From Siphonodentalium dalli (Eukaryota; Mollusca; Scaphopoda; Gadilida; Siphonodentaliidae), in assembly GCA_032622095.1 (NCBI GenBank), contig CP136065.1:68167675-68231674 (forward strand): 64,000 nt of DNA, given 5' to 3'. Under the pieces are notes generated by a model that worked only from the letters and a program-made list of their open reading frames with translations, was not told where the DNA came from and did no database searches. A program made the position numbers and the translations under genes. Of the stretch, positions 1-64,000 are shown piece after piece (position 1 is the stretch's first letter; every line of letters starts with the position of its first letter).

Positions 1-89
1 TAACCGTTTCGCCAGAGTATTGATTGATGAATTCAAATTGTTGAATATATATTCCTCAAAAATAGCGATACTATTATTATTGTCAAGCA

Positions 90-1167
90 ATGATTGGACA
101 TGGCAAGGAGACGTTGCAGCATACCCTCATTGCACACAAGGACATCGAGTTCGTCTTGCTGTGCGGCGTATTGAATGATGATTCCAATACACAGTACATG
201 GCGAAACATTTCGGGATTATTCCAAAAACACTACCATGTGATCTGGCATCCATCCGCTTAATTAAACGAGGATGATTGCGTTTTGACTTTTCCGGAAGAA
301 CCCGAAACCGACATATCTGAACGTCTTCTGAATAAAGTGACGCGAGATGTGAGTTCAAACAAAGAACTGTTTCAAGGAGAATCGGATATTAACATGACAG
401 GATCTGACTCTACTCGTGGTATAGACGAATTGTCACAGTGGTTGCGAGATATAGTAGATTTTTTCACTGAGCATGACCGAATGGAGGAGTGGTAATGTAT
501 CCTGCGAGAGTTAGCAAACAGACGTTTTGCTTTAGATAACATTGGCTTTCAATTAGTCCTCGATGTCCGTAATATATAGACATTCGGTTCTATCTAGCGA
601 TGACATAACAATATGGTCATTAATATTAGGGAATATCATAGGACGTTATACAGAGTTTTTAAATTTGGTCTGTGGATTAACCACATGAAAATACAGGTCA
701 CGTTCGAATTTGAGTGTCGTCACCCCAATTTTTCCGGGGTTATGGACCTTGTCTATTAAAATTTGCCGACTGTTTTTGTTTCCGGGTGATTACATTGCAT
801 TTAGTTATCTGATTGTTTTTAAATTCAACCGAATCTCTTCATATGTGGTACATAGTTCAAATTTCAGAGGACAAAGGCCATGTTTGAAGTTTGTCACGGT
901 CCAATGAATTTTGACAGAATTAAAAAAATCTACGCTCAATATAAGTTACTAAAAATCCTCGGTGTCTCTGACCTTTTATTGTTGTTGTTGCTGATGATGT
1001 TGTTGTTGTTGTTGTTACTGTTGTTGTTTTTGTTGGTGTTGTTGTTGGAATTGTTTCTGCAAAGAGACAAGGCACCTTTATGCGTTTCGCCACAGTATTC
1101 ATTGTTGAATTAACATTGTTGAATATATATTCCTCAGAAATAGCGATGCTATTATTATTGTCAAGCA
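90..1167 (+). repeat. Array monomer 1 (type A)
   Basis: This copy nearly matches monomer 3, one 2.16 kb higher-order unit away. Its open frame breaks near 265 (an extra aattaa before the acidic segment) and again at 494 (TGG TAA in place of TGG CAA). The (TTG)n tract lies at about 976-1050. Confidence 0.9.
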
Positions 1168-2249
1168 ATGATTGGACATGGCAACAAGACGCTGCAGCAT
1201 ACCCTCTTTGCACACAAGGACCTCCAGTTCGTATTGCTGAGCGGCGTATCGAGTGATGATATTCGCAATACACAGTACATGGCGAAGCATTTCGGGTTTA
1301 TTCCAAAAACACTACCATGTGATATGGCATCCATCCGCTTAAACGAGGAAGATTGCGTTTTGACTTTCGACATATCTGAACGTCCTCTGAATAAAGTGAT
1401 GCGAGATGTGAGTTCAAACAAAGAGCTGTTTCAAGGAGAATCGGACATTAACATGACATAATCTGACTCTACTCGTGATATAAACGAATTGTCACAGTTG
1501 TTGCGAGATGATATAGTATATTTTCCCACTGAGCATGACCGACTGGAGGAGTGGCAATGCGTTATGCAAGAGTTAACAACAGACGTTTCCTTTAGATAGC
1601 ATTGCCTTTCGATTATTTCTCGATGCGCGTAACCTACAGACATTCGGTTCTATCTAGCGATGACATAAAACTATGGTCATTAATATTAGGGACCATCGTA
1701 GGACGTTATACAGAGTTTTTTTTAATTTGGTCTGTGGATTAACCACATGGCGATACAAGTCAAGTTCGAATTTGAGTGTCGTCTCTGCCCAATTGTGCCG
1801 GAGCTATGGACCTTGTCTACTTAAAATTTGCCGATTTTGTTGGTTTCCGGGTGATAACTTTACTGTTAGTTATCTGATTGTTTTTAAATTCAACCGAATC
1901 TCTTCTTATGTGGTACGTTATTCAAATTTCAGAAGACAAAGGCCATGTTTGAAGTTGTTCACGGTCCAATGAATTTTGACAGACAGAACTAAACAAAATA
2001 TACGCTCAATATAAGTTACTAAAAATCCACGTGTTCGCTGACCTTTTATTGTTGTTGCTGCTGCCGATGTTGTTGTTGTTACTGTTGTTGTTGTTGTTGG
2101 TGGTGGTGTTGTTGCTGGTGTTGTTGTTGGAATTATTTCTGCAAAGAGACAAGGTACCTTTAACCGTTTCGCCAGAGTATTGATTGATGAATTCACATTG
2201 TTGAATATATATTCCTCAAAAATAGCGATACTATTATTATTGTCAAGCA
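1168..2249 (+). repeat. Array monomer 2 (type B)
   Basis: Type B is marked by the GVSSDDIRNTQYM reading, against GVLNDDSNTQYM in type A, and by lack of the PEEPE segment. The frame stops at ATG ACA TAA near 1453-1461. The (TTG)n tract lies at about 2049-2131. Confidence 0.9.
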
Positions 2250-3325
2250 ATGATTGGACATGGCAAGGAGACGCTGCAGCATACCATCATTGCACACAAG
2301 GACATCGAGATCGTCTTGCTGTGCGGCGTATTGAATGATGATTCCAATACACAGTACATGGCGAAACATTTCGGGATTATTCCAAAAACACTACCATGTG
2401 ATCTGGCATCATCCGCTTAATTAAACGAGGAAGATTGCGTTTTGACTTTTCCGAAGAACCCGAAACCGACATATCTGAACGTCTTCTGAATAAAGTGACG
2501 CGAGATGTGAGTTCAAACAAAGAGCTGTTTCAAGGAGAATCGGATATTAACATGACAGAATCTGACTCTACTCGTGGTATAGACGAATCGTCACAGTGGT
2601 TGCGAGATATAGTAGATTTTTTCACTGAGCATGACCGAATGGAGGAGTGGCAATGTATCCTGCGAGAGTTAGCAAACAGACGTTTTGCTTTAGATAACAT
2701 TGGCTTTCAATTAGTCCTCGATGTCCGTAATATATAGACATTCGGTTCTATCTAGCGATGACATAACAATATGGTCATTAATATTAGGGAATATCATAGG
2801 ACGTTATACAGAGTTTTTAAATTTGGTCTGTGGATTAACCACATGAAAATACAGGTCACGTTCGAATTTGAGTGTCGTCAGCCCAATTTTTCCGGGGTTA
2901 TGGACCTTGTCTATTAAAATTTGGCGACTGTTTTTGTTTCCGGGTGATTACTTTGCATTTAGTTATCTGATTGTTTTTAAATTCAACCGAATCTCTTCAT
3001 ATGTGGTACATAGTTCAAATTTCAGAGGACAAAGGCCATGTTTGAAGTTTGTCACGGTCCAATGAATTTTGACAGAATTAAAAAAATCTACGCTCAATAT
3101 AAGTTACTAAAAATCCTCGGTGTCTCTGACCTTTTATTGTTGTTGTTGCCGCTGATGATGTTGTTGTTGTTGTTACTGTTGTTGTTTTTGTTGGTGTTGT
3201 TGTTGGAATTGTTTCTGCAAAGAGACAAGGCACCTTTATGCGTTTCGCCACAGTATTCATTGTTGAATTAACATTGTTGAATATATATTCCTCAGAAATA
3301 GCGATGCTATTATTATTGTCAAGCA
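2250..3325 (+). repeat. Array monomer 3 (type A)
   Basis: This is the duplicate of monomer 1 at +2160. A one-base loss near 2410 and the extra aattaa near 2421 disturb the frame, but the downstream part stays open to about 2735. The (TTG)n tract lies at about 3136-3207. Confidence 0.9.
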
Positions 3326-4407
3326 ATGATTGGACATGGCAACAAGACGCTGCAGCATACCCTCTTTGCACACAAGGACCTCCAGATCGTATTGCTGAGC
3401 GGCGTATCGAGTGATGATATTCGCAATACACAGTACATGGCGAAGCATTTCGGGTTTATTCCAAAAACACTACCCTGTGATATGGCATCCATCCGCTTAA
3501 ACGAGCAAGATTGCGTTTTGACTTTCGACATATCAGAACGTCCTCTGAATAAAGTGATGCGAGATGTGAGTTCAAACAAAGAGCTGTTTCAAGGAGAATC
3601 GGACATTAACATGAAATAATCTGACTCTACTCGTGATATAGACGAATTGTCACAGTTGTTGCGAGATATAGTAGATTTTCCCACTGAGCATGACCGACTG
3701 GAGGAGTGGCAATGTTTTATGCGAGAGTTAGCAACCAGACGTTTTCCTTTAGATAGCATTGCCTTTCGATTATTTCTCGATGCGCATAAAATACAGACAT
3801 TCGGTTCTATCTAGCGATGACATCAAACTATGGTCATTAATATTAGGGACCATCGTTTGACGCTATGCAGAGTTTTTTAATTTGATCTGTGGATTAACCA
3901 CATGACGATACAGGTCAAATTCGAATTTAAGTGTCGTATGCCCTATTTTGCCGGAGCTATGGACCTTATCTACTTAAAATTTGCCGATTTTTTTGGGTTT
4001 CCGGGTGATAACTTTACTGTTAGTTATCTGATTGTTTTCAAATTCAACCGAATCTCTTCATATGTGGTACGTTGTTCAAATTTCAGAAGACAAAGGCCAT
4101 GTTTCAAGTTGTTCACGGTCCAATGAATTTTGACAGAACTAAACAAAATATACGCTCAATATAAGTTACTAAAAATCTACGTGGTCAATGACCTTTTATT
4201 GTTGTTGTTGCTGCTGATGTTGTTGTTGTTGTTGTTACTGTTGTTGTTGTTGTTGGTGTTGTTGTTGTTGCTGTTGTTGTTGTTGTTGGAATTGTTTCTG
4301 CAAAGGGACAAGGCACCATTAACCGTTTCACCAGAGTATTGATAGTTGAATTCACATTGTTGAATATATATTCCTCAAAAATGCGATACTATTATTATGG
4401 TCAAGCA
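3326..4407 (+). repeat. Array monomer 4 (type B, shared anchor of both higher-order units)
   Basis: It repeats monomer 2 at +2158 and is itself repeated as monomer 7 at +3197, so it belongs to both higher-order phases. The frame ends at ATG AAA TAA near 3611-3619. The (TTG)n tract (about 4198-4291) is one of the longest. Confidence 0.9.
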
Positions 4408-4983
4408 ATTATTGGACATGGCAAGGAGAGGCTGCAGCATATCCTCATTGCACACAAGGACATCGAGTTCGTCTTGCTGTGCGGCGTATCGAGTGATGAT
4501 TCCAATACACAGTACATGGCGAAACATATCGGGATTATTCCAAAAATGCTACTTTGTGATCTGGCATCCATCCACTTAAACGAGGAAGATTGCGTTTTGA
4601 CTTTCGACATATCTGAACGTCATCTGAATAAAGTGATGCGAGATGTGCGTTCAAACAAAGAGCTGTTTCAAGGAGAATCGGACATTAACATGACACAATC
4701 TGACTCTACTCGTGATATAGACGAATTGTCACAGTTGTTGCGAGATATAGTAGATTTTCCCACTGAGCATGACCGACTGGAGGAGTGGCAATGTTTTATG
4801 AGAGAGTTAGTAACCAGACGTTTTCCTTTAGATAGCATTTCTTTCGATTATTTCTCGATGCGCATAAAATACAGACATTCGGTTCTATCTAGCGATGACA
4901 TAAAACTATGGTCATTAATATTAGGGACCATCGTAGGACGCTATACAGAGTTTTTAAATCTGGTCTGTGGATTAACCACATGA
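4381..4983 (+). CDS. Open frame in monomer 5, 200 codons, unknown protein
   Basis: The frame runs from ATG 4381 to a stop at 4981-4983. It reads through the monomer core, IIGHGKERLQH then FVLLCGVSSDD, MAKHIGIIPK, the acidic GESDINMTQSD and the helix-like DELSQLLRDIVDFPTEHDRLEEW. A one-base difference near 4840 shifts it into a second frame (SSDDIKLWSLILGTIVGRYTEF) that other copies read only after a stop. No signal peptide or membrane segment is evident. The block DRLEEWQCFMRELATRRFPL reminds me of a recurrent block in uncharacterised invertebrate proteins, but I cannot verify this. It may be a real exon, a decayed duplicate or chance. Confidence 0.25.
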   Translation: MRYYYYGQAIIGHGKERLQHILIAHKDIEFVLLCGVSSDDSNTQYMAKHIGIIPKMLLCDLASIHLNEEDCVLTFDISERHLNKVMRDVRSNKELFQGESDINMTQSDSTRDIDELSQLLRDIVDFPTEHDRLEEWQCFMRELVTRRFPLDSISFDYFSMRIKYRHSVLSSDDIKLWSLILGTIVGRYTEFLNLVCGLTT

Positions 4984-5476
4984 CGATACAGGTCAAGTTC
5001 GAATTTGAGTGTCGTACGCCCAATTGTGCCGGAGCTATGGACCTTGTCTACTTAAAATTTGCCGATTGTTTTGGTTTCCGGGTGATAACTTTAATGTTTG
5101 TTATCTGATTGTTTTTTAATTCAACCGAATCTCTTCATATGTGGTACGTTGTTCAAATGTCAGAAGACAAATGCCATGTTTGAAGTTGTTCACGGTCCAA
5201 TGAATTTTGACAGAACTAAACAAAATATACGCTCAATATAAGTTACTAAAAATCTACGTGGTCGCTGACCTTTTATTGTTGTTGTTGTTGCTGTTGTTGT
5301 TGTTGTTACAGTTGTTGTTGTTGGTGGTGTTGTTGCTGGTGTTGTTGCTGTTGTTGGAATTGTTTCTGCAAAGAGACAAGGCACCTTTAACCGTTTCGCC
5401 AGAGTATTGATTGTTGAATTCACATTGTTGAATATATATTCCTAAAAAATGGCGATACTATTATTATTGTCAGGCA
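4408..5476 (+). repeat. Array monomer 5 (type C)
   Basis: This copy starts ATTATTGGACATGG, so the usual ATG is lost, but the frame is open from ATG 4381. It is repeated as monomer 8. The (TTG)n tract lies at about 5277-5359. Confidence 0.9.
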
Positions 5477-6522
5477 ATGATTTGACATGGCAATGAGACG
5501 TTGCAGCATACCCTCATTGCACAAAGGGACATCGAGATCGTCTTGCTGTGCGGTGTATTGAGTGATGATTCCAATACACAGTACATGGCGAAACATTTCG
5601 GGATTATTCCAAAAACACTACCCTGTGATCTGGCATCCATCCGCTTAAACGAGGAAAATTGCGTTTTGACTGTTCCGGAAGAACCCGAAACCGACATATC
5701 TGAACGTCTTCTGAATAAAGTGACGCGAGATGTGAGTTCAAACAAAGAGCTGCTTCAAGGAGAATCGGATATTAACATGACAGAATCTGACTCTACTCGT
5801 GGTATAGACGAATTGTCACAGGTGTTGCGAGATACATTAGATTTGTTCACTGAGCATGACCGAATGGAGGAGTGGCAATGTATCCTGCGAGAGTTAGCAC
5901 ACAGACGTTTTGCTTTAGATAACATTGGCTTTCAATTAGTCATCGATGTCCGTAATATATAGACATTCGGTTCTATCTAGCGATGACATAGCAATATGGT
6001 CATTAATATTAGGGAATATCATAGGACGTTATACAGAGTTTTTAAATTTGGTCTGTGGATTAATCACATGAAGATACAGGTCACGTTCGAATTTGAGTGT
6101 CCTCAGCCCAATTTTGCCGGGGTTATGGACCTTGTCTATTAAAATTTGCCGATTATCTGAGTGTTTTTAAATTCAACCTAATCTCTTCATACATGTATAT
6201 GGTACATAGTTCAAATTTCAGAGGAAAAAGGCCATGTTTGAAGTTTGTCACGGTCCAAGAATTTTGACAGAATTAAAACAATCTACGCTCAATATAAGTT
6301 ACTAAAATCCACGTGGTCTCTGACCTTTTATTGTTGTTGTTGCTGCTGATGTTGTTGTTGTTACTGTTGTTGGTGGTGTTGTTGCTGTTGTTGTTGTTGT
6401 TGGAATTGTTTCTGCAAAGAGACAAGGCACCTTTATGTGTTTCGCCACAGTATTCATTGCTGAATTAACATTGTTGAATATATATTCCTCAGAAATAGCG
6501 ATGCTATTATTATTGTCAAGCA
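5477..6522 (+). repeat. Array monomer 6 (type A variant)
   Basis: It carries the PEEPETD segment and is repeated as monomer 9. The spacer is shortened near 6145-6160, where text present in the other copies is missing. The frame is open at 5501-5962. The (TTG)n tract lies at about 6329-6402. Confidence 0.9.
5501..5962 (+). CDS. Open frame in monomer 6, unknown protein
   Basis: This is the same type A frame as at 8675-9160. The usual initiating segment is broken because GGCAAGGAGACG reads GGCAATGAGACG with an in-frame stop, so the open stretch begins downstream with a non-ATG codon. From MAKHFGIIPKTLPCDLASIR to the TAG at about 5960 it matches monomer 9 closely. It is listed as a further, partly broken copy. 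Confidence 0.2.
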   Translation: MQHTLIAQRDIEIVLLCGVLSDDSNTQYMAKHFGIIPKTLPCDLASIRLNEENCVLTVPEEPETDISERLLNKVTRDVSSNKELLQGESDINMTESDSTRGIDELSQVLRDTLDLFTEHDRMEEWQCILRELAHRRFALDNIGFQLVIDVRNI

Positions 6523-7604
6523 ATGATTGGACATGGCAACAAGACGCTGCAGCATACCCTCTTTGCACACAAGGACCTCCAGATCGTATTGCTGAGCGGC
6601 GTATCGAGTGATGATATTCGCAATACACAGTACATGGCGAAGCATTTCGGGTTTATTCCAAAAAACACTACCCTGTGATATGGCATCCATCCGCTTAAAC
6701 GAGGAAGATTGCGTTTTGACTTTCGACATATCTGAACGTCCTCTGAATAAAGTGATGCGAGATGTGAGTTCAAACAAAGAGCTGTTTCAAGGAGAATCGG
6801 ACATTAACATGAAATAATCTGACTCTACTCGTGATATAGACGAATTGTCACAGTTGTTGCGAGATATAGTAGATTTTCCCACTGAGCATGACCGACTGGA
6901 GGAGTGGCAATGTTTTATGCGAGAGTTAGCAACCAGACGTTTTCCTTTAGATAGCATTGCCTTTCGATTATTTCTCGATGCGCGTAAAATACAGACATTC
7001 GGTTCTATCTAGCGATGACATCAAACTATGGTCATTAATATTAGGGACCATCGTATGACGTTATGCAGAGTTTTTTAATTTGGTCTGTGGATTAACCACA
7101 TGACGATACAGGTCAAATTCGAATTTAAGTGTCGTACGCCCTATTTTGCCGGAGCTATGGACCTTATCTACTTAAAATTTGCCGATTTTTTTGGTTTCCG
7201 GGTGATAACTTTACTGTTAGTTATCTGATTGTTTTCAAATTCAACCGAATCTCTTCATATGTGGTACGTTGTTCAAATTTCAGAAGACAAAGGCCATGTT
7301 TCAAGTTGTTCACGGTCCAATGAATTTTGACAGAACTAAACAAAATATACGCTCAATATAAGTTACTAAAAATCTACGTGGTCAATGACCTTTTATTGTT
7401 GTTGTTGCTGCTGCTGATGTTGTTGTTGTTGTTGTTGTTACTGTTTTTGTTGTTGTTGTTGTTGTTGCTGTTGTTGTTGTTGTTGGAATTGTTTCTGCAA
7501 AGAGACAAGGCACCATTAACCGTTTCACCAGAGTATTGATAGTTGAATTCACATTGTTGAATATATATTCCTCAAAAATGCGATACTATTATTATTGTCA
7601 AGCA
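6523..7604 (+). repeat. Array monomer 7 (type B)
   Basis: This is the +3197 duplicate of monomer 4. A one-base insertion in an A run near 6660-6665 shifts the frame. The (TTG)n tract lies at about 7396-7484. Confidence 0.9.
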
Positions 7605-8090
7605 ATGATTGGACATGGCAAGGAGACGCTGCAGCATACCATCATTGCACACAAGGACATCGAGATCGTCGTGCTGTGCGGCGTATCGAGTGATGATTCC
7701 AATACACAGTACATGGCGAAACATTTCGGGATTATTCTAAAAACACTACTCTGTGATCTGGCATCCATCCGCTTAAACGAGGAAGATTGCGTTTTTACTT
7801 TCGACATATCTGAACGTCATCTGAATAAAGTGGTGCGAGATGTGCGTTCAAACAAAGAGCTGTTTCAAGGAGAATCGGACATTAACATGACACAATCTGA
7901 CTCTACTCGTGATATAGACGAATTGTCACAGTTGTTGCGAGATATAGTAGATTTTCCCACTGAGCATGACCGACTGGAGGAGTGGCAATGTTTTATGAGA
8001 GAGTTAGCAACCAGACGTTTTCCTTTAGATAGCATTGCCTTTCGATTATTTCTCGATGCGCATAAAATACAGACATTCGGTTCTATCTAG
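7578..8090 (+). CDS. Open frame in monomer 8, 170 codons, unknown protein
   Basis: ATG 7578 opens at MRYYYYCQAMIGHGKE and the frame stays open through the monomer core to a TAG at 8088-8090. The order of segments is a hydrophobic stretch (IEIVVLCGV), MAKHFGIILKTLL, LNEEDCVFTFD, a charged middle with RSNKELFQGESD, and a C-terminal helical part ending FRLFLDAHKIQTFGSI. The family is not recognised. The same reading frame recurs in monomer 9 and, with breaks, in the others. No promoter, splice sites or polyadenylation signal can be assigned. Confidence 0.3.
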   Translation: MRYYYYCQAMIGHGKETLQHTIIAHKDIEIVVLCGVSSDDSNTQYMAKHFGIILKTLLCDLASIRLNEEDCVFTFDISERHLNKVVRDVRSNKELFQGESDINMTQSDSTRDIDELSQLLRDIVDFPTEHDRLEEWQCFMRELATRRFPLDSIAFRLFLDAHKIQTFGSI

Positions 8091-8674
8091 CGATGACATA
8101 AAACTATGGTCATTAATATTAGGGACCATCGTAGGACGCTATACAGAGTTTTTAAATCTGGTCTGTGGATTAACCACATGACGATACAGGTCAAGTTCGA
8201 ATTTGAGTGTCGTACGCCCAATTTTGCCGGAGCTATGGACCTTGTCTACTTAAAATTTGCCGATCGTTTTGGTTTCCGGGTGATAACTTTACTGTTTGTT
8301 ATCTGATTGTGTTTTAATTCAACCGAATCTCTTCATATGTGGTACGTTGTTCAAATGTCAGAAGACAAATGCCATGTTGGAAGTTGTTCACGGTCCAATG
8401 AATTTTGACAGAACTAAACAAAATATACGCTCAATATAAGTTACTAAAAATCTACGTGGTCGCTGACCTTTTATTGTTGTTGTCGTTGCTGTTGTTGTTG
8501 TTGTTACAGTTGTTGTTGTTGGTGGTGTTGTTGCTGGTGTTGTTGCTGTTGTTGGAATTGTTTCTACAAAGAGACAAGGCACCTTTAACCGTTTCGCCAG
8601 AGTATTGATTGTTGAATTCACATTGTTGAATATATATTCCTCAAAAATGGCGATACTATTATTATTGTCAGGCA
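7605..8674 (+). repeat. Array monomer 8 (type C)
   Basis: This is the +3197 duplicate of monomer 5, and its full-length open frame is described separately. The (TTG)n tract lies at about 8475-8557. Confidence 0.9.
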
Positions 8675-9160
8675 ATGATTGGACATGGCAAGGAGACTTT
8701 GCAGCATACCCTCATTGCACAAAGGGACATCGAGATCGTCTTGCTGTGCGGCGTATTGAGTGATGATTCCAATACACAGTACATGGCGAAACATTTCGGG
8801 ATTATTCCAAAAACACTACCTTCTGATCTGGCATCCATCCGCTTAAACGAGGAAAATTGCGTTTTGACTGTTCCGGAAGAACCCGAAACCGACATATCTG
8901 AACGTCTTCTGAATAAAGTGACGCGAGATGTGAGTTCAAACAAAGAGCTGCTTCAAGGAGAATCGGATATTAACATGACAGAATCTGACTCTACTCGTGG
9001 TATAGACGAATTGTCACAGGTGTTGCGAGATACATTAGATTTTTTCACTGAGCATGACCGACTGGAGGAGTGGCAATGTATCCTGCGAGAGTTAGCAACC
9101 AGACGTTTTGCTTTAGATAACATTGGCTTTCAATTAGTCATCGATGTCCGTAAAATATAG
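8675..9160 (+). CDS. Open frame in monomer 9, 161 codons, unknown protein
   Basis: ATG 8675 to TAG 9158-9160 is the cleanest copy of the type A frame. Segments are MIGHGKETLQHTLIAQRD, a hydrophobic IEIVLLCGVL, MAKHFGIIPKTL, then an acidic TVPEEPETDISE absent from types B and C, and the C-terminal DRLEEWQCILRELATRRFAL. The 12-codon difference between types A and C keeps the frame, as expected for coding descent. The protein family is unknown. It could be one exon of a tandemly duplicated gene whose other exons are lost. Confidence 0.3.
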   Translation: MIGHGKETLQHTLIAQRDIEIVLLCGVLSDDSNTQYMAKHFGIIPKTLPSDLASIRLNEENCVLTVPEEPETDISERLLNKVTRDVSSNKELLQGESDINMTESDSTRGIDELSQVLRDTLDFFTEHDRLEEWQCILRELATRRFALDNIGFQLVIDVRKI

Positions 9161-9716
9161 ACATTCGGTTCTATCTAGCGATGACATAACAATATGGTGA
9201 TTAATATTAGGGACCATCATAGGACGCTATACAGAGTTTTTAAATTTGGTCTGTGGATTAACCACATGAAGATCCATGTCAGGTTCGAATTTGAGTGTCG
9301 TCCGCCCAATTTTGCCGGAGTTATGGACCTTGTCTATTAAAATTTGCCGATTGTTTTGGTTTCCGGGTGATAACTTTACATTTACTTATCTGATTGTTTT
9401 TAAATTCAACCGAATCTCTTCATATGTGGTACATAGGATAAAGGCCATGTTTGAAGTTTGTCACGGTCCAATGAATTTTGACATAATTAAAAAATTCTAC
9501 GCTCAATATAAGTTACTAAAAATCCACGTGGTCGCTGACCTTTTATTGTTGTTGCTGTTGTTGTTGCTGGTGGTCTTGCTGTTGTTGTTGTTGTTGGAAT
9601 TGCTTCTGCAATGAGACAAGGCACCTTTAAGCGTTTCGCCACATTATTGATTGTTGAATTCACATTGTTGAATATATATTCCTCAAACATGGCGATGCTA
9701 TTATTATTGTCAAGCA
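8675..9716 (+). repeat. Array monomer 9 (type A variant)
   Basis: This is the +3198 duplicate of monomer 6, with an intact 161-codon frame. About 20 bases of spacer are missing near 9435. The (TTG)n tract is the shortest (about 9546-9597). Confidence 0.9.
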
Positions 9717-10023
9717 ATGATTGGACGTGGCAACAAGAAGCTGCAGCATACCCTCATTGCTCACAAGGACCTCGAGATCGTCCTGCGGTGCGGCGTATCG
9801 AGTGATGCTATTCGCAATAGTATATGGCGAAGCATATCGGGATTATTCCAAAAGCACTACCCTGTGATCTGGCATCCATTCGCTTAAACGAGGATGATTG
9901 CGTTTTGACTTTTCCGGAAGAAACCGAAACCGACATATCTGATCGTCCTCTGAATGAAGTGACGCGATATGTGAGTTCACACAAAGAGCTGTTTCAATGA
10001 GCATCGGATATTAACATGATATA

Positions 10024-12606
10024 CACTGCTAGAAAAAATACCGTCGTTTTAACAGTCTGAAACCGCGCAACATCGCTTCCAACGTTTGACCGTTAAACAT
10101 ACGGTCAGACCATAGCATGTTCCACGATATAAAACCGTTTAAGTAACTGGCAGACCGTAACCAATTTAATTAATATCAAGACCGTAACTAATAAAGGTCA
10201 GAACAATGGTATTTTTCATGGGTCAACACCAATTTTTTGCTCTTAATTTGCTAATTTACCATAGAATTAGCCAGGTTCCCATGGTGACAATATGATTTCC
10301 CGGTAGTCATAACGATTCATGTTTTTGAATGGTCGAAAATAGTATTATTCGTAACTGAAAAATGCGTCTTAGTTCTTATGTTACGATCATGGTTTTGATG
10401 AAATGTAAATCCTCTATGCATAAAGTGATAGACAATTCTTATGAAACTTTGCAGTTTGCAGAGGATCAAGCTTGTTATCTGCCTCGTAGAATTCAATCAG
10501 GAAAAGGCTGCGCACGCGTAATGTGTTCGCCTTTCACTAACTACTGTATAAATATGGCTGTAAATTAAAAAACGATACTAGTAATAGCTGATAATATTCA
10601 GTTATGAGTAATGCTAATTTCGACCATTCTAAAACATGAATCGGCATGCCCCTTTAAGCCATAAAAAGAACAAATCTACATGTTTCACAGTTAAAACTCA
10701 AATTTATGTACATGTAAAAGTTAAATATCTTAATGGCATACATTTTGGTAACATGAAAGGCTTGAAATTGTCCAGTCACTTGTAAACACAGTTTTTATTT
10801 TAACAGGTGAATCCGTACATCATGACAATACAGTACCAGTCAGAAGAAGTGGTATTTTAGGCGCACCTTTATTGCGATATTGAGCGTGCTTAATTTAGAA
10901 AAAGGCGTGATTATAGCACACTACCAAAAATCTGTCGCGCTTATTATTGCAATATTGAACGCAAAATATTGCGATACTAAGCGCGCTAAATTTCATACAG
11001 ACCCGATAGTGTTATATTTATATTAGATAACTACTGTGCATATAGTGTACATATAGCAATTAACAACTATAATTATATACATATCTAAAACATTATCTCT
11101 TTTTATACAACAAACAATATAGAAGAAGCAATAATTTGATTTAAATGTCGCAATTTTGAACGCAAGATGTCGCAATATTAAGCGCAAAATATTGAGATAT
11201 TAAGCGCAAAATATTGCAATAATATCACAAGCGACATGCTTATAAGCGTTTCCACTTGCAATATTATTGCGATATGGGGCGCGAAAATAGCGCGCTTAAT
11301 ATACCACTTCTTTTGACTGGTATTGTATATCAATAACAATTAGTTGGGATTGGAACCTTCAAGACAACAGCAGATCACATAATAACTGTGCGCAATGACT
11401 TGGCGACAATGTTCTCCTGTAGTCGCACATTTTCCATGAAATTTTTAAGCATGATGCATCAAACTGTATACTGGTATCACAGCCACTTAGTATCAATATC
11501 AGTGAGTCAGCCAAAGATAGTTTGATAAGAACATCCAACCAATGGTGTACTCCGATAAATTGTCGTAATAACTTGACGATACCATGGCGAATGATGACAA
11601 TGTCTCATATCCACACGTTTCAATGAAAATTGATGAACACAGGATGAATTGGTCCGTGTAATTGTAAAGTTGGAATTGTAGATATGTGATCATCCGTCAC
11701 TGCGTGACGTCAGTTCATTGTTTACGGTGTTGTTGTTGACACCGAAGCTCTTGTGAATTACACGGTGCATGCAGTACATGTACATGTATATCATCTCTTG
11801 TAAACGTACATGCATTTGCTTTGAAACAATCAGATACAGAACACTGTCAACTGGATTGTCAACATTCTAATCATAATGGCTGCTCGTTGAGTCGTTGTTG
11901 TTATTATTTTCACTATTGGTTGACATCGAAGCTTGTGTTAATTGTACTTGTATCCTCACTTTGTGTCAGTAAATGTGCCAGTGTTTTGATACTAAGTCAC
12001 AACACTGTCAATTTCAACATCATTATTGAGTCGAATGAAGTCAGACCCCCGATCGTGCCATGAATCTCTGCTCTCTAATTTAGTGGAAATTGTCAATGAT
12101 TAAGCCGATTTTCGCAGCATTGAAACTTCTCCGGTTATCAAAGGAACCGAAATCAGTCCGTCTCAATAACTGTCCGCAATGGAAAAGGTAACAGTTTCCC
12201 AAAAAACAATAATTTGCGATTAAATATGCAACGCCAAATAAAAATGGCGATAAAATGATCTTAGTGCTAAAGCGGTAACTTAACCCCGGAATGATAATTA
12301 CGTACTCTTCAATATACGTACCGGGCCGATTAACACAGAATGAATGCCGATATTGTATACATATTAAATATCAGCAGAGTAAGATTCAGTCATACTGTAT
12401 GGAGTCATCGCCGTATATAATATGGCCGCCGATAAATATACTATTGAATTTTGACGCCATGACTTTGAATCACGAAAATATTTAATTTAGACAATTTTCA
12501 TGGGCAGATAAAATAACGTTAATACACTGTCAAACTGATGAAACGGTATGGGACCGTAGATTATGACGGCCCGAAACTGTCGAATCGACAGTAATTTATA
12601 ACAGTG
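10024..12606 (+). mobile_element. Family A nonautonomous DNA transposon, copy 1
   Basis: The element starts CACTGCTAGAAAAAA and ends ...ATTTATAACAGTG, so the ends are inverted (CACTGYTA). It is flanked by TA at 10022-10023 and TA at 12607-12608. Removing it and one TA restores the array monomer (ATGA(C/T)ATAATCTGACTC in other copies). A second copy lies inverted at 52003-54087, and its flanks fit a 2-bp CA duplication. No transposase frame is conserved between the copies. A 2-bp duplication suggests a mariner-like or ISL2EU-like family. The assignment is open. Confidence 0.85.
10831..11325. mobile_element. Mariner-like MITE nested in family A copy 1
   Basis: Terminal inverted repeats of about 34 bp read CARTACCAGTCARAAGAAG and continue to GTGGTATWTTARGCGC. 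They are flanked by TA (10829-10830 and 11326-11327). The interior repeats GCGCAAAATATTGCGATA-like blocks. The inverted copy of family A near 53250-53275 lacks it and reads straight across the site, giving an empty site. No coding capacity. Confidence 0.85.
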
Positions 12607-12748
12607 TAATCTGACTCTACTCGTGATATAGACGAATTGTCACAGTTGTTGCGAGATATATTAGATTTTCTCACTGAGCATGACTGACTGGAGTAGTGGC
12701 AATGTTTCATGCGAGTATTAGCAACCAGACGCTTTCCTTTAGATAAAG

Positions 12749-14739
12749 TTCAAACGACACATTGCCGACTGCAATTTAGGCGGTGTTATCTTCGTGCGAA
12801 ATTCTTGTTTCGAATTTTGTTTTCAAGTCAAGCGACAAACATCTGAGGACCGCTACTGGTCAATATCAGGTATAGAAAATTCGGAACAAGAGCACAAAAT
12901 ACCTATAGCAATACATCGCAGCGATTGAAACAAAATCATACAATCGTTATTTGAATATATCTGATTGAAAGCGGCTGTGCTGTTATATCTCGCTGATATA
13001 AGCATTTGCAGTATTGCCGGGAGTCTGCCTTAACATACTGAGATTACCGGGAACCATTTACAAATAGTACTGCTGTGCGTCTATCGCTGGGAACATTGTC
13101 GATTTTGTTCCTTTTAGTGGAGAACGTTAACACAGGTGGGGGGTATTGTTTGGACCCAATCTCCAAGTTTAAAGCCGACAGAGTGGAAATTGTCGACATG
13201 GCCAGCTATTGCGTTCATCGTGCAAGTGTATATATACACATTAATATATCGCAGCGAGAACGGCCTGTCAGGAAGTGTCTATTGTACAAAAATACCGACG
13301 GTAAATCCAACCTGATCAGCTGCCTGCATGATGCTTGTTTCTTTCTGGTGGCTGATCACTGTATTATTTAACAGGCGTCGGTATATTTTAATGCACATTT
13401 GTGGACATCAGAAAAACGTATGTCACTGTTTAGAGAAACGCACATTTCCTTAAAATGTTACAAAATGGTATCAATTGATAATCTGCAGAGTGGTTATAGA
13501 CATGGACATCCATATAAAAACGTGTGTGGAAATTGAAAAAATCCGAGTTTATTGGCAGCAATATAATACTGATTAAATGGGACAGCATGTCACCGTTATT
13601 GTTGTATGTGTGCTTAGAACATTTCCTTGACGCCATCCATTGTCTGTAGCAGGCGTCTGTCTTGATTAAAAGACGCAATGGGCACATGTCATCATGTGTA
13701 ATTGGCCCAAGCGTCGGACAACTTGGTGTGACAATTGAATATCACGGATATCCAACCGTTAGATATTACACATATCCAAGTGTTTAAACTCTTAAGTCGG
13801 AAACAATGGTTCGCTTCAAGTCGCCGCGACAAATACGGTGGGGATTGGGAGGGGTCTCACACAAAAACACAGCAATATATCAAATTAGAAAATATATTAA
13901 TATCCATTAGAATACCCTGACACAGAATATTCAGATGAGTTTTCTCCTATTCACATGTCGACGTACCATGGATCTTTGGTTGCATGGCTTTGTCAATGCA
14001 CGAAGATGATCACATTCCTCTGTCTTAGGCCGCATATAATCGTTTTTGATAAGTGAATTTTACACCAGCAAGTACAGTTAAATAGTTTACGGTGTGTGTC
14101 TTGCTTCAGTTTATCGTTGGAAACAGAGATCAAATTGTGTGTATTTTATGAACTTCCAGTCGGTCGCTCATTTATTCTCGACCCAATTTCCCCATTTCCG
14201 TTTAAAGACCAGATGAAATCCAGTCACAACTATGATTTGGGTATTTTTACTATTTGGTGTTTTTAGTAGAGTTTATTCATAAAACTAGTGTAATAACCAA
14301 CTAATTTATGCGGATTGTCGTAATTATAAGCAATGCATCTGTCGGCGTATAGAATCTTATATTTAACCTGGTGAAAATAAGTTCATAGTTATATATTTAC
14401 ATGCACCTAATTTCGCTTTCGATTTCCCCATAACGTTACGGTAGACACGCCCCCTTATTCAACGCGTTCATAAAGCTATGAACGTAACGTGACGTCACTT
14501 TCAATGTCGTTCATAGGCCTATGAACACATTGGTCCCGGAAATCACCGGAGATTGTCGGACATTACCGACTGCTTGAGTATCTAGTCAGCCAATACGCCA
14601 AGGATTTGATAGCGAACAATATGTAATCAAGGTTCACGATTGGATGGCTAGTGGCATCTAATCGCGAGCACGGGTGGCACGATATGTTCGATTGACTATC
14701 AGAATGTTGGTAATCATATAATCACATATCCCATAATAT
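12749..14739. other. Single-copy-looking stretch with one possible exon
   Basis: I see no repeat family here. The frame at 13042-13371 is open on the plus strand and follows a pyrimidine-rich TTGTTCCTTTTAG that could act as a splice acceptor at 13116. The reading VENVNTGGGYCLDPISKFKA is cysteine-bearing, but no family is recognised. Around 14440-14530 there is a short AACGTTACG and ATGAACG-rich imperfect inverted structure. Nothing else is supported. Confidence 0.3.
13117..13371 (+). CDS. Possible internal or terminal exon, unknown protein
   Basis: This is about 84 open codons after a plausible acceptor (TTGTTCCTTTTAG) and ending at a TAA at 13369-13371. The reading has six cysteines (GGGYCLDP, SYCVHR, RKCLLY, ISCLHDACFF, ADHC), as in a small extracellular disulfide module. 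No matching family is recognised and no partner exon is visible. It may equally be chance open sequence. Confidence 0.18.
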   Translation: MENVNTGGGYCLDPISKFKADRVEIVDMASYCVHRASVYIHINISQRERPVRKCLLYKNTDGKSNLISCLHDACFFLVADHCII

Positions 14740-14890
14740 GTAAAATATAGCGAATTATCGTAATATGAAATACAACGAAAATGCGAAATATGAAAATACA
14801 GCGAAATAGCACGAAAAATCGAAATAGGAAAATACAGCGAAATAGAGCGAAATATAGAGCGAAATATAGAAATAGGAAATTATATTTATA
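14740..14890 (+). repeat. GCGAAATA-rich simple repeat
   Basis: Imperfect repeats of AAATACAGCGAAATA and AGCGAAATATAGA form a purine-rich tract of about 150 bp. No gene is seen in it. Confidence 0.7.
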
Positions 14891-14990
14891 AACGAAATAA
14901 CGGAGATATTAGAAAAAGAGTTTTTGACGAAATAACTGACATATTTGGAGAAGTGTTTTAAAGAGCGTAAGTATATAAATATAAATAATA

Positions 14991-15128
14991 AACGGCGGAT
15001 TCAACGTGGTCATGGGTTTTGACCGCGATAAAAAATCAGCAAACTCCGCATGAACCCCTTCGGGGTTCATGCAGTTTGCTGAATTTTTCTCGCGGTCAAA
15101 ATCCCATGACCACATTGAAACCGCCGTT
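14991..15128. repeat. 138 bp near-perfect palindrome centred on CCCTTCGGG
   Basis: The left arm starts AACGGCGGATTCAACGTGG and the right arm ends with its complement, with only a few mismatches. The centre GCATGAACCCC-TTC-GGGGTTCATGC has three unpaired bases. It would form a long hairpin as DNA or RNA. The family is unknown. A hairpin with the same centre lies at 49855-50017. Confidence 0.9.
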
Positions 15129-15494
15129 CATTTCTTATGTATTCCCATAAAATGATATTCACTTATATGCCTTACTTCTTGGGGTGATTATGATTAATTA
15201 CACTCCGGACACAAGTGAGGGATCGAGAGGAGAGTATTTTACTGAAGTTGACCATTATATGATTGACGCTGTGGGAACACCCCGCTTTAGATATAGGATG
15301 GAAAAGCTTGCTGATTTCATTCATACAATAATCGTAATGTCCATTTAAAAGAAACTCGACAACAATGTCATCGTGTAGCTTTTCCCATTGATCGATTCGC
15401 GTCAACCGGAATGTATCTTCTGCTTTGTTCATATGTATGTGAAAATAGAAAGTAGAATGATATATGGATTATCAGATGCATGTACTTACTATTT
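15129..15494. other. Unassigned stretch with a short minus-strand open frame
   Basis: A minus-strand frame from ATG 15432 to about 15172 has 86 codons (starting MNKAEDTFRLTRIDQWEKL). It has no recognised motif and no clear splice sites. I make no functional call. Confidence 0.2.
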
Positions 15495-15498
15495 TTAA

Positions 15499-15955
15499 CC
15501 CTTTACCCAACAAACCGGCCAAAACCGGCCAAATAAAGCTTCAACAGCCTAAATTATCTTGGGTCTGTCTCAATGAAACCATACAAATTTGGATATCATT
15601 GGAACCGGCTCATTGACCACATTGTGATGGTTACATTTATGCCCTGTGCCAATGCATTCTCTTATATATGCGAGTCGACCATATGTCGCCTCGCATATAT
15701 AAGAGAATGCATTGGCCTAAAAAAGTCTTTTTTTAACACTTTTTAACATTTTTTCTTACATTCTTTAACAATTTTATAATTTTTTCTTACATTTTTTTTA
15801 CAATTTTTATAATATTTTTCTACATTCTTTGACAATTTTATCATTTTTAATATGTGTTAAGCCAATGCATTCTCTTATATATGCGAGGCGACCTATGGTC
15901 GACTCGCATATATAAGAGAATGCATTGGCACAGGGCCCTTCTGTTGGGTAAAGGG
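15499..15955. mobile_element. piggyBac-like MITE with nested palindromes
   Basis: The element is flanked by TTAA at 15495-15498 and 15956-15959. The ends are CCCTTTACCCAACA and TGTTGGGTAAAGGG, and a TTAA duplication with a CCCTTT start is typical of piggyBac-type elements. Inside are two palindromes of GCCAATGCATTCTCTTATAT type (about 15649-15715 and 15863-15930), inverted to each other around an AT-rich core with repeated TTTTTCTTACATT. No coding capacity. Confidence 0.85.
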
Positions 15956-15959
15956 TTAA

Positions 15960-16949
15960 AGGACCTAGCGAAGGATCGTCATGAAACTATATGCCTATAT
16001 AGGCCAAACGCATGGCATTGACGCGAGCTTGATTATACTTGTAGAACGTTTGGGACGGGAGTAGATCCACAGACTTCGCTAATTATGCCTGCATGCATAT
16101 TATGCCTAATATCTTTTGGTTTAGACATCGGCCTTTAATAATAAAGGCCTCTCATGTAATAGTGGATATAGTAAGTGCATGTTATACAATATATGTCGTT
16201 GCAATTATGTTGATAATTAAGGATGCCACCTTCATACCCAAGTTCAGCTCGATAAAGACACATACATAAGTTGAAACATGATCAGAAATGAGGGTACACA
16301 CGGACACGGATCCGGTAGACCGTATTATGAATATCATATGTCATAATGTAATTGAAGCGTGGCTGCGTAAACGTATAGGTCTAGACCAGTGAGGCGAAAC
16401 CAGTTGTCTGATACGACATGACAATTGCAGCCTTATCTGGATTCTGGGCCAATTTCTGGGCAGCCAACTAAAATCACGTCATTACGTCGTAACTGGTTTT
16501 CAGCTAACAAATGTACGAAATTGATCAAACTGAATATAGAATTAACTGTTTATAAATAAATACTTCAAGTGTTCATAATTATGATAGCTTATTTTGGAAT
16601 ACCGGCAAATGAAAGACACGAAACACGATGCTAATGCTTTAAGCCCACCGATCTGCGGTGCGACAAAAGTGGTCCGATCGCTTCAAAATACATGTAATAG
16701 CGTCGTATGATATAATTGGTGACGTCGATAAATCAGATATAGCCTATATACGCCCCAAAGCGTTGGCGTTGGTTCGTCATGGTCAGTTCGTAAAGGGTAT
16801 TGACTTGATATTCACTAAACCGTCCGCCTTTCCCACTTCAAACACAAATGCTCCGATACAATAGTCCAACATTTCTGACGGCATATTTAGCAGATAGCAT
16901 TAAACGTCTCTGACATCTGGTCGATTTATTTGAAGATTCTTTGTGTTAT
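15960..16949. other. Stretch without supported features
   Basis: AT-rich sequence with short open frames only. I see no repeat family, RNA gene or convincing exon. Confidence 0.5.
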
Positions 16950-17526
16950 CTAACCACTGCCCATGCAATCGCACTGCCCTTGTATATACTCTTGGATTCC
17001 GGGTTTTTTTTTCCCGCGAACCGGGATTATTATGGTCCGCGAATCTATTATATCTAAAGTCCCGCTCTGGTCTCTCTCGCTAGCCAATATGTCTAGTGGT
17101 TTGTTACTAGATGCCACAGTATGAGGGAGATCACAAGGTTCAATAGTCGAGACAATGGAGAACGTGGGACCGTATTTTTCCTCCATATTCAACACTTGAG
17201 TCAGGATACCGTCCGTATCACTTCCTTCGTCCGGTGGCACATAATACGAACTTTGTGGTATAAATATTCTATTGTCGTTATCGGCCCACATTGTGAAAGT
17301 TTTTGAGAAATTTAGCAAGCGAGTGCAATATACGCCGGGTAGTATATTATGACATTTATTTGATTCTTTCTGGTGTCTGTATTCTATCATCTCGAAACAC
17401 CAGACGGTTGGACTTGTTCTGAGTAAGTTAGATACCTCGTTGACATTGGGTATGCGAGAGAAATAACACTGTTTCGACCCGTCGGACCTCCACGGGGTTG
17501 TCGCTCCCGCATACCCAATACCAACT
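16950..17526 (-). CDS. Candidate terminal exon, about 191 codons, unknown protein
   Basis: The minus-strand frame is open from a possible acceptor (GATTGACACAG at 17527) to TAG at 16950-16952. It lies outside all repeat families seen here. The reading begins VGIGYAGATTPWRSDG and continues through VWCFEMIEYRH, VYCTRLLNFSKTFTMWADND and IFIPQSSYYVPPDEGSDTDG to a polar tail with ERDQSGTLDIIDSR and a basic RGKKKPG. It has a mix of hydrophobic core and acidic loop that looks like real protein. There is no signal peptide, membrane segment or recognised family. The nearest ATG is 17390 if the upstream splice is not used. This is one of the best host-gene candidates. Confidence 0.4.
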
Positions 17527-17599
17527 CTGTGTCAATCTATAACATAAATGATGATCAGAGTTTTATGAAAGAGTGTGATATAGAAACTATGGCATAACA

Positions 17600-18735
17600 T
17601 GATAAGATAAGATAAGATTTTAATGCAAAATACACCCAAATGGGCAGTTGCAAACATGAATAATATACATATAATTTGACAAAACGTAACTATATATATT
17701 AGATGAGTAACATATATGCATATACACGTACAATGTAGTTTCTTGACGAATTTCTTTTTTCTCTTTTCATCTTAAAATTTAATTCATCAGTTATAAATTA
17801 TCAATTGACTAGCTTTTATTGGAATCCTGAGCGGTGAAGAACGACCGTATCATGTCACATATAACATTAATGGTTGGTTTGTGTTCATTCTTCATAATAA
17901 ATCTAAATTTCTCATAATTCGTCATATCTGAACAATGTGGGAACTCTATGATTATGTCCCTAAAATATGTATCGCACATACTTGTGTAGGCTCTACATTC
18001 TAATATAAAATGGTATTCTGTTTCAATTTGTTTACATTTACAAAAAGTACATAATCTTTCTTTAACGGGTAGTGGGGGCTGTTTGTGTCTCCCATTTTCA
18101 ATTTCCAATCTATGATTGCTGATTCGCAATCTCGTAAATAGAATTCTCGCTTTATTAGAACGCATTTTGCAAATGTATGGCTCCATTTCGTACCTTGTTT
18201 TAAACAACCTATACGTTCTTGTCTTATTACCAGCGGTCGGTTTATTTTCGGAAGAGTTTATGTTGTAAAATCGTTTTAAATGTTCCGTTTTCAATTTTCT
18301 CACTAGGTCCTTTTCTTGAATTCCTTTGAAGTGTCCTACGATATCAACACCATATTTACCATATAAGTCATTTCATAATGATATCGACGCATTTTCAAGT
18401 GATTCGATGTATGCATCATGTATCAATGACCCAGCTGGGGAATTAGAAACTTGTTTCATATACCTGAATTGTTGTATAATCGCGTCATGTATTACCGGGA
18501 ATCGTCCCCAATTCTGCGCGTACAGCATGATTCGTGGCCTTTTTATTAACCCCTAATATCATTTTGCAAAACCTCAGGTGAACTTGCTCGCATGGTAATG
18601 TGTCAGAATGAAGCATTTTTATTTCTCCTGCCCATATCTCACACCCGTATATCATTATCGGTTTAATCAAATTATCGAATAATTTGCATTTAGTTGGAAT
18701 CGAAAGTCGCATCTTAGAAGGAATAGACTGCGTTA
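17600..18735 (-). pseudogene. 5'-truncated LINE (CR1/L2-like), C-terminal RT and zinc knuckle
   Basis: Read on the minus strand, 18712-18485 gives KLFDNLIKPIMIYGCEIWA and FCKMILGVNKKATNH, typical of the sequence just after the RT palm in CR1/L2/Jockey-type LINEs. The frame then shifts once or twice, with IHDAIIQQFRYMKQVSN in between. From 18303 to 17809 it reads LTRLR-like FTRLRISNHRLEIE and a CTFC...HFILEC cysteine-histidine motif near the C-terminus. The 3' end carries repeated TCTTATCTTATC-type units at about 17605-17625 (minus-strand sense), a usual LINE tail. Endonuclease and most of the RT are absent, so it is a dead copy. Confidence 0.85.
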
Positions 18736-18863
18736 AAAATGAATTGTGTTATGATCACTTGAGATGTATTGTTGTATTATTATTTTACTATATGCCGAAG
18801 GCACTGTACTGTTTTACCAACTTTGCGCCGAGCCATTTCGGCTTTCGACGACTATGATGACGC

Positions 18864-18984
18864 ATGGGGGATGAAAGTGAATACGAGACAGACAACAACG
18901 GTATTTTGGGCAAACAACAACCCAACGTGCCGAAATTAGTTTATGCGATCACGGAACAAGAAACTGTGAAATTGTTTGAATTAT
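18864..18984 (+). CDS. Possible N-terminal coding fragment cut by family B
   Basis: ATG 18864 opens a 40-codon reading (MGDESEYETDNNG then VPKLVYAITEQETVKLFEL) that is open up to the point where the family B repeat begins at 18985. The composition is protein-like, but no family is recognised and the remainder is not seen after the repeat at 21350. Confidence 0.2.
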
Positions 18985-19547
18985 GGCAGTGGCTATTCGC
19001 CACCCGGTTGGCGAATAGTCATATTTTGCACTGGAATCGATATTCGCCACCCGGGTGGCGAATAGCGTTTATATATTGTCTTTGTTTGCTCCACATATGG
19101 ATAGTATGCCGCTCTCGAGCATCATGAATAATGATGTTCAGTCCTTACCCAAAAGGCTATGGGTTGGGTTGCAATATGGGAAGGGGGTGGTTACATAACA
19201 TATTTTTTCTAACACTGGAACTTCAAAATACGATATAGAAGCATATTTTCGGTAAAAATTATGTGATCTGTATGTCAGGTGGAGACGGGGGAGGGATGGG
19301 ATGTTGCATAACTGATTAACGGTTTTATGAGGGTGGTGGAAGGGGTACCTTTTTTCATAAAACTTGGTGTCAGATTATGTTTTTGTGCATTAGATATGTA
19401 AGGATTGTTGTATTATATTAGGCGTTCATTGCATCGCAAGTGCACATTCTCTAGGTTTAGAAGTATATTTCGGACAAATCTCTGTGATCGGAATTTGATA
19501 TTGGGGGGGGGGGGGGGGGGGGGGGGTGGCGAATAACATTATTCCTA
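18985..19547 (+). mobile_element. Family B repeat, copy 1, palindromic end
   Basis: It begins GGCAGTGGCTATTCGCCACC and contains two short palindromes, one at about 18992-19017 and TATTCGCCACCC/GGGTGGCGAATA at about 19031-19054. It then runs through a ~400 bp body to a 24-G run and GTGGCGAATAAC. The same order is found inverted at about 43905-44445. Exact ends and a target duplication were not resolved. Confidence 0.75.
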
Positions 19548-21345
19548 AAACTCGGACGTCAGTTTAGTCTCTTTCTTTGTGCGTTAGATTAGACGACCCA
19601 TAAATCATAAACAAACATTTTCTAGAACTGGAAGCGGAATTACGAAAACAATTGGTTGGGGGTGGCGAATTACTTTATTCTTAAAACGTAAATGTCAGAC
19701 GAGTTTACATGAAGTGAATAACTTTATTCTGAAAACTTGCATGTCAGATGAGTTTATTGTTTTTATGCATTATATTAGACGATCCTTCAATCATAAACAA
19801 TCATTTTCTGGAAGTGGAATTCCGAAAAAAAATCTGCGATCTGAATTGGTTGGGATGGGAGGGGTGGCGAATAACTTTATTCTTAAAACGTGGATGTCAG
19901 ATGAGTTTCTTGCTTTGTGCATTATGTTAGGCGTTTATGATTGAAGGACTGTCTAATCTAATGCATAAAGTAACAAGATCATCTGACATCCAAGTTTTAA
20001 GAATAAAGTTATTCGCCACACCATCCCCAACCCCACCCACCAACCAATTCAAATCGCACATTTGTGTTCGCAATTCCAGTTCAATCAAATGTTTGTTTAT
20101 GATTGAAGGATCATCTAATCCAATGTACACAATAAGAAACTCATCTGACATCCTAGTATTAAGAATAATGTTATTCGCCACCCCCCCCCCCCCCCCCCCC
20201 CCACACCCATCAACCACCAACCAATACAGAATTTCATATCGCAGATTTGGGTTCGCAATTCGACTTCCAGTTCTATAAAATGATTTGTTTGTGAATGAAT
20301 GATCGTCTATTCTAATGCACAAATTAAGAAGCTCATCTGAAATCCAAGTTTTAAGAATAAAGTTTTTCACCACAATCCCGCAGAAGTTTGTTCGCAATTC
20401 CAGTTATATAAAATGATTGTTTATGATTGAAGGATCGTCGAATCTAATACAAAAAGTAAGAAATTTATCTACGTCGGAGTTTAAAGACTACTGTTATTCG
20501 CCACCCCCCCAGTTTTACGAATAATGTTATTCGCCACCCCCACCCACCAGCCAATACAGAATTTCATATCGCAGATATTTAATCGCAATTCGAATTCCAG
20601 TTCTATAAAATGATTGTTTATGCATGAAGGATCGTCTAATATAATGCACAAAGTAAGAAGCTCATCTGACATTCAAGTTTTAAGAATAAAGTTATTCGCC
20701 ACCCCCCTCCCCCACCCACCAAACAATTCAGATCGCAGATGTTTGTTCGCAATTCCACTTCCAGTTCTATAAATTGATTGTTTATGATTGAAGAGTCGTC
20801 TAATCTAATGTACAAAGTAAGAAACTCTTCTGACATCCAAGTATTAAGAATAAAGTTATTCGCCACCCCTCCCCCACCCACCAACCAATACATAATTTCA
20901 TATCGCAGATGTTAAATCCCAATTCGACTTCCAGTTCTATAAAATGATTGTTTATGAATGAAGGATCGTCTAATCTAATGTACAAAGTAAGAAACTCTTC
21001 TGACATCCAAGTATTAAGAATAAAGTTATTCGCCACCCCCTCCCCACCCACCAACCAATACAGAATTTCATATTGCAGATTTTTATTCGCAATTCGACTT
21101 CCAGTTCTATAAAATGATTGTTTATGAATGAATGATCGTCTAATCTAATGCACAAAGTAAGAAGCTTTTGTGACATCCTAGTTTTAAGAATAAAGTTACC
21201 CCCCCCCCCCCCCCCCCCCCCCCACCCACCAACCTATTCCGATCGCAGAATTAGGTTCGCAATTCCACTTCCAGTTTTATAAAATTATTGCTTATGATGG
21301 AAGGATCGTCTAATCTAATACACAAAGTAAGAAACTTATCTACGT
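19503..21345. repeat. ~165 bp minisatellite that switches strand near 19940
   Basis: Units contain GTGGCGAATAACTTTATT, a TCAGATGAGTTT block, AATCATAAACAATCATTTT and a G-rich linker. Plus-orientation units start near 19527, 19663 and 19865. From about 19940 the same unit appears as its complement, with GTTATTCGCCAC at 20008, 20170, 20495, 20526, 20691, 20855 and 21025, spaced about 160-170 apart in the clean part. G or C runs of 24, 22 and 25 bases lie at 19503, 20181 and 21199. Glycine-rich translated frames here come only from the repeat. Confidence 0.9.
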
Positions 21346-22126
21346 CAGAGTGGAAATATGCGCACTTGGAACATTGTAGAACGAAACTCGGCATTGAGAG
21401 TCCTTTGTTCCAAGTCACCTTGCATGAGGACTAAACTGTTTTATGTGTCACTTAGAATGATATAGCAACCTGGAAATTATAAAAAATATCCTGGTCGACT
21501 TGTCCCATGTGCATATATTTAAATTATTACGTATTCAAATAGAATACATGGAATCTTCTTACAACCTAAAACTGGCTGGTTTTAATTATCTGTATTTTGA
21601 TAACAAAAAGAAGCGACATACTGATGTTAAAAACGAAAGAAATGTCTTCCTCAAATATTGGATTCCGAATTAATATTCGAAATTCGGCTGTGAATGGGGT
21701 AAAATAGCACGATTACAGTTTAATTTGTTATTATATTATATCGCTTCTTGTCACTCTCTGATGATCGCCTTTACATTGGAAAGTATACTATGAGCTGGTA
21801 TGAGTTCATGATTTAAGCGCACCGAACATGGTGCAATACACATATGTAAGAATCAGCATATTATTATTAACGATAATCTGTGTGCAAGCAACCGACACAT
21901 ACTCGTGTAGGCACATGCCTATGTTGATTGCAGGGTTTCCCGGCCTTGCCCACATTAAAAATTAACCTATCTTGTTTAATATTTGTTATCAGATAAAAAA
22001 ATATTAATATACATACAAATTTGGTTGAGTAATTGGGCCTCATCTTCAAAGATTGGTCCGTTTCACGAACCTTTTATGGCACCCTCACGTGAACACCTAT
22101 CCTTGATCGGACTGGATGAATGATAT
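21346..22126. other. Stretch without supported features
   Basis: AT-rich, no repeat family or exon recognised. Confidence 0.5.
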
Positions 22127-22381
22127 ATGTATAACACACACAAAGTCAATAGAAAATATGATAATTTTACTAGACTGCGAATAATTAATCATAAATTAGA
22201 TACCAAAAAGGATGCCACACACAAACACCGATGGCATTGGAACATGGGCTATACATATTTTTCCCATAGCACTATAGAAGACGAAAAGCACATTCCTTTA
22301 GAATGGAGCGCTTCCCGCACAAAATGTGTTGAGCACGTCAACCATATGGAGCTACATTTCCAAGATTTCAAGAAAGCATGA
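22127..22381 (+). pseudogene. Decayed LINE C-terminal fragment
   Basis: The plus-strand frame reads FTRLRIINHKLDTKKD followed by a degraded IEDEKHIPLEW segment. This lines up with FTRLRISNHRLEIE and the cysteine-histidine region of the LINE at 17600-18735. The cysteines of the knuckle are lost. It is probably an old copy of a related element. Confidence 0.5.
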
Positions 22382-22479
22382 CTTTAATTGAACAACTTGT
22401 CAAAAACGTATCCCAAAAGATTCTAAATATATGAAGTTATAGTTGTGATATGATCCACATATTATTCATGGCACACGAT

Positions 22480-22630
22480 GAGCATCGCATTCCTGTCGTA
22501 TAGACACCACCAATTTGGAAACTTTAAACCAACATTTTTAATAATTTTGGCGCTCCTTCCAATTCTCCCCAGTCATGACTCGAATGGTGCCCCTTTAAAT
22601 TTAAATTACATAATTTTGTTTCTTATATCA
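22480..22630 (+). repeat. Diverged family C internal unit
   Basis: TTTTGGCGCTCCTTCC, then CATGACTCGAATGGTGCCCC and TTTAAATTTAAATTAC match the order in family C units at 40500-42100. It is short and decayed. Confidence 0.5.
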
Positions 22631-23204
22631 TGGAAATATCGTTATTTTAGTTCGCAGGAAGTCCACGATAAAAACGTTTTTCTACCATTTCCTACGAAAT
22701 TCCCTGATACAATTGGCGATAACGAATTGGCGATAAAAACATCTGTATCGTTACTGCAGTTGCGATACAAGGCGCTCGTGACGTCGTTGCCTGGTTCAAA
22801 ATCATGAATGAACTGACGTCACATCAATCGCGTGAAAAATCAAAACGACATTCCAACGTATATTCTTGCGTACTATAAACAAATAATTCCAAGGTTTTAA
22901 CATTATTTGATTGCCTACCATCATGGGTATTATGGTATAACATATCACAAAGTAACTAATATGTATTTGTTCAGTATTTATTATAAGTGTAAGAGATTTT
23001 GTCCATTTAATATAATTTCCGTTAACTTGCAGGTTGTGAGAATTTAGCAAAGCGAGCTAATCTCGTGACACAGATATATTTGCAGGTTGGCAGAATTTAC
23101 CCAAGAAAGCTAATCGTCGGACACAAATTCAAGAGTTTTGACATTTAAGAAACTCATAAAATGTAATTTGTGCGGTGGATTCTGTCACACCAATCGTAGA
23201 TAAA
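22631..23204. other. Stretch without supported features
   Basis: I see only short open frames in all frames and no repeat family. Two weakly similar segments near 23035-23060 and 23083-23110 share TTGCAGGTTG-like text. Confidence 0.4.
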
Positions 23205-23372
23205 TGTGTTATATACACAATGTGTTTGTAACGATTCATGTATCGCGACACGGCTAGTTTTCGTAACCATATAGCGACTCGGCGACCAAGGTCGCCTCGT
23301 CGCAATATGGCCACGAAAACTAGCCTCATCGCGATACATGAATCGATACAAATACATTGTGTATATAACACA
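23205..23372. repeat. 168 bp imperfect palindrome (foldback)
   Basis: The arms start and end TGTGTTATATACACAATG / its complement. They continue through CGATTCATGTATCGCG and GGCTAGTTTTCG on the left with about a dozen mismatches on the right. The centre is GGCGACC-AA-GGTCGCC. Open frames on both strands over this segment are a product of the symmetry. Confidence 0.9.
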
Positions 23373-23394
23373 TATTTATATAAATTTTGGTCAT

Positions 23395-23620
23395 GCTCAC
23401 TCAGCCCCGTTCCTGACTCCGGCCGTGCCACCTTGGCAACTTTAAATCATATCATAGATGCGTTGTACAATGCAGATGACAACATATACGTTAGCCGGAA
23501 ATCGACGATAAAAATGTTTTGTCAATGTGTGTTCCTTCCGACCCTCATTCCTGACATGGATGGTACCACATATGTGTATCTAGACCACATACTTAGATTC
23601 CATATAACACATATGCAATT
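23395..23620 (+). repeat. Diverged family C internal units
   Basis: Two degraded units show CCTGACTCCGGCCGTGCCACC then AACTTTAAATCATATCAT, and CTCATTCCTGACATGG then AGACCACATACTTAGATTCC. These match the family C pattern of a CCTGACTCGAAT block followed by AAACCACACAATTAGACTCC. Confidence 0.45.
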
Positions 23621-24035
23621 GTGGAGGAAGTGCTTTGTGTTGTTCCAATATAATCGTCGAACCGTTTTGTGTCAAAATTGTACCTTGCCAACAATAACTA
23701 ATTGTTCCATATCTGGGTGCTTTCTGTTTTCTATTTCTGATACATTTAGAGAGTTTTATTATTACTATATATATACGTCTTTTGGATATCCTATAAAATA
23801 TATCATTGACGGGGTGGCATAGGATGCAAGCGCCCATGGAGTCGAATCCATTTCTTGTAGCAAGAACACACTGAAAATGATACTTAACTCCTGACACAGG
23901 TAGCGTTCATGAAATGATTTTTGTTTCGTTGTGCAGTTTCCCTTTGACAAGCAATGTATTTATGCAATACGACACGGTTATGGCAATCGCACACAAATGA
24001 TATTTCACTGTTTAGTATAGCATGTGCACAGTAAT

Positions 24036-24111
24036 ATATATGGTCCAAGATTGATATAAGACATGTCTATGGGAAATAATTCATTTAAATAAAATGTCTA
24101 TAGGCCTTTCG
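24036..24111. repeat. 75 bp direct repeat, copy 1
   Basis: TATGGTCCAAGATTGATATA through AATGTCTATAGGCCTTTCG recurs at 24944-25017 with a handful of differences. The second copy sits just past the 3' end of the Penelope-like element, so this may be its 3' flanking repeat. Confidence 0.8.
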
Positions 24112-24943
24112 ATTCAGGGATGTGGGAAGGGATGGGTACACAAGTTGACAAAAATACTTATAAATGATTTGCGCTGTCATTGATCCAGTTATAGTCTGAA
24201 CATGTCTTACTGTTACTTGCAGACTTTAATTTGTGAAGGTAATGTAGGTATGTATGTGTATGTATGTAGCTTTAATGATAAGAGTAGAGGCAACTTCAGC
24301 TTCACAGCCACATATTCATAATCACCTATATCGACTGGCAAGTGTCGCTTTTTACCGATCCATCAAGAAAGGGACTTTTAATATTTAATTGGAAAACGTT
24401 GAACGAGTTACTAAACACGACAAGCACAAAGGAAGTTTACTATCAAAGACATACCTGTTGTTTTGTGATGTTGTATATCACTCTTATGAGACTGTTGCCT
24501 TTTTTTGTCGCTGGATTATCGTGAGAGATCAGAATTGGAGAGGGGTCCACAATTAGCCTTTGGTTTATCAAACAACGTTCTATTGACATTAACTTTCTAT
24601 AGGAAAGGCCATAGTGTTTATAGAAGCTCGCCAGATCTACTTGGATAATTGCTTTGTCTGGAATAGACTAGAACATTAAACCGTGAAATTTGCGCACAAT
24701 GGCAATTCAAATTTCGAGATGGATGTAGCCTTATGTCTTTTGCAAAGAAACTGGCTAATATTGACCACTTTTACAAACTAATTGGTTGATCGTTCTAACG
24801 TCCGAACCAGTTATTTATGAACTCTAACATATTTGACGAATATGGCACTGTATGAGTATCCATGTATGCAATTTCCAATGGCATAGCGTCCAATTAAAAC
24901 ATTAATATAAACGGATTTGGTGGTACGCTAATATATGTATATA
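24112..24943. other. Interval between the two 75 bp direct repeats
   Basis: There is a TATG-rich simple repeat near 24240-24270. Otherwise I see no repeat family or exon in these 832 bases. Confidence 0.4.
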
Positions 24944-25017
24944 TATATGGTCCAAGATTGATATAAGACATGTCAATAGAAAATAATTCATTTAAATAAA
25001 ATGTCTATAGGCTTTTC
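24944..25017. repeat. 75 bp direct repeat, copy 2
   Basis: This is the second copy of the 24036-24111 sequence in the same orientation. It lies in what would be the 3' untranslated region of the minus-strand Penelope-like element. Confidence 0.8.
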
Positions 25018-25076
25018 GTGGCATTGCCACTTTTCAATAGACGACAATAATGAATAATGATTATGACGTCATATCG

Positions 25077-25361
25077 TCAAGGGAAATAACTAAATTGAGA
25101 GAGAACGTCATTTCCTGTGTACATTAAGTTTACACTTGAAATGTTTCCGTAAAAGTCTTCTCTTTGCTGCCTGAGTATTTTGCTGTCGGACTGTAGTTTT
25201 TGAAACGGGAAAATCGAAAAGTTCCTACCCCCGCATTCATCCAAATGCTCACTGAGCGGAATTTTTCGATATTCTGGTTGCTTAATTTGCTGCTTGTGAA
25301 TTCTCGTTCTTTCTCGCAGTGTATTGCACGTTTCTCCGATGTAACTTTCTGAACATCCATG
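25077..25361 (-). pseudogene. Penelope-like element, GIY-YIG endonuclease part
   Basis: The minus-strand frame reads SESYIGETCNTLRERTRIHK and then LSEHLDECGGRNFS. These are the YIGE motif, the catalytic-arginine helix and the downstream His/Glu region of the GIY-YIG nuclease of Penelope-like retroelements. It ends at a TGA at 25077-25079 after LSQFSYFP, a normal C-terminal position. The GIY half of the domain lies across the hAT insertion at 27285-27320. This segment has no internal stop, so it is young relative to the RT part. Confidence 0.9.
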
Positions 25362-25511
25362 CAGGGATGTTGCTAGAGGGTCTCCGTTGTGGGGGGGGGT
25401 GTCCACCTTGGGAAATTCCAACTGCACTCCCCCCTTGAGTCGGAATCACACCAACACAACTTTTTGCATAATTCCATTTGCACCCCCCCTTGAATCAGAA
25501 TCACGGCACGG

Positions 25512-25680
25512 TTGGGGTAATCGTAATCAGTAATCGTAATCTAAGTAATCGATTACACAATTTGGAGTAATCACCTGTAATCAGTAATCATGACATTTCT
25601 TGATTACAAGTAATCGTAATTACGATTACTTTCAAAAAAACCTGTAATCATGATTACATTTTGATTACTTTTTGATTACT
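25512..25680. repeat. GTAATC-rich tract inside the hAT element
   Basis: Repeated TAATC/GATTA words run in both orientations, including the palindrome GTAATCGTAATTACGATTAC near 25610-25629. It is probably a subterminal repeat region of the element. Confidence 0.75.
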
Positions 25681-26407
25681 TTTACTAAAATATCCATATG
25701 GATGGCTATTGGATACTCATAGTCTCACACTGTGGTACGTGGAGTGTGCACAGATACAAACAACATATCAGAAAGTTAGTACAATTTGTTCATGTGTTAT
25801 GTTAGTGGTACAGTGTGTACATTCTGGCAGTGGCCACAGATAACAACACACAATTGTTGAATACAGCATGAATGGCAATACATTGTGATAGAAACAATGA
25901 AATGTTCTAATATTAATAAATAGGCTAGCCAACTTCAATTGAGACTAAATTGAATTGGGACTGCTGCAGACAATGGCTGTAGAGTCACACTGGTACAATG
26001 GGGCTAATTAACTAAACAAAGCAGGTGTGATGTACATCCGTAGACCCAATTAGTTGGGTTGTCATTTACTGCACTCATGGAGTTAAGCCTCATGTAATCC
26101 TCATCAGGATTATCAATGGATGATCATCAAATAAACCTTAGTGTTATCTTCATTGTGTTGGGTATTGAATCTAACAGAACATGCAAATAATTTATAATTG
26201 TGTCTGGTGATATTTTCATAAATATTATGCGTTAGTTTCAATGCATGCAATCACAGACCAAACACAAGTTTTGCATAATTCCATTTGCACCCCCCTTGAA
26301 TCAGAATCACAGACCAAACACAAGTTTTGCATAATTCCATTTGCACCCCCTTGCACATCAGTCCTCAGGCATAATATCCTATGTATTCATAAACTATGTT
26401 GTTCTAT

Positions 26408-26960
26408 ATGCCCGGTATAAGAAAATTCAGATACTTTAACCTGAGAATTGCATAAATCCTAACATCTAGTAGCCTACTCCAGACAAATGCACACGGCTAC
26501 GGGTAAGACACCAGGACATTGTGTCCGTCCATGTTTGTTCAGCCCGGTGTGAGAAAATTTGGAAAACTATATAAGAAAATCGCAAATCCTAGCATCTAGA
26601 CTGGCCTCAACTGAAGCTTCCCTAGTGTTGGAAATTTCAAACCTCATACTCCCTCTTAGGTTGGAAGTTTGACCGAATGTACTAAACTATTGTTTTGTTA
26701 AACTAATTAGCAGTTTTGTATTGGTCACGGGGGAGGGACAGTGACACACCGGGCCGACCATGGTTCGGCCCGGTGTTCGAACATTTTGAAATCTGAACAA
26801 GAAAATCGCAAAATCCTACCATCTAGACTAGCCTCAAGTCTTCTTAGAGTTGGAAATTTCAAACCTGACACCCCCCACTTACGTTGGAAAATTTCCAAAT
26901 GATGACAATGTTGACCAAATGTACATTTGTATGACAATATTGTTTTCTTAAATTTAGTAG
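26408..26960. repeat. Tandem units inside the hAT element
   Basis: Three diverged units start with a GCCCGGTRT word (26408, 26539 and 26764) followed by AATCCTAxCATCTAG, with a 227 bp step between the last two. A perfect palindrome CACCGGGCCG...CGGCCCGGTG lies at about 26747-26776. Confidence 0.65.
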
Positions 26961-27276
26961 CAGTTTTGACTAGCCACGGGGGAGGACCAGGACACAAGCT
27001 TTCCAAGTGTTGGAAATTTCCAACCTGTCACCCCCCCCACTAAGGTTGGAAAATTTCCAACTGATGACCATTTCAGTCCAAAATTTTGACAAAAAATAGG
27101 AAAATATGCAAATATTGGTCCAAAAACAATTAATTCCCCCCAATAAATTGTTTGAAAATCAAACGACAAGAACATTTTCAACCCATTGTTGGTGTGAAAT
27201 GAAATTTCCAACTGTTGAAAATTTTGACCAAAGTTGGGGGTGAGACACCCCCACACCCCCTCTAGCCACATTCCTG

Positions 27277-27650
27277 CATCCATGGCAGACGATACAATAG
27301 ATTAAGTTTCTTGTCCCACAGTCCATAGAAACTTTCTGATAAATTTTCATACCATTTTTTAATTTGAGGTTTTCGACTGTATGGATATATTTGCATGTCC
27401 TACATCGTTTGTCACCACATTTATTCACTAAGTTTAATTTCCCACCAGTTGTGAATCTTGCTTTTGTCAGTATCTTTTTCAAGTTTTTTGCCTGATTTCA
27501 TTGCGGCATTCATTGTTTCACTTTTCTGTAGGATGGGAAATAGTTGTTTTGCAACTGTGGCTATATTAGGATTATGTGGGTTATGTGTGGAAACTAATGG
27601 AGTTGGATCCGATATTGGATTTGGTGACATTTCTGCGCGTAGATCCGCGA
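27277..27650 (-). pseudogene. Penelope-like element, linker between RT and nuclease
   Basis: On the minus strand, 27640-27480 reads LVSTHNPHNPNIATVAKQL, the conserved block downstream of the RT. After one frameshift near 27480, ILTKARF leads to KCGDKRCRTCKYI, the C-x4-C-x2-C zinc-binding linker, and to RNLIYCIVCHG, the first half of the GIY-YIG fold. The hAT element interrupts within the HGC codons. The upstream edge is cut by the LINE insertion at about 27650. Confidence 0.88.
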
Positions 27651-27659
27651 TGGGAATGG

Positions 27660-28886
27660 TCCTTGCGCGTTCCCATTCCTAAAATAAATAACTCTAAGGA
27701 AATAACAAACTATCGTCCAATTAGTATTCTACCATCTTTCTCTAAACTGCTTGAAAAAATAATGCAAAAACGACTAGTAGATTTTCTAAATGAACACGAA
27801 ATCTTAAATAAACACCAATATGGATTTAGACCAAATTACTCAACATTTCATTCGATAATGCACCTTCTAGATCATCTCGTTAAAAATAACGATACACCGA
27901 CACGGGATTCCACCTTAGCCGTATTTATCGATTTATCAAAAGCATTCTATACGATCGACCACAACATATTAATATCGAAACTTGACCACTATGGCATCAG
28001 GGGAATAGCGATGTCATGGTTCCATAGTTATCTGAATGATAGGAGGCAATATGTTGAATATAGTGGGAGTACCTCTAGCCTAATGAATACATCCTGTGGG
28101 GTCCCCCAAGGCTCAATTTTAGGGCCGATAATTGTTTTAATATACGTGAACGACATGGTAAATTCCACAACAATGGACATTTTATCGTATGCCGACGACA
28201 CCACACTGTTCACAAGCGGTAAAGATGGTGAACTAGTACACAGTTATGCCAACAATGAATTAGCCAATGTATCCGATTGGTGCTGCTGTAACAAACTTTC
28301 AATAAATATTAATAAAAGCAATTATATGCTTTTACACCCACAAAACAATGACAAAAAATGGAATACTTCGAAATTAAAGCTGAATAACATTGAACTAAAC
28401 CGAATAGGGAATCTTGGGCGTGAATCCTCGACAAAATTTTTAGGCATACACATTGATGAGAACTTGACATTCAATAAGCACATATCAGTAATCTGCTCGA
28501 AAATATCACATGCAATCTACTGCATGAATAAGTTGAAACATGTTTTCCCAAGTAAAGCATTGAAAACATTGTACTATGCACTGATTCAAAGTCACTTAGT
28601 TTATGGTATCCAAATATGGGGTCATGTACCGGAAGTCAAGAGAATATTCCTATTACAAAAACGAGCATTGCGTATAATATGCAATAAGAAGTACAGGAGT
28701 CACACAGATCCACTCTTTAAAAAAGAGAATATCTTGAAAATACATGACTTACACACTCTAAATTCCTCAATGTTCATGCATGACTGGTGTTATAACCGCC
28801 TAGCCCGCGTCTTTTGGAACCATGTACAACAAACGAGCAAAATCAACCCCAAGACACCCGAATCCCGTAATGTTAGAACTCCCTAG
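27660..28886 (+). pseudogene. LINE reverse transcriptase, C-terminal half, YADD intact
   Basis: The single open frame reads VPIPKINNSKEITNYRPISI, FRPNYSTFHS, then motif A FIDLSKAFYTID (usual KAFDT has Tyr in place of Asp at one position, but the catalytic FID is present). CGVPQGSILGP is motif B and SYADDTTLF is motif C. FLGIHIDENLTFNKHI starts the thumb, followed by HLVYGIQIWG, LQKRALRIICNKKYRSHTD and PLFKKENILKIHDL. This order fits CR1/Rex1/Jockey-type LINEs, and the exact clade is not settled. It lacks the N-terminal endonuclease and starts without its own ATG, so it cannot be a complete enzyme. Confidence 0.92.
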
Positions 28887-29061
28887 TACCAAGTGGTCAG
28901 GAAAACTACCCCACCACGCCTTATGGAACAATATGGAAAAAGACCATACTGCTTGCCAAAGCAGGCACACATTGAAGAAGCGCTTACAGATAGCCATGCT
29001 GAAAAATTACCCCGAACATTTACGCTGTAAAAACAAAGGATGTCCCGATTGTGCTCAATAA
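28865..29061 (+). pseudogene. LINE protein C-terminus after a frameshift
   Basis: A +1 frame relative to the upstream RT reads LPHHALWNNMEKDHTACQSR, HTLKKRLQIAMLKNYPEHL and CKNKGCPDC before TAA at 29059-29061. A WN...LP and KKRLK ending with a short cysteine cluster is usual for the C-terminus of these LINEs. The shift near 28830-28880 marks decay. Confidence 0.8.
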
Positions 29062-29269
29062 ACTACACGGATAATCATAGTCATACTCGTTGTAGTTGTA
29101 TAATCCTAATACTATTCAAATAAGTTTCTCCTCAGCTGCATGTGGACACACGTCGCATTCTCGTTCCTAACATGCCCATATATACTGCCACACATAAAAA
29201 ATGTTACCGTACATTATCATGATTTATCTAACGGGACTATTACCATACACCGCCAGATATACATAAAAG

Positions 29270-29309
<40 letters not shown>

Positions 29310-29310
29310 A
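29270..29310 (+). repeat. (TA)n(TG)n microsatellite
   Basis: About 19 TA units are followed by four TG units within the LINE 3' region. Confidence 0.95.
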
Positions 29311-29862
29311 ATATTGATAATTTGAATTATCCCAAAACCTCACTCAACAAAGAGACTTTCCGACGATCCATATAGATTCTCATTCTGTTTACCTATATAA
29401 AGATGGCGGTATCTCTCGCCTGAAACCGTTGTAGCTACAGAAAACAAAATATTTTGCTCCTAATATATACCCATGGAACTGGAACTGGAACTGAAACTGT
29501 TAATATGTTTTAGATAATTTGAACAGTTCAAAAAATTCCTATGGAAAGATAGTACATCTTCGATCTGATAAATCGTCTGGATTGGCTCACAACCACGACA
29601 ATACTCATTTGGGATATGCCCTAAGTACTAGATTCTAAAAAGTTGTATATATGACTATAGTCTGTACAAGTGCGTGGATCTGAAATACAAGCATCTAAGC
29701 TATTACGTATAGTTATACTTGTTTTAGGGGGTAGCAGGAAGACAGCCCGATAGGGCTAAGCTACCCCCGACAATACACTGTTATAATTTATTATGTATTA
29801 CTGCTACTGTGTCATTCGTGTGTATTGTAAATAAACTATTCTATCCTATGTCATCCTGTATC

Positions 29863-30540
29863 AGTTTTTTCGGATAGTGTTGTCTTTCTAGAAACATCTT
29901 CAGTTCAGAACATCTATGGTCACGTTGTTTGTCTTGACTGATGATTGTGCACACCCTCTTGCCAGACAATATGGGATGTTACGCTTAGTGTTCGATGGGT
30001 GGCACGAACGGAAATCCAGATATTGGTGGGTGTCTGTTAGTTTGTAGAATATATCCGTTTGTAATTTATTTTTGTCAGCCAAAACAAGCACATCCATAAA
30101 TGGTAATTTTTCACGCTCCATTCTGATGTAAATTTGATTGACGGATGAAGTGATTTCAGAAGTGAAAGGAACTGATTGAGGGTCTCTGTTGAATCTCCCC
30201 AAATAATGAAACAATCATCCAGATACCTTTTCCATGTACACATAATATGTTCACTGATGTTGGTCTGGAATGATCTTTTACTTTCATATAAAGTTGATGT
30301 TCGAGAAACCCCATTACTAAATTTGCGTAGGTTGGGGCCAATTTTGTACCCATAGCCGTACCTTTAATTTGAAGAAAATATATCTCGTCGAAGAAGAAGT
30401 TATTGTTTTCTAAAACTATGTCAACTGCATTCAGAATGAAATCCTCACTGAAGAGATCATTCAATATATCATTATGTTCCTTCGTCCAAAATTTAATTGC
30501 CTCCTTTCCAGGTGGTGAACAATAAAAGATTTCAAAAATC
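29863..30540 (-). pseudogene. Penelope-like element, reverse transcriptase part
   Basis: The minus-strand reading starts near 30540 with GKEAIKFWTKEHNDI, then LFSEDFILNAVDIVLENNNF and IKGTAMGTKLAPTYANLVMG, the signature block of Penelope-like RTs. After a frameshift near 30240 comes KRYLDDCFIIW with the YLDD catalytic motif. Next comes LPFMDVLVLADKNKLQTDI with TDTHQYLDFRSCHPSN, and after another shift SELKMFLERQHYPKKLIQ. The N-terminal part of the element is missing upstream of 30540. The frameshifts make this part non-functional. Confidence 0.92.
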
Positions 30541-30544
30541 GATA

Positions 30545-31100
30545 TATGATAACTCTGCGCGGTTGATGGGTGCAGTTATGTTAACCCTTGACCCCAGAGA
30601 AACACTAATTTAGGACCGAAATGAAAATTGGGAAAATATGTTTCTACTTCTAATAAAAAGGAACGATATTGAAAACTGTCACTTCCCTAGCCTGGTGACA
30701 TACAGTCAATGGCGTCCGTATGGAGTTTACAGTCTATATATATAGACACAACCAGTACATATCAGTTGCTTGGAGTACTCAAAATTCTTTTATTTTTTTC
30801 ACCATCAGTTTTATTAAAACCACCTGCCTCTGAGTTACAAGACGAAATGTGGGAAAAGGTCAAAAATGGTAAGACCTCCAGGTCAAGGGTAAATGCTGAA
30901 AAGACAAAATAGTCTTGTCGATAAAAGTTTTGACCTAGAAAATATTTGGACAAAGTTGTTTTTATTCCATTTTGAAGAGGATTAATAATCATATCCTCTA
31001 TCACATATCCAAAATCTGATAAATCCGCTTAGAGCAACATTTTCTACTCAAAATGGCATCCATGATGACAATTGGTATTGAAAAATGCTGACTTTAGTTC
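30545..31100. other. Stretch without supported features
   Basis: Sequence between the Penelope-like remnant and the giant palindrome. Two short opposite open frames over 30709-31004 have no recognised motif. Confidence 0.4.
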
Positions 31101-31390
31101 GGTCGCCAAACACCCGGAATTCACGAATGCTTGTTTTCGCGTATAAAGTTTTTTTCTCTGCGGATTTTGTAAATTCAGGTATCCGACATCAAGATTTTAT
31201 CGGCTGGCCATCTGTCAGCCTTGAGCAATTTTTTTTATAGCGCCCTAAAAAGTATACCCCCCCCCCCCCCCAGATTTCCCCAGACGTAAAACCAGTTACT
31301 TGAAATTTGTTGCAAATTCACATGACTAATCTAGTAAAATGTATATATTTTCATGAAGCTAAGACATAATGACACTTGAAACTCACCACC

Positions 31391-31415
31391 CAAGATGGCC
31401 ACCAAAATGGCCGCC
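31391..31415 (+). promoter_or_regulatory. Paired YY1-like motifs, left arm
   Basis: CAAGATGGCCACC is followed at once by AAAATGGCCGCC. Both match AANATGGC, the YY1 core. Similar pairs lie at 31743-31769 and 32099-32123, with mirror copies in the right arm at 33949-33967, 34300-34320 and 34610-34634. Use as binding sites is inferred only. Confidence 0.4.
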
Positions 31416-32274
31416 GGAAGTTGAAAATATGACATTTTTTCTCAAATATCTTCTAGATCCGTTCATGCTGTTTGGAACTGGTTGAGTAATATGACTTTAT
31501 TTTGTATTTTGTATATTAACTGATCATTGGAGCAATTAAATATGCAATTATTGGGGTCCTATCCGCTTGTGATCCCTCAAAAATTCGATTTTACAGAACG
31601 AGGTATAAAATTTTACAAAAAATCACAACTGGGATTCTAGTCATATTTCAACAAGAAATAAACAGAAGGTTGCATTTAAGTGAGGCATACCATTACCTAT
31701 GAATATTCCAACTCACTGGAACCAAAATTCTTACTTTGGCTTAAAATGGCTGCCAAAATGGCCGCCAAAATATGGAAAATGATAAATATTGCCCTAGGGT
31801 GTCCTGCAATCGCTTACAAGTTGTGGTTGATGTACAACATTAGCTATTATGCCTTGAATACATTGAATACTAACATATATGCTGCACCATGGTTAATTGT
31901 TACTGTTGCCACCACTGACATCACCAAAAATATTGGACTTTTCTCTCAAAAACTTGACATAAATATCGGCAAAAATTTACTTTTCAGGTTTGGACCATTT
32001 TGTCCTGTAATATGTAACTATCTTTGGATTGAAAGGTGTTTATTGTATTGGTTTATCTTAAATGTGTCACACTATGGTGTTTATAGACCAAATTGCTCAA
32101 GATGGCTTCCAAAATGGCAACCAAATTGGTAAAAGTAATTTTTTTACATATATCATTATAACATTATATATATAACATTATTCTCTGCGTTATCCGAAAA
32201 TGTAGCAAATTGTGACTCACTTGGTTATTATACGTGTTAGTTAATTAACTGACAACTAAATGTTCTATTATGGT

Positions 32275-33590
32275 TTTCCCAGTAAGGTCATGGGTGGGAT
32301 GTACATGTGTTTTCTGTATGATCATGGATGGGGTGTGTGGATAAATAGTCAGTAATGTTATGGTTACGGGTAATCTGTGTGGTATACATGGAATGACTGT
32401 ACTGTCATGATTGAAGTCTATATGCATACCTGGAGTAAGCTGGATGGACGTTATCGTGTGGGTATATAGGAAGTGTCCTTGTAACGGATGGGATATATAT
32501 GTATATATATCGTGGATGTATTATCATTGGTGGGTGTGTAGGGATTAGCTGTATGATCATGGATGGCGTGTATGGTTATACAGTGCGTTGCTGAATTGTC
32601 ATGTGTGAGGTGTATATGCAAGTATGGATGGTATGAGTGGTCGTGTGTGCGGGTTTGTGTATATCTGGAATGGCTGAATGGCCAGTGGTGAGGTGCATAT
32701 GTACATCTGGAGTGACTCTATGGTCTAGGATGAGCTTCATATATATATATCGAGTGGTTATATGGCTGTGTGTGGAATATGTATACAGGTAGTGACTGTA
32801 TGGTCAATGGTGAGATGAGTAGGTATACAAGGAGTGACCGTATGATCATCAATGTAATGAATATCTATGCAGGAAGTGACTAAATGGTCATGTGTCAGGT
32901 GTGTGAGTATACCTGGTGTTCCTGCTTGGCGACTCGTGGCAGTATGGTCATGTGTAGGTTATGCGGATATACAATCGTGTTGCTATATGGTCATGGGCGA
33001 GGTGTATGTGTATATAGCGAGTGGCTATATGGCCATGGGTGATGTGCATGTGCTCACATGGAGTAACTATACTGACATGGCTGGGTGTATTAGTATATCT
33101 TTAGTGGCTATTCGGCTATGGTGTGACACTAATGGATACAGTGAGTGATATGGCCAATGGTGAGGTAAATATGTATACCATACACATTACCCCTAACCAT
33201 AAAATAACTCACTATTTATCCACACACCCCATTCGTGAGCATACAGAAACACATGTACATCCCACCCATGACCTTACAGTCACTCCATATATACATAATC
33301 AATACATATATGACCATGTAGCTACATCCATACACCACATCAATGTGCATACAGGCACACAAGGTGCATCCGTACAGGATACACACAACCATACATCATA
33401 CAGTCACTCAATGCATACCGATTCACACCACACATGACCATGACCTCTCCCTGTATACCCATACATCTCACTATGGACAACACACTCATAACCAGATAGT
33501 CACTCATTGTATACATATTCACATCATTCATGACATACATTAACTCCATGTATACCTATCCACTTCACATAGAGTAACTCCCTGGCTACC
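32275..33590. repeat. ~50 bp minisatellite at the palindrome centre, orientation switching
   Basis: Up to about 33170 the units read TATGGTCATG...GAGGTGTATATG...GGAGTGACTG. From about 33180 the same unit appears complemented (CAGTCACTC, CATACAC, CATGACC). The switch lies at the centre of the large palindrome. Confidence 0.85.
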
Positions 33591-34935
33591 ATCTTGGCAA
33601 CCATCCTGTATCCAGTTGATATTGGTTTATCATAATGGACCAGACGAGCCACATATTATGGTTCATCTCAGTTCCGTCTCAAAGTTCTGCCCATTTCCTT
33701 TCAATAATATGGTCAGAATCACAAAAGAGGTTCTCCGCAAATTTCCATACTTTAAAATGAATTTGTCATGCCCCATTCGGAAGCGGGACAACCATAATAG
33801 AACATTTAGTTGTCAGTTAATTAACTAACACGTATAATAACCAAGTGAGTCACAATTTGCTACATTTTCGGATAACGCAGAGAATAATGTTATATATATA
33901 ATGTTATAATGATATATGTAAAAAAATAACTTTTACCAATTTGGTTGCCATTTTGGAAGCCATCTTGAGCAATTTGGTCTATAAACACCGTAGTGTGACA
34001 CATTTAAGATAGACCAATACAACAAAAACCTTTCAATCTAAAGATTGTTACATATTACTAGGAAAAATGATCCAAACCTGAAAAGTAAATTTTTGCCGAT
34101 ATTTATGTCAAGTTTTTGAGAGAAAAGTCCAATATTTTTGGTGATGTCAGTGGTGATAACAGTAACAATATACCATGGTGCAGCAGACATGTTAGTATGC
34201 AATGTATAGAAGGCACAATAGCCAATTTCATCAACCACAACTTGTAAGCGATTGCAGGACACCCTAGGGCAATATTTACCATTTTCCATATTTTGGCGGC
34301 CATTTTGGCAGCCATTTTGAGCCAAAGTAAGAACTTTGGTTCCAGTGAGTTGGAATATTCATAGGTAATGGTATGCCTCACTTAATTGCAACCTTCTGTT
34401 CATGTCTTGTTGAAATATGACTAGAATCCCAGTTGTGATTGTTTTGTGAAATTTTATACCGCTTTCTGTAAAATCGAATTTTTGAGGGATTACAAGCGAT
34501 CAGTTAATATAAAAAATACAAAATAACGTCATATTACTCAACCAGTTCCAAACATCATGAACTGATCTAGAAGATATTTGTGAAAAAATGTCATATTTTC
34601 AACTTCCGGCGGCCATTTTTGTGGCCATCTTGGATGGTGAGTTTCAATTTTGGGCCAAAATAGTGTCATTATACCTTAGCTTCATGAAAATATATATATA
34701 TTTACTAGATTAGTCATGTGAGTTTGGAATAAATCCCAAGTAACTGGTTTTACGTCTGTGAAAAACATTGGGGGGGGGGGGTATACTTTTTAGGGCGCTA
34801 TAAAAAAAATTGCTCAAGGCTGACAGATGGCCAGCCGATAAAATCTTGATGTCGGATACCTGAATTTACAAAATCCGCAGAGAAAAAAACTTTATACGCC
34901 AAAACACGCATCCGTGACCTGGCGGCCGGACTACT

Positions 34936-36140
34936 TTCTGTGATAGGTGGCATCAGGTGCACCAACTGTCGCCAAGTTAGTAATAAAATGAAATATACAC
35001 AAACAATGCTTAGTCGTAAACCATATAATTATGTAGAATGTCTGTCCCGACATGGCCATGTCACACCTGTTACCCCATTTGATTTTGGAATAGTTAGAAA
35101 ATAGACATGACAAATTACACCAAAACAGCGTCTTCACCATCGGTTTCAGTAGTAAACTAGGATTAAATTTGTTTAAAATTATTTTTCCTCAAAATGTGTC
35201 TACATTGTGTACACGCCGTTCCCGTGACACAACTTTCAAATTATACAGAAGTGCGGAACATAAAGCTCACATCTTCTACTTTCATAAGATATCTAATTTT
35301 TCCGTGTGTTAAAACACAATTTAGTCAAAACCGTTCATCCAAGAAGATAATTAACACAGGTCCAATGATACGTGTGTGTGTGCACACTCTCCCCGCATGC
35401 CTATCTTATTTCCAGTTGATTTCAACATAAACATGTAATGGACGGATCTACGTAAATTGTGAAAAACTATGTGGATACTTAGCTAGATCGTATCATGAAT
35501 CTACCCTGGCTACGCCCGTATAGATAATTCTACACCAGTTCGAATAATGTGAAATATTTCATGTTCAGATATGGAAGTTTATAAACATATTAAGAAAACA
35601 GTGCAGCTAATATATTCTTAGTTAATATCGTTCCTCAGTAAATACTGTATTCCACAGTGTACGTATGTCACGAAGATCCCAGCATGAAATATTTCACTTT
35701 GTTGAGTCGAGTTTGATTGGAATCCTTTACAATCATGACATTTCTCATGGGTTATCAATTCAATGTTTATTTCGATGTTGACTCACAAATGTCACAGACA
35801 AATCATGCAATCTGGAGTTGTAACCACCCCTATTGTGAAACATTTTATTAAGGAACAAGTATTAACAAAGAAATATATATATATAGTCACTGCGTTGTTT
35901 GTTCAATGCTATAAAGTTTTCTGTTAGAATATTAAAAAGTTCCCATAATTGTAACTGGTTGAATATGATCACTACGGTAGCCAGAGTATAAATTCACGAC
36001 ATGATCTAATACTTGGCGACCCATTCCTATATTCTATAAGAAAGAAATGTACTGCAAATCATGCAATTTACTACGATAATGATGTTGGGTTGAAATTTAA
36101 ATACAAAGGAATCGCAACATAATTACTTATTATATAAGTA
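34936..36140. other. Stretch without supported features
   Basis: AT-rich. Short open frames such as 35194-35430 (plus) have no recognised motif or splice context, and no repeat family was seen. Confidence 0.45.
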
Positions 36141-37396
36141 ACTAGCAGGTTAGCCAGCCACTGGTGGCATTTGTCGATCCATTATCCATTAATTTTTATT
36201 TTTCAATGAGTTAATTTTGCCCTTTTAATCAAGAGAAATGATGTTCTAACCATGGACCAACACACAATCCAAGTACAACATTTGGGAATTTTTACCCACG
36301 TCTCATGGCTTTGTTCGAAAAAGCAATTGCAACAGCTTCCGAGACACGTATGCTGCACCTAGGTGTAAAACGTCGTCGAAATCCGCCAGTTTTACCCGAA
36401 TTGACCTTGAATTGATCATTTTCAAGGTCCAGGTCAGGTCGGGGTCACAATTTGACCCGTCCATGACACTTCCCACAAAAAAGTACCCCTAGGTAGCAAG
36501 TTTGAGATCAATCGGTTCGAGTCTATAAAGGACACACATATATATCATTTGTGGGGACCCGTTTCAAGGTGAAGATCACCTCGGGCGGAAAAACTGACCC
36601 GCTGAAAATCTCCCCCGTCCCTAGGAAGCCCTAAGTACGTAAGAATACACAACACGCTCATGTCTGGATACAGTCACGCTCACGTCTGGACACAGACGTA
36701 AGAATCACATTACACGCATACGCTCTTTATCAACGACACTGCGAATACGAACGCTCTTTAACTATCAACGCGATTAAACCCACAGTGCCGTTTTTTGTGA
36801 CTGGGTGTGGAGAAGGGGTGCTCGGAGCTTCTCCAAAACGCCGCGACGACCATTCCCGTAGGTCATTTTCAAGGTCAAAGTCAGGTCGGGGTCACAATTT
36901 AACCCGTCCATGACACTTCCCGTAGGTAGCAAGTTTGAGCTCAATCGGTTCGAGTCTATAAAGGACACCCACATATATATCATTTGTGGGTACCCGTTTC
37001 AAGGTGAAGATCACCTCGGGCGGAAAAAACTGTCTCCACCGTTCCTAGGAAGCCCCAAGTACGTAAGAATCACACAACACGCTCATGTATGGATACAGTC
37101 ACGGTCACGTTTGTACCCAGACGTAAGAATCACACTACACGCATACGCTCTTTATCAACGACTCTTCGGATACGAACGCTCTTTAACTACCAAGGCGATT
37201 AACACCACAGTGCCGTTTTTGTGACTAGAAGTGGAGAATGGGTGCTGGGAGCTACACCAAAACGCCGCGACGACCAGTCACGGGGATTTTTACCCTAGGT
37301 AGGAAGTTTGGTCTCAATCGGTACAGCCGTTTTAGATTCTATAAAGAATATACACACACATATATATATACGAAGTCTCAAAATATATAGTAGAAG
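36141..37396 (+). mobile_element. Family D repeat, copy 1 (two internal units)
   Basis: It begins ACTAGCAGGTTAGCC. The body has two tandem units with TTTTCAAGGTC..., GGTCGGGGTCACAATTT, GACACTTCC and ATCGGTTCGAGTCTATAAAG. Each is followed by ACGTAAGAATCACA and CGCTCTTTATCAACGAC blocks. It ends TATATATACGAAGTCTCAAAATATATAGTAG. No coding frame is conserved. Head and tail resemble dispersed ACTAG-headed repeats ending in AATATATAGTAG. Confidence 0.75.
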
Positions 37397-38064
37397 ACTA
37401 GCAGATTAGCCCGCCATTGGCGGCAATCGTCAGAAACATGACAATTTAATTTAATTTTTTGTTTTTCAATGAGTTTATTTTTTGTTTTTCAATTTTACCC
37501 GATTTGACCTTGAATTGATCATTTTCAAGGTCAAGGTCAGGTCGGGGTCACAATTTAACCCGTCCATGACACTTCCCGTGGGTAGCAAGTTTGAGCTCAA
37601 TCGGTTCGAGTCTATAAAGGACACACACATATATAGTATTTGTGGGTACCCGTTTCAAGGTGAAGATCACCTCGGGCGGAAAAACTGACCCGATGAAAAT
37701 CTCCCCCGTTCCTAGGTAGCCCTAAGTACGTAATAATCACACAACACGCTCATGTCTGGATACAGTCACGCGCACGTGTGGACCCAGACGTAAGAATCGC
37801 ATTACACGCATACGCTGTTTATCAACGACACTGCGGATACGAACGCTCTTTAACTATCAACGCGATTAACTCCACAGTGCCGTTTTTGTGACTGGGAGTG
37901 AAGAACGGGTGCTCGGAGCTTCTACAAAACGGCGCGACGACCATTCCCGTGTGATTTTACCCTTAGATGGGAAGTTTGGTCTTGATCGGTGCAGCCGTTT
38001 TCGATTCTATAAAGTATATACACACATATATATATACGGAAGTCTCAAAATATTTAGTAGAAGA
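37397..38064 (+). mobile_element. Family D repeat, copy 2, head-to-tail with copy 1
   Basis: It starts ACTAGCAGATTAGCCCGCC directly after the AATATATAGTAGAAG tail of copy 1. It carries one internal unit with TCAAGGTCAAGGTCA at 37525-37539 and ends AAAATATTTAGTAGAAG. Confidence 0.75.
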
Positions 38065-39688
38065 TTATGTTCCTCTCTGAACCCCCTCCCCCCAATAGCA
38101 CCATCGCCACGTCTCTGGTAAATGCAAGATGACCGTCCTATCATTAAATTCTTGTCAACAGACACCATTGTTCTCGCAGGGACACATACGATCAAATAGA
38201 AGCCCCTTTATCGCGTACCGAAAATAATAGAGACGCTGGGAGGCTTATTTACGAATACACCCGGAAATCCTCGGCTGTTGTCGGTGGTTGCATCATCCAA
38301 AATAGCAGGTTAGTTGTTTGGGACCCAAACACTATGATTTTGTTGTAATTTTCATGACTTAAAAGCGTCTTTTTGGGACATATATTGGTCGTAGAAAGGT
38401 AGTTTGTGGACTTATCTTCCTATTTTGGTACCGGGGAAATTTCAAAAGCGAATATTAGTTTTTGTATTTTGGAGCGCAAACCGCCATGTGGCTTTAATGT
38501 TACCTACGCTTATAGGATGTATGCCAGCACAGCTTCGATGTACATATACACAATTATATAAACACATGCTATTATTGTATGTATATACACCCACTTATGT
38601 TGTTGGGTTTTATATTTGAACAGATACTGTTGTATGCATATCCAGAGAAGTTTATATGATTTCGAGTGGCAGAACAAGCCAATCTCATATAATCCTTTGT
38701 CTTTGGTTGGTAGGCATTAGGTTTTATTAATTTGCTTTATCCCGCAACCATCATCATGAATGGTGGACATAATTAGTATTAGACGCTCTCAGTTTTAGTG
38801 GTGGAGGAAAGATCACACAATGCATGTATAAACTACCGATCCCGGCCAGTAACTGACACACTCATATAATTATATAATCCATGCTACTCGTCCTGTGTAA
38901 ATGCAAGGACGAGACCCCGGATCGACAGCAGTGACCAAATCATGACGGATTAACGAGCGATGTGTTTATTGACTTAGCTTCCGGGGTTCCAGGTCGGCAG
39001 TCGGATAGCATGATTAATATTATTAATATCTATATTTTGTTAGATGACACACTCATCAATTAGATAGCATAATATCGAATGTGGGAAATTTCTGCTCACC
39101 ATGGTGTTCGATTACCTCTCTGCTATATCTTATGACATAGTGCATATTAAAACAATAAGTGCATGCAACCTGTAGCACGCACGGATGAAAATAAGTTATT
39201 CAATGTGACTAACATATGATAGTCAAAAGTTTGTCCCCAGGATAACTAACTTTGCTTAGTCAAAATGACTAAGACAGACACCGATATATAGGCACTAGTT
39301 AACTGTTCTGAGTAGCCAACGGTTTTTCTCCTCGAGTGATTGCAGAGGATTATTTTTTACGAGGCACTAGCGAGTGAAAATAATACTTGCATCTCACAAG
39401 AGGAGACAACCTGTTAGCTACACAGAACAGATAACTATTATGTTTATTTATTTTTTCGATATCAGTTTGTTATGGCCCAAACCACAACGAAACACACAGT
39501 TAGACCTAAATACGTTCTTAAATTTACAACATCACCAGCCATTTATTTTATAATAACGCAACATGATAGCGAATAACGCAAGAAAATGACGCCATAACGT
39601 AGTGAGAGTAGGATAACATATTGGGAGCGAGGATACAATTTATAATTTGACGGAAATGTTTATGAAATTATAATAGCATATATTGTCC
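38065..39688. other. Stretch without supported genes
   Basis: I see no exon. TTTTAGTGGTGGAGGAAAG near 38792 resembles text in the SINE-like piece at 49438. Around 39300-39430 an imperfect inverted pair is seen: TAACTGTTCTGAGTAGCCAAC against GTTAGCTACACAGAACAGATAAC. Confidence 0.4.
39300..39437. repeat. Imperfect palindrome
   Basis: TTAACTGTTCTGAGTAGCCA / TAGCTACACAGAACAGATAA and CTCCTCGAGTGATTGCAGAG / CTTGCATCTCACAAGAGGAG are inverted around a centre near 39368. Confidence 0.6.
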
Positions 39689-42200
39689 ACTAGTAGGGTT
39701 ACCCGGCGTTGCCCGTGTTAAAGTGATGTGAAACCTTCTGTGGATATTTGGTGGGAATAGAGAATACCCTTGCTCTCAAAGTGTTACACGTATTCTCATA
39801 AATTGTATATCCAAATGGCATCACAAAACATGATTCTTATAAGTAGTGGCTCACCTTGTCAGGTCGGAACAATTATCATATTGTTTATCGCGTTTAATCC
39901 GTCCCACCAATAAAGAAGTATTTATTTATTTACAACTGCATGTACTTCAGACGTTATAGCATGACACATGAACATCATAAACATATTAGTTCGAAAAAAT
40001 AAAAGACGACAATTGTGTTTTACACAGAGATGTATCAATCAATCAATCAATCTAGTTTATCATATCTTCATGAAGATACAGATGTTTTAAAGATATGTCC
40101 AGGTGCTCCTCTGTTCTGGTGCTATATACTGGCTAATCATTTTCAGTTTAAAAGAATTGATGTTATGCACGTATAGCAGCTACATGTGCCCGACACAGCG
40201 AGATTTTGAGTTGTTTATGTTAGGCGATGAGTCTTCTAAAATAATGAAAGCAATCCTCTGTATCGGGCAGATATACCCTTGTCATATGTCAATATTCGAT
40301 GATTCCAAAAACTCCTTAGAACGACATGGAGATGGCCTGGGAGATGACTATATATAACTTTGTTGGATATCGGCGATTGAACAATCTTATAAATGCTAGT
40401 GAATCTCCTCTCGCCATCCATGACCCAAACGACCCCAAATGTGATTTAATTCATCATATCATTAGAGAAGAACGTGCATGAATTTGGTAGAATCAGTGCT
40501 AATTATATTTGTATCAACTTTGGTGCAACTCCCCCACGTCACGTTTGTCATATTTAAACCACGTCTATTAGACTCATGAATGCATTACATAATGGAGATG
40601 ATTTTATATAAGTTTGGTGGTAATCGGCAACTAAACAAATTATTATCATAGCTATTACCCCCTCCGCATCTCACCCAAATGGCACCAATTTCGGATCTTT
40701 AGATCACACGTTTATATTCCTCTTATCGCGGAGAAGAATAATATATAAATTTGGTCGAAATCTATGTTCAAAATAGCCCCTCCCCTGACACCAACAACGT
40801 CACTTTAGAAAATTTTAACCCGCACTGTTATCTTACTCGTAAGAAGTTACCCCTGTTAGACCGCCTTGGTGCCATCTCGATTGTACCCTCAAAGTTATAT
40901 ATAGAAAACAAACATATATTCGCAAATATTTGATTCATTGTATCATTTGAGAAGAACGTGTATGAGTTTGATGGTAATTGACACTAAACATATTTTTATA
41001 AGTTTTTTGTGACCCTCCCGTCCCTATTTCGGACTCAAGCGGCGCCAATTTTGACATCATTGAACCACACACTTAGACTCATTATATGAATATATATACA
41101 ATTTATGAAATTTGGCGAGTATACAAATTCGTATCAAATTTAGGGCCACCATTGCATATTTCACACCCAAAAGGCACCAATTTGGCGCATTTAAACCACA
41201 CGATTAGATTATTCGTATCACGGAGAAGAATATGTATCAATCAGGTGGAAATCGGCGCTAAACATATTGTTTATCAATGTTTGTGTCCCTCTCATCCTCT
41301 AGGCACCCCTGACTCGAATTGCCCCACTTTTGACATCTTTAAACCACACAATTAGACTCCTGATATCATGGAGATTATTGTTTGTAAGTTTGGTGCTAAA
41401 CCGCGACTAAACAATTTTTTATCAAATTTAATGCCCACCCCACCCCCATCTCCCATCAAAGCAGCACCAATATGACGTCTTTAAAATCACACGATTAGCT
41501 TCCTCATATCATGGATAAGAATGTGTATCAATTTGGTGGAAATTGGCGCTAAAAATATTGTGTATCAATTTTGGTGCCCATCTCCCTTTCAGTGCCCCCC
41601 TGACTCGAATGACGCAACTTTTGACAACTTAGCCACGTCATTAGACATCTCATACCATGGGGATGAATTTGTATAAGTTTCGTGGCAATCGGTGACTAAA
41701 TCAATTCTTGTCAGATTTAGTACCCGCCCACCGCGCCCACCCCAAATCTCTCATCACAACGACACCAATTTGGCGTCTTTAAATCACACAATAAGATTTC
41801 TTGTATCATGGAGAAGATCTCCGAAGAATCTGCATCAATTTGGTGGAATTCGGCTCTAAAATTATTTTAAAACAATTTTGGTACCCCTCTCCCATTCCGG
41901 GCATCCCTGACGCGAACGGCGCGACCTTTGACATATTTAAACCACACCATTAGATTCCTCATGTTATGGGGATGATTATATATAAATTTGGTGGCAATCG
42001 GCGACAATTTATTTCTGCCCCTTCCCCTTTTCTGTCCCTGTCAACAACGGCGTCACTTTAGAAAATTTTAACCGTCGCCATTATCTTTTTCGTAAAAAAA
42101 TTACCCCTATTAGACCCCTATTGTGCCATATAGGTGGTCCCCTGTGAATTTCTATAGAACACAGACAGACAGACAGACATACATTCGCATATAGATAATC
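39689..42200 (+). mobile_element. Family C repeat, copy 1
   Basis: The head ACTAGTAGGGTTACCCGGCG reads into GTTGCCCGTGTTAAAGTGATG. The body is a tandem series of ~210/420 bp units built from ATTTTGACATCTTTAAACCAC, ATTAGACTCCTCATATCATG, a GAGAAGAATRTGTATCAATT-type block and GGTGGAAATCGGCGCTAAAC. The tail is ACACAGACAGACAGACAGAC then ATACATTCGCATATAG. No conserved protein frame is seen. A second, inverted copy lies at 56010-58129. The head and CAGACAGA tail are known to me from widespread invertebrate repeats, class unclear. Confidence 0.8.
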
Positions 42201-42810
42201 TGACCGAGTTGAAAGCAGGACAGGCTTTCAATCACAGATTCCAATACTGGTCTGTTGAGAGGTATAACAATAGTTTGTGGCATTCGCGTGTATCTTTTTA
42301 ACTGGCTCATCTTTTCCGAGATATAAGTACTGCATACTGATAATCATTTAAGGCAGTGTTGTAATTATAGATATTCTTCGTGTAAGATAATCACTATCAC
42401 TAAGACCAGAGTTAGTCACAGTGATCAGCTGAAAGGTATGGGTTAGTCAAAGTTACTCCAAATGCTTGTTACTAACCCTAACCTTAGGTTATTCATATTG
42501 ACCCGATTTGTTTCTCAGTGTATATATATATATTTATCATATGGATGATTAGCCTTATGGACCAGCGGGCCTCGGGCTGCAGCCCAGATCGTTTATGATT
42601 TCTGGCAATTTTCGAACAAAGTTGGAAAATTTTAGCATTATTTTTATTTATACCTGAATTATACCAAATGTAGGCTATTTTGAATGTATTGTGCTATATT
42701 TATGTGCATATGCAACAAACATAGATCAATATTCTGCAAACAACACTGACTGTGTACACATTTGCAAATATTATTCGGACAGAAAAGGTTGAGCCCCCTA
42801 AACACACAGG
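42201..42810. other. Stretch without supported features
   Basis: No repeat family or exon recognised. Confidence 0.45.
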
Positions 42811-42905
42811 CTCCTAGGGGAAATACCGAAATACCAATATAGACTACATGTATACCAGAGACACTGGTATAGTCTATATTGATATTTTAGTATTTTCCAC
42901 AGGAG
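42811..42905. repeat. 95 bp imperfect palindrome
   Basis: CTCCTAGGGGAAATACCGAA and the complement of the right end (CTCCTGTGGAAAATACTAAA) align. The inner arms share CAATATAGACTA and TACCAG. Confidence 0.85.
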
Positions 42906-43904
42906 TCGGTGCATAATCATTTAGGCATCGCAACATATTTTTAAATCCACATTGTTCTATGCAGTATAGTAACAAGTATATACCCAACAAAATGAACAGC
43001 AAAACCAATGTATTTGGTGTAACGTAGCGTCATAATTCGCATTCAGTTTGTTCCAAGTGCGTAAATATATATTTTTTGAGCAGATGGAACAAACTGGTAC
43101 TGGCTTTTACTGAGGACAAACACTAAACCACAGTTCTTCGTTAAGTAAACAGATAGAACAAGTTGTAACAAACACATGGAATAAATATGACATAATGGAA
43201 CTGAACTCATTTTACTTTCGGGCACAACGGACAAACAGAAATCGTCTTTTTCTTCAAGATACCGCATCGGACAAGTTGGAACTCACGTCGCGAGTCTTGT
43301 CGTGTCCTGTGCTCTTTACCTTCCTTTTTATCAATTATTTTTTTGTTAAGGCCTGACATTCACAAATCCCTTTGAAAAACGTTCACATAATGGTCTGATT
43401 ATTGTCCACTTGGTAATGTATATATGGTATCGAACTATAATATTCAATCCTATTGCAATGATTGATGCAGTATATGTCGGGGCATACTTGGACCGTCTCA
43501 TGAAAAGGGATCAGATTAAAGAGAGAGAAACTTAATATATTAGCCTCACTGAACGTCTTGTCATATGTTTTCATGCGTTATAAACACGAACCACGAGAAA
43601 TTTAGCTCTGGATTGTGTACTCCATATTCAGTAGCCTGTCATTTGTAAAAAAAAAAATGGGTTTCGTAATATTTTTTGGGGATTTTGGGCAACATATTCT
43701 TTCATAAAGCCCATCTGCTGGAGACATTGAAAACCAATGTTGACAAGCTTCTTATGGCTTAGTTGCCTCAAAAATGGCGTTACCATAGCAACAGTATGTG
43801 ATTTCTGAGAATTCTGGAAAATGATCATATGTGAATTTATTAGTGATAACGGTGGACATGGTTATATAATAATATGTATATGTATATATTCTCCAAGGCG
43901 AACC
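42906..43904. other. Stretch without supported features
   Basis: Only short frames are present, such as minus 43267-43043. No family is recognised. Confidence 0.45.
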
Positions 43905-44445
43905 ACCATTAAGAATAATGTTATTCGCCACCCCCCCCCCACCCCCCATCAAATTCCGATCACAGAGATGTGTCCGAAATATACCTCTAAGCCTAGAGAA
44001 TGTGCACCTGCGATGCAATGGACGCCTAATATAATACAAATATCCTTACATCTAATGCACAAGAAAATAATCTGACACCAAGTTTTATGTACCCCTTGCC
44101 CAACCTCCTAAAATCCTCAATCAGTTATGCAACATCGCATCCCCTCCCCCATCACCTGATATACAGATCACATAATTTTGAGCGAAAATATGCTTCTAGA
44201 TCGTATTTGAAGTTCCAGTGTTAGATAAAAAGCATGTTATGCACCCCCCTTTCCCATATTGCATCCCAACCTACAGCCTGTTGGGTAAGGACTGCAAATC
44301 ATTATTCCCGATGCTAGAGATGGTCATACTCCCTGTATGTGGAGCAAATAAAGAAAATATATAAACGCTATTCGCCACCCGGGTGGCGAATAGCGATTCC
44401 TATGTAATATGGCTATTCGCCACCGGGTGGCAAATAGCCACTGCC
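43905..44445 (-). mobile_element. Family B repeat, copy 2 (inverted)
   Basis: Read on the minus strand it has the same order as 18985-19547: GGCAGTGGCTATTTGCCACC, two palindromes, the ~400 bp body, a C/G run and GTGGCGAATAACATTATTCT. The 30-base perfect palindrome at 44366-44395 (CGCTATTCGCCACCC and its complement) is intact here. It has only one minisatellite unit end, whereas copy 1 has a ten-unit array. Confidence 0.8.
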
Positions 44446-44920
44446 TTGTTGAATATTGTATTTTATATAATAACATGTTATCATATGTGTATTTGCTAGG
44501 GTGCTTCCAGTAGTAATATGGGATACAAATTCTCCCGACCGCGAGTTGTGAACAGTGATTACAGTTTAACACAAGTTGATAATCATTCATATATAATTCT
44601 TACAATAATGTGCAGTACGTGTCAATCCTTGTTATATTCTTCCATCTCAACTTTCGATAGTCATAGTTTGTGACTCGAGATTCTAAATTGAATTATGTAT
44701 TCGGATAAATGGCATGGGAGCTCAGTTAAATAGTTGTTACCGTTTCGGAGAAGGACTTCTCAGTATAAAGAGCCCCGCGATGTGGTTGACACGCTTGTAA
44801 CCCACTTGTCAATCAGAGCATTCTAAATAAATGGCCTCATGCACGGCTAATTGCCCCAATGTCAGCCACTTGAAATTTAGGCCCGATTCATGTAATGTAC
44901 ACTGTATATAGATAGGATCA
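44446..44920. other. Stretch without supported features
   Basis: Nothing recognised. Confidence 0.45.
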
Positions 44921-45057
44921 ACAACTCGTCCCCAGTTTATAGCGGAATTTACAAAACGAGTCCAGTAAATTAGGTCTAGGCCGAGCCTAGGGCGAGGTCC
45001 AGACCTAATTTACTGGACGAGTTTTGTAAATCCCGCTATAAACTGGGGACGAGTTGT
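44921..45057. repeat. 137 bp near-perfect palindrome
   Basis: The left arm ACAACTCGTCCCCAGTTTAT and the right arm ending ATAAACTGGGGACGAGTTGT are exact complements. The inner arms share GTCCAGTAAATTAGGTCT. The centre is TAGGCCGAGCCTAGGG-like. Confidence 0.92.
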
Positions 45058-46086
45058 AGATTTTAGTTATTACATGATCCAAAACCTCGACAAAACATAC
45101 TTAAATCAACAAATGGGATGCGAAACTAACATCGGCTTATATGAGGCATGTGACGACGTTTCAAGTAACTATACGTTGTTTGTCCGCGTAAAGAAAAAGT
45201 CCCAGATAAATAATGACACTTTGGATTATTTAATGGCGTATATTTAATGACATAACTTTTCAACTCTTCATTCCTTATAGTTCGTCGGAAAGTATATTGG
45301 AAGCCATATATAATTTTTTAGCGTACGAAATGTAAAGAGACGACACACCGGAAGTCAATGGTCACATGGCAGTATTTCCTGTTATTAAATGAACGTTCAA
45401 TTTATAGAATGAGTTTTTGAATGAAATCAGGGTAGGATCATGCATGCAATAAATATATAGTATCCATCCCAGTTTGTTTTCGAGAACTGTATCACTATCG
45501 TGTAGTATCCAAATAAAGCGATACATACTTGTTGTTATATCTGACCACTCGTTTGCAATAACCTTGATCAATAGGAGATAGTTCAAGCATCTAATATGTA
45601 TGACACATGGTGTTCTATCGTATACCATGCAGCTGGGTTTGCACATTTTCATGCCTAATATCAGTTTTGCAGAACTTCAAATTTAGCCTCTCAATTGTTT
45701 TCAGGGTTTCGTCGCTTATATCCCACTTTCGTATAGGAGATTGGTCCACCAAAAAGGCACACACTTATAACAACCTAAACCACCCTGGATTATGAACCAC
45801 ATCCCGATATAAGTGAAATATAAGATTAAGATAACAAATATGTTACGATGTTAGAAACTGTCATGGTAATGCTAAACAGATATAATAGAACGGAACGTGC
45901 CAAATGCAAACCTGCATAAATGTATTTCAAACTCTGAAACCGGATAACCGCGGCTATGATACATAAGTGATGATGTGTCATTTGTCCATGCTGGTGAGGG
46001 GTTGATAATCAACGGCTTGTATATTGGCGGGGGAGGGCAGCATAGTGATTATAAGATGGGCGGGATGGATAATTTGTTTGTATTAC
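45058..46086. other. Possible intron of the 46.1-46.4 kb gene
   Basis: If the exon at 46087-46381 is real this is its downstream intron. A frame at 45654-45362 (minus) follows an AG at 45655-45656 in the matching splice phase and reads KMCKPSCMVYDRTPC. The acceptor lacks a pyrimidine tract, so I do not call it. Confidence 0.25.
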
Positions 46087-46381
46087 CTTTGAAAACCATG
46101 GCGCTCGATTGTGAGCCGCTGAAGCTAGTCGTGCTCATGTAACACAGCCCGTTTCCTCCATTGAATGAAAACGCTTGACAGTCTTGTGTTCTTGTGCATA
46201 TGGCGGCACAAGTAAGTCTCGAGCGACTCGCTGTTTGAGACATGGTTGAAGAAATGGCGTTGGTCTGTATGGTAACGAAATGTTTTTCGATAATTGCAAA
46301 TGTGAACGAACAGCAAACTAATATATAGCAACTCAAAAACAACACAGTGGCGTTATGCAAGTTATTTATCCGGTCAGCCAT
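46087..46381 (-). CDS. First exon of a secreted or membrane PAN/apple-like protein
   Basis: The minus strand opens at ATG 46381 (an upstream in-frame ATG at 46411 is possible). Residues 1-29 have a hydrophobic core (TVLFLSCYILVCCSFTFA) like a signal peptide or signal anchor. Residues about 55-85 read SRLTCAAICTRTQDCQAFSF and GLCYMS, the spacing of cysteines in PAN/apple-like modules of invertebrate secreted lectin-type proteins. The frame reaches MVFK and meets AAAG|GTAATA at 46087/46086, a good splice donor in phase 1. Later exons are not identified. Function beyond extracellular recognition cannot be stated. No repeat overlaps it. Confidence 0.6.
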
Positions 46382-46411
46382 AATGCTATTTGGAATTTGA
46401 ATGATCCTCAA

Positions 46412-49400
46412 ATTAATATAGCATTCTGCAACACAACTATAATTATATCGTTCTCAGCCAAATTCAACAATGTAAATCCAACGTTTCTATCATCTTTGAT
46501 ATCTTCTCTAACATAAACGGTAGCATTCACAAAGAGCAGAACGACGTTATGGTACGGGAGAGGTTGTCAATGTGCGCAGATATGACACAAGTCGATACGG
46601 GTAACTAGGACACAATACCTCCAGGACATCGATTGAAATAACACAGATATGAGAATTTGCTCGCGATAACGGCTACATCTTTATTTACCATAGTATATAT
46701 ATATTGCAATTCAGTTGTACGACGAAATATTAATGCAGCACTTGAAATTGTATCTAGTCACAACAGTTCTCGCATTCCCGTTGTCAGTTACATCATGTTA
46801 AATATAATATGTCACCTAGCATTCAAATTGCAGACCTATAAAGTAATATGTTAGTCAAGAAGTTCAAGGACAATCGGGTACAATAGTGTACAATAGATAA
46901 TGAAAAATCCAAGGTTAAGAAGCCATTTTATAAATACTTGATGATATTGAGTAACACATGCCTATTTATTGATACATCAGAATGTTTTGTTCGGAATTTC
47001 GTTGACAACATGATATTTCCCTTCCACATATGCAACATTTAATAGCAAACAAAATAAATATATATATATATCTTTATGAGCTTGTTGGTACCAAACTTGA
47101 TGGCAAATTGTCATTGTGTTCATTTTCGAACGCTCGGTACCTCTGGCCTTAGAGAATACATAATAACAAGCTGAATTCCACAGTTTAAAGGGTACTATAC
47201 CCTAAATTTAGTCATTCATGGGACCATCTGCTTTTATACTCAAAAGAATATAAGCAACACATTAATGGATTTGAGCCATGTATTAGTGCAAAATACACTA
47301 CATAATACAGTCTCTGCACAATGCAAGCAACGTTGTAATTATAATAACAAAATTATGTATGATTGAAATCAATGGCGGATTAAGTGTGCAGTACTCCGTT
47401 AATACCTCAAATATATGTGGAAGTGCCACTAACCTTACGAGAATAAGAAATGTCTAAATATTGGGGATAGAGTTAACATAGTGGTCATTGTTCACACTTC
47501 CCTCCAAATTATGAACATAATATTACCTGTAATATGTACCAGATAGTTACATCTTTCAGCGATTTCAGCTTTTTTGGTGTGCGGTCATGACATTACTCGT
47601 GTTTGGAAGGTCAAATGTCAACGCAGGATGCAAATTACGCATTTCGCCTCATCTCATCTAGACACAATTATATCATAATTATTTCAGGTGAACTACATTA
47701 ACGTAGAATTGTTTTAGTATGGACTGGTATCTCTGGACCAGGACAATTGTCAAATATACCTAGCATGTAATATCAGAGCTCATTAATGGTGTTGATATAC
47801 GACTTACGTCCAATTGAAAAACGACATTAATAACCACAACTTGTCCTGTTATTCTTAAGACAGTTTGTTTTAATCGAGATAATAGCTGGTGTTGTGGACA
47901 TATTACTAGTTACGCTGCAGCCACTGTTACCTTTGGGTGCTACGGTGTAAACTTCATTGGTCCCTATTACTTCTGACACGATCATGATTACATGTTATTG
48001 CGGTTGGTATACACATACTATTATAATGATATATTGCTATGTATGTGCACTTGTCATCAATCGGTTCGGGCAGTTGAGTTAAAGTGTCAGCTTTATCACA
48101 TCTGATGTCAGTGCAGTTTCGCAGTGATGAAGAGCACCTTTATAATTTTACACGATCTATGCACGACTTCGGCCCAATTTTAGAAACAAAAAGGATACGT
48201 CCTCACTTTTGGACGGCTATTGGGTGGTACCGCACGAATGTGAAATAATTTCGTGGTGGCCACTCTACACATGCATGGCAACATAGCCCATTAAGCATTT
48301 AACATCGAAAAGTGTTATTTTGCCCCCCCCCCCCCATTTACCATGCGCGATCCCTACACCCAAACAGTAATGAACTGCTGCACCACGACGGTATCTTTAT
48401 AAGGTCCCTATATCGTGGACATGATTTGTTTTATTCATGTTGACGCCCTTTCACTAACCTTAACGCTGACTCGGCGGCTCCACTTAGGAACATGTATCAC
48501 TAACCCAACAGTCAACCAATATCTGTATCTGGTTTGAATTGTGGTAGGTCGTCCAACAAACTTATGAAAAATGACCTGTGACAAGGAACGTTTATGGTTT
48601 CCTTGCTCATTAACGGCAAATAAAATTCAAGATGCATAATCCGAATTAACGCTTCTAAATTACTTTTTCTATGGCTTCGGGGGTAACTAATATTTTATTC
48701 GAGCCGAGGAACCTACCAATCAAAGCTCAGAGTTATCAGATATCGATGTTTGAAATATGTTATTTTTCACAACCTGGAATATTTGGCGGCCTGGTAAATA
48801 TTCGACGAATGCCGACCGACATACTCTCGATACCAATTAAGTTGAACACAATGTTGATGCATGTATATAAAACTTTTTGGGCAATGTTATACTATATTTG
48901 ATTGTGTTTAGCATTATGTTTTGGCAATTAATCGATTCTGATAACTGAAGCGGCATTTCAATAAATGTTGTTTTTGGAATCTGAAGATATGGGGATAATC
49001 GAATCGGATTAAGTACCTTTAAATATAGTTTCTAATATGTAATTTGTATGGATATTCTCCTCGTTTATAATATTGTTGATGTGCAATGTGAGCCTCGTGA
49101 TGTGAATGTGACGAGATGTGACATGTGACGCACGGCACTGATTGCCATTGATTTTCGAGTTTTGTTATCGCACAAAAAATCCTACATATCTCTCGCATAC
49201 CAGCTCATGTTCGATTCGTCACTCTCACATGTTTGTTAGAGCTTCACAGGCTTTAAAAACATGAGAACAAGTTACCCAGATCATGGAAATATATTTGTAC
49301 CGGCTCTATAAAACTGATTATGAAAATTTGATCTGTGGACAGAATGCGGATGAATACCATTCTGAGAAGTCCAGTTGCAGCCGCTTTAGTTTGTTTAACA

Positions 49401-49437
49401 TATCTATTTTGACCAAATAGATGCAGCACACGTTAGT
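46412..49437. other. 3 kb stretch without supported genes
   Basis: This would include the promoter side of the 46.1-46.4 kb exon. A (TA)n run lies near 47062. A C run lies at 48323-48335. Only short open frames are seen (e.g. 48671-48901 plus) with no recognised motif. I see no repeat family. Confidence 0.45.
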
Positions 49438-49525
49438 GATTGATTGATTGGGCTTTAATGTCACGTTCAGCAACTAAGGCCATACCCCGATCTTGCCAGT
49501 TTAGTGGTGGAGGAAATCCGCACAC
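49438..49525 (+). repeat. SINE-like fragment
   Basis: GATTGATTGGGCTTTAATGT, CAACTAAGGCCATACCCCGA and TTTAGTGGTGGAGGAAATCC resemble a dispersed repeat found often in mollusc genomes (known to me by its GGGxTTTAAxGTC...AAGGCCATA core). No tRNA head is present here. Confidence 0.45.
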
Positions 49526-49854
49526 TTACGGCTAATCTAACAGTTATTTCAATGACTTATATTTACATACTAAGTGTGATTATCGCTAAATCCAGCATTA
49601 TGATTGGGTCGGCGCCCACGTGGCTAGTTGCAATTATTTCTCGGTTTTGGAAAGACGAACGCGTAATGTTTTGGGCGCATTTGGACTCGCGCAGGATTGA
49701 CTTAATAAATCATCGGGTTTCAATATAAAGAGAAATTGTTCCTGTTGACTTTTGCCAAGGGTGCTATGGGATATTTTGGGCTGGTTTTGTCACGATACAC
49801 TTTTCGATTTAAATACATTTACAAAAGTGGCTTTTTTCGCTAAATGTATATAAA

Positions 49855-50017
49855 TATAAGGATTAACTGTCATGTGGACTGTTTTTATGGAAATGTAACC
49901 GTGAGGTAAGTGGTCATAACTTGTATGTAAAACCCTTCGGGTTTTACACAAGTTATGACCACTAACCTCACGGTTACATCTCCATAAAAACAGTCCACAT
50001 GACAGTTAATCCTTATA
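49855..50017. repeat. 163 bp near-perfect palindrome centred on CCCTTCGGG
   Basis: TATAAGGATTAACTGTCATG and its complement bound the structure. The centre is GTAAAACCC-TTC-GGGTTTTAC. Mismatches are few. It is probably a foldback element with the same centre as the 14991-15128 hairpin, although the outer arms differ. Confidence 0.9.
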
Positions 50018-51040
50018 TAAACTCGTCAACCATGCGCGGCAAACTACCGGTCATCGGCGGGTAACTGGCAACTCCACCAGATACTGATTTCGATGGAAAC
50101 ATGTGGATTTTAACCATTATCGACAGCGCTGGAGGGCGAAACGGCTTGGAGATGTACCCCTAGCCGATTGAGCCACTGGGGCCCCCATATAAGTACAAAA
50201 TATAATAACATGAAATAATTTGAATGATTTACCTCACAAAAATGTATTGACTCTCCATTCGATGTCACAATGCTCATGTTTAATGGTGTGGCTGTCTTAT
50301 AAACTAGTCCCGGTACTTGCAAAATCGCCGCTACTATACACACCGAAAAAGGTAGGTAGGTGGAAATGTTCAATGTTGGTCAAGTATAAAAATGTGTACT
50401 CAACATCCTCTATAATATATCTCAACACAACTGTTAGAAGAAAACGTCGATTGCTTAGGATTTAGCAGCATTAACATTATTGATTTTGTTTTCGTAAATA
50501 TGTTCAAGTATGAACACGACCAGTAGGTCGATGACTGGCAAACAGAGGATCCAGAACGTCCGCTACCAAGAGGACTCAACAAGGGACACCAAAACACTAA
50601 AGAAAAACAAGTGCGCAACTAGTTGTTCTTGTTTTTGAGAAGAGACATCTGTATTGGCGAACGTGTACAAGTACGTGATGCTTGTAAAATATTGAGAGTC
50701 ACTCATCTCTATTCCCATCGATTTCATACATAAACTGCTCTCTACGATTCCGACCAAAGCGGTGTCTTGCCGAAGCGTCCATTACAAATGCCTTCGCGGT
50801 GAGCATAAGTGATGAATAAAATCAACTATTTTACAAAACCAGCATTCATAGAAAGGACATGAAAGTAAATAAATATATATTGATAATTGTCCAACGACGA
50901 GAACTCGCATGTTAAATCCATTGCTGTGTAAACAGTATTAGTATAGTATTATCAGCGCATGTGTACACGAATTTGGCTGAATATGTGTACACGTACGTCC
51001 TTTACCAATGCCAAATAATATCCCGTAGCCCCAACTGTTA
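50018..51040. other. Stretch with weak exon-like frames
   Basis: The minus-strand frame around 50326-50244 (ILQVPGLVYKTATPLNMSIV) lies between a pyrimidine-rich CCTTTTTCGGTGTGTATAG and a GAG|GTAAAT donor and could be a small exon. No family is recognised. Nothing else is supported. Confidence 0.25.
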
Positions 51041-51440
51041 TGCTGCACCGACCCCACTCCTAACTCGGATGTTGTCAGTTAGGAATGTCTAAACCCTATA
51101 TTGCATTATATAAATATGTCGTATCACGGAGATGACTATAAGTATTGTGAAGTCCGCGACACTTTTAGCAACGTTGGTTCCCTTTGCCTGACCTTCATCC
51201 CTGACTTGGACACAACCATTTTGGAAACTATACACGATTTCAGTTATCCTATCGTGGAGACGCCTGTATATATTTATATGAATGTGCTATGGATCATTAT
51301 GTTCACCATACATGGCTAGCATGGTGCCACATCTGTAGAGATCGGCAACAATAAACGTTTTTATTAACTTTGGCGCACACCCCAAACCCCATTCCTAACT
51401 CGCTCCGTATACCTTTAACGACACAATCTAGCTTAAATCA
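51041..51440 (+). repeat. Diverged family C internal units
   Basis: Blocks such as ACTCCTAACTCGGATGTTGT, TCGTATCACGGAGATGACTA, CATCCCTGACTTGGACACAA and ATCCTATCGTGGAGACG match the unit order of family C with many changes. Confidence 0.5.
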
Positions 51441-52000
51441 AGGCACATACCCGCGTAAAACGCATCCGATTCACGTATGCGAAAGTCGCACCGTCTTCGT
51501 CGACTACCAACATATGATTTTCAATTGACCTGCGACAACGATTATTTGATACGACAATCGGATGCGAATAACTCATACTACCAACATTTTGGTAGTATGT
51601 GTCATCGGATACGATTTTCGTATCCGAATAATCAAGACATTCCTGTTATGACGTAATATTGGACATGCCTCTCCCTGTTCACCAGCAATCACAGATGCAA
51701 CAGCAACCGCAGATGCAGTTCGGTTTCGATTCACAACCAACAACACATTCGCTATATAATATGGGACGGCATGTGCACTCAATGTCACAAAGTTCAAGTG
51801 AACCTATTTGATACAACATTTGATTACCGATTCGGTGCGTATAGCTAACGTGTAGAAAAAACTGAGAATTCCTACTGCACTATTTGGTAGTTTGAATGAG
51901 TTCCATATTCAGGTAATTTTGTATTAGTTTAGGCTGAAGCTTCAAATGAAAGCATTTGTGAAACATTTTAGAAGTTTTCACACCCGGTTTAAAGGATCTT
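51441..52000. other. Stretch with a short inverted pair
   Basis: Around 51548-51640 there is ACGACAATCGGATGCGAATA against TCGGATACGATTTTCGTATCCGAATA and a CTACCAACATTTTGGTAG palindrome. No gene is supported. Confidence 0.4.
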
Positions 52001-52002
52001 CA

Positions 52003-54087
52003 CACTGTTAGAGAACAGTGTCGGTTTGACGGTGTCGGACCGCCGTAATCCGACTGTCCCATACGGTTTCATCAGTTACACGATGAATCACCGTTGTTTT
52101 ATGCGCCCTGAAAATGGTCTGTTAAAATTGTGCGTGATTACAAGTTCATGCCGTCAAAATTCAACAGTATATTTATCGGCGACCAAATTATATACGACAG
52201 TGACTCCGTAAAGTATGACTGAATCTGACTCTGCTGATATTAAATACTTGTTATTATCTGTTTCTATTCTGTTCAATGATCCGGTATATTCATTCTGTGC
52301 AATGCATTCCGGATACTTCTTGTCTTGTGTCCGTAATTAAATTACGTTATTCGCATGTACCGCTATCTTTATCACTCACGAATTTTATTTTGTCATTTTG
52401 CAATGTCATCGCCGGCGCTGTACACACTATTGTTTTTTTTGGGGGGGGGATGTGACATATACAGTTGTGGACTAATGTTAATACTGTCTGACTTCGGTTC
52501 CTATGTGAACGGACACGTTCTAAATCTGCGAAATCGGCTTAATCATTGATATTTTTCACTAAATTGTGACTACTGGGTTGTCTTCGAGGATACGGAGTAT
52601 TCTATTCGGCTATGACTTTACTTCATTCGTCTCAGTGTTCATGTTGACATTAACAGTGCTTTGATTATCACAACACAGATTAATTTACTTACACGATGTT
52701 ACATGTAGACGCGCTAGAATAATTCATAAGGGGTTCTATGTCAACCACTAGTGCCAATAATATCAACAACAACTATTCAACAGGTAGTATTGCTATTAGA
52801 ATGTTGACAGTGTTGCCAGGTTTTTAACTTGACCATTCAATCCATTTGCCAGTGTTCTGAGTTTCGAAGCACACATGTGTACATTTACACAAGGATATAC
52901 TGTGCGCACCAGAGTAATTCACAAGAGCTTCGATGTCAACAACAGCACAATAAAGAATGAACTGATGCCGCGCAGTTATGAGTGATTACAAATCCGATTC
53001 ATCCCATATTCATCAATTTTCATTGAAACTTGCGGATATGAGACATTGTTGTCATTCGCCATGTTGTCGCCAAGTTATTACGACAATTTACGGTCCGGGA
53101 GTATCTAGTATACACAGTTTGATGAGTCATGCTATCAAATGTCATCGAGAAATGTAGGACTATAGGAGAACTTTGTCGCCAAATCATCATGCACAATTAT
53201 TACGGGCTTTGCTGTTGTCTTGAAAGTTTCAATCAAAATTAGCCGTTACTGATATATTGTGATGTACGCATTCCCCTGTTAAAACAAAAACTGTGTTTAC
53301 AGGTGACTGGACAATTTCACGCCTTGCATGTTACCAAATAGTATGCTATTAAGATGTTTTACTTTTACATTTACATAAATTAGAATTTTAACTGTGATAC
53401 ATGTAGCCTTCTTCCTTTATGTCTTATAAGGGCATGTCCGATTCACATATTTTAAAATGATCGCTGAAGGGTGGGCTTTTCATCTATTATCGTCTTTTAT
53501 TTACAGCCATATTTCTACAGTATAGTCAGTGAAATGTGAACACATCACATTTGCGCAGCCTTCGTCCGGAGTAAATTCCACGAGGCTGATAACATATTTC
53601 ATCCTCTTCAAACTTCAAAGTTTTGACTGCCAATATACGCATTGAGGATTTAAGTTTCATCAAACTGTGATCGCAATAGAAGAACTAAGATGTATTTTTC
53701 AGTTATGAATTATAGTAACTTCGACCATTCTAAAATACGAATCGGAATGCCTACCGGGAAATCACATTGTCACCACGGGCTAATTCTAGCGTAATTTTAG
53801 CAAACTATAAGCAAACAATTGGTGTCGACCCGATGAAAATACCATTCGTCTGACCGTTATTAGATACGGTCTTGATATTAATTAAACGGTGTTGAACCGT
53901 AAAAAAATATAACGGACTGACCGTTACTGGTTACTACTGACCGTTACTGGTTACATTCTGCCAGTTACTGAAACAAAATTGTACCGTGGAACATGCTACA
54001 GCCTGACCGTATGTTTAATGGTCCAAGGTTGGCAGCGATGCTGCGCCGTATGACACCGTTAAAATTACGGGGATTTTTCTAACAGTG
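52003..54087 (-). mobile_element. Family A nonautonomous DNA transposon, copy 2 (inverted)
   Basis: The element begins CACTGTTAGAGAACAGTG and ends TTTTTCTAACAGTG, flanked by CA at 52001-52002 and 54088-54089. On the minus strand it follows copy 1 from end to end. Shared landmarks are TGACCGTATGTTTAATGGTC near 54003, GGAGAACTTTGTCGCC near 53165 and CAACAGTATATTTATCGGCG near 52162. It lacks the 495 bp MITE of copy 1. No transposase frame. Confidence 0.85.
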
Positions 54088-54193
54088 CATGGCTGTTTGT
54101 TGATAATTTTGTGGAATTCTCAAAATATAAACTTATCTTATACATACTTTTTATGGCCAGCCTTTGTCGGGGACATAAGACTTCTCTCACATT

Positions 54194-54470
54194 TGTTCGG
54201 CTTCTCGTTATGGCTGGTGTAATGAGATGAAACACCTGGGCAAATGTTCTCGGTTCAATCTGAAGTACTCTACAAAGCGTTCTTCGTCATTATACAGATC
54301 CCTGATTATCAGTTTCTGAAAGGCCCCTTGCACTTTCCGTTTCTTAACAATATCATGCTCCCACATTCGTCTGTTCTTTCTCATGCGAAGGTGCTGGTAA
54401 ACCAAGAGGAGGAAAAACTATTCATCACTTGATGAAGACTCATCAGTCGATGATGACATCTTGGAGAATG
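54194..54470 (-). pseudogene. Harbinger-type transposase N-terminal remnant
   Basis: The minus-strand reading is VYQHLRMRKNRRMWEHDIVK then QKLIIRDLYNDEERFVEYFR and MSxxxF-like LNREHL. The RRMWVHDI...F..YFRM pattern is the usual N-terminal block of PIF/Harbinger transposases and HARBI1-like proteins. An in-frame stop precedes it (near 54420, after SSSSDE), and nothing of the DDE domain follows. It abuts the family A copy. Confidence 0.75.
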
Positions 54471-54554
54471 ATTCGTCACGCATGTGACAGGTACACATAC
54501 CTGCGTTATTATCGTATCGTTTTCGTGCGTTAATTCGCATACGTTTTATACAGG

Positions 54555-55523
54555 CAGTGTTCGCGCTGGACCGAAAAAAACTTTAGCCAAAAGTTTAGCC
54601 AAATGAAAATTTCATTAGCCAAATGAACAAAACTTTAGCCAAATGTTTTTTAGCCAAATTAAAAAAAACTATGGCCAAATTAAATCATCGTTTTCTGGTC
54701 GGTTCACAATTAATGACTAAAACGTAAAATCTAACAGGCACAGGTAAAATACAAAATAATTTTACTAATTTTGATGAACTAGAAATATTTGTTTATCTAT
54801 CATTTATTAAAAATTTATCAATCTTTATGTGAAAGAGTGATTGGGGGGGGGGGGGTGGGTAACCCGGGATTGTCCTTCTTATAATGTCATTAATTTTTTG
54901 TTTTATACCAATATCTTTTTTTAAATCATTAAATGTTAATTATCCTTGCGAAAATATTTAAGTGACATCTGGAAACTAATAACTTAATATTGTTACGCCA
55001 TTATCAAATTGCAATCTGTCATAAAAGCATGCATATTATTTTGAATGTATCGGTATTGACGACAAATAGCCACAAAATATCTGTCGTGATTCACATTTGG
55101 CTTATTAAGCTATTGTCTTACACTTGGTGCTCATAAACCTTGGCCGTCATAAATACAATGTCATCATAAACATGCATTGTGCAGGAGTCCCGTGAGTGAC
55201 CAGACAGACAATGGGGGATTAGCGGATTAAATGTAAAATAATAATTTGTTGCTGTTTCGTGCAGAGTGACGGGTTTCCCTTTGTACTGTCCGCGATCGGG
55301 TTTCCCTTTGTACAGTCGGCGATATATTCCCACTTACGATGTTTTCGGACTAGATCGTTCACATCACAAAATTGAAAACCCACTTGCCAAAAATTCATGC
55401 TTTCAGTCTCCATTTGGGGTCAAAAAAGATTTAGCCAAAAGTTTAGCCAAATGAAATTTTTATTAGCCAAATTCAAAAAATATTAGCCATTAGCTAATTT
55501 GGCTACCGACAGCGCGAACACTG
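54555..55523. mobile_element. hAT-type MITE with TTAGCCAAA repeats
   Basis: The ends CAGTGTTCGCGCTGG and CAGCGCGAACACTG are inverted and flanked by an identical 8-bp TATACAGG at 54547-54554 and 55524-55531. Subterminal TTTAGCCAAA words repeat at 54585-54680 and 55429-55495. The interior (969 bp total) has a G run at 54842 and only short frames, so it is nonautonomous. Confidence 0.92.
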
Positions 55524-55531
55524 TATACAGG

Positions 55532-56009
55532 TATGTGTTTCTAGCTTTACGCTAGATACACTTACCTGCGTATTATCGTATGCGTTTATTCTTATCCGAA
55601 TTTACGCACGAAAATACGGTGGCTGGTTTAGGACATGTGAATTATTTTTTATTTCGTGACCACGAAATACTAATTCGTGGCACGAAATAACTAATTCATG
55701 GCCACGAAATAAGTAATTGTGATATACGATCGTCAGTCCCATTTTTGTAATGGAAGCGGATTGAGCTGATCTGGTTGTTCTTGTCCACCACCTTGGCATG
55801 AGCAACGGCGATATGAGTTAAAGGGTGTTGTATGGTGGCCCGTAAACAAATTAAGTAATCACTCCTTTCACCAACCCGATCCAAAGTTGCCACCGTCCAG
55901 GGGTGGGGTCACATAGGGCACCCACGACATTCAGTATATCTTGGGGGCCACCCTACAACACCCATTATACCACAACAAACGGTTAAGGGGTCGAGAAATT
56001 GTATATGTG
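55532..56009. other. Stretch with a CACGAAATAA palindromic microrepeat
   Basis: At about 55655-55715 the words ACGAAATAACTAATTC and GTGGCCACGAAATAA alternate. CTGCGTATTATCGTATGCG at 55566 resembles 54503-54545 on the other side of the hAT MITE. No gene is seen. Confidence 0.5.
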
Positions 56010-58129
56010 CCAGATTTGAACCCACCAAATTGATATATATTCTTCTCCATGATACAAGGACTCTAATTATGCGATTTAAAGACTCCAAATTGCTGTCGTT
56101 TGATTGAAAGATTGTGGGCGGGGCACTCAATTTGATAAGAATTGGTTTATTCGCCGATTGCCACCACACTTATACAATATCATCCCCATGGTATGAGATC
56201 TAATTGTGTGGCTTAAATCTGTCAAAAAGTGGCGTCATTCGAGTCAGGAGTGAACTGAATGGCAGAGGGGCACCAACATTAATACGCAATAATTTTAGTG
56301 AAAATTGGCGAAGTGAAACGCATTCTTATCCATAATACGAGGAGTCAGATCGTGTTATTTAAAGATGCCATGTTTGTGCTGTTTTGGTGAGAGATGGAGG
56401 TGGGTGGGCACTAAATTTGATCAACATTTATTTAGTCGCCGTTTAGTACCAAACTTATCAATAATCATATACATGATATCAGGAGTCTTATTGTGTGGTT
56501 TAATAATAATAATAATAATAATAATAATGACCAGTTTTATATAGCGATTAACCATTTACTCTAACACGCTCGGTTCAATATTACCCCAGTCATTTGTACA
56601 AGCCAACCAATGAACCGGCTGCAGCCATTGCAGATCTAGTTTGATCAGAACACGCTCTGATACTCATCAGTATGACAAGCTGACTGGTACTCTTTTAACG
56701 CATGAGTGATGCGAAGGCGACACAGTACGAGCGACCTTTCTCAAAGATCACAACTTGGCGCGGATTTTGAAACAGCGAGCAATCTGACAATTGCACGTCG
56801 CTCAAAGCGGACAAGCCACTGCTATGTGGAGACTCAATGACCGGCGACGCGCTGCGAACCCGTATCGATGTGTTTACAGCGAATACAAGTCCGACACGCT
56901 AACCACTGGACCACGGAGCTCCATTGAGAATGTCACAAGCTGTCACAAGTGGGGCCATTCGAATCAGGATGCATATAGGGTGAGAGGAACACAAAAGAAG
57001 TTGAACAATATGTTTAACGCCGAGTTCCACCAGATTGATACATATTCTTCTCCGTGATACGAGAACACTAATCGTGTGGTTTAGATACGCCAAATTCGTG
57101 CGTTTGGATGAGAGATATGGGGGCCGTAAATTTTATACGAATTTGTATACTCGCATATTGTCACCAATGTTAATTATAGTTTTATTATGTTTCCATAATG
57201 AGTCTAAGTGTGTGGTTTAATGATGACAAAAGAGGCGCCGCCTCCGTCAGAAATAGGGACGGGAGGGTCACCAAAACTGATAAAAAATATGTTTAGTGCC
57301 AATAACCATCAAATCCATACAAGTTCTTCTCAAATGATACGAGGAATCAAATCTTGCGAGTTAAAAACGTATAATGAGCTAGTAAAACAGATACATAGAA
57401 GAAAGCATTAAACGTATATTTCTCATGTTATTTAACAGATACACTTATTCTTGCAAAGTGAGAGACTTCGAACCGTCAGGGGATTGCATATTATAATGGA
57501 TCATGTATATATTATAACACAATTGAGTCTGTTCCATTCTATATAGTTTCCACACACAAACATACAATAGATAACTCAAAATCGCGCTCTGTGTTGGCCA
57601 CATGTAGCTGATATACGTGCATAGCAACATTTCTTTTAAACTAAGAATATTTCGCCAATAGATAGCGCCATGAACAGAGGAGCACCTGGACATTTCTTTA
57701 AAACATCTGAATCTTTATGAAGATATGATAGCCAGGTGTCCTCAAAATCTTAGTCTAACCAACTAGATTGATTTGTACATCTCTATATAAGTAAAACCCA
57801 ATTGTCGTCTTTACATTTTGCGAACTAATGTGTTTATGATGTTCATGTTTCATGTCATAACGTCTGACGCATACGCAGAAAATAAATAAATACCTCTTTA
57901 TTGGTGGAACGGATTAATCGCGGTAAACAACATGACTATTGACAAGGTGAGCCACTACTTACATTCCATATGTAGGAATCGTGTTTTGTCATGCTATTTG
58001 AATATACTATCTATGAGAATACGTGTAACACTTTGATCAAGAGTAATCTCTATTGCCACAAAATATCCACAACATGCAGAGGGTTTCACATCACTTTAAC
58101 CTGGGCAACACCGGGTAGCCCTGCTAGTA
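56010..58129 (-). mobile_element. Family C repeat, copy 2 (inverted, carrying a SINE)
   Basis: On the minus strand it starts at 58129 with ACTAGCAGGGCTACCCGG, then TGTTGCCCAGGTTAAAGTGA, and follows copy 1 through AGTAGTGGCTCACCTTGTC and the ~210/420 bp units. Similarity fades near 56010 without the CAGACAGA tail. A SINE interrupts it at 56502-56925. Confidence 0.8.
56502..56925 (-). mobile_element. tRNA-derived SINE with (ATT)n tail
   Basis: Read on the minus strand, GGAGCTCCGTGGTCCAGTGG begins a tRNA-like head. The A box TGGTCCAGTGGTTAGCG is at 56913-56897, and the B box GGGTTCGCAGC is at 56863-56853. A ~300 bp body and the end CGCTATATAAAACTGGTCAT lead into (ATT)n at 56529-56502. A Pol III A/B-box head, unrelated body and simple tail define a SINE. 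It sits inside family C copy 2. The clover-leaf is imperfect, so it is not a tRNA gene. Confidence 0.85.
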
Positions 58130-58780
58130 TCAAATAAAAACACAACAGCGCCTCGCAAATTCATAGTTATAATGTCCATCCGTGACAATGTGCACCTTTC
58201 CATAATCACAGCAATGTCGCCAATAATTGTTACTATTAGTCAGCAATGACGTAATTTTTTTTAATGGATACAGGCGCGCACACCTGTTTAGATCATGTTA
58301 GCTGTTTGCAGTTTCAATCATAATGAGATACAGGTTATGACACCAAATACAAATTAGTAGAGTGATTTCCCCTAGGACCCCAAATATGGGATCAACATAA
58401 ACAAAAGCATAGCAGCTGAATGGTCAAAGAGGGATGGATGAAAAATCCACGAACAAATGCCCAAACGTGTTTTTCGACGAGAAACGTCAAATATATCCAC
58501 ATGGTGAACGTTTGCGGCTGTCCAATGGACGAATAATTTATGGGAGGAGTTGGTTCCATTTATTTTCTCCCTTTTAAGGGTAGTGGGACGTTTATCAAAA
58601 CTTCAGTATGACGCAACACGTTACAAGTACTTGTCTAAAAGGACGTTCTTTAATTGTCGATACATGTGCATGGTCAACCGATTCCTGCCAATGCAGGCCA
58701 TCGCGATTTGTTAACACTGAGACCTATGTAAATGCGTGTGTGTGTTGTAACCTATAGTAAAGTACACTAAATTAATCTAA
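58130..58780. other. Stretch without supported features
   Basis: Nothing recognised. Confidence 0.45.
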
Positions 58781-59039
58781 AGCACCACTCATGTTAATCA
58801 ACGCGTCGTAAAGAGTAGTTTGCGGGAGCTGCATTATCCGGATGCCTGTCACTCGGATGTCCACGACAACACAACGATCAACGAACGTATATGGGTAATG
58901 GGAGTGCATATACAAAACAAAACGCTCATCTTGATCGAACATCTTGTATCGAACGAATTACGGACACGCAACGAGTTCGATAACATTCTGGATTATGACG
59001 CATGTTGTGTGCTGTATTTATACCGCACCCTCGTGCAGG
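58781..59039 (+). CDS. Candidate exon ending at a strong splice donor, unknown protein
   Basis: The plus strand is open from just after TAA 58778-58780 to CAGG|GTGAGT at 59039/59040, a consensus-like donor. The later part reads LRELHYPDACHSDVHDNTTI, ERIWVMGVHIQNKTLILIEH and ILDYDACCVLYLYRTLVQ, with no in-frame ATG, so an upstream acceptor (possibly AAAG near 58812) would be needed. The composition is protein-like. No family is recognised. Confidence 0.35.
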
Positions 59040-59254
59040 GTGAGTATAAACCATTAATGTGCATAACGTTGATACTATAGCTACATTTATCCTGACATAA
59101 GTCTAATACAAACAATAAGTATATGCGCATGACACGAGAACGTCATCACGCATTTGGGAACAACGTCAGCTGGAAGTAGTTCCGGCATGTGGTCCACTTG
59201 CGGTATACATCAATGTGTATTCGATGGCTGGTATTCTACACTCTGAATCACTTT

Positions 59255-59332
59255 TGGTAAACATTTACCCAACACAATGGTGCATAATTATAGCACCACG
59301 GGAACGTTGGGTAATTTTTACCTTATTTTGGA
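59255..59332. mobile_element. Short palindromic MITE, copy 1
   Basis: GGTAAACATTTACCCAACAC and its near-complement GTTGGGTAATTTTTACC bound an inner GGTGC...GCACC pair. An inverted relative is at 60832-60894. Confidence 0.7.
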
Positions 59333-59609
59333 CAAAGGGTTTTTTATCAATGCAGGGTACCAATTTGCCCTTCTGAGTTTGGGCGATGTTTTGTACCCGA
59401 ACATATGGGTGAATAATTACTTAATTATTGGGTCAAATCAATTTCCCCACATATCTTCTGAGCTGACAATAAACGCTCTTCATTGATCATGTTAAAATAA
59501 TTGATTATCCTCATGTTAAGTAATCTTAGATCAACGGCACATATTCAATTATATGCCACTGGCCAGGTGACACATGTGCATCAATTTTCCTATATATATA
59601 TATATATAT

Positions 59610-60250
59610 ACTAGCAGGTGGACCCGACTTCGTCCGGGCTGTTTCCCCTCTGATTTGCGGCGAAATGCGCGATTTGACCTTGAATTGTGCATTTTGAAGG
59701 TCAAGGTGAGGTGGGGTCACGATTTGACCCGTCCAAAACACTGCCCGGACAAAAGTACCCGACAAAAGTACCCGTCGAAATCCATCCGGTTTTACCCGAT
59801 TTGACCTCGAATTGATCATTTCGAAGGTCAAGGTCAGGTCGGGGTCACGACTCGACCCGTCCAAAACACTCAGTGGACAAAAGTAACCCCACGTATCAAA
59901 TTTCGTCGAAATCCATTACAAATTTGCGATTTGACATTGAATTGATCCGATTTCAATGTCAAGGTCACGTCGCACGGGCAAACGATTAGGCTTACGACAC
60001 TCCCCTTATGAAAGTATCCCCAGACAGCAATTTTCATCGAAATCCCGTGATACTCAGGCGTTCGACCTTGAAATTACCCGATTTCAAGGTCAAGGTCACG
60101 TCGCACGGGCAAATTAGCAGGCCCATGCCACTCCACGGCCGAAAGTACCCCCACATACCAAGTTTCATCGAAATCGGTTCGGTCGTGTTCGAGTCCATCG
60201 CGAACACAGACAGACAGACAGACAGACAGATCTTCCAAAATATATAATAG
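59610..60250 (+). mobile_element. Family D-related repeat, copy 3
   Basis: It inserts after a (TA)n run and begins ACTAGCAGGTGGACCCGACT, then TCGTCCGGGC. Four internal units contain GATTTGACCTTGAATT and an AAGGTCAAGGTSA block. The tail is GAACACAGACAGACAGACAG then TTCCAAAATATATAATAG. Confidence 0.8.
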
Positions 60251-60757
60251 ACTAGACAATGAGCCCGACGTTGTCCGGGCAATTCAAAAACCAAATTTCA
60301 AGTCGATAGCTCTACCCGTTTCCGATATCTGGTCTGCGCATGCGCGAAGCTGGCGTCGCACGGGCTCGGCGACCCGATAAATTTCGTATCCCGGGCAAGG
60401 TACATTCACATACCAAATTGCAAGTCGATAGCTCCACCCGTTTCCGAGAATTCGTCTGCGCATGCGCGAAGCTGGCATCGCACGGGCTCGGCGACCCGAT
60501 AAAATTCGTATCCGGGACAAGATACATTCACATAGCAAATTTCAAGTCGATATCTCCACCCGTTTCCGATATCTCGTCTGCGCCTGCACGAAGCGGACGC
60601 CGCACGGGCTCGCCAATACGACAACGTCGACCGCCTGGTCAAACTACACACACGTACCAAGTTTCGTCCCGATCGGTCGAGAATCGTAGATTTGTATAAA
60701 TGACATACATACAGACAGACATACAGACAAACAGAGGTCTTCAAAATATATATGAGA
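60251..60757 (+). mobile_element. ACTAG-headed repeat with three ~122 bp units, copy 4
   Basis: It starts ACTAGACAATGAGCCCGACG directly at the tail of copy 3. Three units begin CAAATTTCAAGTCGATAGCT (about 60292, 60414 and 60536) and contain GCGCATGCGCGAAGCTGG and GGGCTCGGCGACCCGATAAA. The tail is CATACAGACAGACATACAG then TTCAAAATATATATGAG. GC-rich compared with the surroundings. Confidence 0.8.
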
Positions 60758-60831
60758 TATTGCCGAAGCCTACAAAAAATCGCCCAACGCATAATGGAAA
60801 TTAATATTGGATAGATTGTTAACCTGCGTTG

Positions 60832-60894
60832 AGTAAAAACATTTACCCAACGTTCGCGTGGTGTTATATGCACTGTGTTGGGTAAAATTTTACC
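60832..60894. mobile_element. Short palindromic MITE, copy 2
   Basis: AACATTTACCCAACGTTCGC...GTGTTGGGTAAAATTTTACC matches the complement of 59255-59332. Confidence 0.7.
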
Positions 60895-62519
60895 CCACGT
60901 GATTTAGAGTTTACCTACATGTACGTCACAATTAACTGCGACAGCACACAACTTAATGTTAAACAGTCATTATCCTGGATACTGCAACAAAAGACTGAGA
61001 TCGAACAGGTTTGTGTCTTGGTGATTTTGGCGTTCAAATTTCACAATCTCTGAAAATGATGACGGATAGCACATGAACTATTGTATATTCTGAACAGTTG
61101 GGGACGGGGCTCATAGTGCGCTAGCACAACATTGACAGTCGTCTCATTCGCAATATATTTGGTTGGGTGAAGAAAACGAGGATTAACCACTTCGATGTGA
61201 TCATTCTTGCCGCCAATGTCGAGCAAATTGTGACGTAGGTTCCAAGCCATGGATTCTGCTCATTGAGTGAGATGCGAGAGATGAAGTTGGAAGTAGATCT
61301 TTTTTGACGATGTTGTTGCTGTTGTATTTGTAACTAAAGTTGGCGGGTGACAATTTTGGTGCTGCTACCAATTAATTTTACAATGTCAATGAAATTTAAT
61401 TTTGCGTAACGAGCACTTACGAAGCTGACAATGATGGAAGTGGTGCCGATGATTAAGCTAGTGAATATGTGATCATGATGAAGTTGATGGTGATGACGAT
61501 GGTCATGCTGCTGATGATGGTCATGATCTGATATTAAAGACGATGTTTATATTATCGTTATATTCATCGATGGTGACGATTAGTTTTTAATTTATTAATG
61601 TCTGAATATGTTATATTTTAATTGTGTTCGTCAAATCTGTATACACACAGCGTGCATTTTAAGACATCCTATGTCAATGGCACCTGTTCAATGACACTCC
61701 CCGGATCATGTGACTCATGTGTACAATTTTCAGCGCAGATGGTCCAGCAGTTTGGTCGCCCATAGCCAGGATAAACAAACGAACACACACTTGAGTTTAA
61801 GGCAGCCATTGGATGTTTTTGCTAGGCTGAAAAAACATTGCATATTTGTCCCATCTAATTAATTCCTGGTATATAACACGTATATAACGTGGCTTTATGG
61901 TGCCTAACCAGATTAGTCAGTCTATAAATAATGGTAGTGTACGTTCCTTGTTGTGTTATACTTTCTGTATTTAAGAAATCAATTATTGCGGAAGATATGG
62001 TTTCTCGCCAGCGAGAAATAGTTGTACTCATGTTTTAGAAATATATTCCTATTTTAAGAAACTAAGAACATACGCGCATAAATACTGTTCTTCCTAGAAA
62101 TTGTTTCTCATCCATTAGAACTAATTTCCAGTTATAATAATTTCCAACCACATCTCTCAGTGTGGTAGTGTCCCCAAGAAAAAATACTCTAGGTATAGAA
62201 TGTTTCAAAAAAAAAAAACAAGAATTGTTTTCTTGATATATGATATGTTTCCTTGTTTTAAGAACTATTTTATTACCCAGAAAATCATTTTTGGCAGTGC
62301 TCCTTGGTGAGGAAGCAGCACCATCATCTGTGATTTTTTGTGATTCCAGGCTGCTAGGCTGTCTGGGTTTTGTTTTGTCCTGGCTGCTGGGCTATTGAGA
62401 GTTGTTTTCGGTAGCCCTCAACTTGGGCTTTGTGTGTTTGGAATCAGGGCTGTCTTCGTGTTGAATGCGGGTTTGGGTGTGTAGTGGGCGGGATTTCGCT
62501 GTTACACAACATCATCTGT
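60895..62519. other. Stretch without supported genes; GAT-rich tract
   Basis: At about 61430-61530 GATGATGGTCATG-like trinucleotide repeats occur. No exon or repeat family was identified in the rest. Confidence 0.45.
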
Positions 62520-62641
62520 GGCTGTGCCCACAATCTGAACGTGTATTATTATGTGTATGTGGGTGAAGGAATAAAGCTGATCATACCGTACAACGGGTGT
62601 CATCAATTTGAGATTCCAGGGCTCTCTTGATAATTTACCAA
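62520..62641 (+). repeat. ~122 bp direct repeat, copy 1, with AATAAA
   Basis: GGCTGTGCCCACAATCTGAA, GGGTGAAGGAATAAAGCT, then TTTGAGATTCCAGGGCTCTC recurs at 63029-63149. It contains an AATAAA. It could be part of an LTR or a 3' end. Confidence 0.75.
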
Positions 62642-63028
62642 TTGATCGATTGTTTAGTTGGTTTTTATCACGAGAGTATCTCCAATAGTGTCGAACCAGA
62701 AAACATAGCGTAGCATATAAATAACTACCGCCGTAAGTCGACAGCTGTGAACATTACTTCTGGTTTACATCTAGGTAATAATAAATTATATTTAGCTTCG
62801 TCATTCGCAGTTGCGATTTTTACCTATTGATCTGTTCATCATGTTATCTCATCCCGCCCCCCCCCCCTTCACCGACAGTTGCATGCTCTGCTTTATTTCT
62901 CTGCCTGGTTTCTTTCTTTCTTTTTTCTGCTTCTGTTTGCGTTATAGTTCATTGCATTCTTATTGCATTGTTATTCATTACATTGTGTGTTTTCTGTTAT
63001 CTTTATTCATTTGTGTGGCCCCGTGCAT

Positions 63029-63149
63029 GGTTGTGTCCACATCCTTAATGTGCATTATTCATTGTGCCCGTGGGTGAAGGAATAAAGCTCAACAAACCGC
63101 ATAACAGATGTCATAAGTTTGAGATTCCATGGCTCTCTTGATAAATACC
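63029..63149 (+). repeat. ~121 bp direct repeat, copy 2, with AATAAA
   Basis: This is the second copy, 509 bases downstream, with GGGTGAAGGAATAAAGCT unchanged. The interval between copies includes a CCCGCCCCCCCCC run at 62854 and T/C-rich text. Confidence 0.75.
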
Positions 63150-63453
63150 ACTTTTTATGTTTTGACAGCCGAAGGCATTTTTTAAAGTTATATTATGTAT
63201 CAACACTGATCGATAGTATGTATAGTTCCCAAGGAGCGAATAATTAGTGTATAAGGACCCCGCCGCCCCGCCTGTGATGTCACTATTATATATACAATTA
63301 TTTGTTTGTACGCTTGCGGCGGATTTGTTTGTATGACAACACTATACATATAGCACACAAATTATAAAAGTGACAAATGTACTAAGTACTAATGTATCGC
63401 CATCTTAACCATTTGTTTACAAAATAATCATTGTCGAGTAGTTCCCCCATGAC
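63150..63453. other. Stretch without supported features
   Basis: Nothing recognised. Confidence 0.4.
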
Positions 63454-63559
63454 ATGTTCAGATAATAAGTTTAACAAATGTTGACCGTTTGTTGATCTTA
63501 TTGTCCGGACATTTCCGTCAATTGAATAAGCCCAATTGTTGAACTTATTATCTGAACAT
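63454..63559. mobile_element. 106 bp palindromic MITE
   Basis: ATGTTCAGATAATAAGTTTA and the complement of the right end (ATGTTCAGATAATAAGTTCA) form the arms. The loop holds GTTTGTTGATCTTATTGTCC. No target duplication was resolved. Confidence 0.75.
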
Positions 63560-64000
63560 TTGCCTCCCATGAATTGTAATCTGTATGTGTTTGTGCTTGT
63601 GTTCGCCTGTCTGCCGGCTGCATATATTTTCTTAACACTCCTCCAGATGAATATTTGATAATTCGAATATATACGATAAATGTATAACTGAATGGGAGAA
63701 CCACTTCAGTTACACGCAGCGTTTGACACATAATAAATAACTCATTAAATTCTCAAGTGGCTGTTTTATTCCAGCATGTTTTTACACATTGATTTCACAT
63801 ATCAATCCGATCCGGCCGCTCGAGCTACATCTCCCGTCGTAAGCCCTTATTTTGTATGGGGTTCCGCTCTTTTTTCTGATGAACATACATTGTTCCGTCG
63901 TTGCGATGTTCGTGTCAGCGTCATCAGGTTGACCTAGAGCCCACTTCAGCCCAGTTATTTCTTGACCAGCCCAATTTCTCCAGACACCAAGAGCGACATC
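63560..64000. other. Right edge, no supported features
   Basis: Short frames only. Confidence 0.4.

Follow-up and report, generated by a model that had tools for sequence, protein, structure and literature searches.

The first part of a 64,000-nucleotide stretch of the Siphonodentalium dalli genome (the window, to which all positions refer) holds a local tandem array with a unit of about 1.07 kb, which carries a putatively decayed coding piece in its first half and a TTG tract towards its 3' end, and which has probably grown by unequal homologous exchange. The growth of the array has left a readable fossil record, in that nine copies suffice to map a hybrid monomer type and two candidate duplication joints to within about 10-100 alignment columns.

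Layout of the array and its monomer types

Self-comparison and monomer alignment bore out the kilobase tandem array of the earlier note on this DNA and showed that positions 1-9625 are filled by nine head-to-tail monomers of 1042-1083 bp in a single orientation (starts at 1, 1077, 2159, 3235, 4318, 5386, 6432, 7515 and 8584). Monomers were delimited by cutting at a common motif, which gave nine full copies and a partial tenth, and a TTG tract lies near the end of every one of the nine. Comparison of positions 1-13500 with the window returned one direct-repeat array, from 1 to about 10020, with periods of about 1078 and its multiples; besides the array, the matches listed (>150 bp, E <=1e-10) comprised only relatives, at about 52-54 kb, of the element inserted in monomer 10. 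The array is cut by the window's left edge, and its right end lies at about 12745, in the 3' piece of monomer 10. The features are as follows:

1..1076 (+): monomer 1, type A; left array end outside the window; 98.6% identity to monomer 3
1077..2158 (+): monomer 2, type B; like monomers 4/7 over its first ~400 columns, then a third B-like lineage
2159..3234 (+): monomer 3, type A
3235..4317 (+): monomer 4, type B, in both repeat phases; identity 98.3% with monomer 7 and 95.1% with monomer 2
4318..5385 (+): monomer 5, type C, hybrid of A (5') and B (3')
5386..6431 (+): monomer 6, type A; closest to monomer 9 in its 5' part and closer to monomers 1/3 in its 3' part
6432..7514 (+): monomer 7, type B
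7515..8583 (+): monomer 8, type C, hybrid; 97.8% identity with monomer 5
8584..9625 (+): monomer 9, type A; 96.1% to monomer 6
9626..10023 (+): monomer 10, 5' piece; 88.2-90.1% identity to each other monomer
10024..12606 (no strand assigned): inserted mobile element with CACTG...CAGTG ends and TA target duplication
12609..12745 (+): monomer 10, 3' piece; 129/137 identities to monomers 4 and 7

The identity matrix returned the order of types A B A B C A B C A given in the earlier note, together with its offsets of about 2158 and 3197 (within-offset pairs 95.1-98.6% identical). Copies 1-2 repeat as 3-4 at an offset of 2158 (98.6% and 95.1% identity) and copies 4-6 repeat as 7-9 at 3197-3198 (98.3, 97.8 and 96.1%), with co-linear similarity extending for at least about 1.5 kb at the first offset and about 2.7 kb at the second. 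The closest pairs are 1/3 (98.6%), 4/7 (98.3%), 5/8 (97.8%), 6/9 (96.1%), 2/7 (95.5%) and 2/4 (95.1%), and copy 4, as had been claimed, takes part in both phases through monomers 7 and 2; the A copies 1/3 share 94.1-95.5% with 6/9. The monomers are not equally diverged, the outcome named earlier as contrary to a higher-order reading: same-type nearest pairs, one period apart, are 95.1-98.6% identical, as against 89.1-93.4% for neighbouring monomers across types (A-B 89.1-90.4%, A-C 90.2-91.3%, B-C 92.4-93.4%). When the nine monomers were shuffled, 238 of 200,000 random orders fitted a scheme of one two-monomer and one three-monomer duplication equally well, by a statistic picked after the pattern had been seen. 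Because each higher-order unit occurs just twice within the window, beyond whose left edge the array passes, the arrangement is better described as two segmental duplications than as a long-running higher-order period; of the two overlapping higher-order periods proposed earlier, the order and the offsets stand.

Monomer 10 amounts to about half a monomer (9626-10023 and 12609-12745), into which a mobile element of 2.58 kb has inserted. It is roughly equidistant from the nine others (88.2-90.1% identity). Of the interval 1-12748 given in the earlier note, whose tenth copy is indeed diverged, 10024-12606 does not belong to the array. A diverged edge copy is expected under Smith's unequal-crossover model, and copy 10 fits. 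The insert starts with CACTG and ends with CAGTG, is flanked by TA at 10022-10023 and 12607-12608, and has a longest listed frame of 107 codons. CACTA-like DNA transposons carry CACTR inverted ends and a target duplication of 2-3 bp, and by its ends and target duplication the insert is a putative CACTA-like element. At 52003-54087 the window has a diverged relative of the insert, with like ends, CA on both sides and four aligned pieces of 67-80% identity.

Elsewhere in the window, a tandem array with a 170-bp unit (4.7 copies) occupies 20537-21336, and two adjoining minisatellites (unit lengths 131 and 122 bp) lie at 59866-60612. A 438-codon frame at 27570-28883 (+) belongs to a retroelement, since a 436-codon part of it matches Pfam RVT_1 (E 1.7e-36). 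Two minus-strand frames, one at 25080-25445 with a weak GIY-YIG match below the cut-off (E 0.00099) and one at 30159-30575 with no Pfam match, which we presume to resemble reverse transcriptase, are together perhaps Penelope-like pieces. A further frame, at 46052-46453 (-), contains a PAN_1 domain (E 3.5e-06). The RVT_1 and PAN_1 frames, with the shortness of the frames, fit a eukaryotic source, and the sequence has a rather bivalve-like look. Searches of the window with Rfam (gathering threshold) and for tRNAs gave no matches.

Hybrid monomers and likely duplication joints

Judged from its site pattern, type C is an A/B hybrid and no independent type, which adds to what the earlier note had seen. 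Forty-six diagnostic sites were used, at which the A copies are uniform, the B copies are uniform, A differs from B and the two C copies carry the state of one or the other. In columns 5-249 C sides with A at 18 of 19 such sites, and in columns 347-956 with B at 26 of 27; none of 100,000 shuffles was as extreme as this clustering. The C-A distance is 4.1-9.0% in columns 1-250, where C-B is 10.6-13.9%, and 8.8-10.8% in columns 348-1005, where C-B is 4.2-5.2%. Only the A-B distance stays constant across both segments (9.5-12.2%), which marks C as the recombinant and excludes B or A from that role. In a tree built from columns 1-300, C does not cluster with A and is instead joined to the long B branch via a branch of 0.003 with support 0.722, so the 5' link between C and A rests on the distances and the site clustering. 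At both of its occurrences (monomers 4-5-6 and 7-8-9) C has a B monomer before it and an A monomer after it, a position that favours crossing over out of register within an A-B array above conversion in place.

Copies 2 and 6 switch their nearest relative internally, at what are likely the joints of two later duplications. Monomers 2 and 4 differ at 5 of 381 sites in columns 1-404 and at 32 of 581 beyond; monomers 4 and 7 differ at 5 of 583 in columns 404-1005, and all 11 sites exclusive to that pair lie at column 404 or later. Monomer 6 differs from monomer 9 at 11 of 558 sites and then at 21 of 368, and from monomer 3 at 24 of 556 and then at 14 of 382, with the switch near column 569 in both comparisons; the sites exclusive to monomers 6 and 9 all lie at or before column 568 (10/10). 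Segment trees place monomer 6 with monomer 9 in columns 1-568 (support 0.995) and with monomers 1/3 in columns 600-1004 (support 0.936). The joints are not located in the TTG tract of the monomers. Of the seven sites that monomers 1 and 3 alone share, five (columns 701, 746, 985, 988 and 989) lie beyond the joint of monomer 6, which suggests, if held loosely, that the trimer duplication preceded the dimer duplication.

Some observations fit less well. If the trimer was duplicated in a single clean event, monomers 3 and 6 should match past the joint as closely as 4 and 7 do, whereas the former differ at 14 of 382 sites (3.7%) and the latter at 5 of 583 (0.9%). Monomers 5 and 8 differ unevenly, with 15 of their 22 differences in columns 1-1000 falling in columns 1-400. 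The excess in 3/6 and the unevenness in 5/8 point to extra conversion, uneven mutation or more events. Also, at column 490, which by the proposed joint should still follow monomer 9, monomer 6 groups with monomers 1/3.

The open frame within the unit

Open frames of 221, 158, 191 and 176 codons are present in monomers 5, 6, 8 and 9, and two of them are listed here:

7515..8087 (+): frame of a type C monomer (monomer 8), 191 codons stop to stop, a putative decayed gene piece
8630..9157 (+): frame of a type A monomer (monomer 9), 176 codons

With the TTG tract excluded from the test, the frame length was reached by 0 of 2000 Markov sequences for monomer 5, 9 of 2000 for monomer 6, 1 of 2000 for monomer 8 and 6 of 2000 for monomer 9. 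As the frames are longer than chance, a coding origin is likely, and we infer that the frame is a decayed gene piece. The ratio pN/pS is 0.53-1.41 in 21 of the 22 pairs examined and 2.58 in monomers 5/8, where changes are few (14.5 non-synonymous and 1.5 synonymous). Variable columns number 38, 30 and 22 at codon positions 1, 2 and 3, and make up 17.9% of columns inside the frame as against 18.4% behind it. A stop codon in the frame is common to monomers 2, 4 and 7, a 4-bp insertion is carried by monomers 1 and 3, and the indels of the frame region are of 18 and 3 bp and also of 4 and 1 bp. The pN/pS values of 0.5-1.4 in 21 of 22 pairs, taken with the codon-position counts, do not indicate purifying selection, of which no sign was found in the 22 pairs by pN/pS, in codon-position variability or in the stops and frameshifts.

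Searches with the frame gave nothing above the cut-off in Pfam (two frames of the unit), NCBIfam or PDB sequences. In the collections viral_contigs and genome_contigs, 2 and 42 stretches respectively fitted the pattern and none was confirmed; the collections searched hold few or no animal sequences, so the frame may still have relatives. Matches to PDZ_3 (E 0.12, below the cut-off) and to a PDB entry (E 1.1, weak) were taken as chance, and a structure model of the frame was uninformative (mean pLDDT 34.4).

Proposed growth of the array and comparison with known systems

Growth by unequal exchange would have begun with a tandem pair that diverged by about 11% into types A and B, after which the A-B dimer would have been repeated. 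An A x B crossover one monomer out of register, within columns 249-347, could then have inserted the hybrid C and formed B-C-A. A three-monomer segment would have been duplicated at an offset of 3197 (joint in monomer 6, around columns 569-642), and subsequently a two-monomer segment at an offset of 2158 (joint in monomer 2, around columns 393-404; other end left of the window). The CACTG-ended element that split the older edge copy 10 would represent the final step. The sequence shows the array, its types, the mosaic make-up of C and the insertion; the mechanism of exchange, the relative order of the two later duplications and the descent of the unit from a gene are inferred. The proposal of successive unequal exchanges made in the earlier note is supported by the hybrid C with B to its left and A to its right, and by the internal switches of relative in copies 2 and 6.

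Gene conversion between fixed neighbours, with no net gain of monomers, is an unlikely source of the type pattern. The uneven divergence along pairs 5/8 and 3/6 suggests that some conversion took place, as do a few homoplasious sites such as column 128, common to monomers 3 and 8; however, conversion in place within an A-B array gives B-C-B or A-C-A, and B-C-A is observed twice, and the similarity is co-linear over the 1.5 kb or more (offset 2158) and 2.7 kb (offset 3197) given above. That allelic or misjoined copies were placed end to end by the assembly is very improbable, since even the closest pairs differ by 1.4-3.9%, with indels of their own, and the hybrid C is present twice with an identical switch.

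The long frames of monomers 5, 6, 8 and 9 (158-221 codons), which exceed nearly all Markov sequences, and the 14.5 non-synonymous against 1.5 synonymous changes between monomers 5 and 8 are what a tandem family of working genes would offer, with the unit as a small gene and the array diversifying under selection. This is nevertheless quite improbable, given pN/pS near 1 in most other pairs, the stop shared by monomers 2, 4 and 7, the 4-bp insertion in 1 and 3, the lack of an above-cut-off match in Pfam, NCBIfam or PDB and of a confirmed relative in viral_contigs or genome_contigs, and the uninformative structure model (pLDDT 34). We would likewise give very little credence to the idea that the array is a gene cluster, expressed and recently expanded, whose out-of-register crossovers within the coding part yield hybrid proteins, for example that of type C; if true, the hybrid C would be a gene-diversifying product and not debris.

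Growth by unequal exchange, the preferred reading, has close precedents. In Smith's model, out-of-register crossover on unselected DNA gives rise to periodicity (as described in PMC8122249). The hybrid monomers of the present array fit this account, which is a model and not a sequence family. Among sequence families, the human non-centromeric MaLR 'LTR arrays' form a megasatellite with a 3.5-kb unit and a 6-monomer higher-order repeat (PMC2588610). The two systems have in common kilobase monomers, a higher-order order of types, an inserted mobile element and unequal crossing-over whose history can be ordered from sequence (PMC2588610). The MaLR arrays are described there as many, on several chromosomes and with LTR-retrotransposon units, whereas here one array is seen in the window and its higher-order units occur twice. 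The earlier note had overstated how unusual a unit of about 1 kb with an open frame is, given that non-centromeric higher-order arrays with a 3.5-kb unit are published (PMC2588610) and that the frame bears no sign of selection.

The higher-order repeats of alpha-satellite share with the present array diverged monomers in a fixed order, and copies one period apart that are closer than neighbours. In contrast, alpha-satellite has 171-bp monomers, lies at centromeres and forms arrays of up to megabase size (PMC2588610), while the unit here is about 1.07 kb and the array covers about 10 kb within the window. The array may serve as a teaching or test case for unequal-exchange models and leaves the understanding of array formation unchanged. 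Its novelty is modest, and beside these systems it is a small, ordinary example of kilobase higher-order arrays of the kind grown by unequal exchange.
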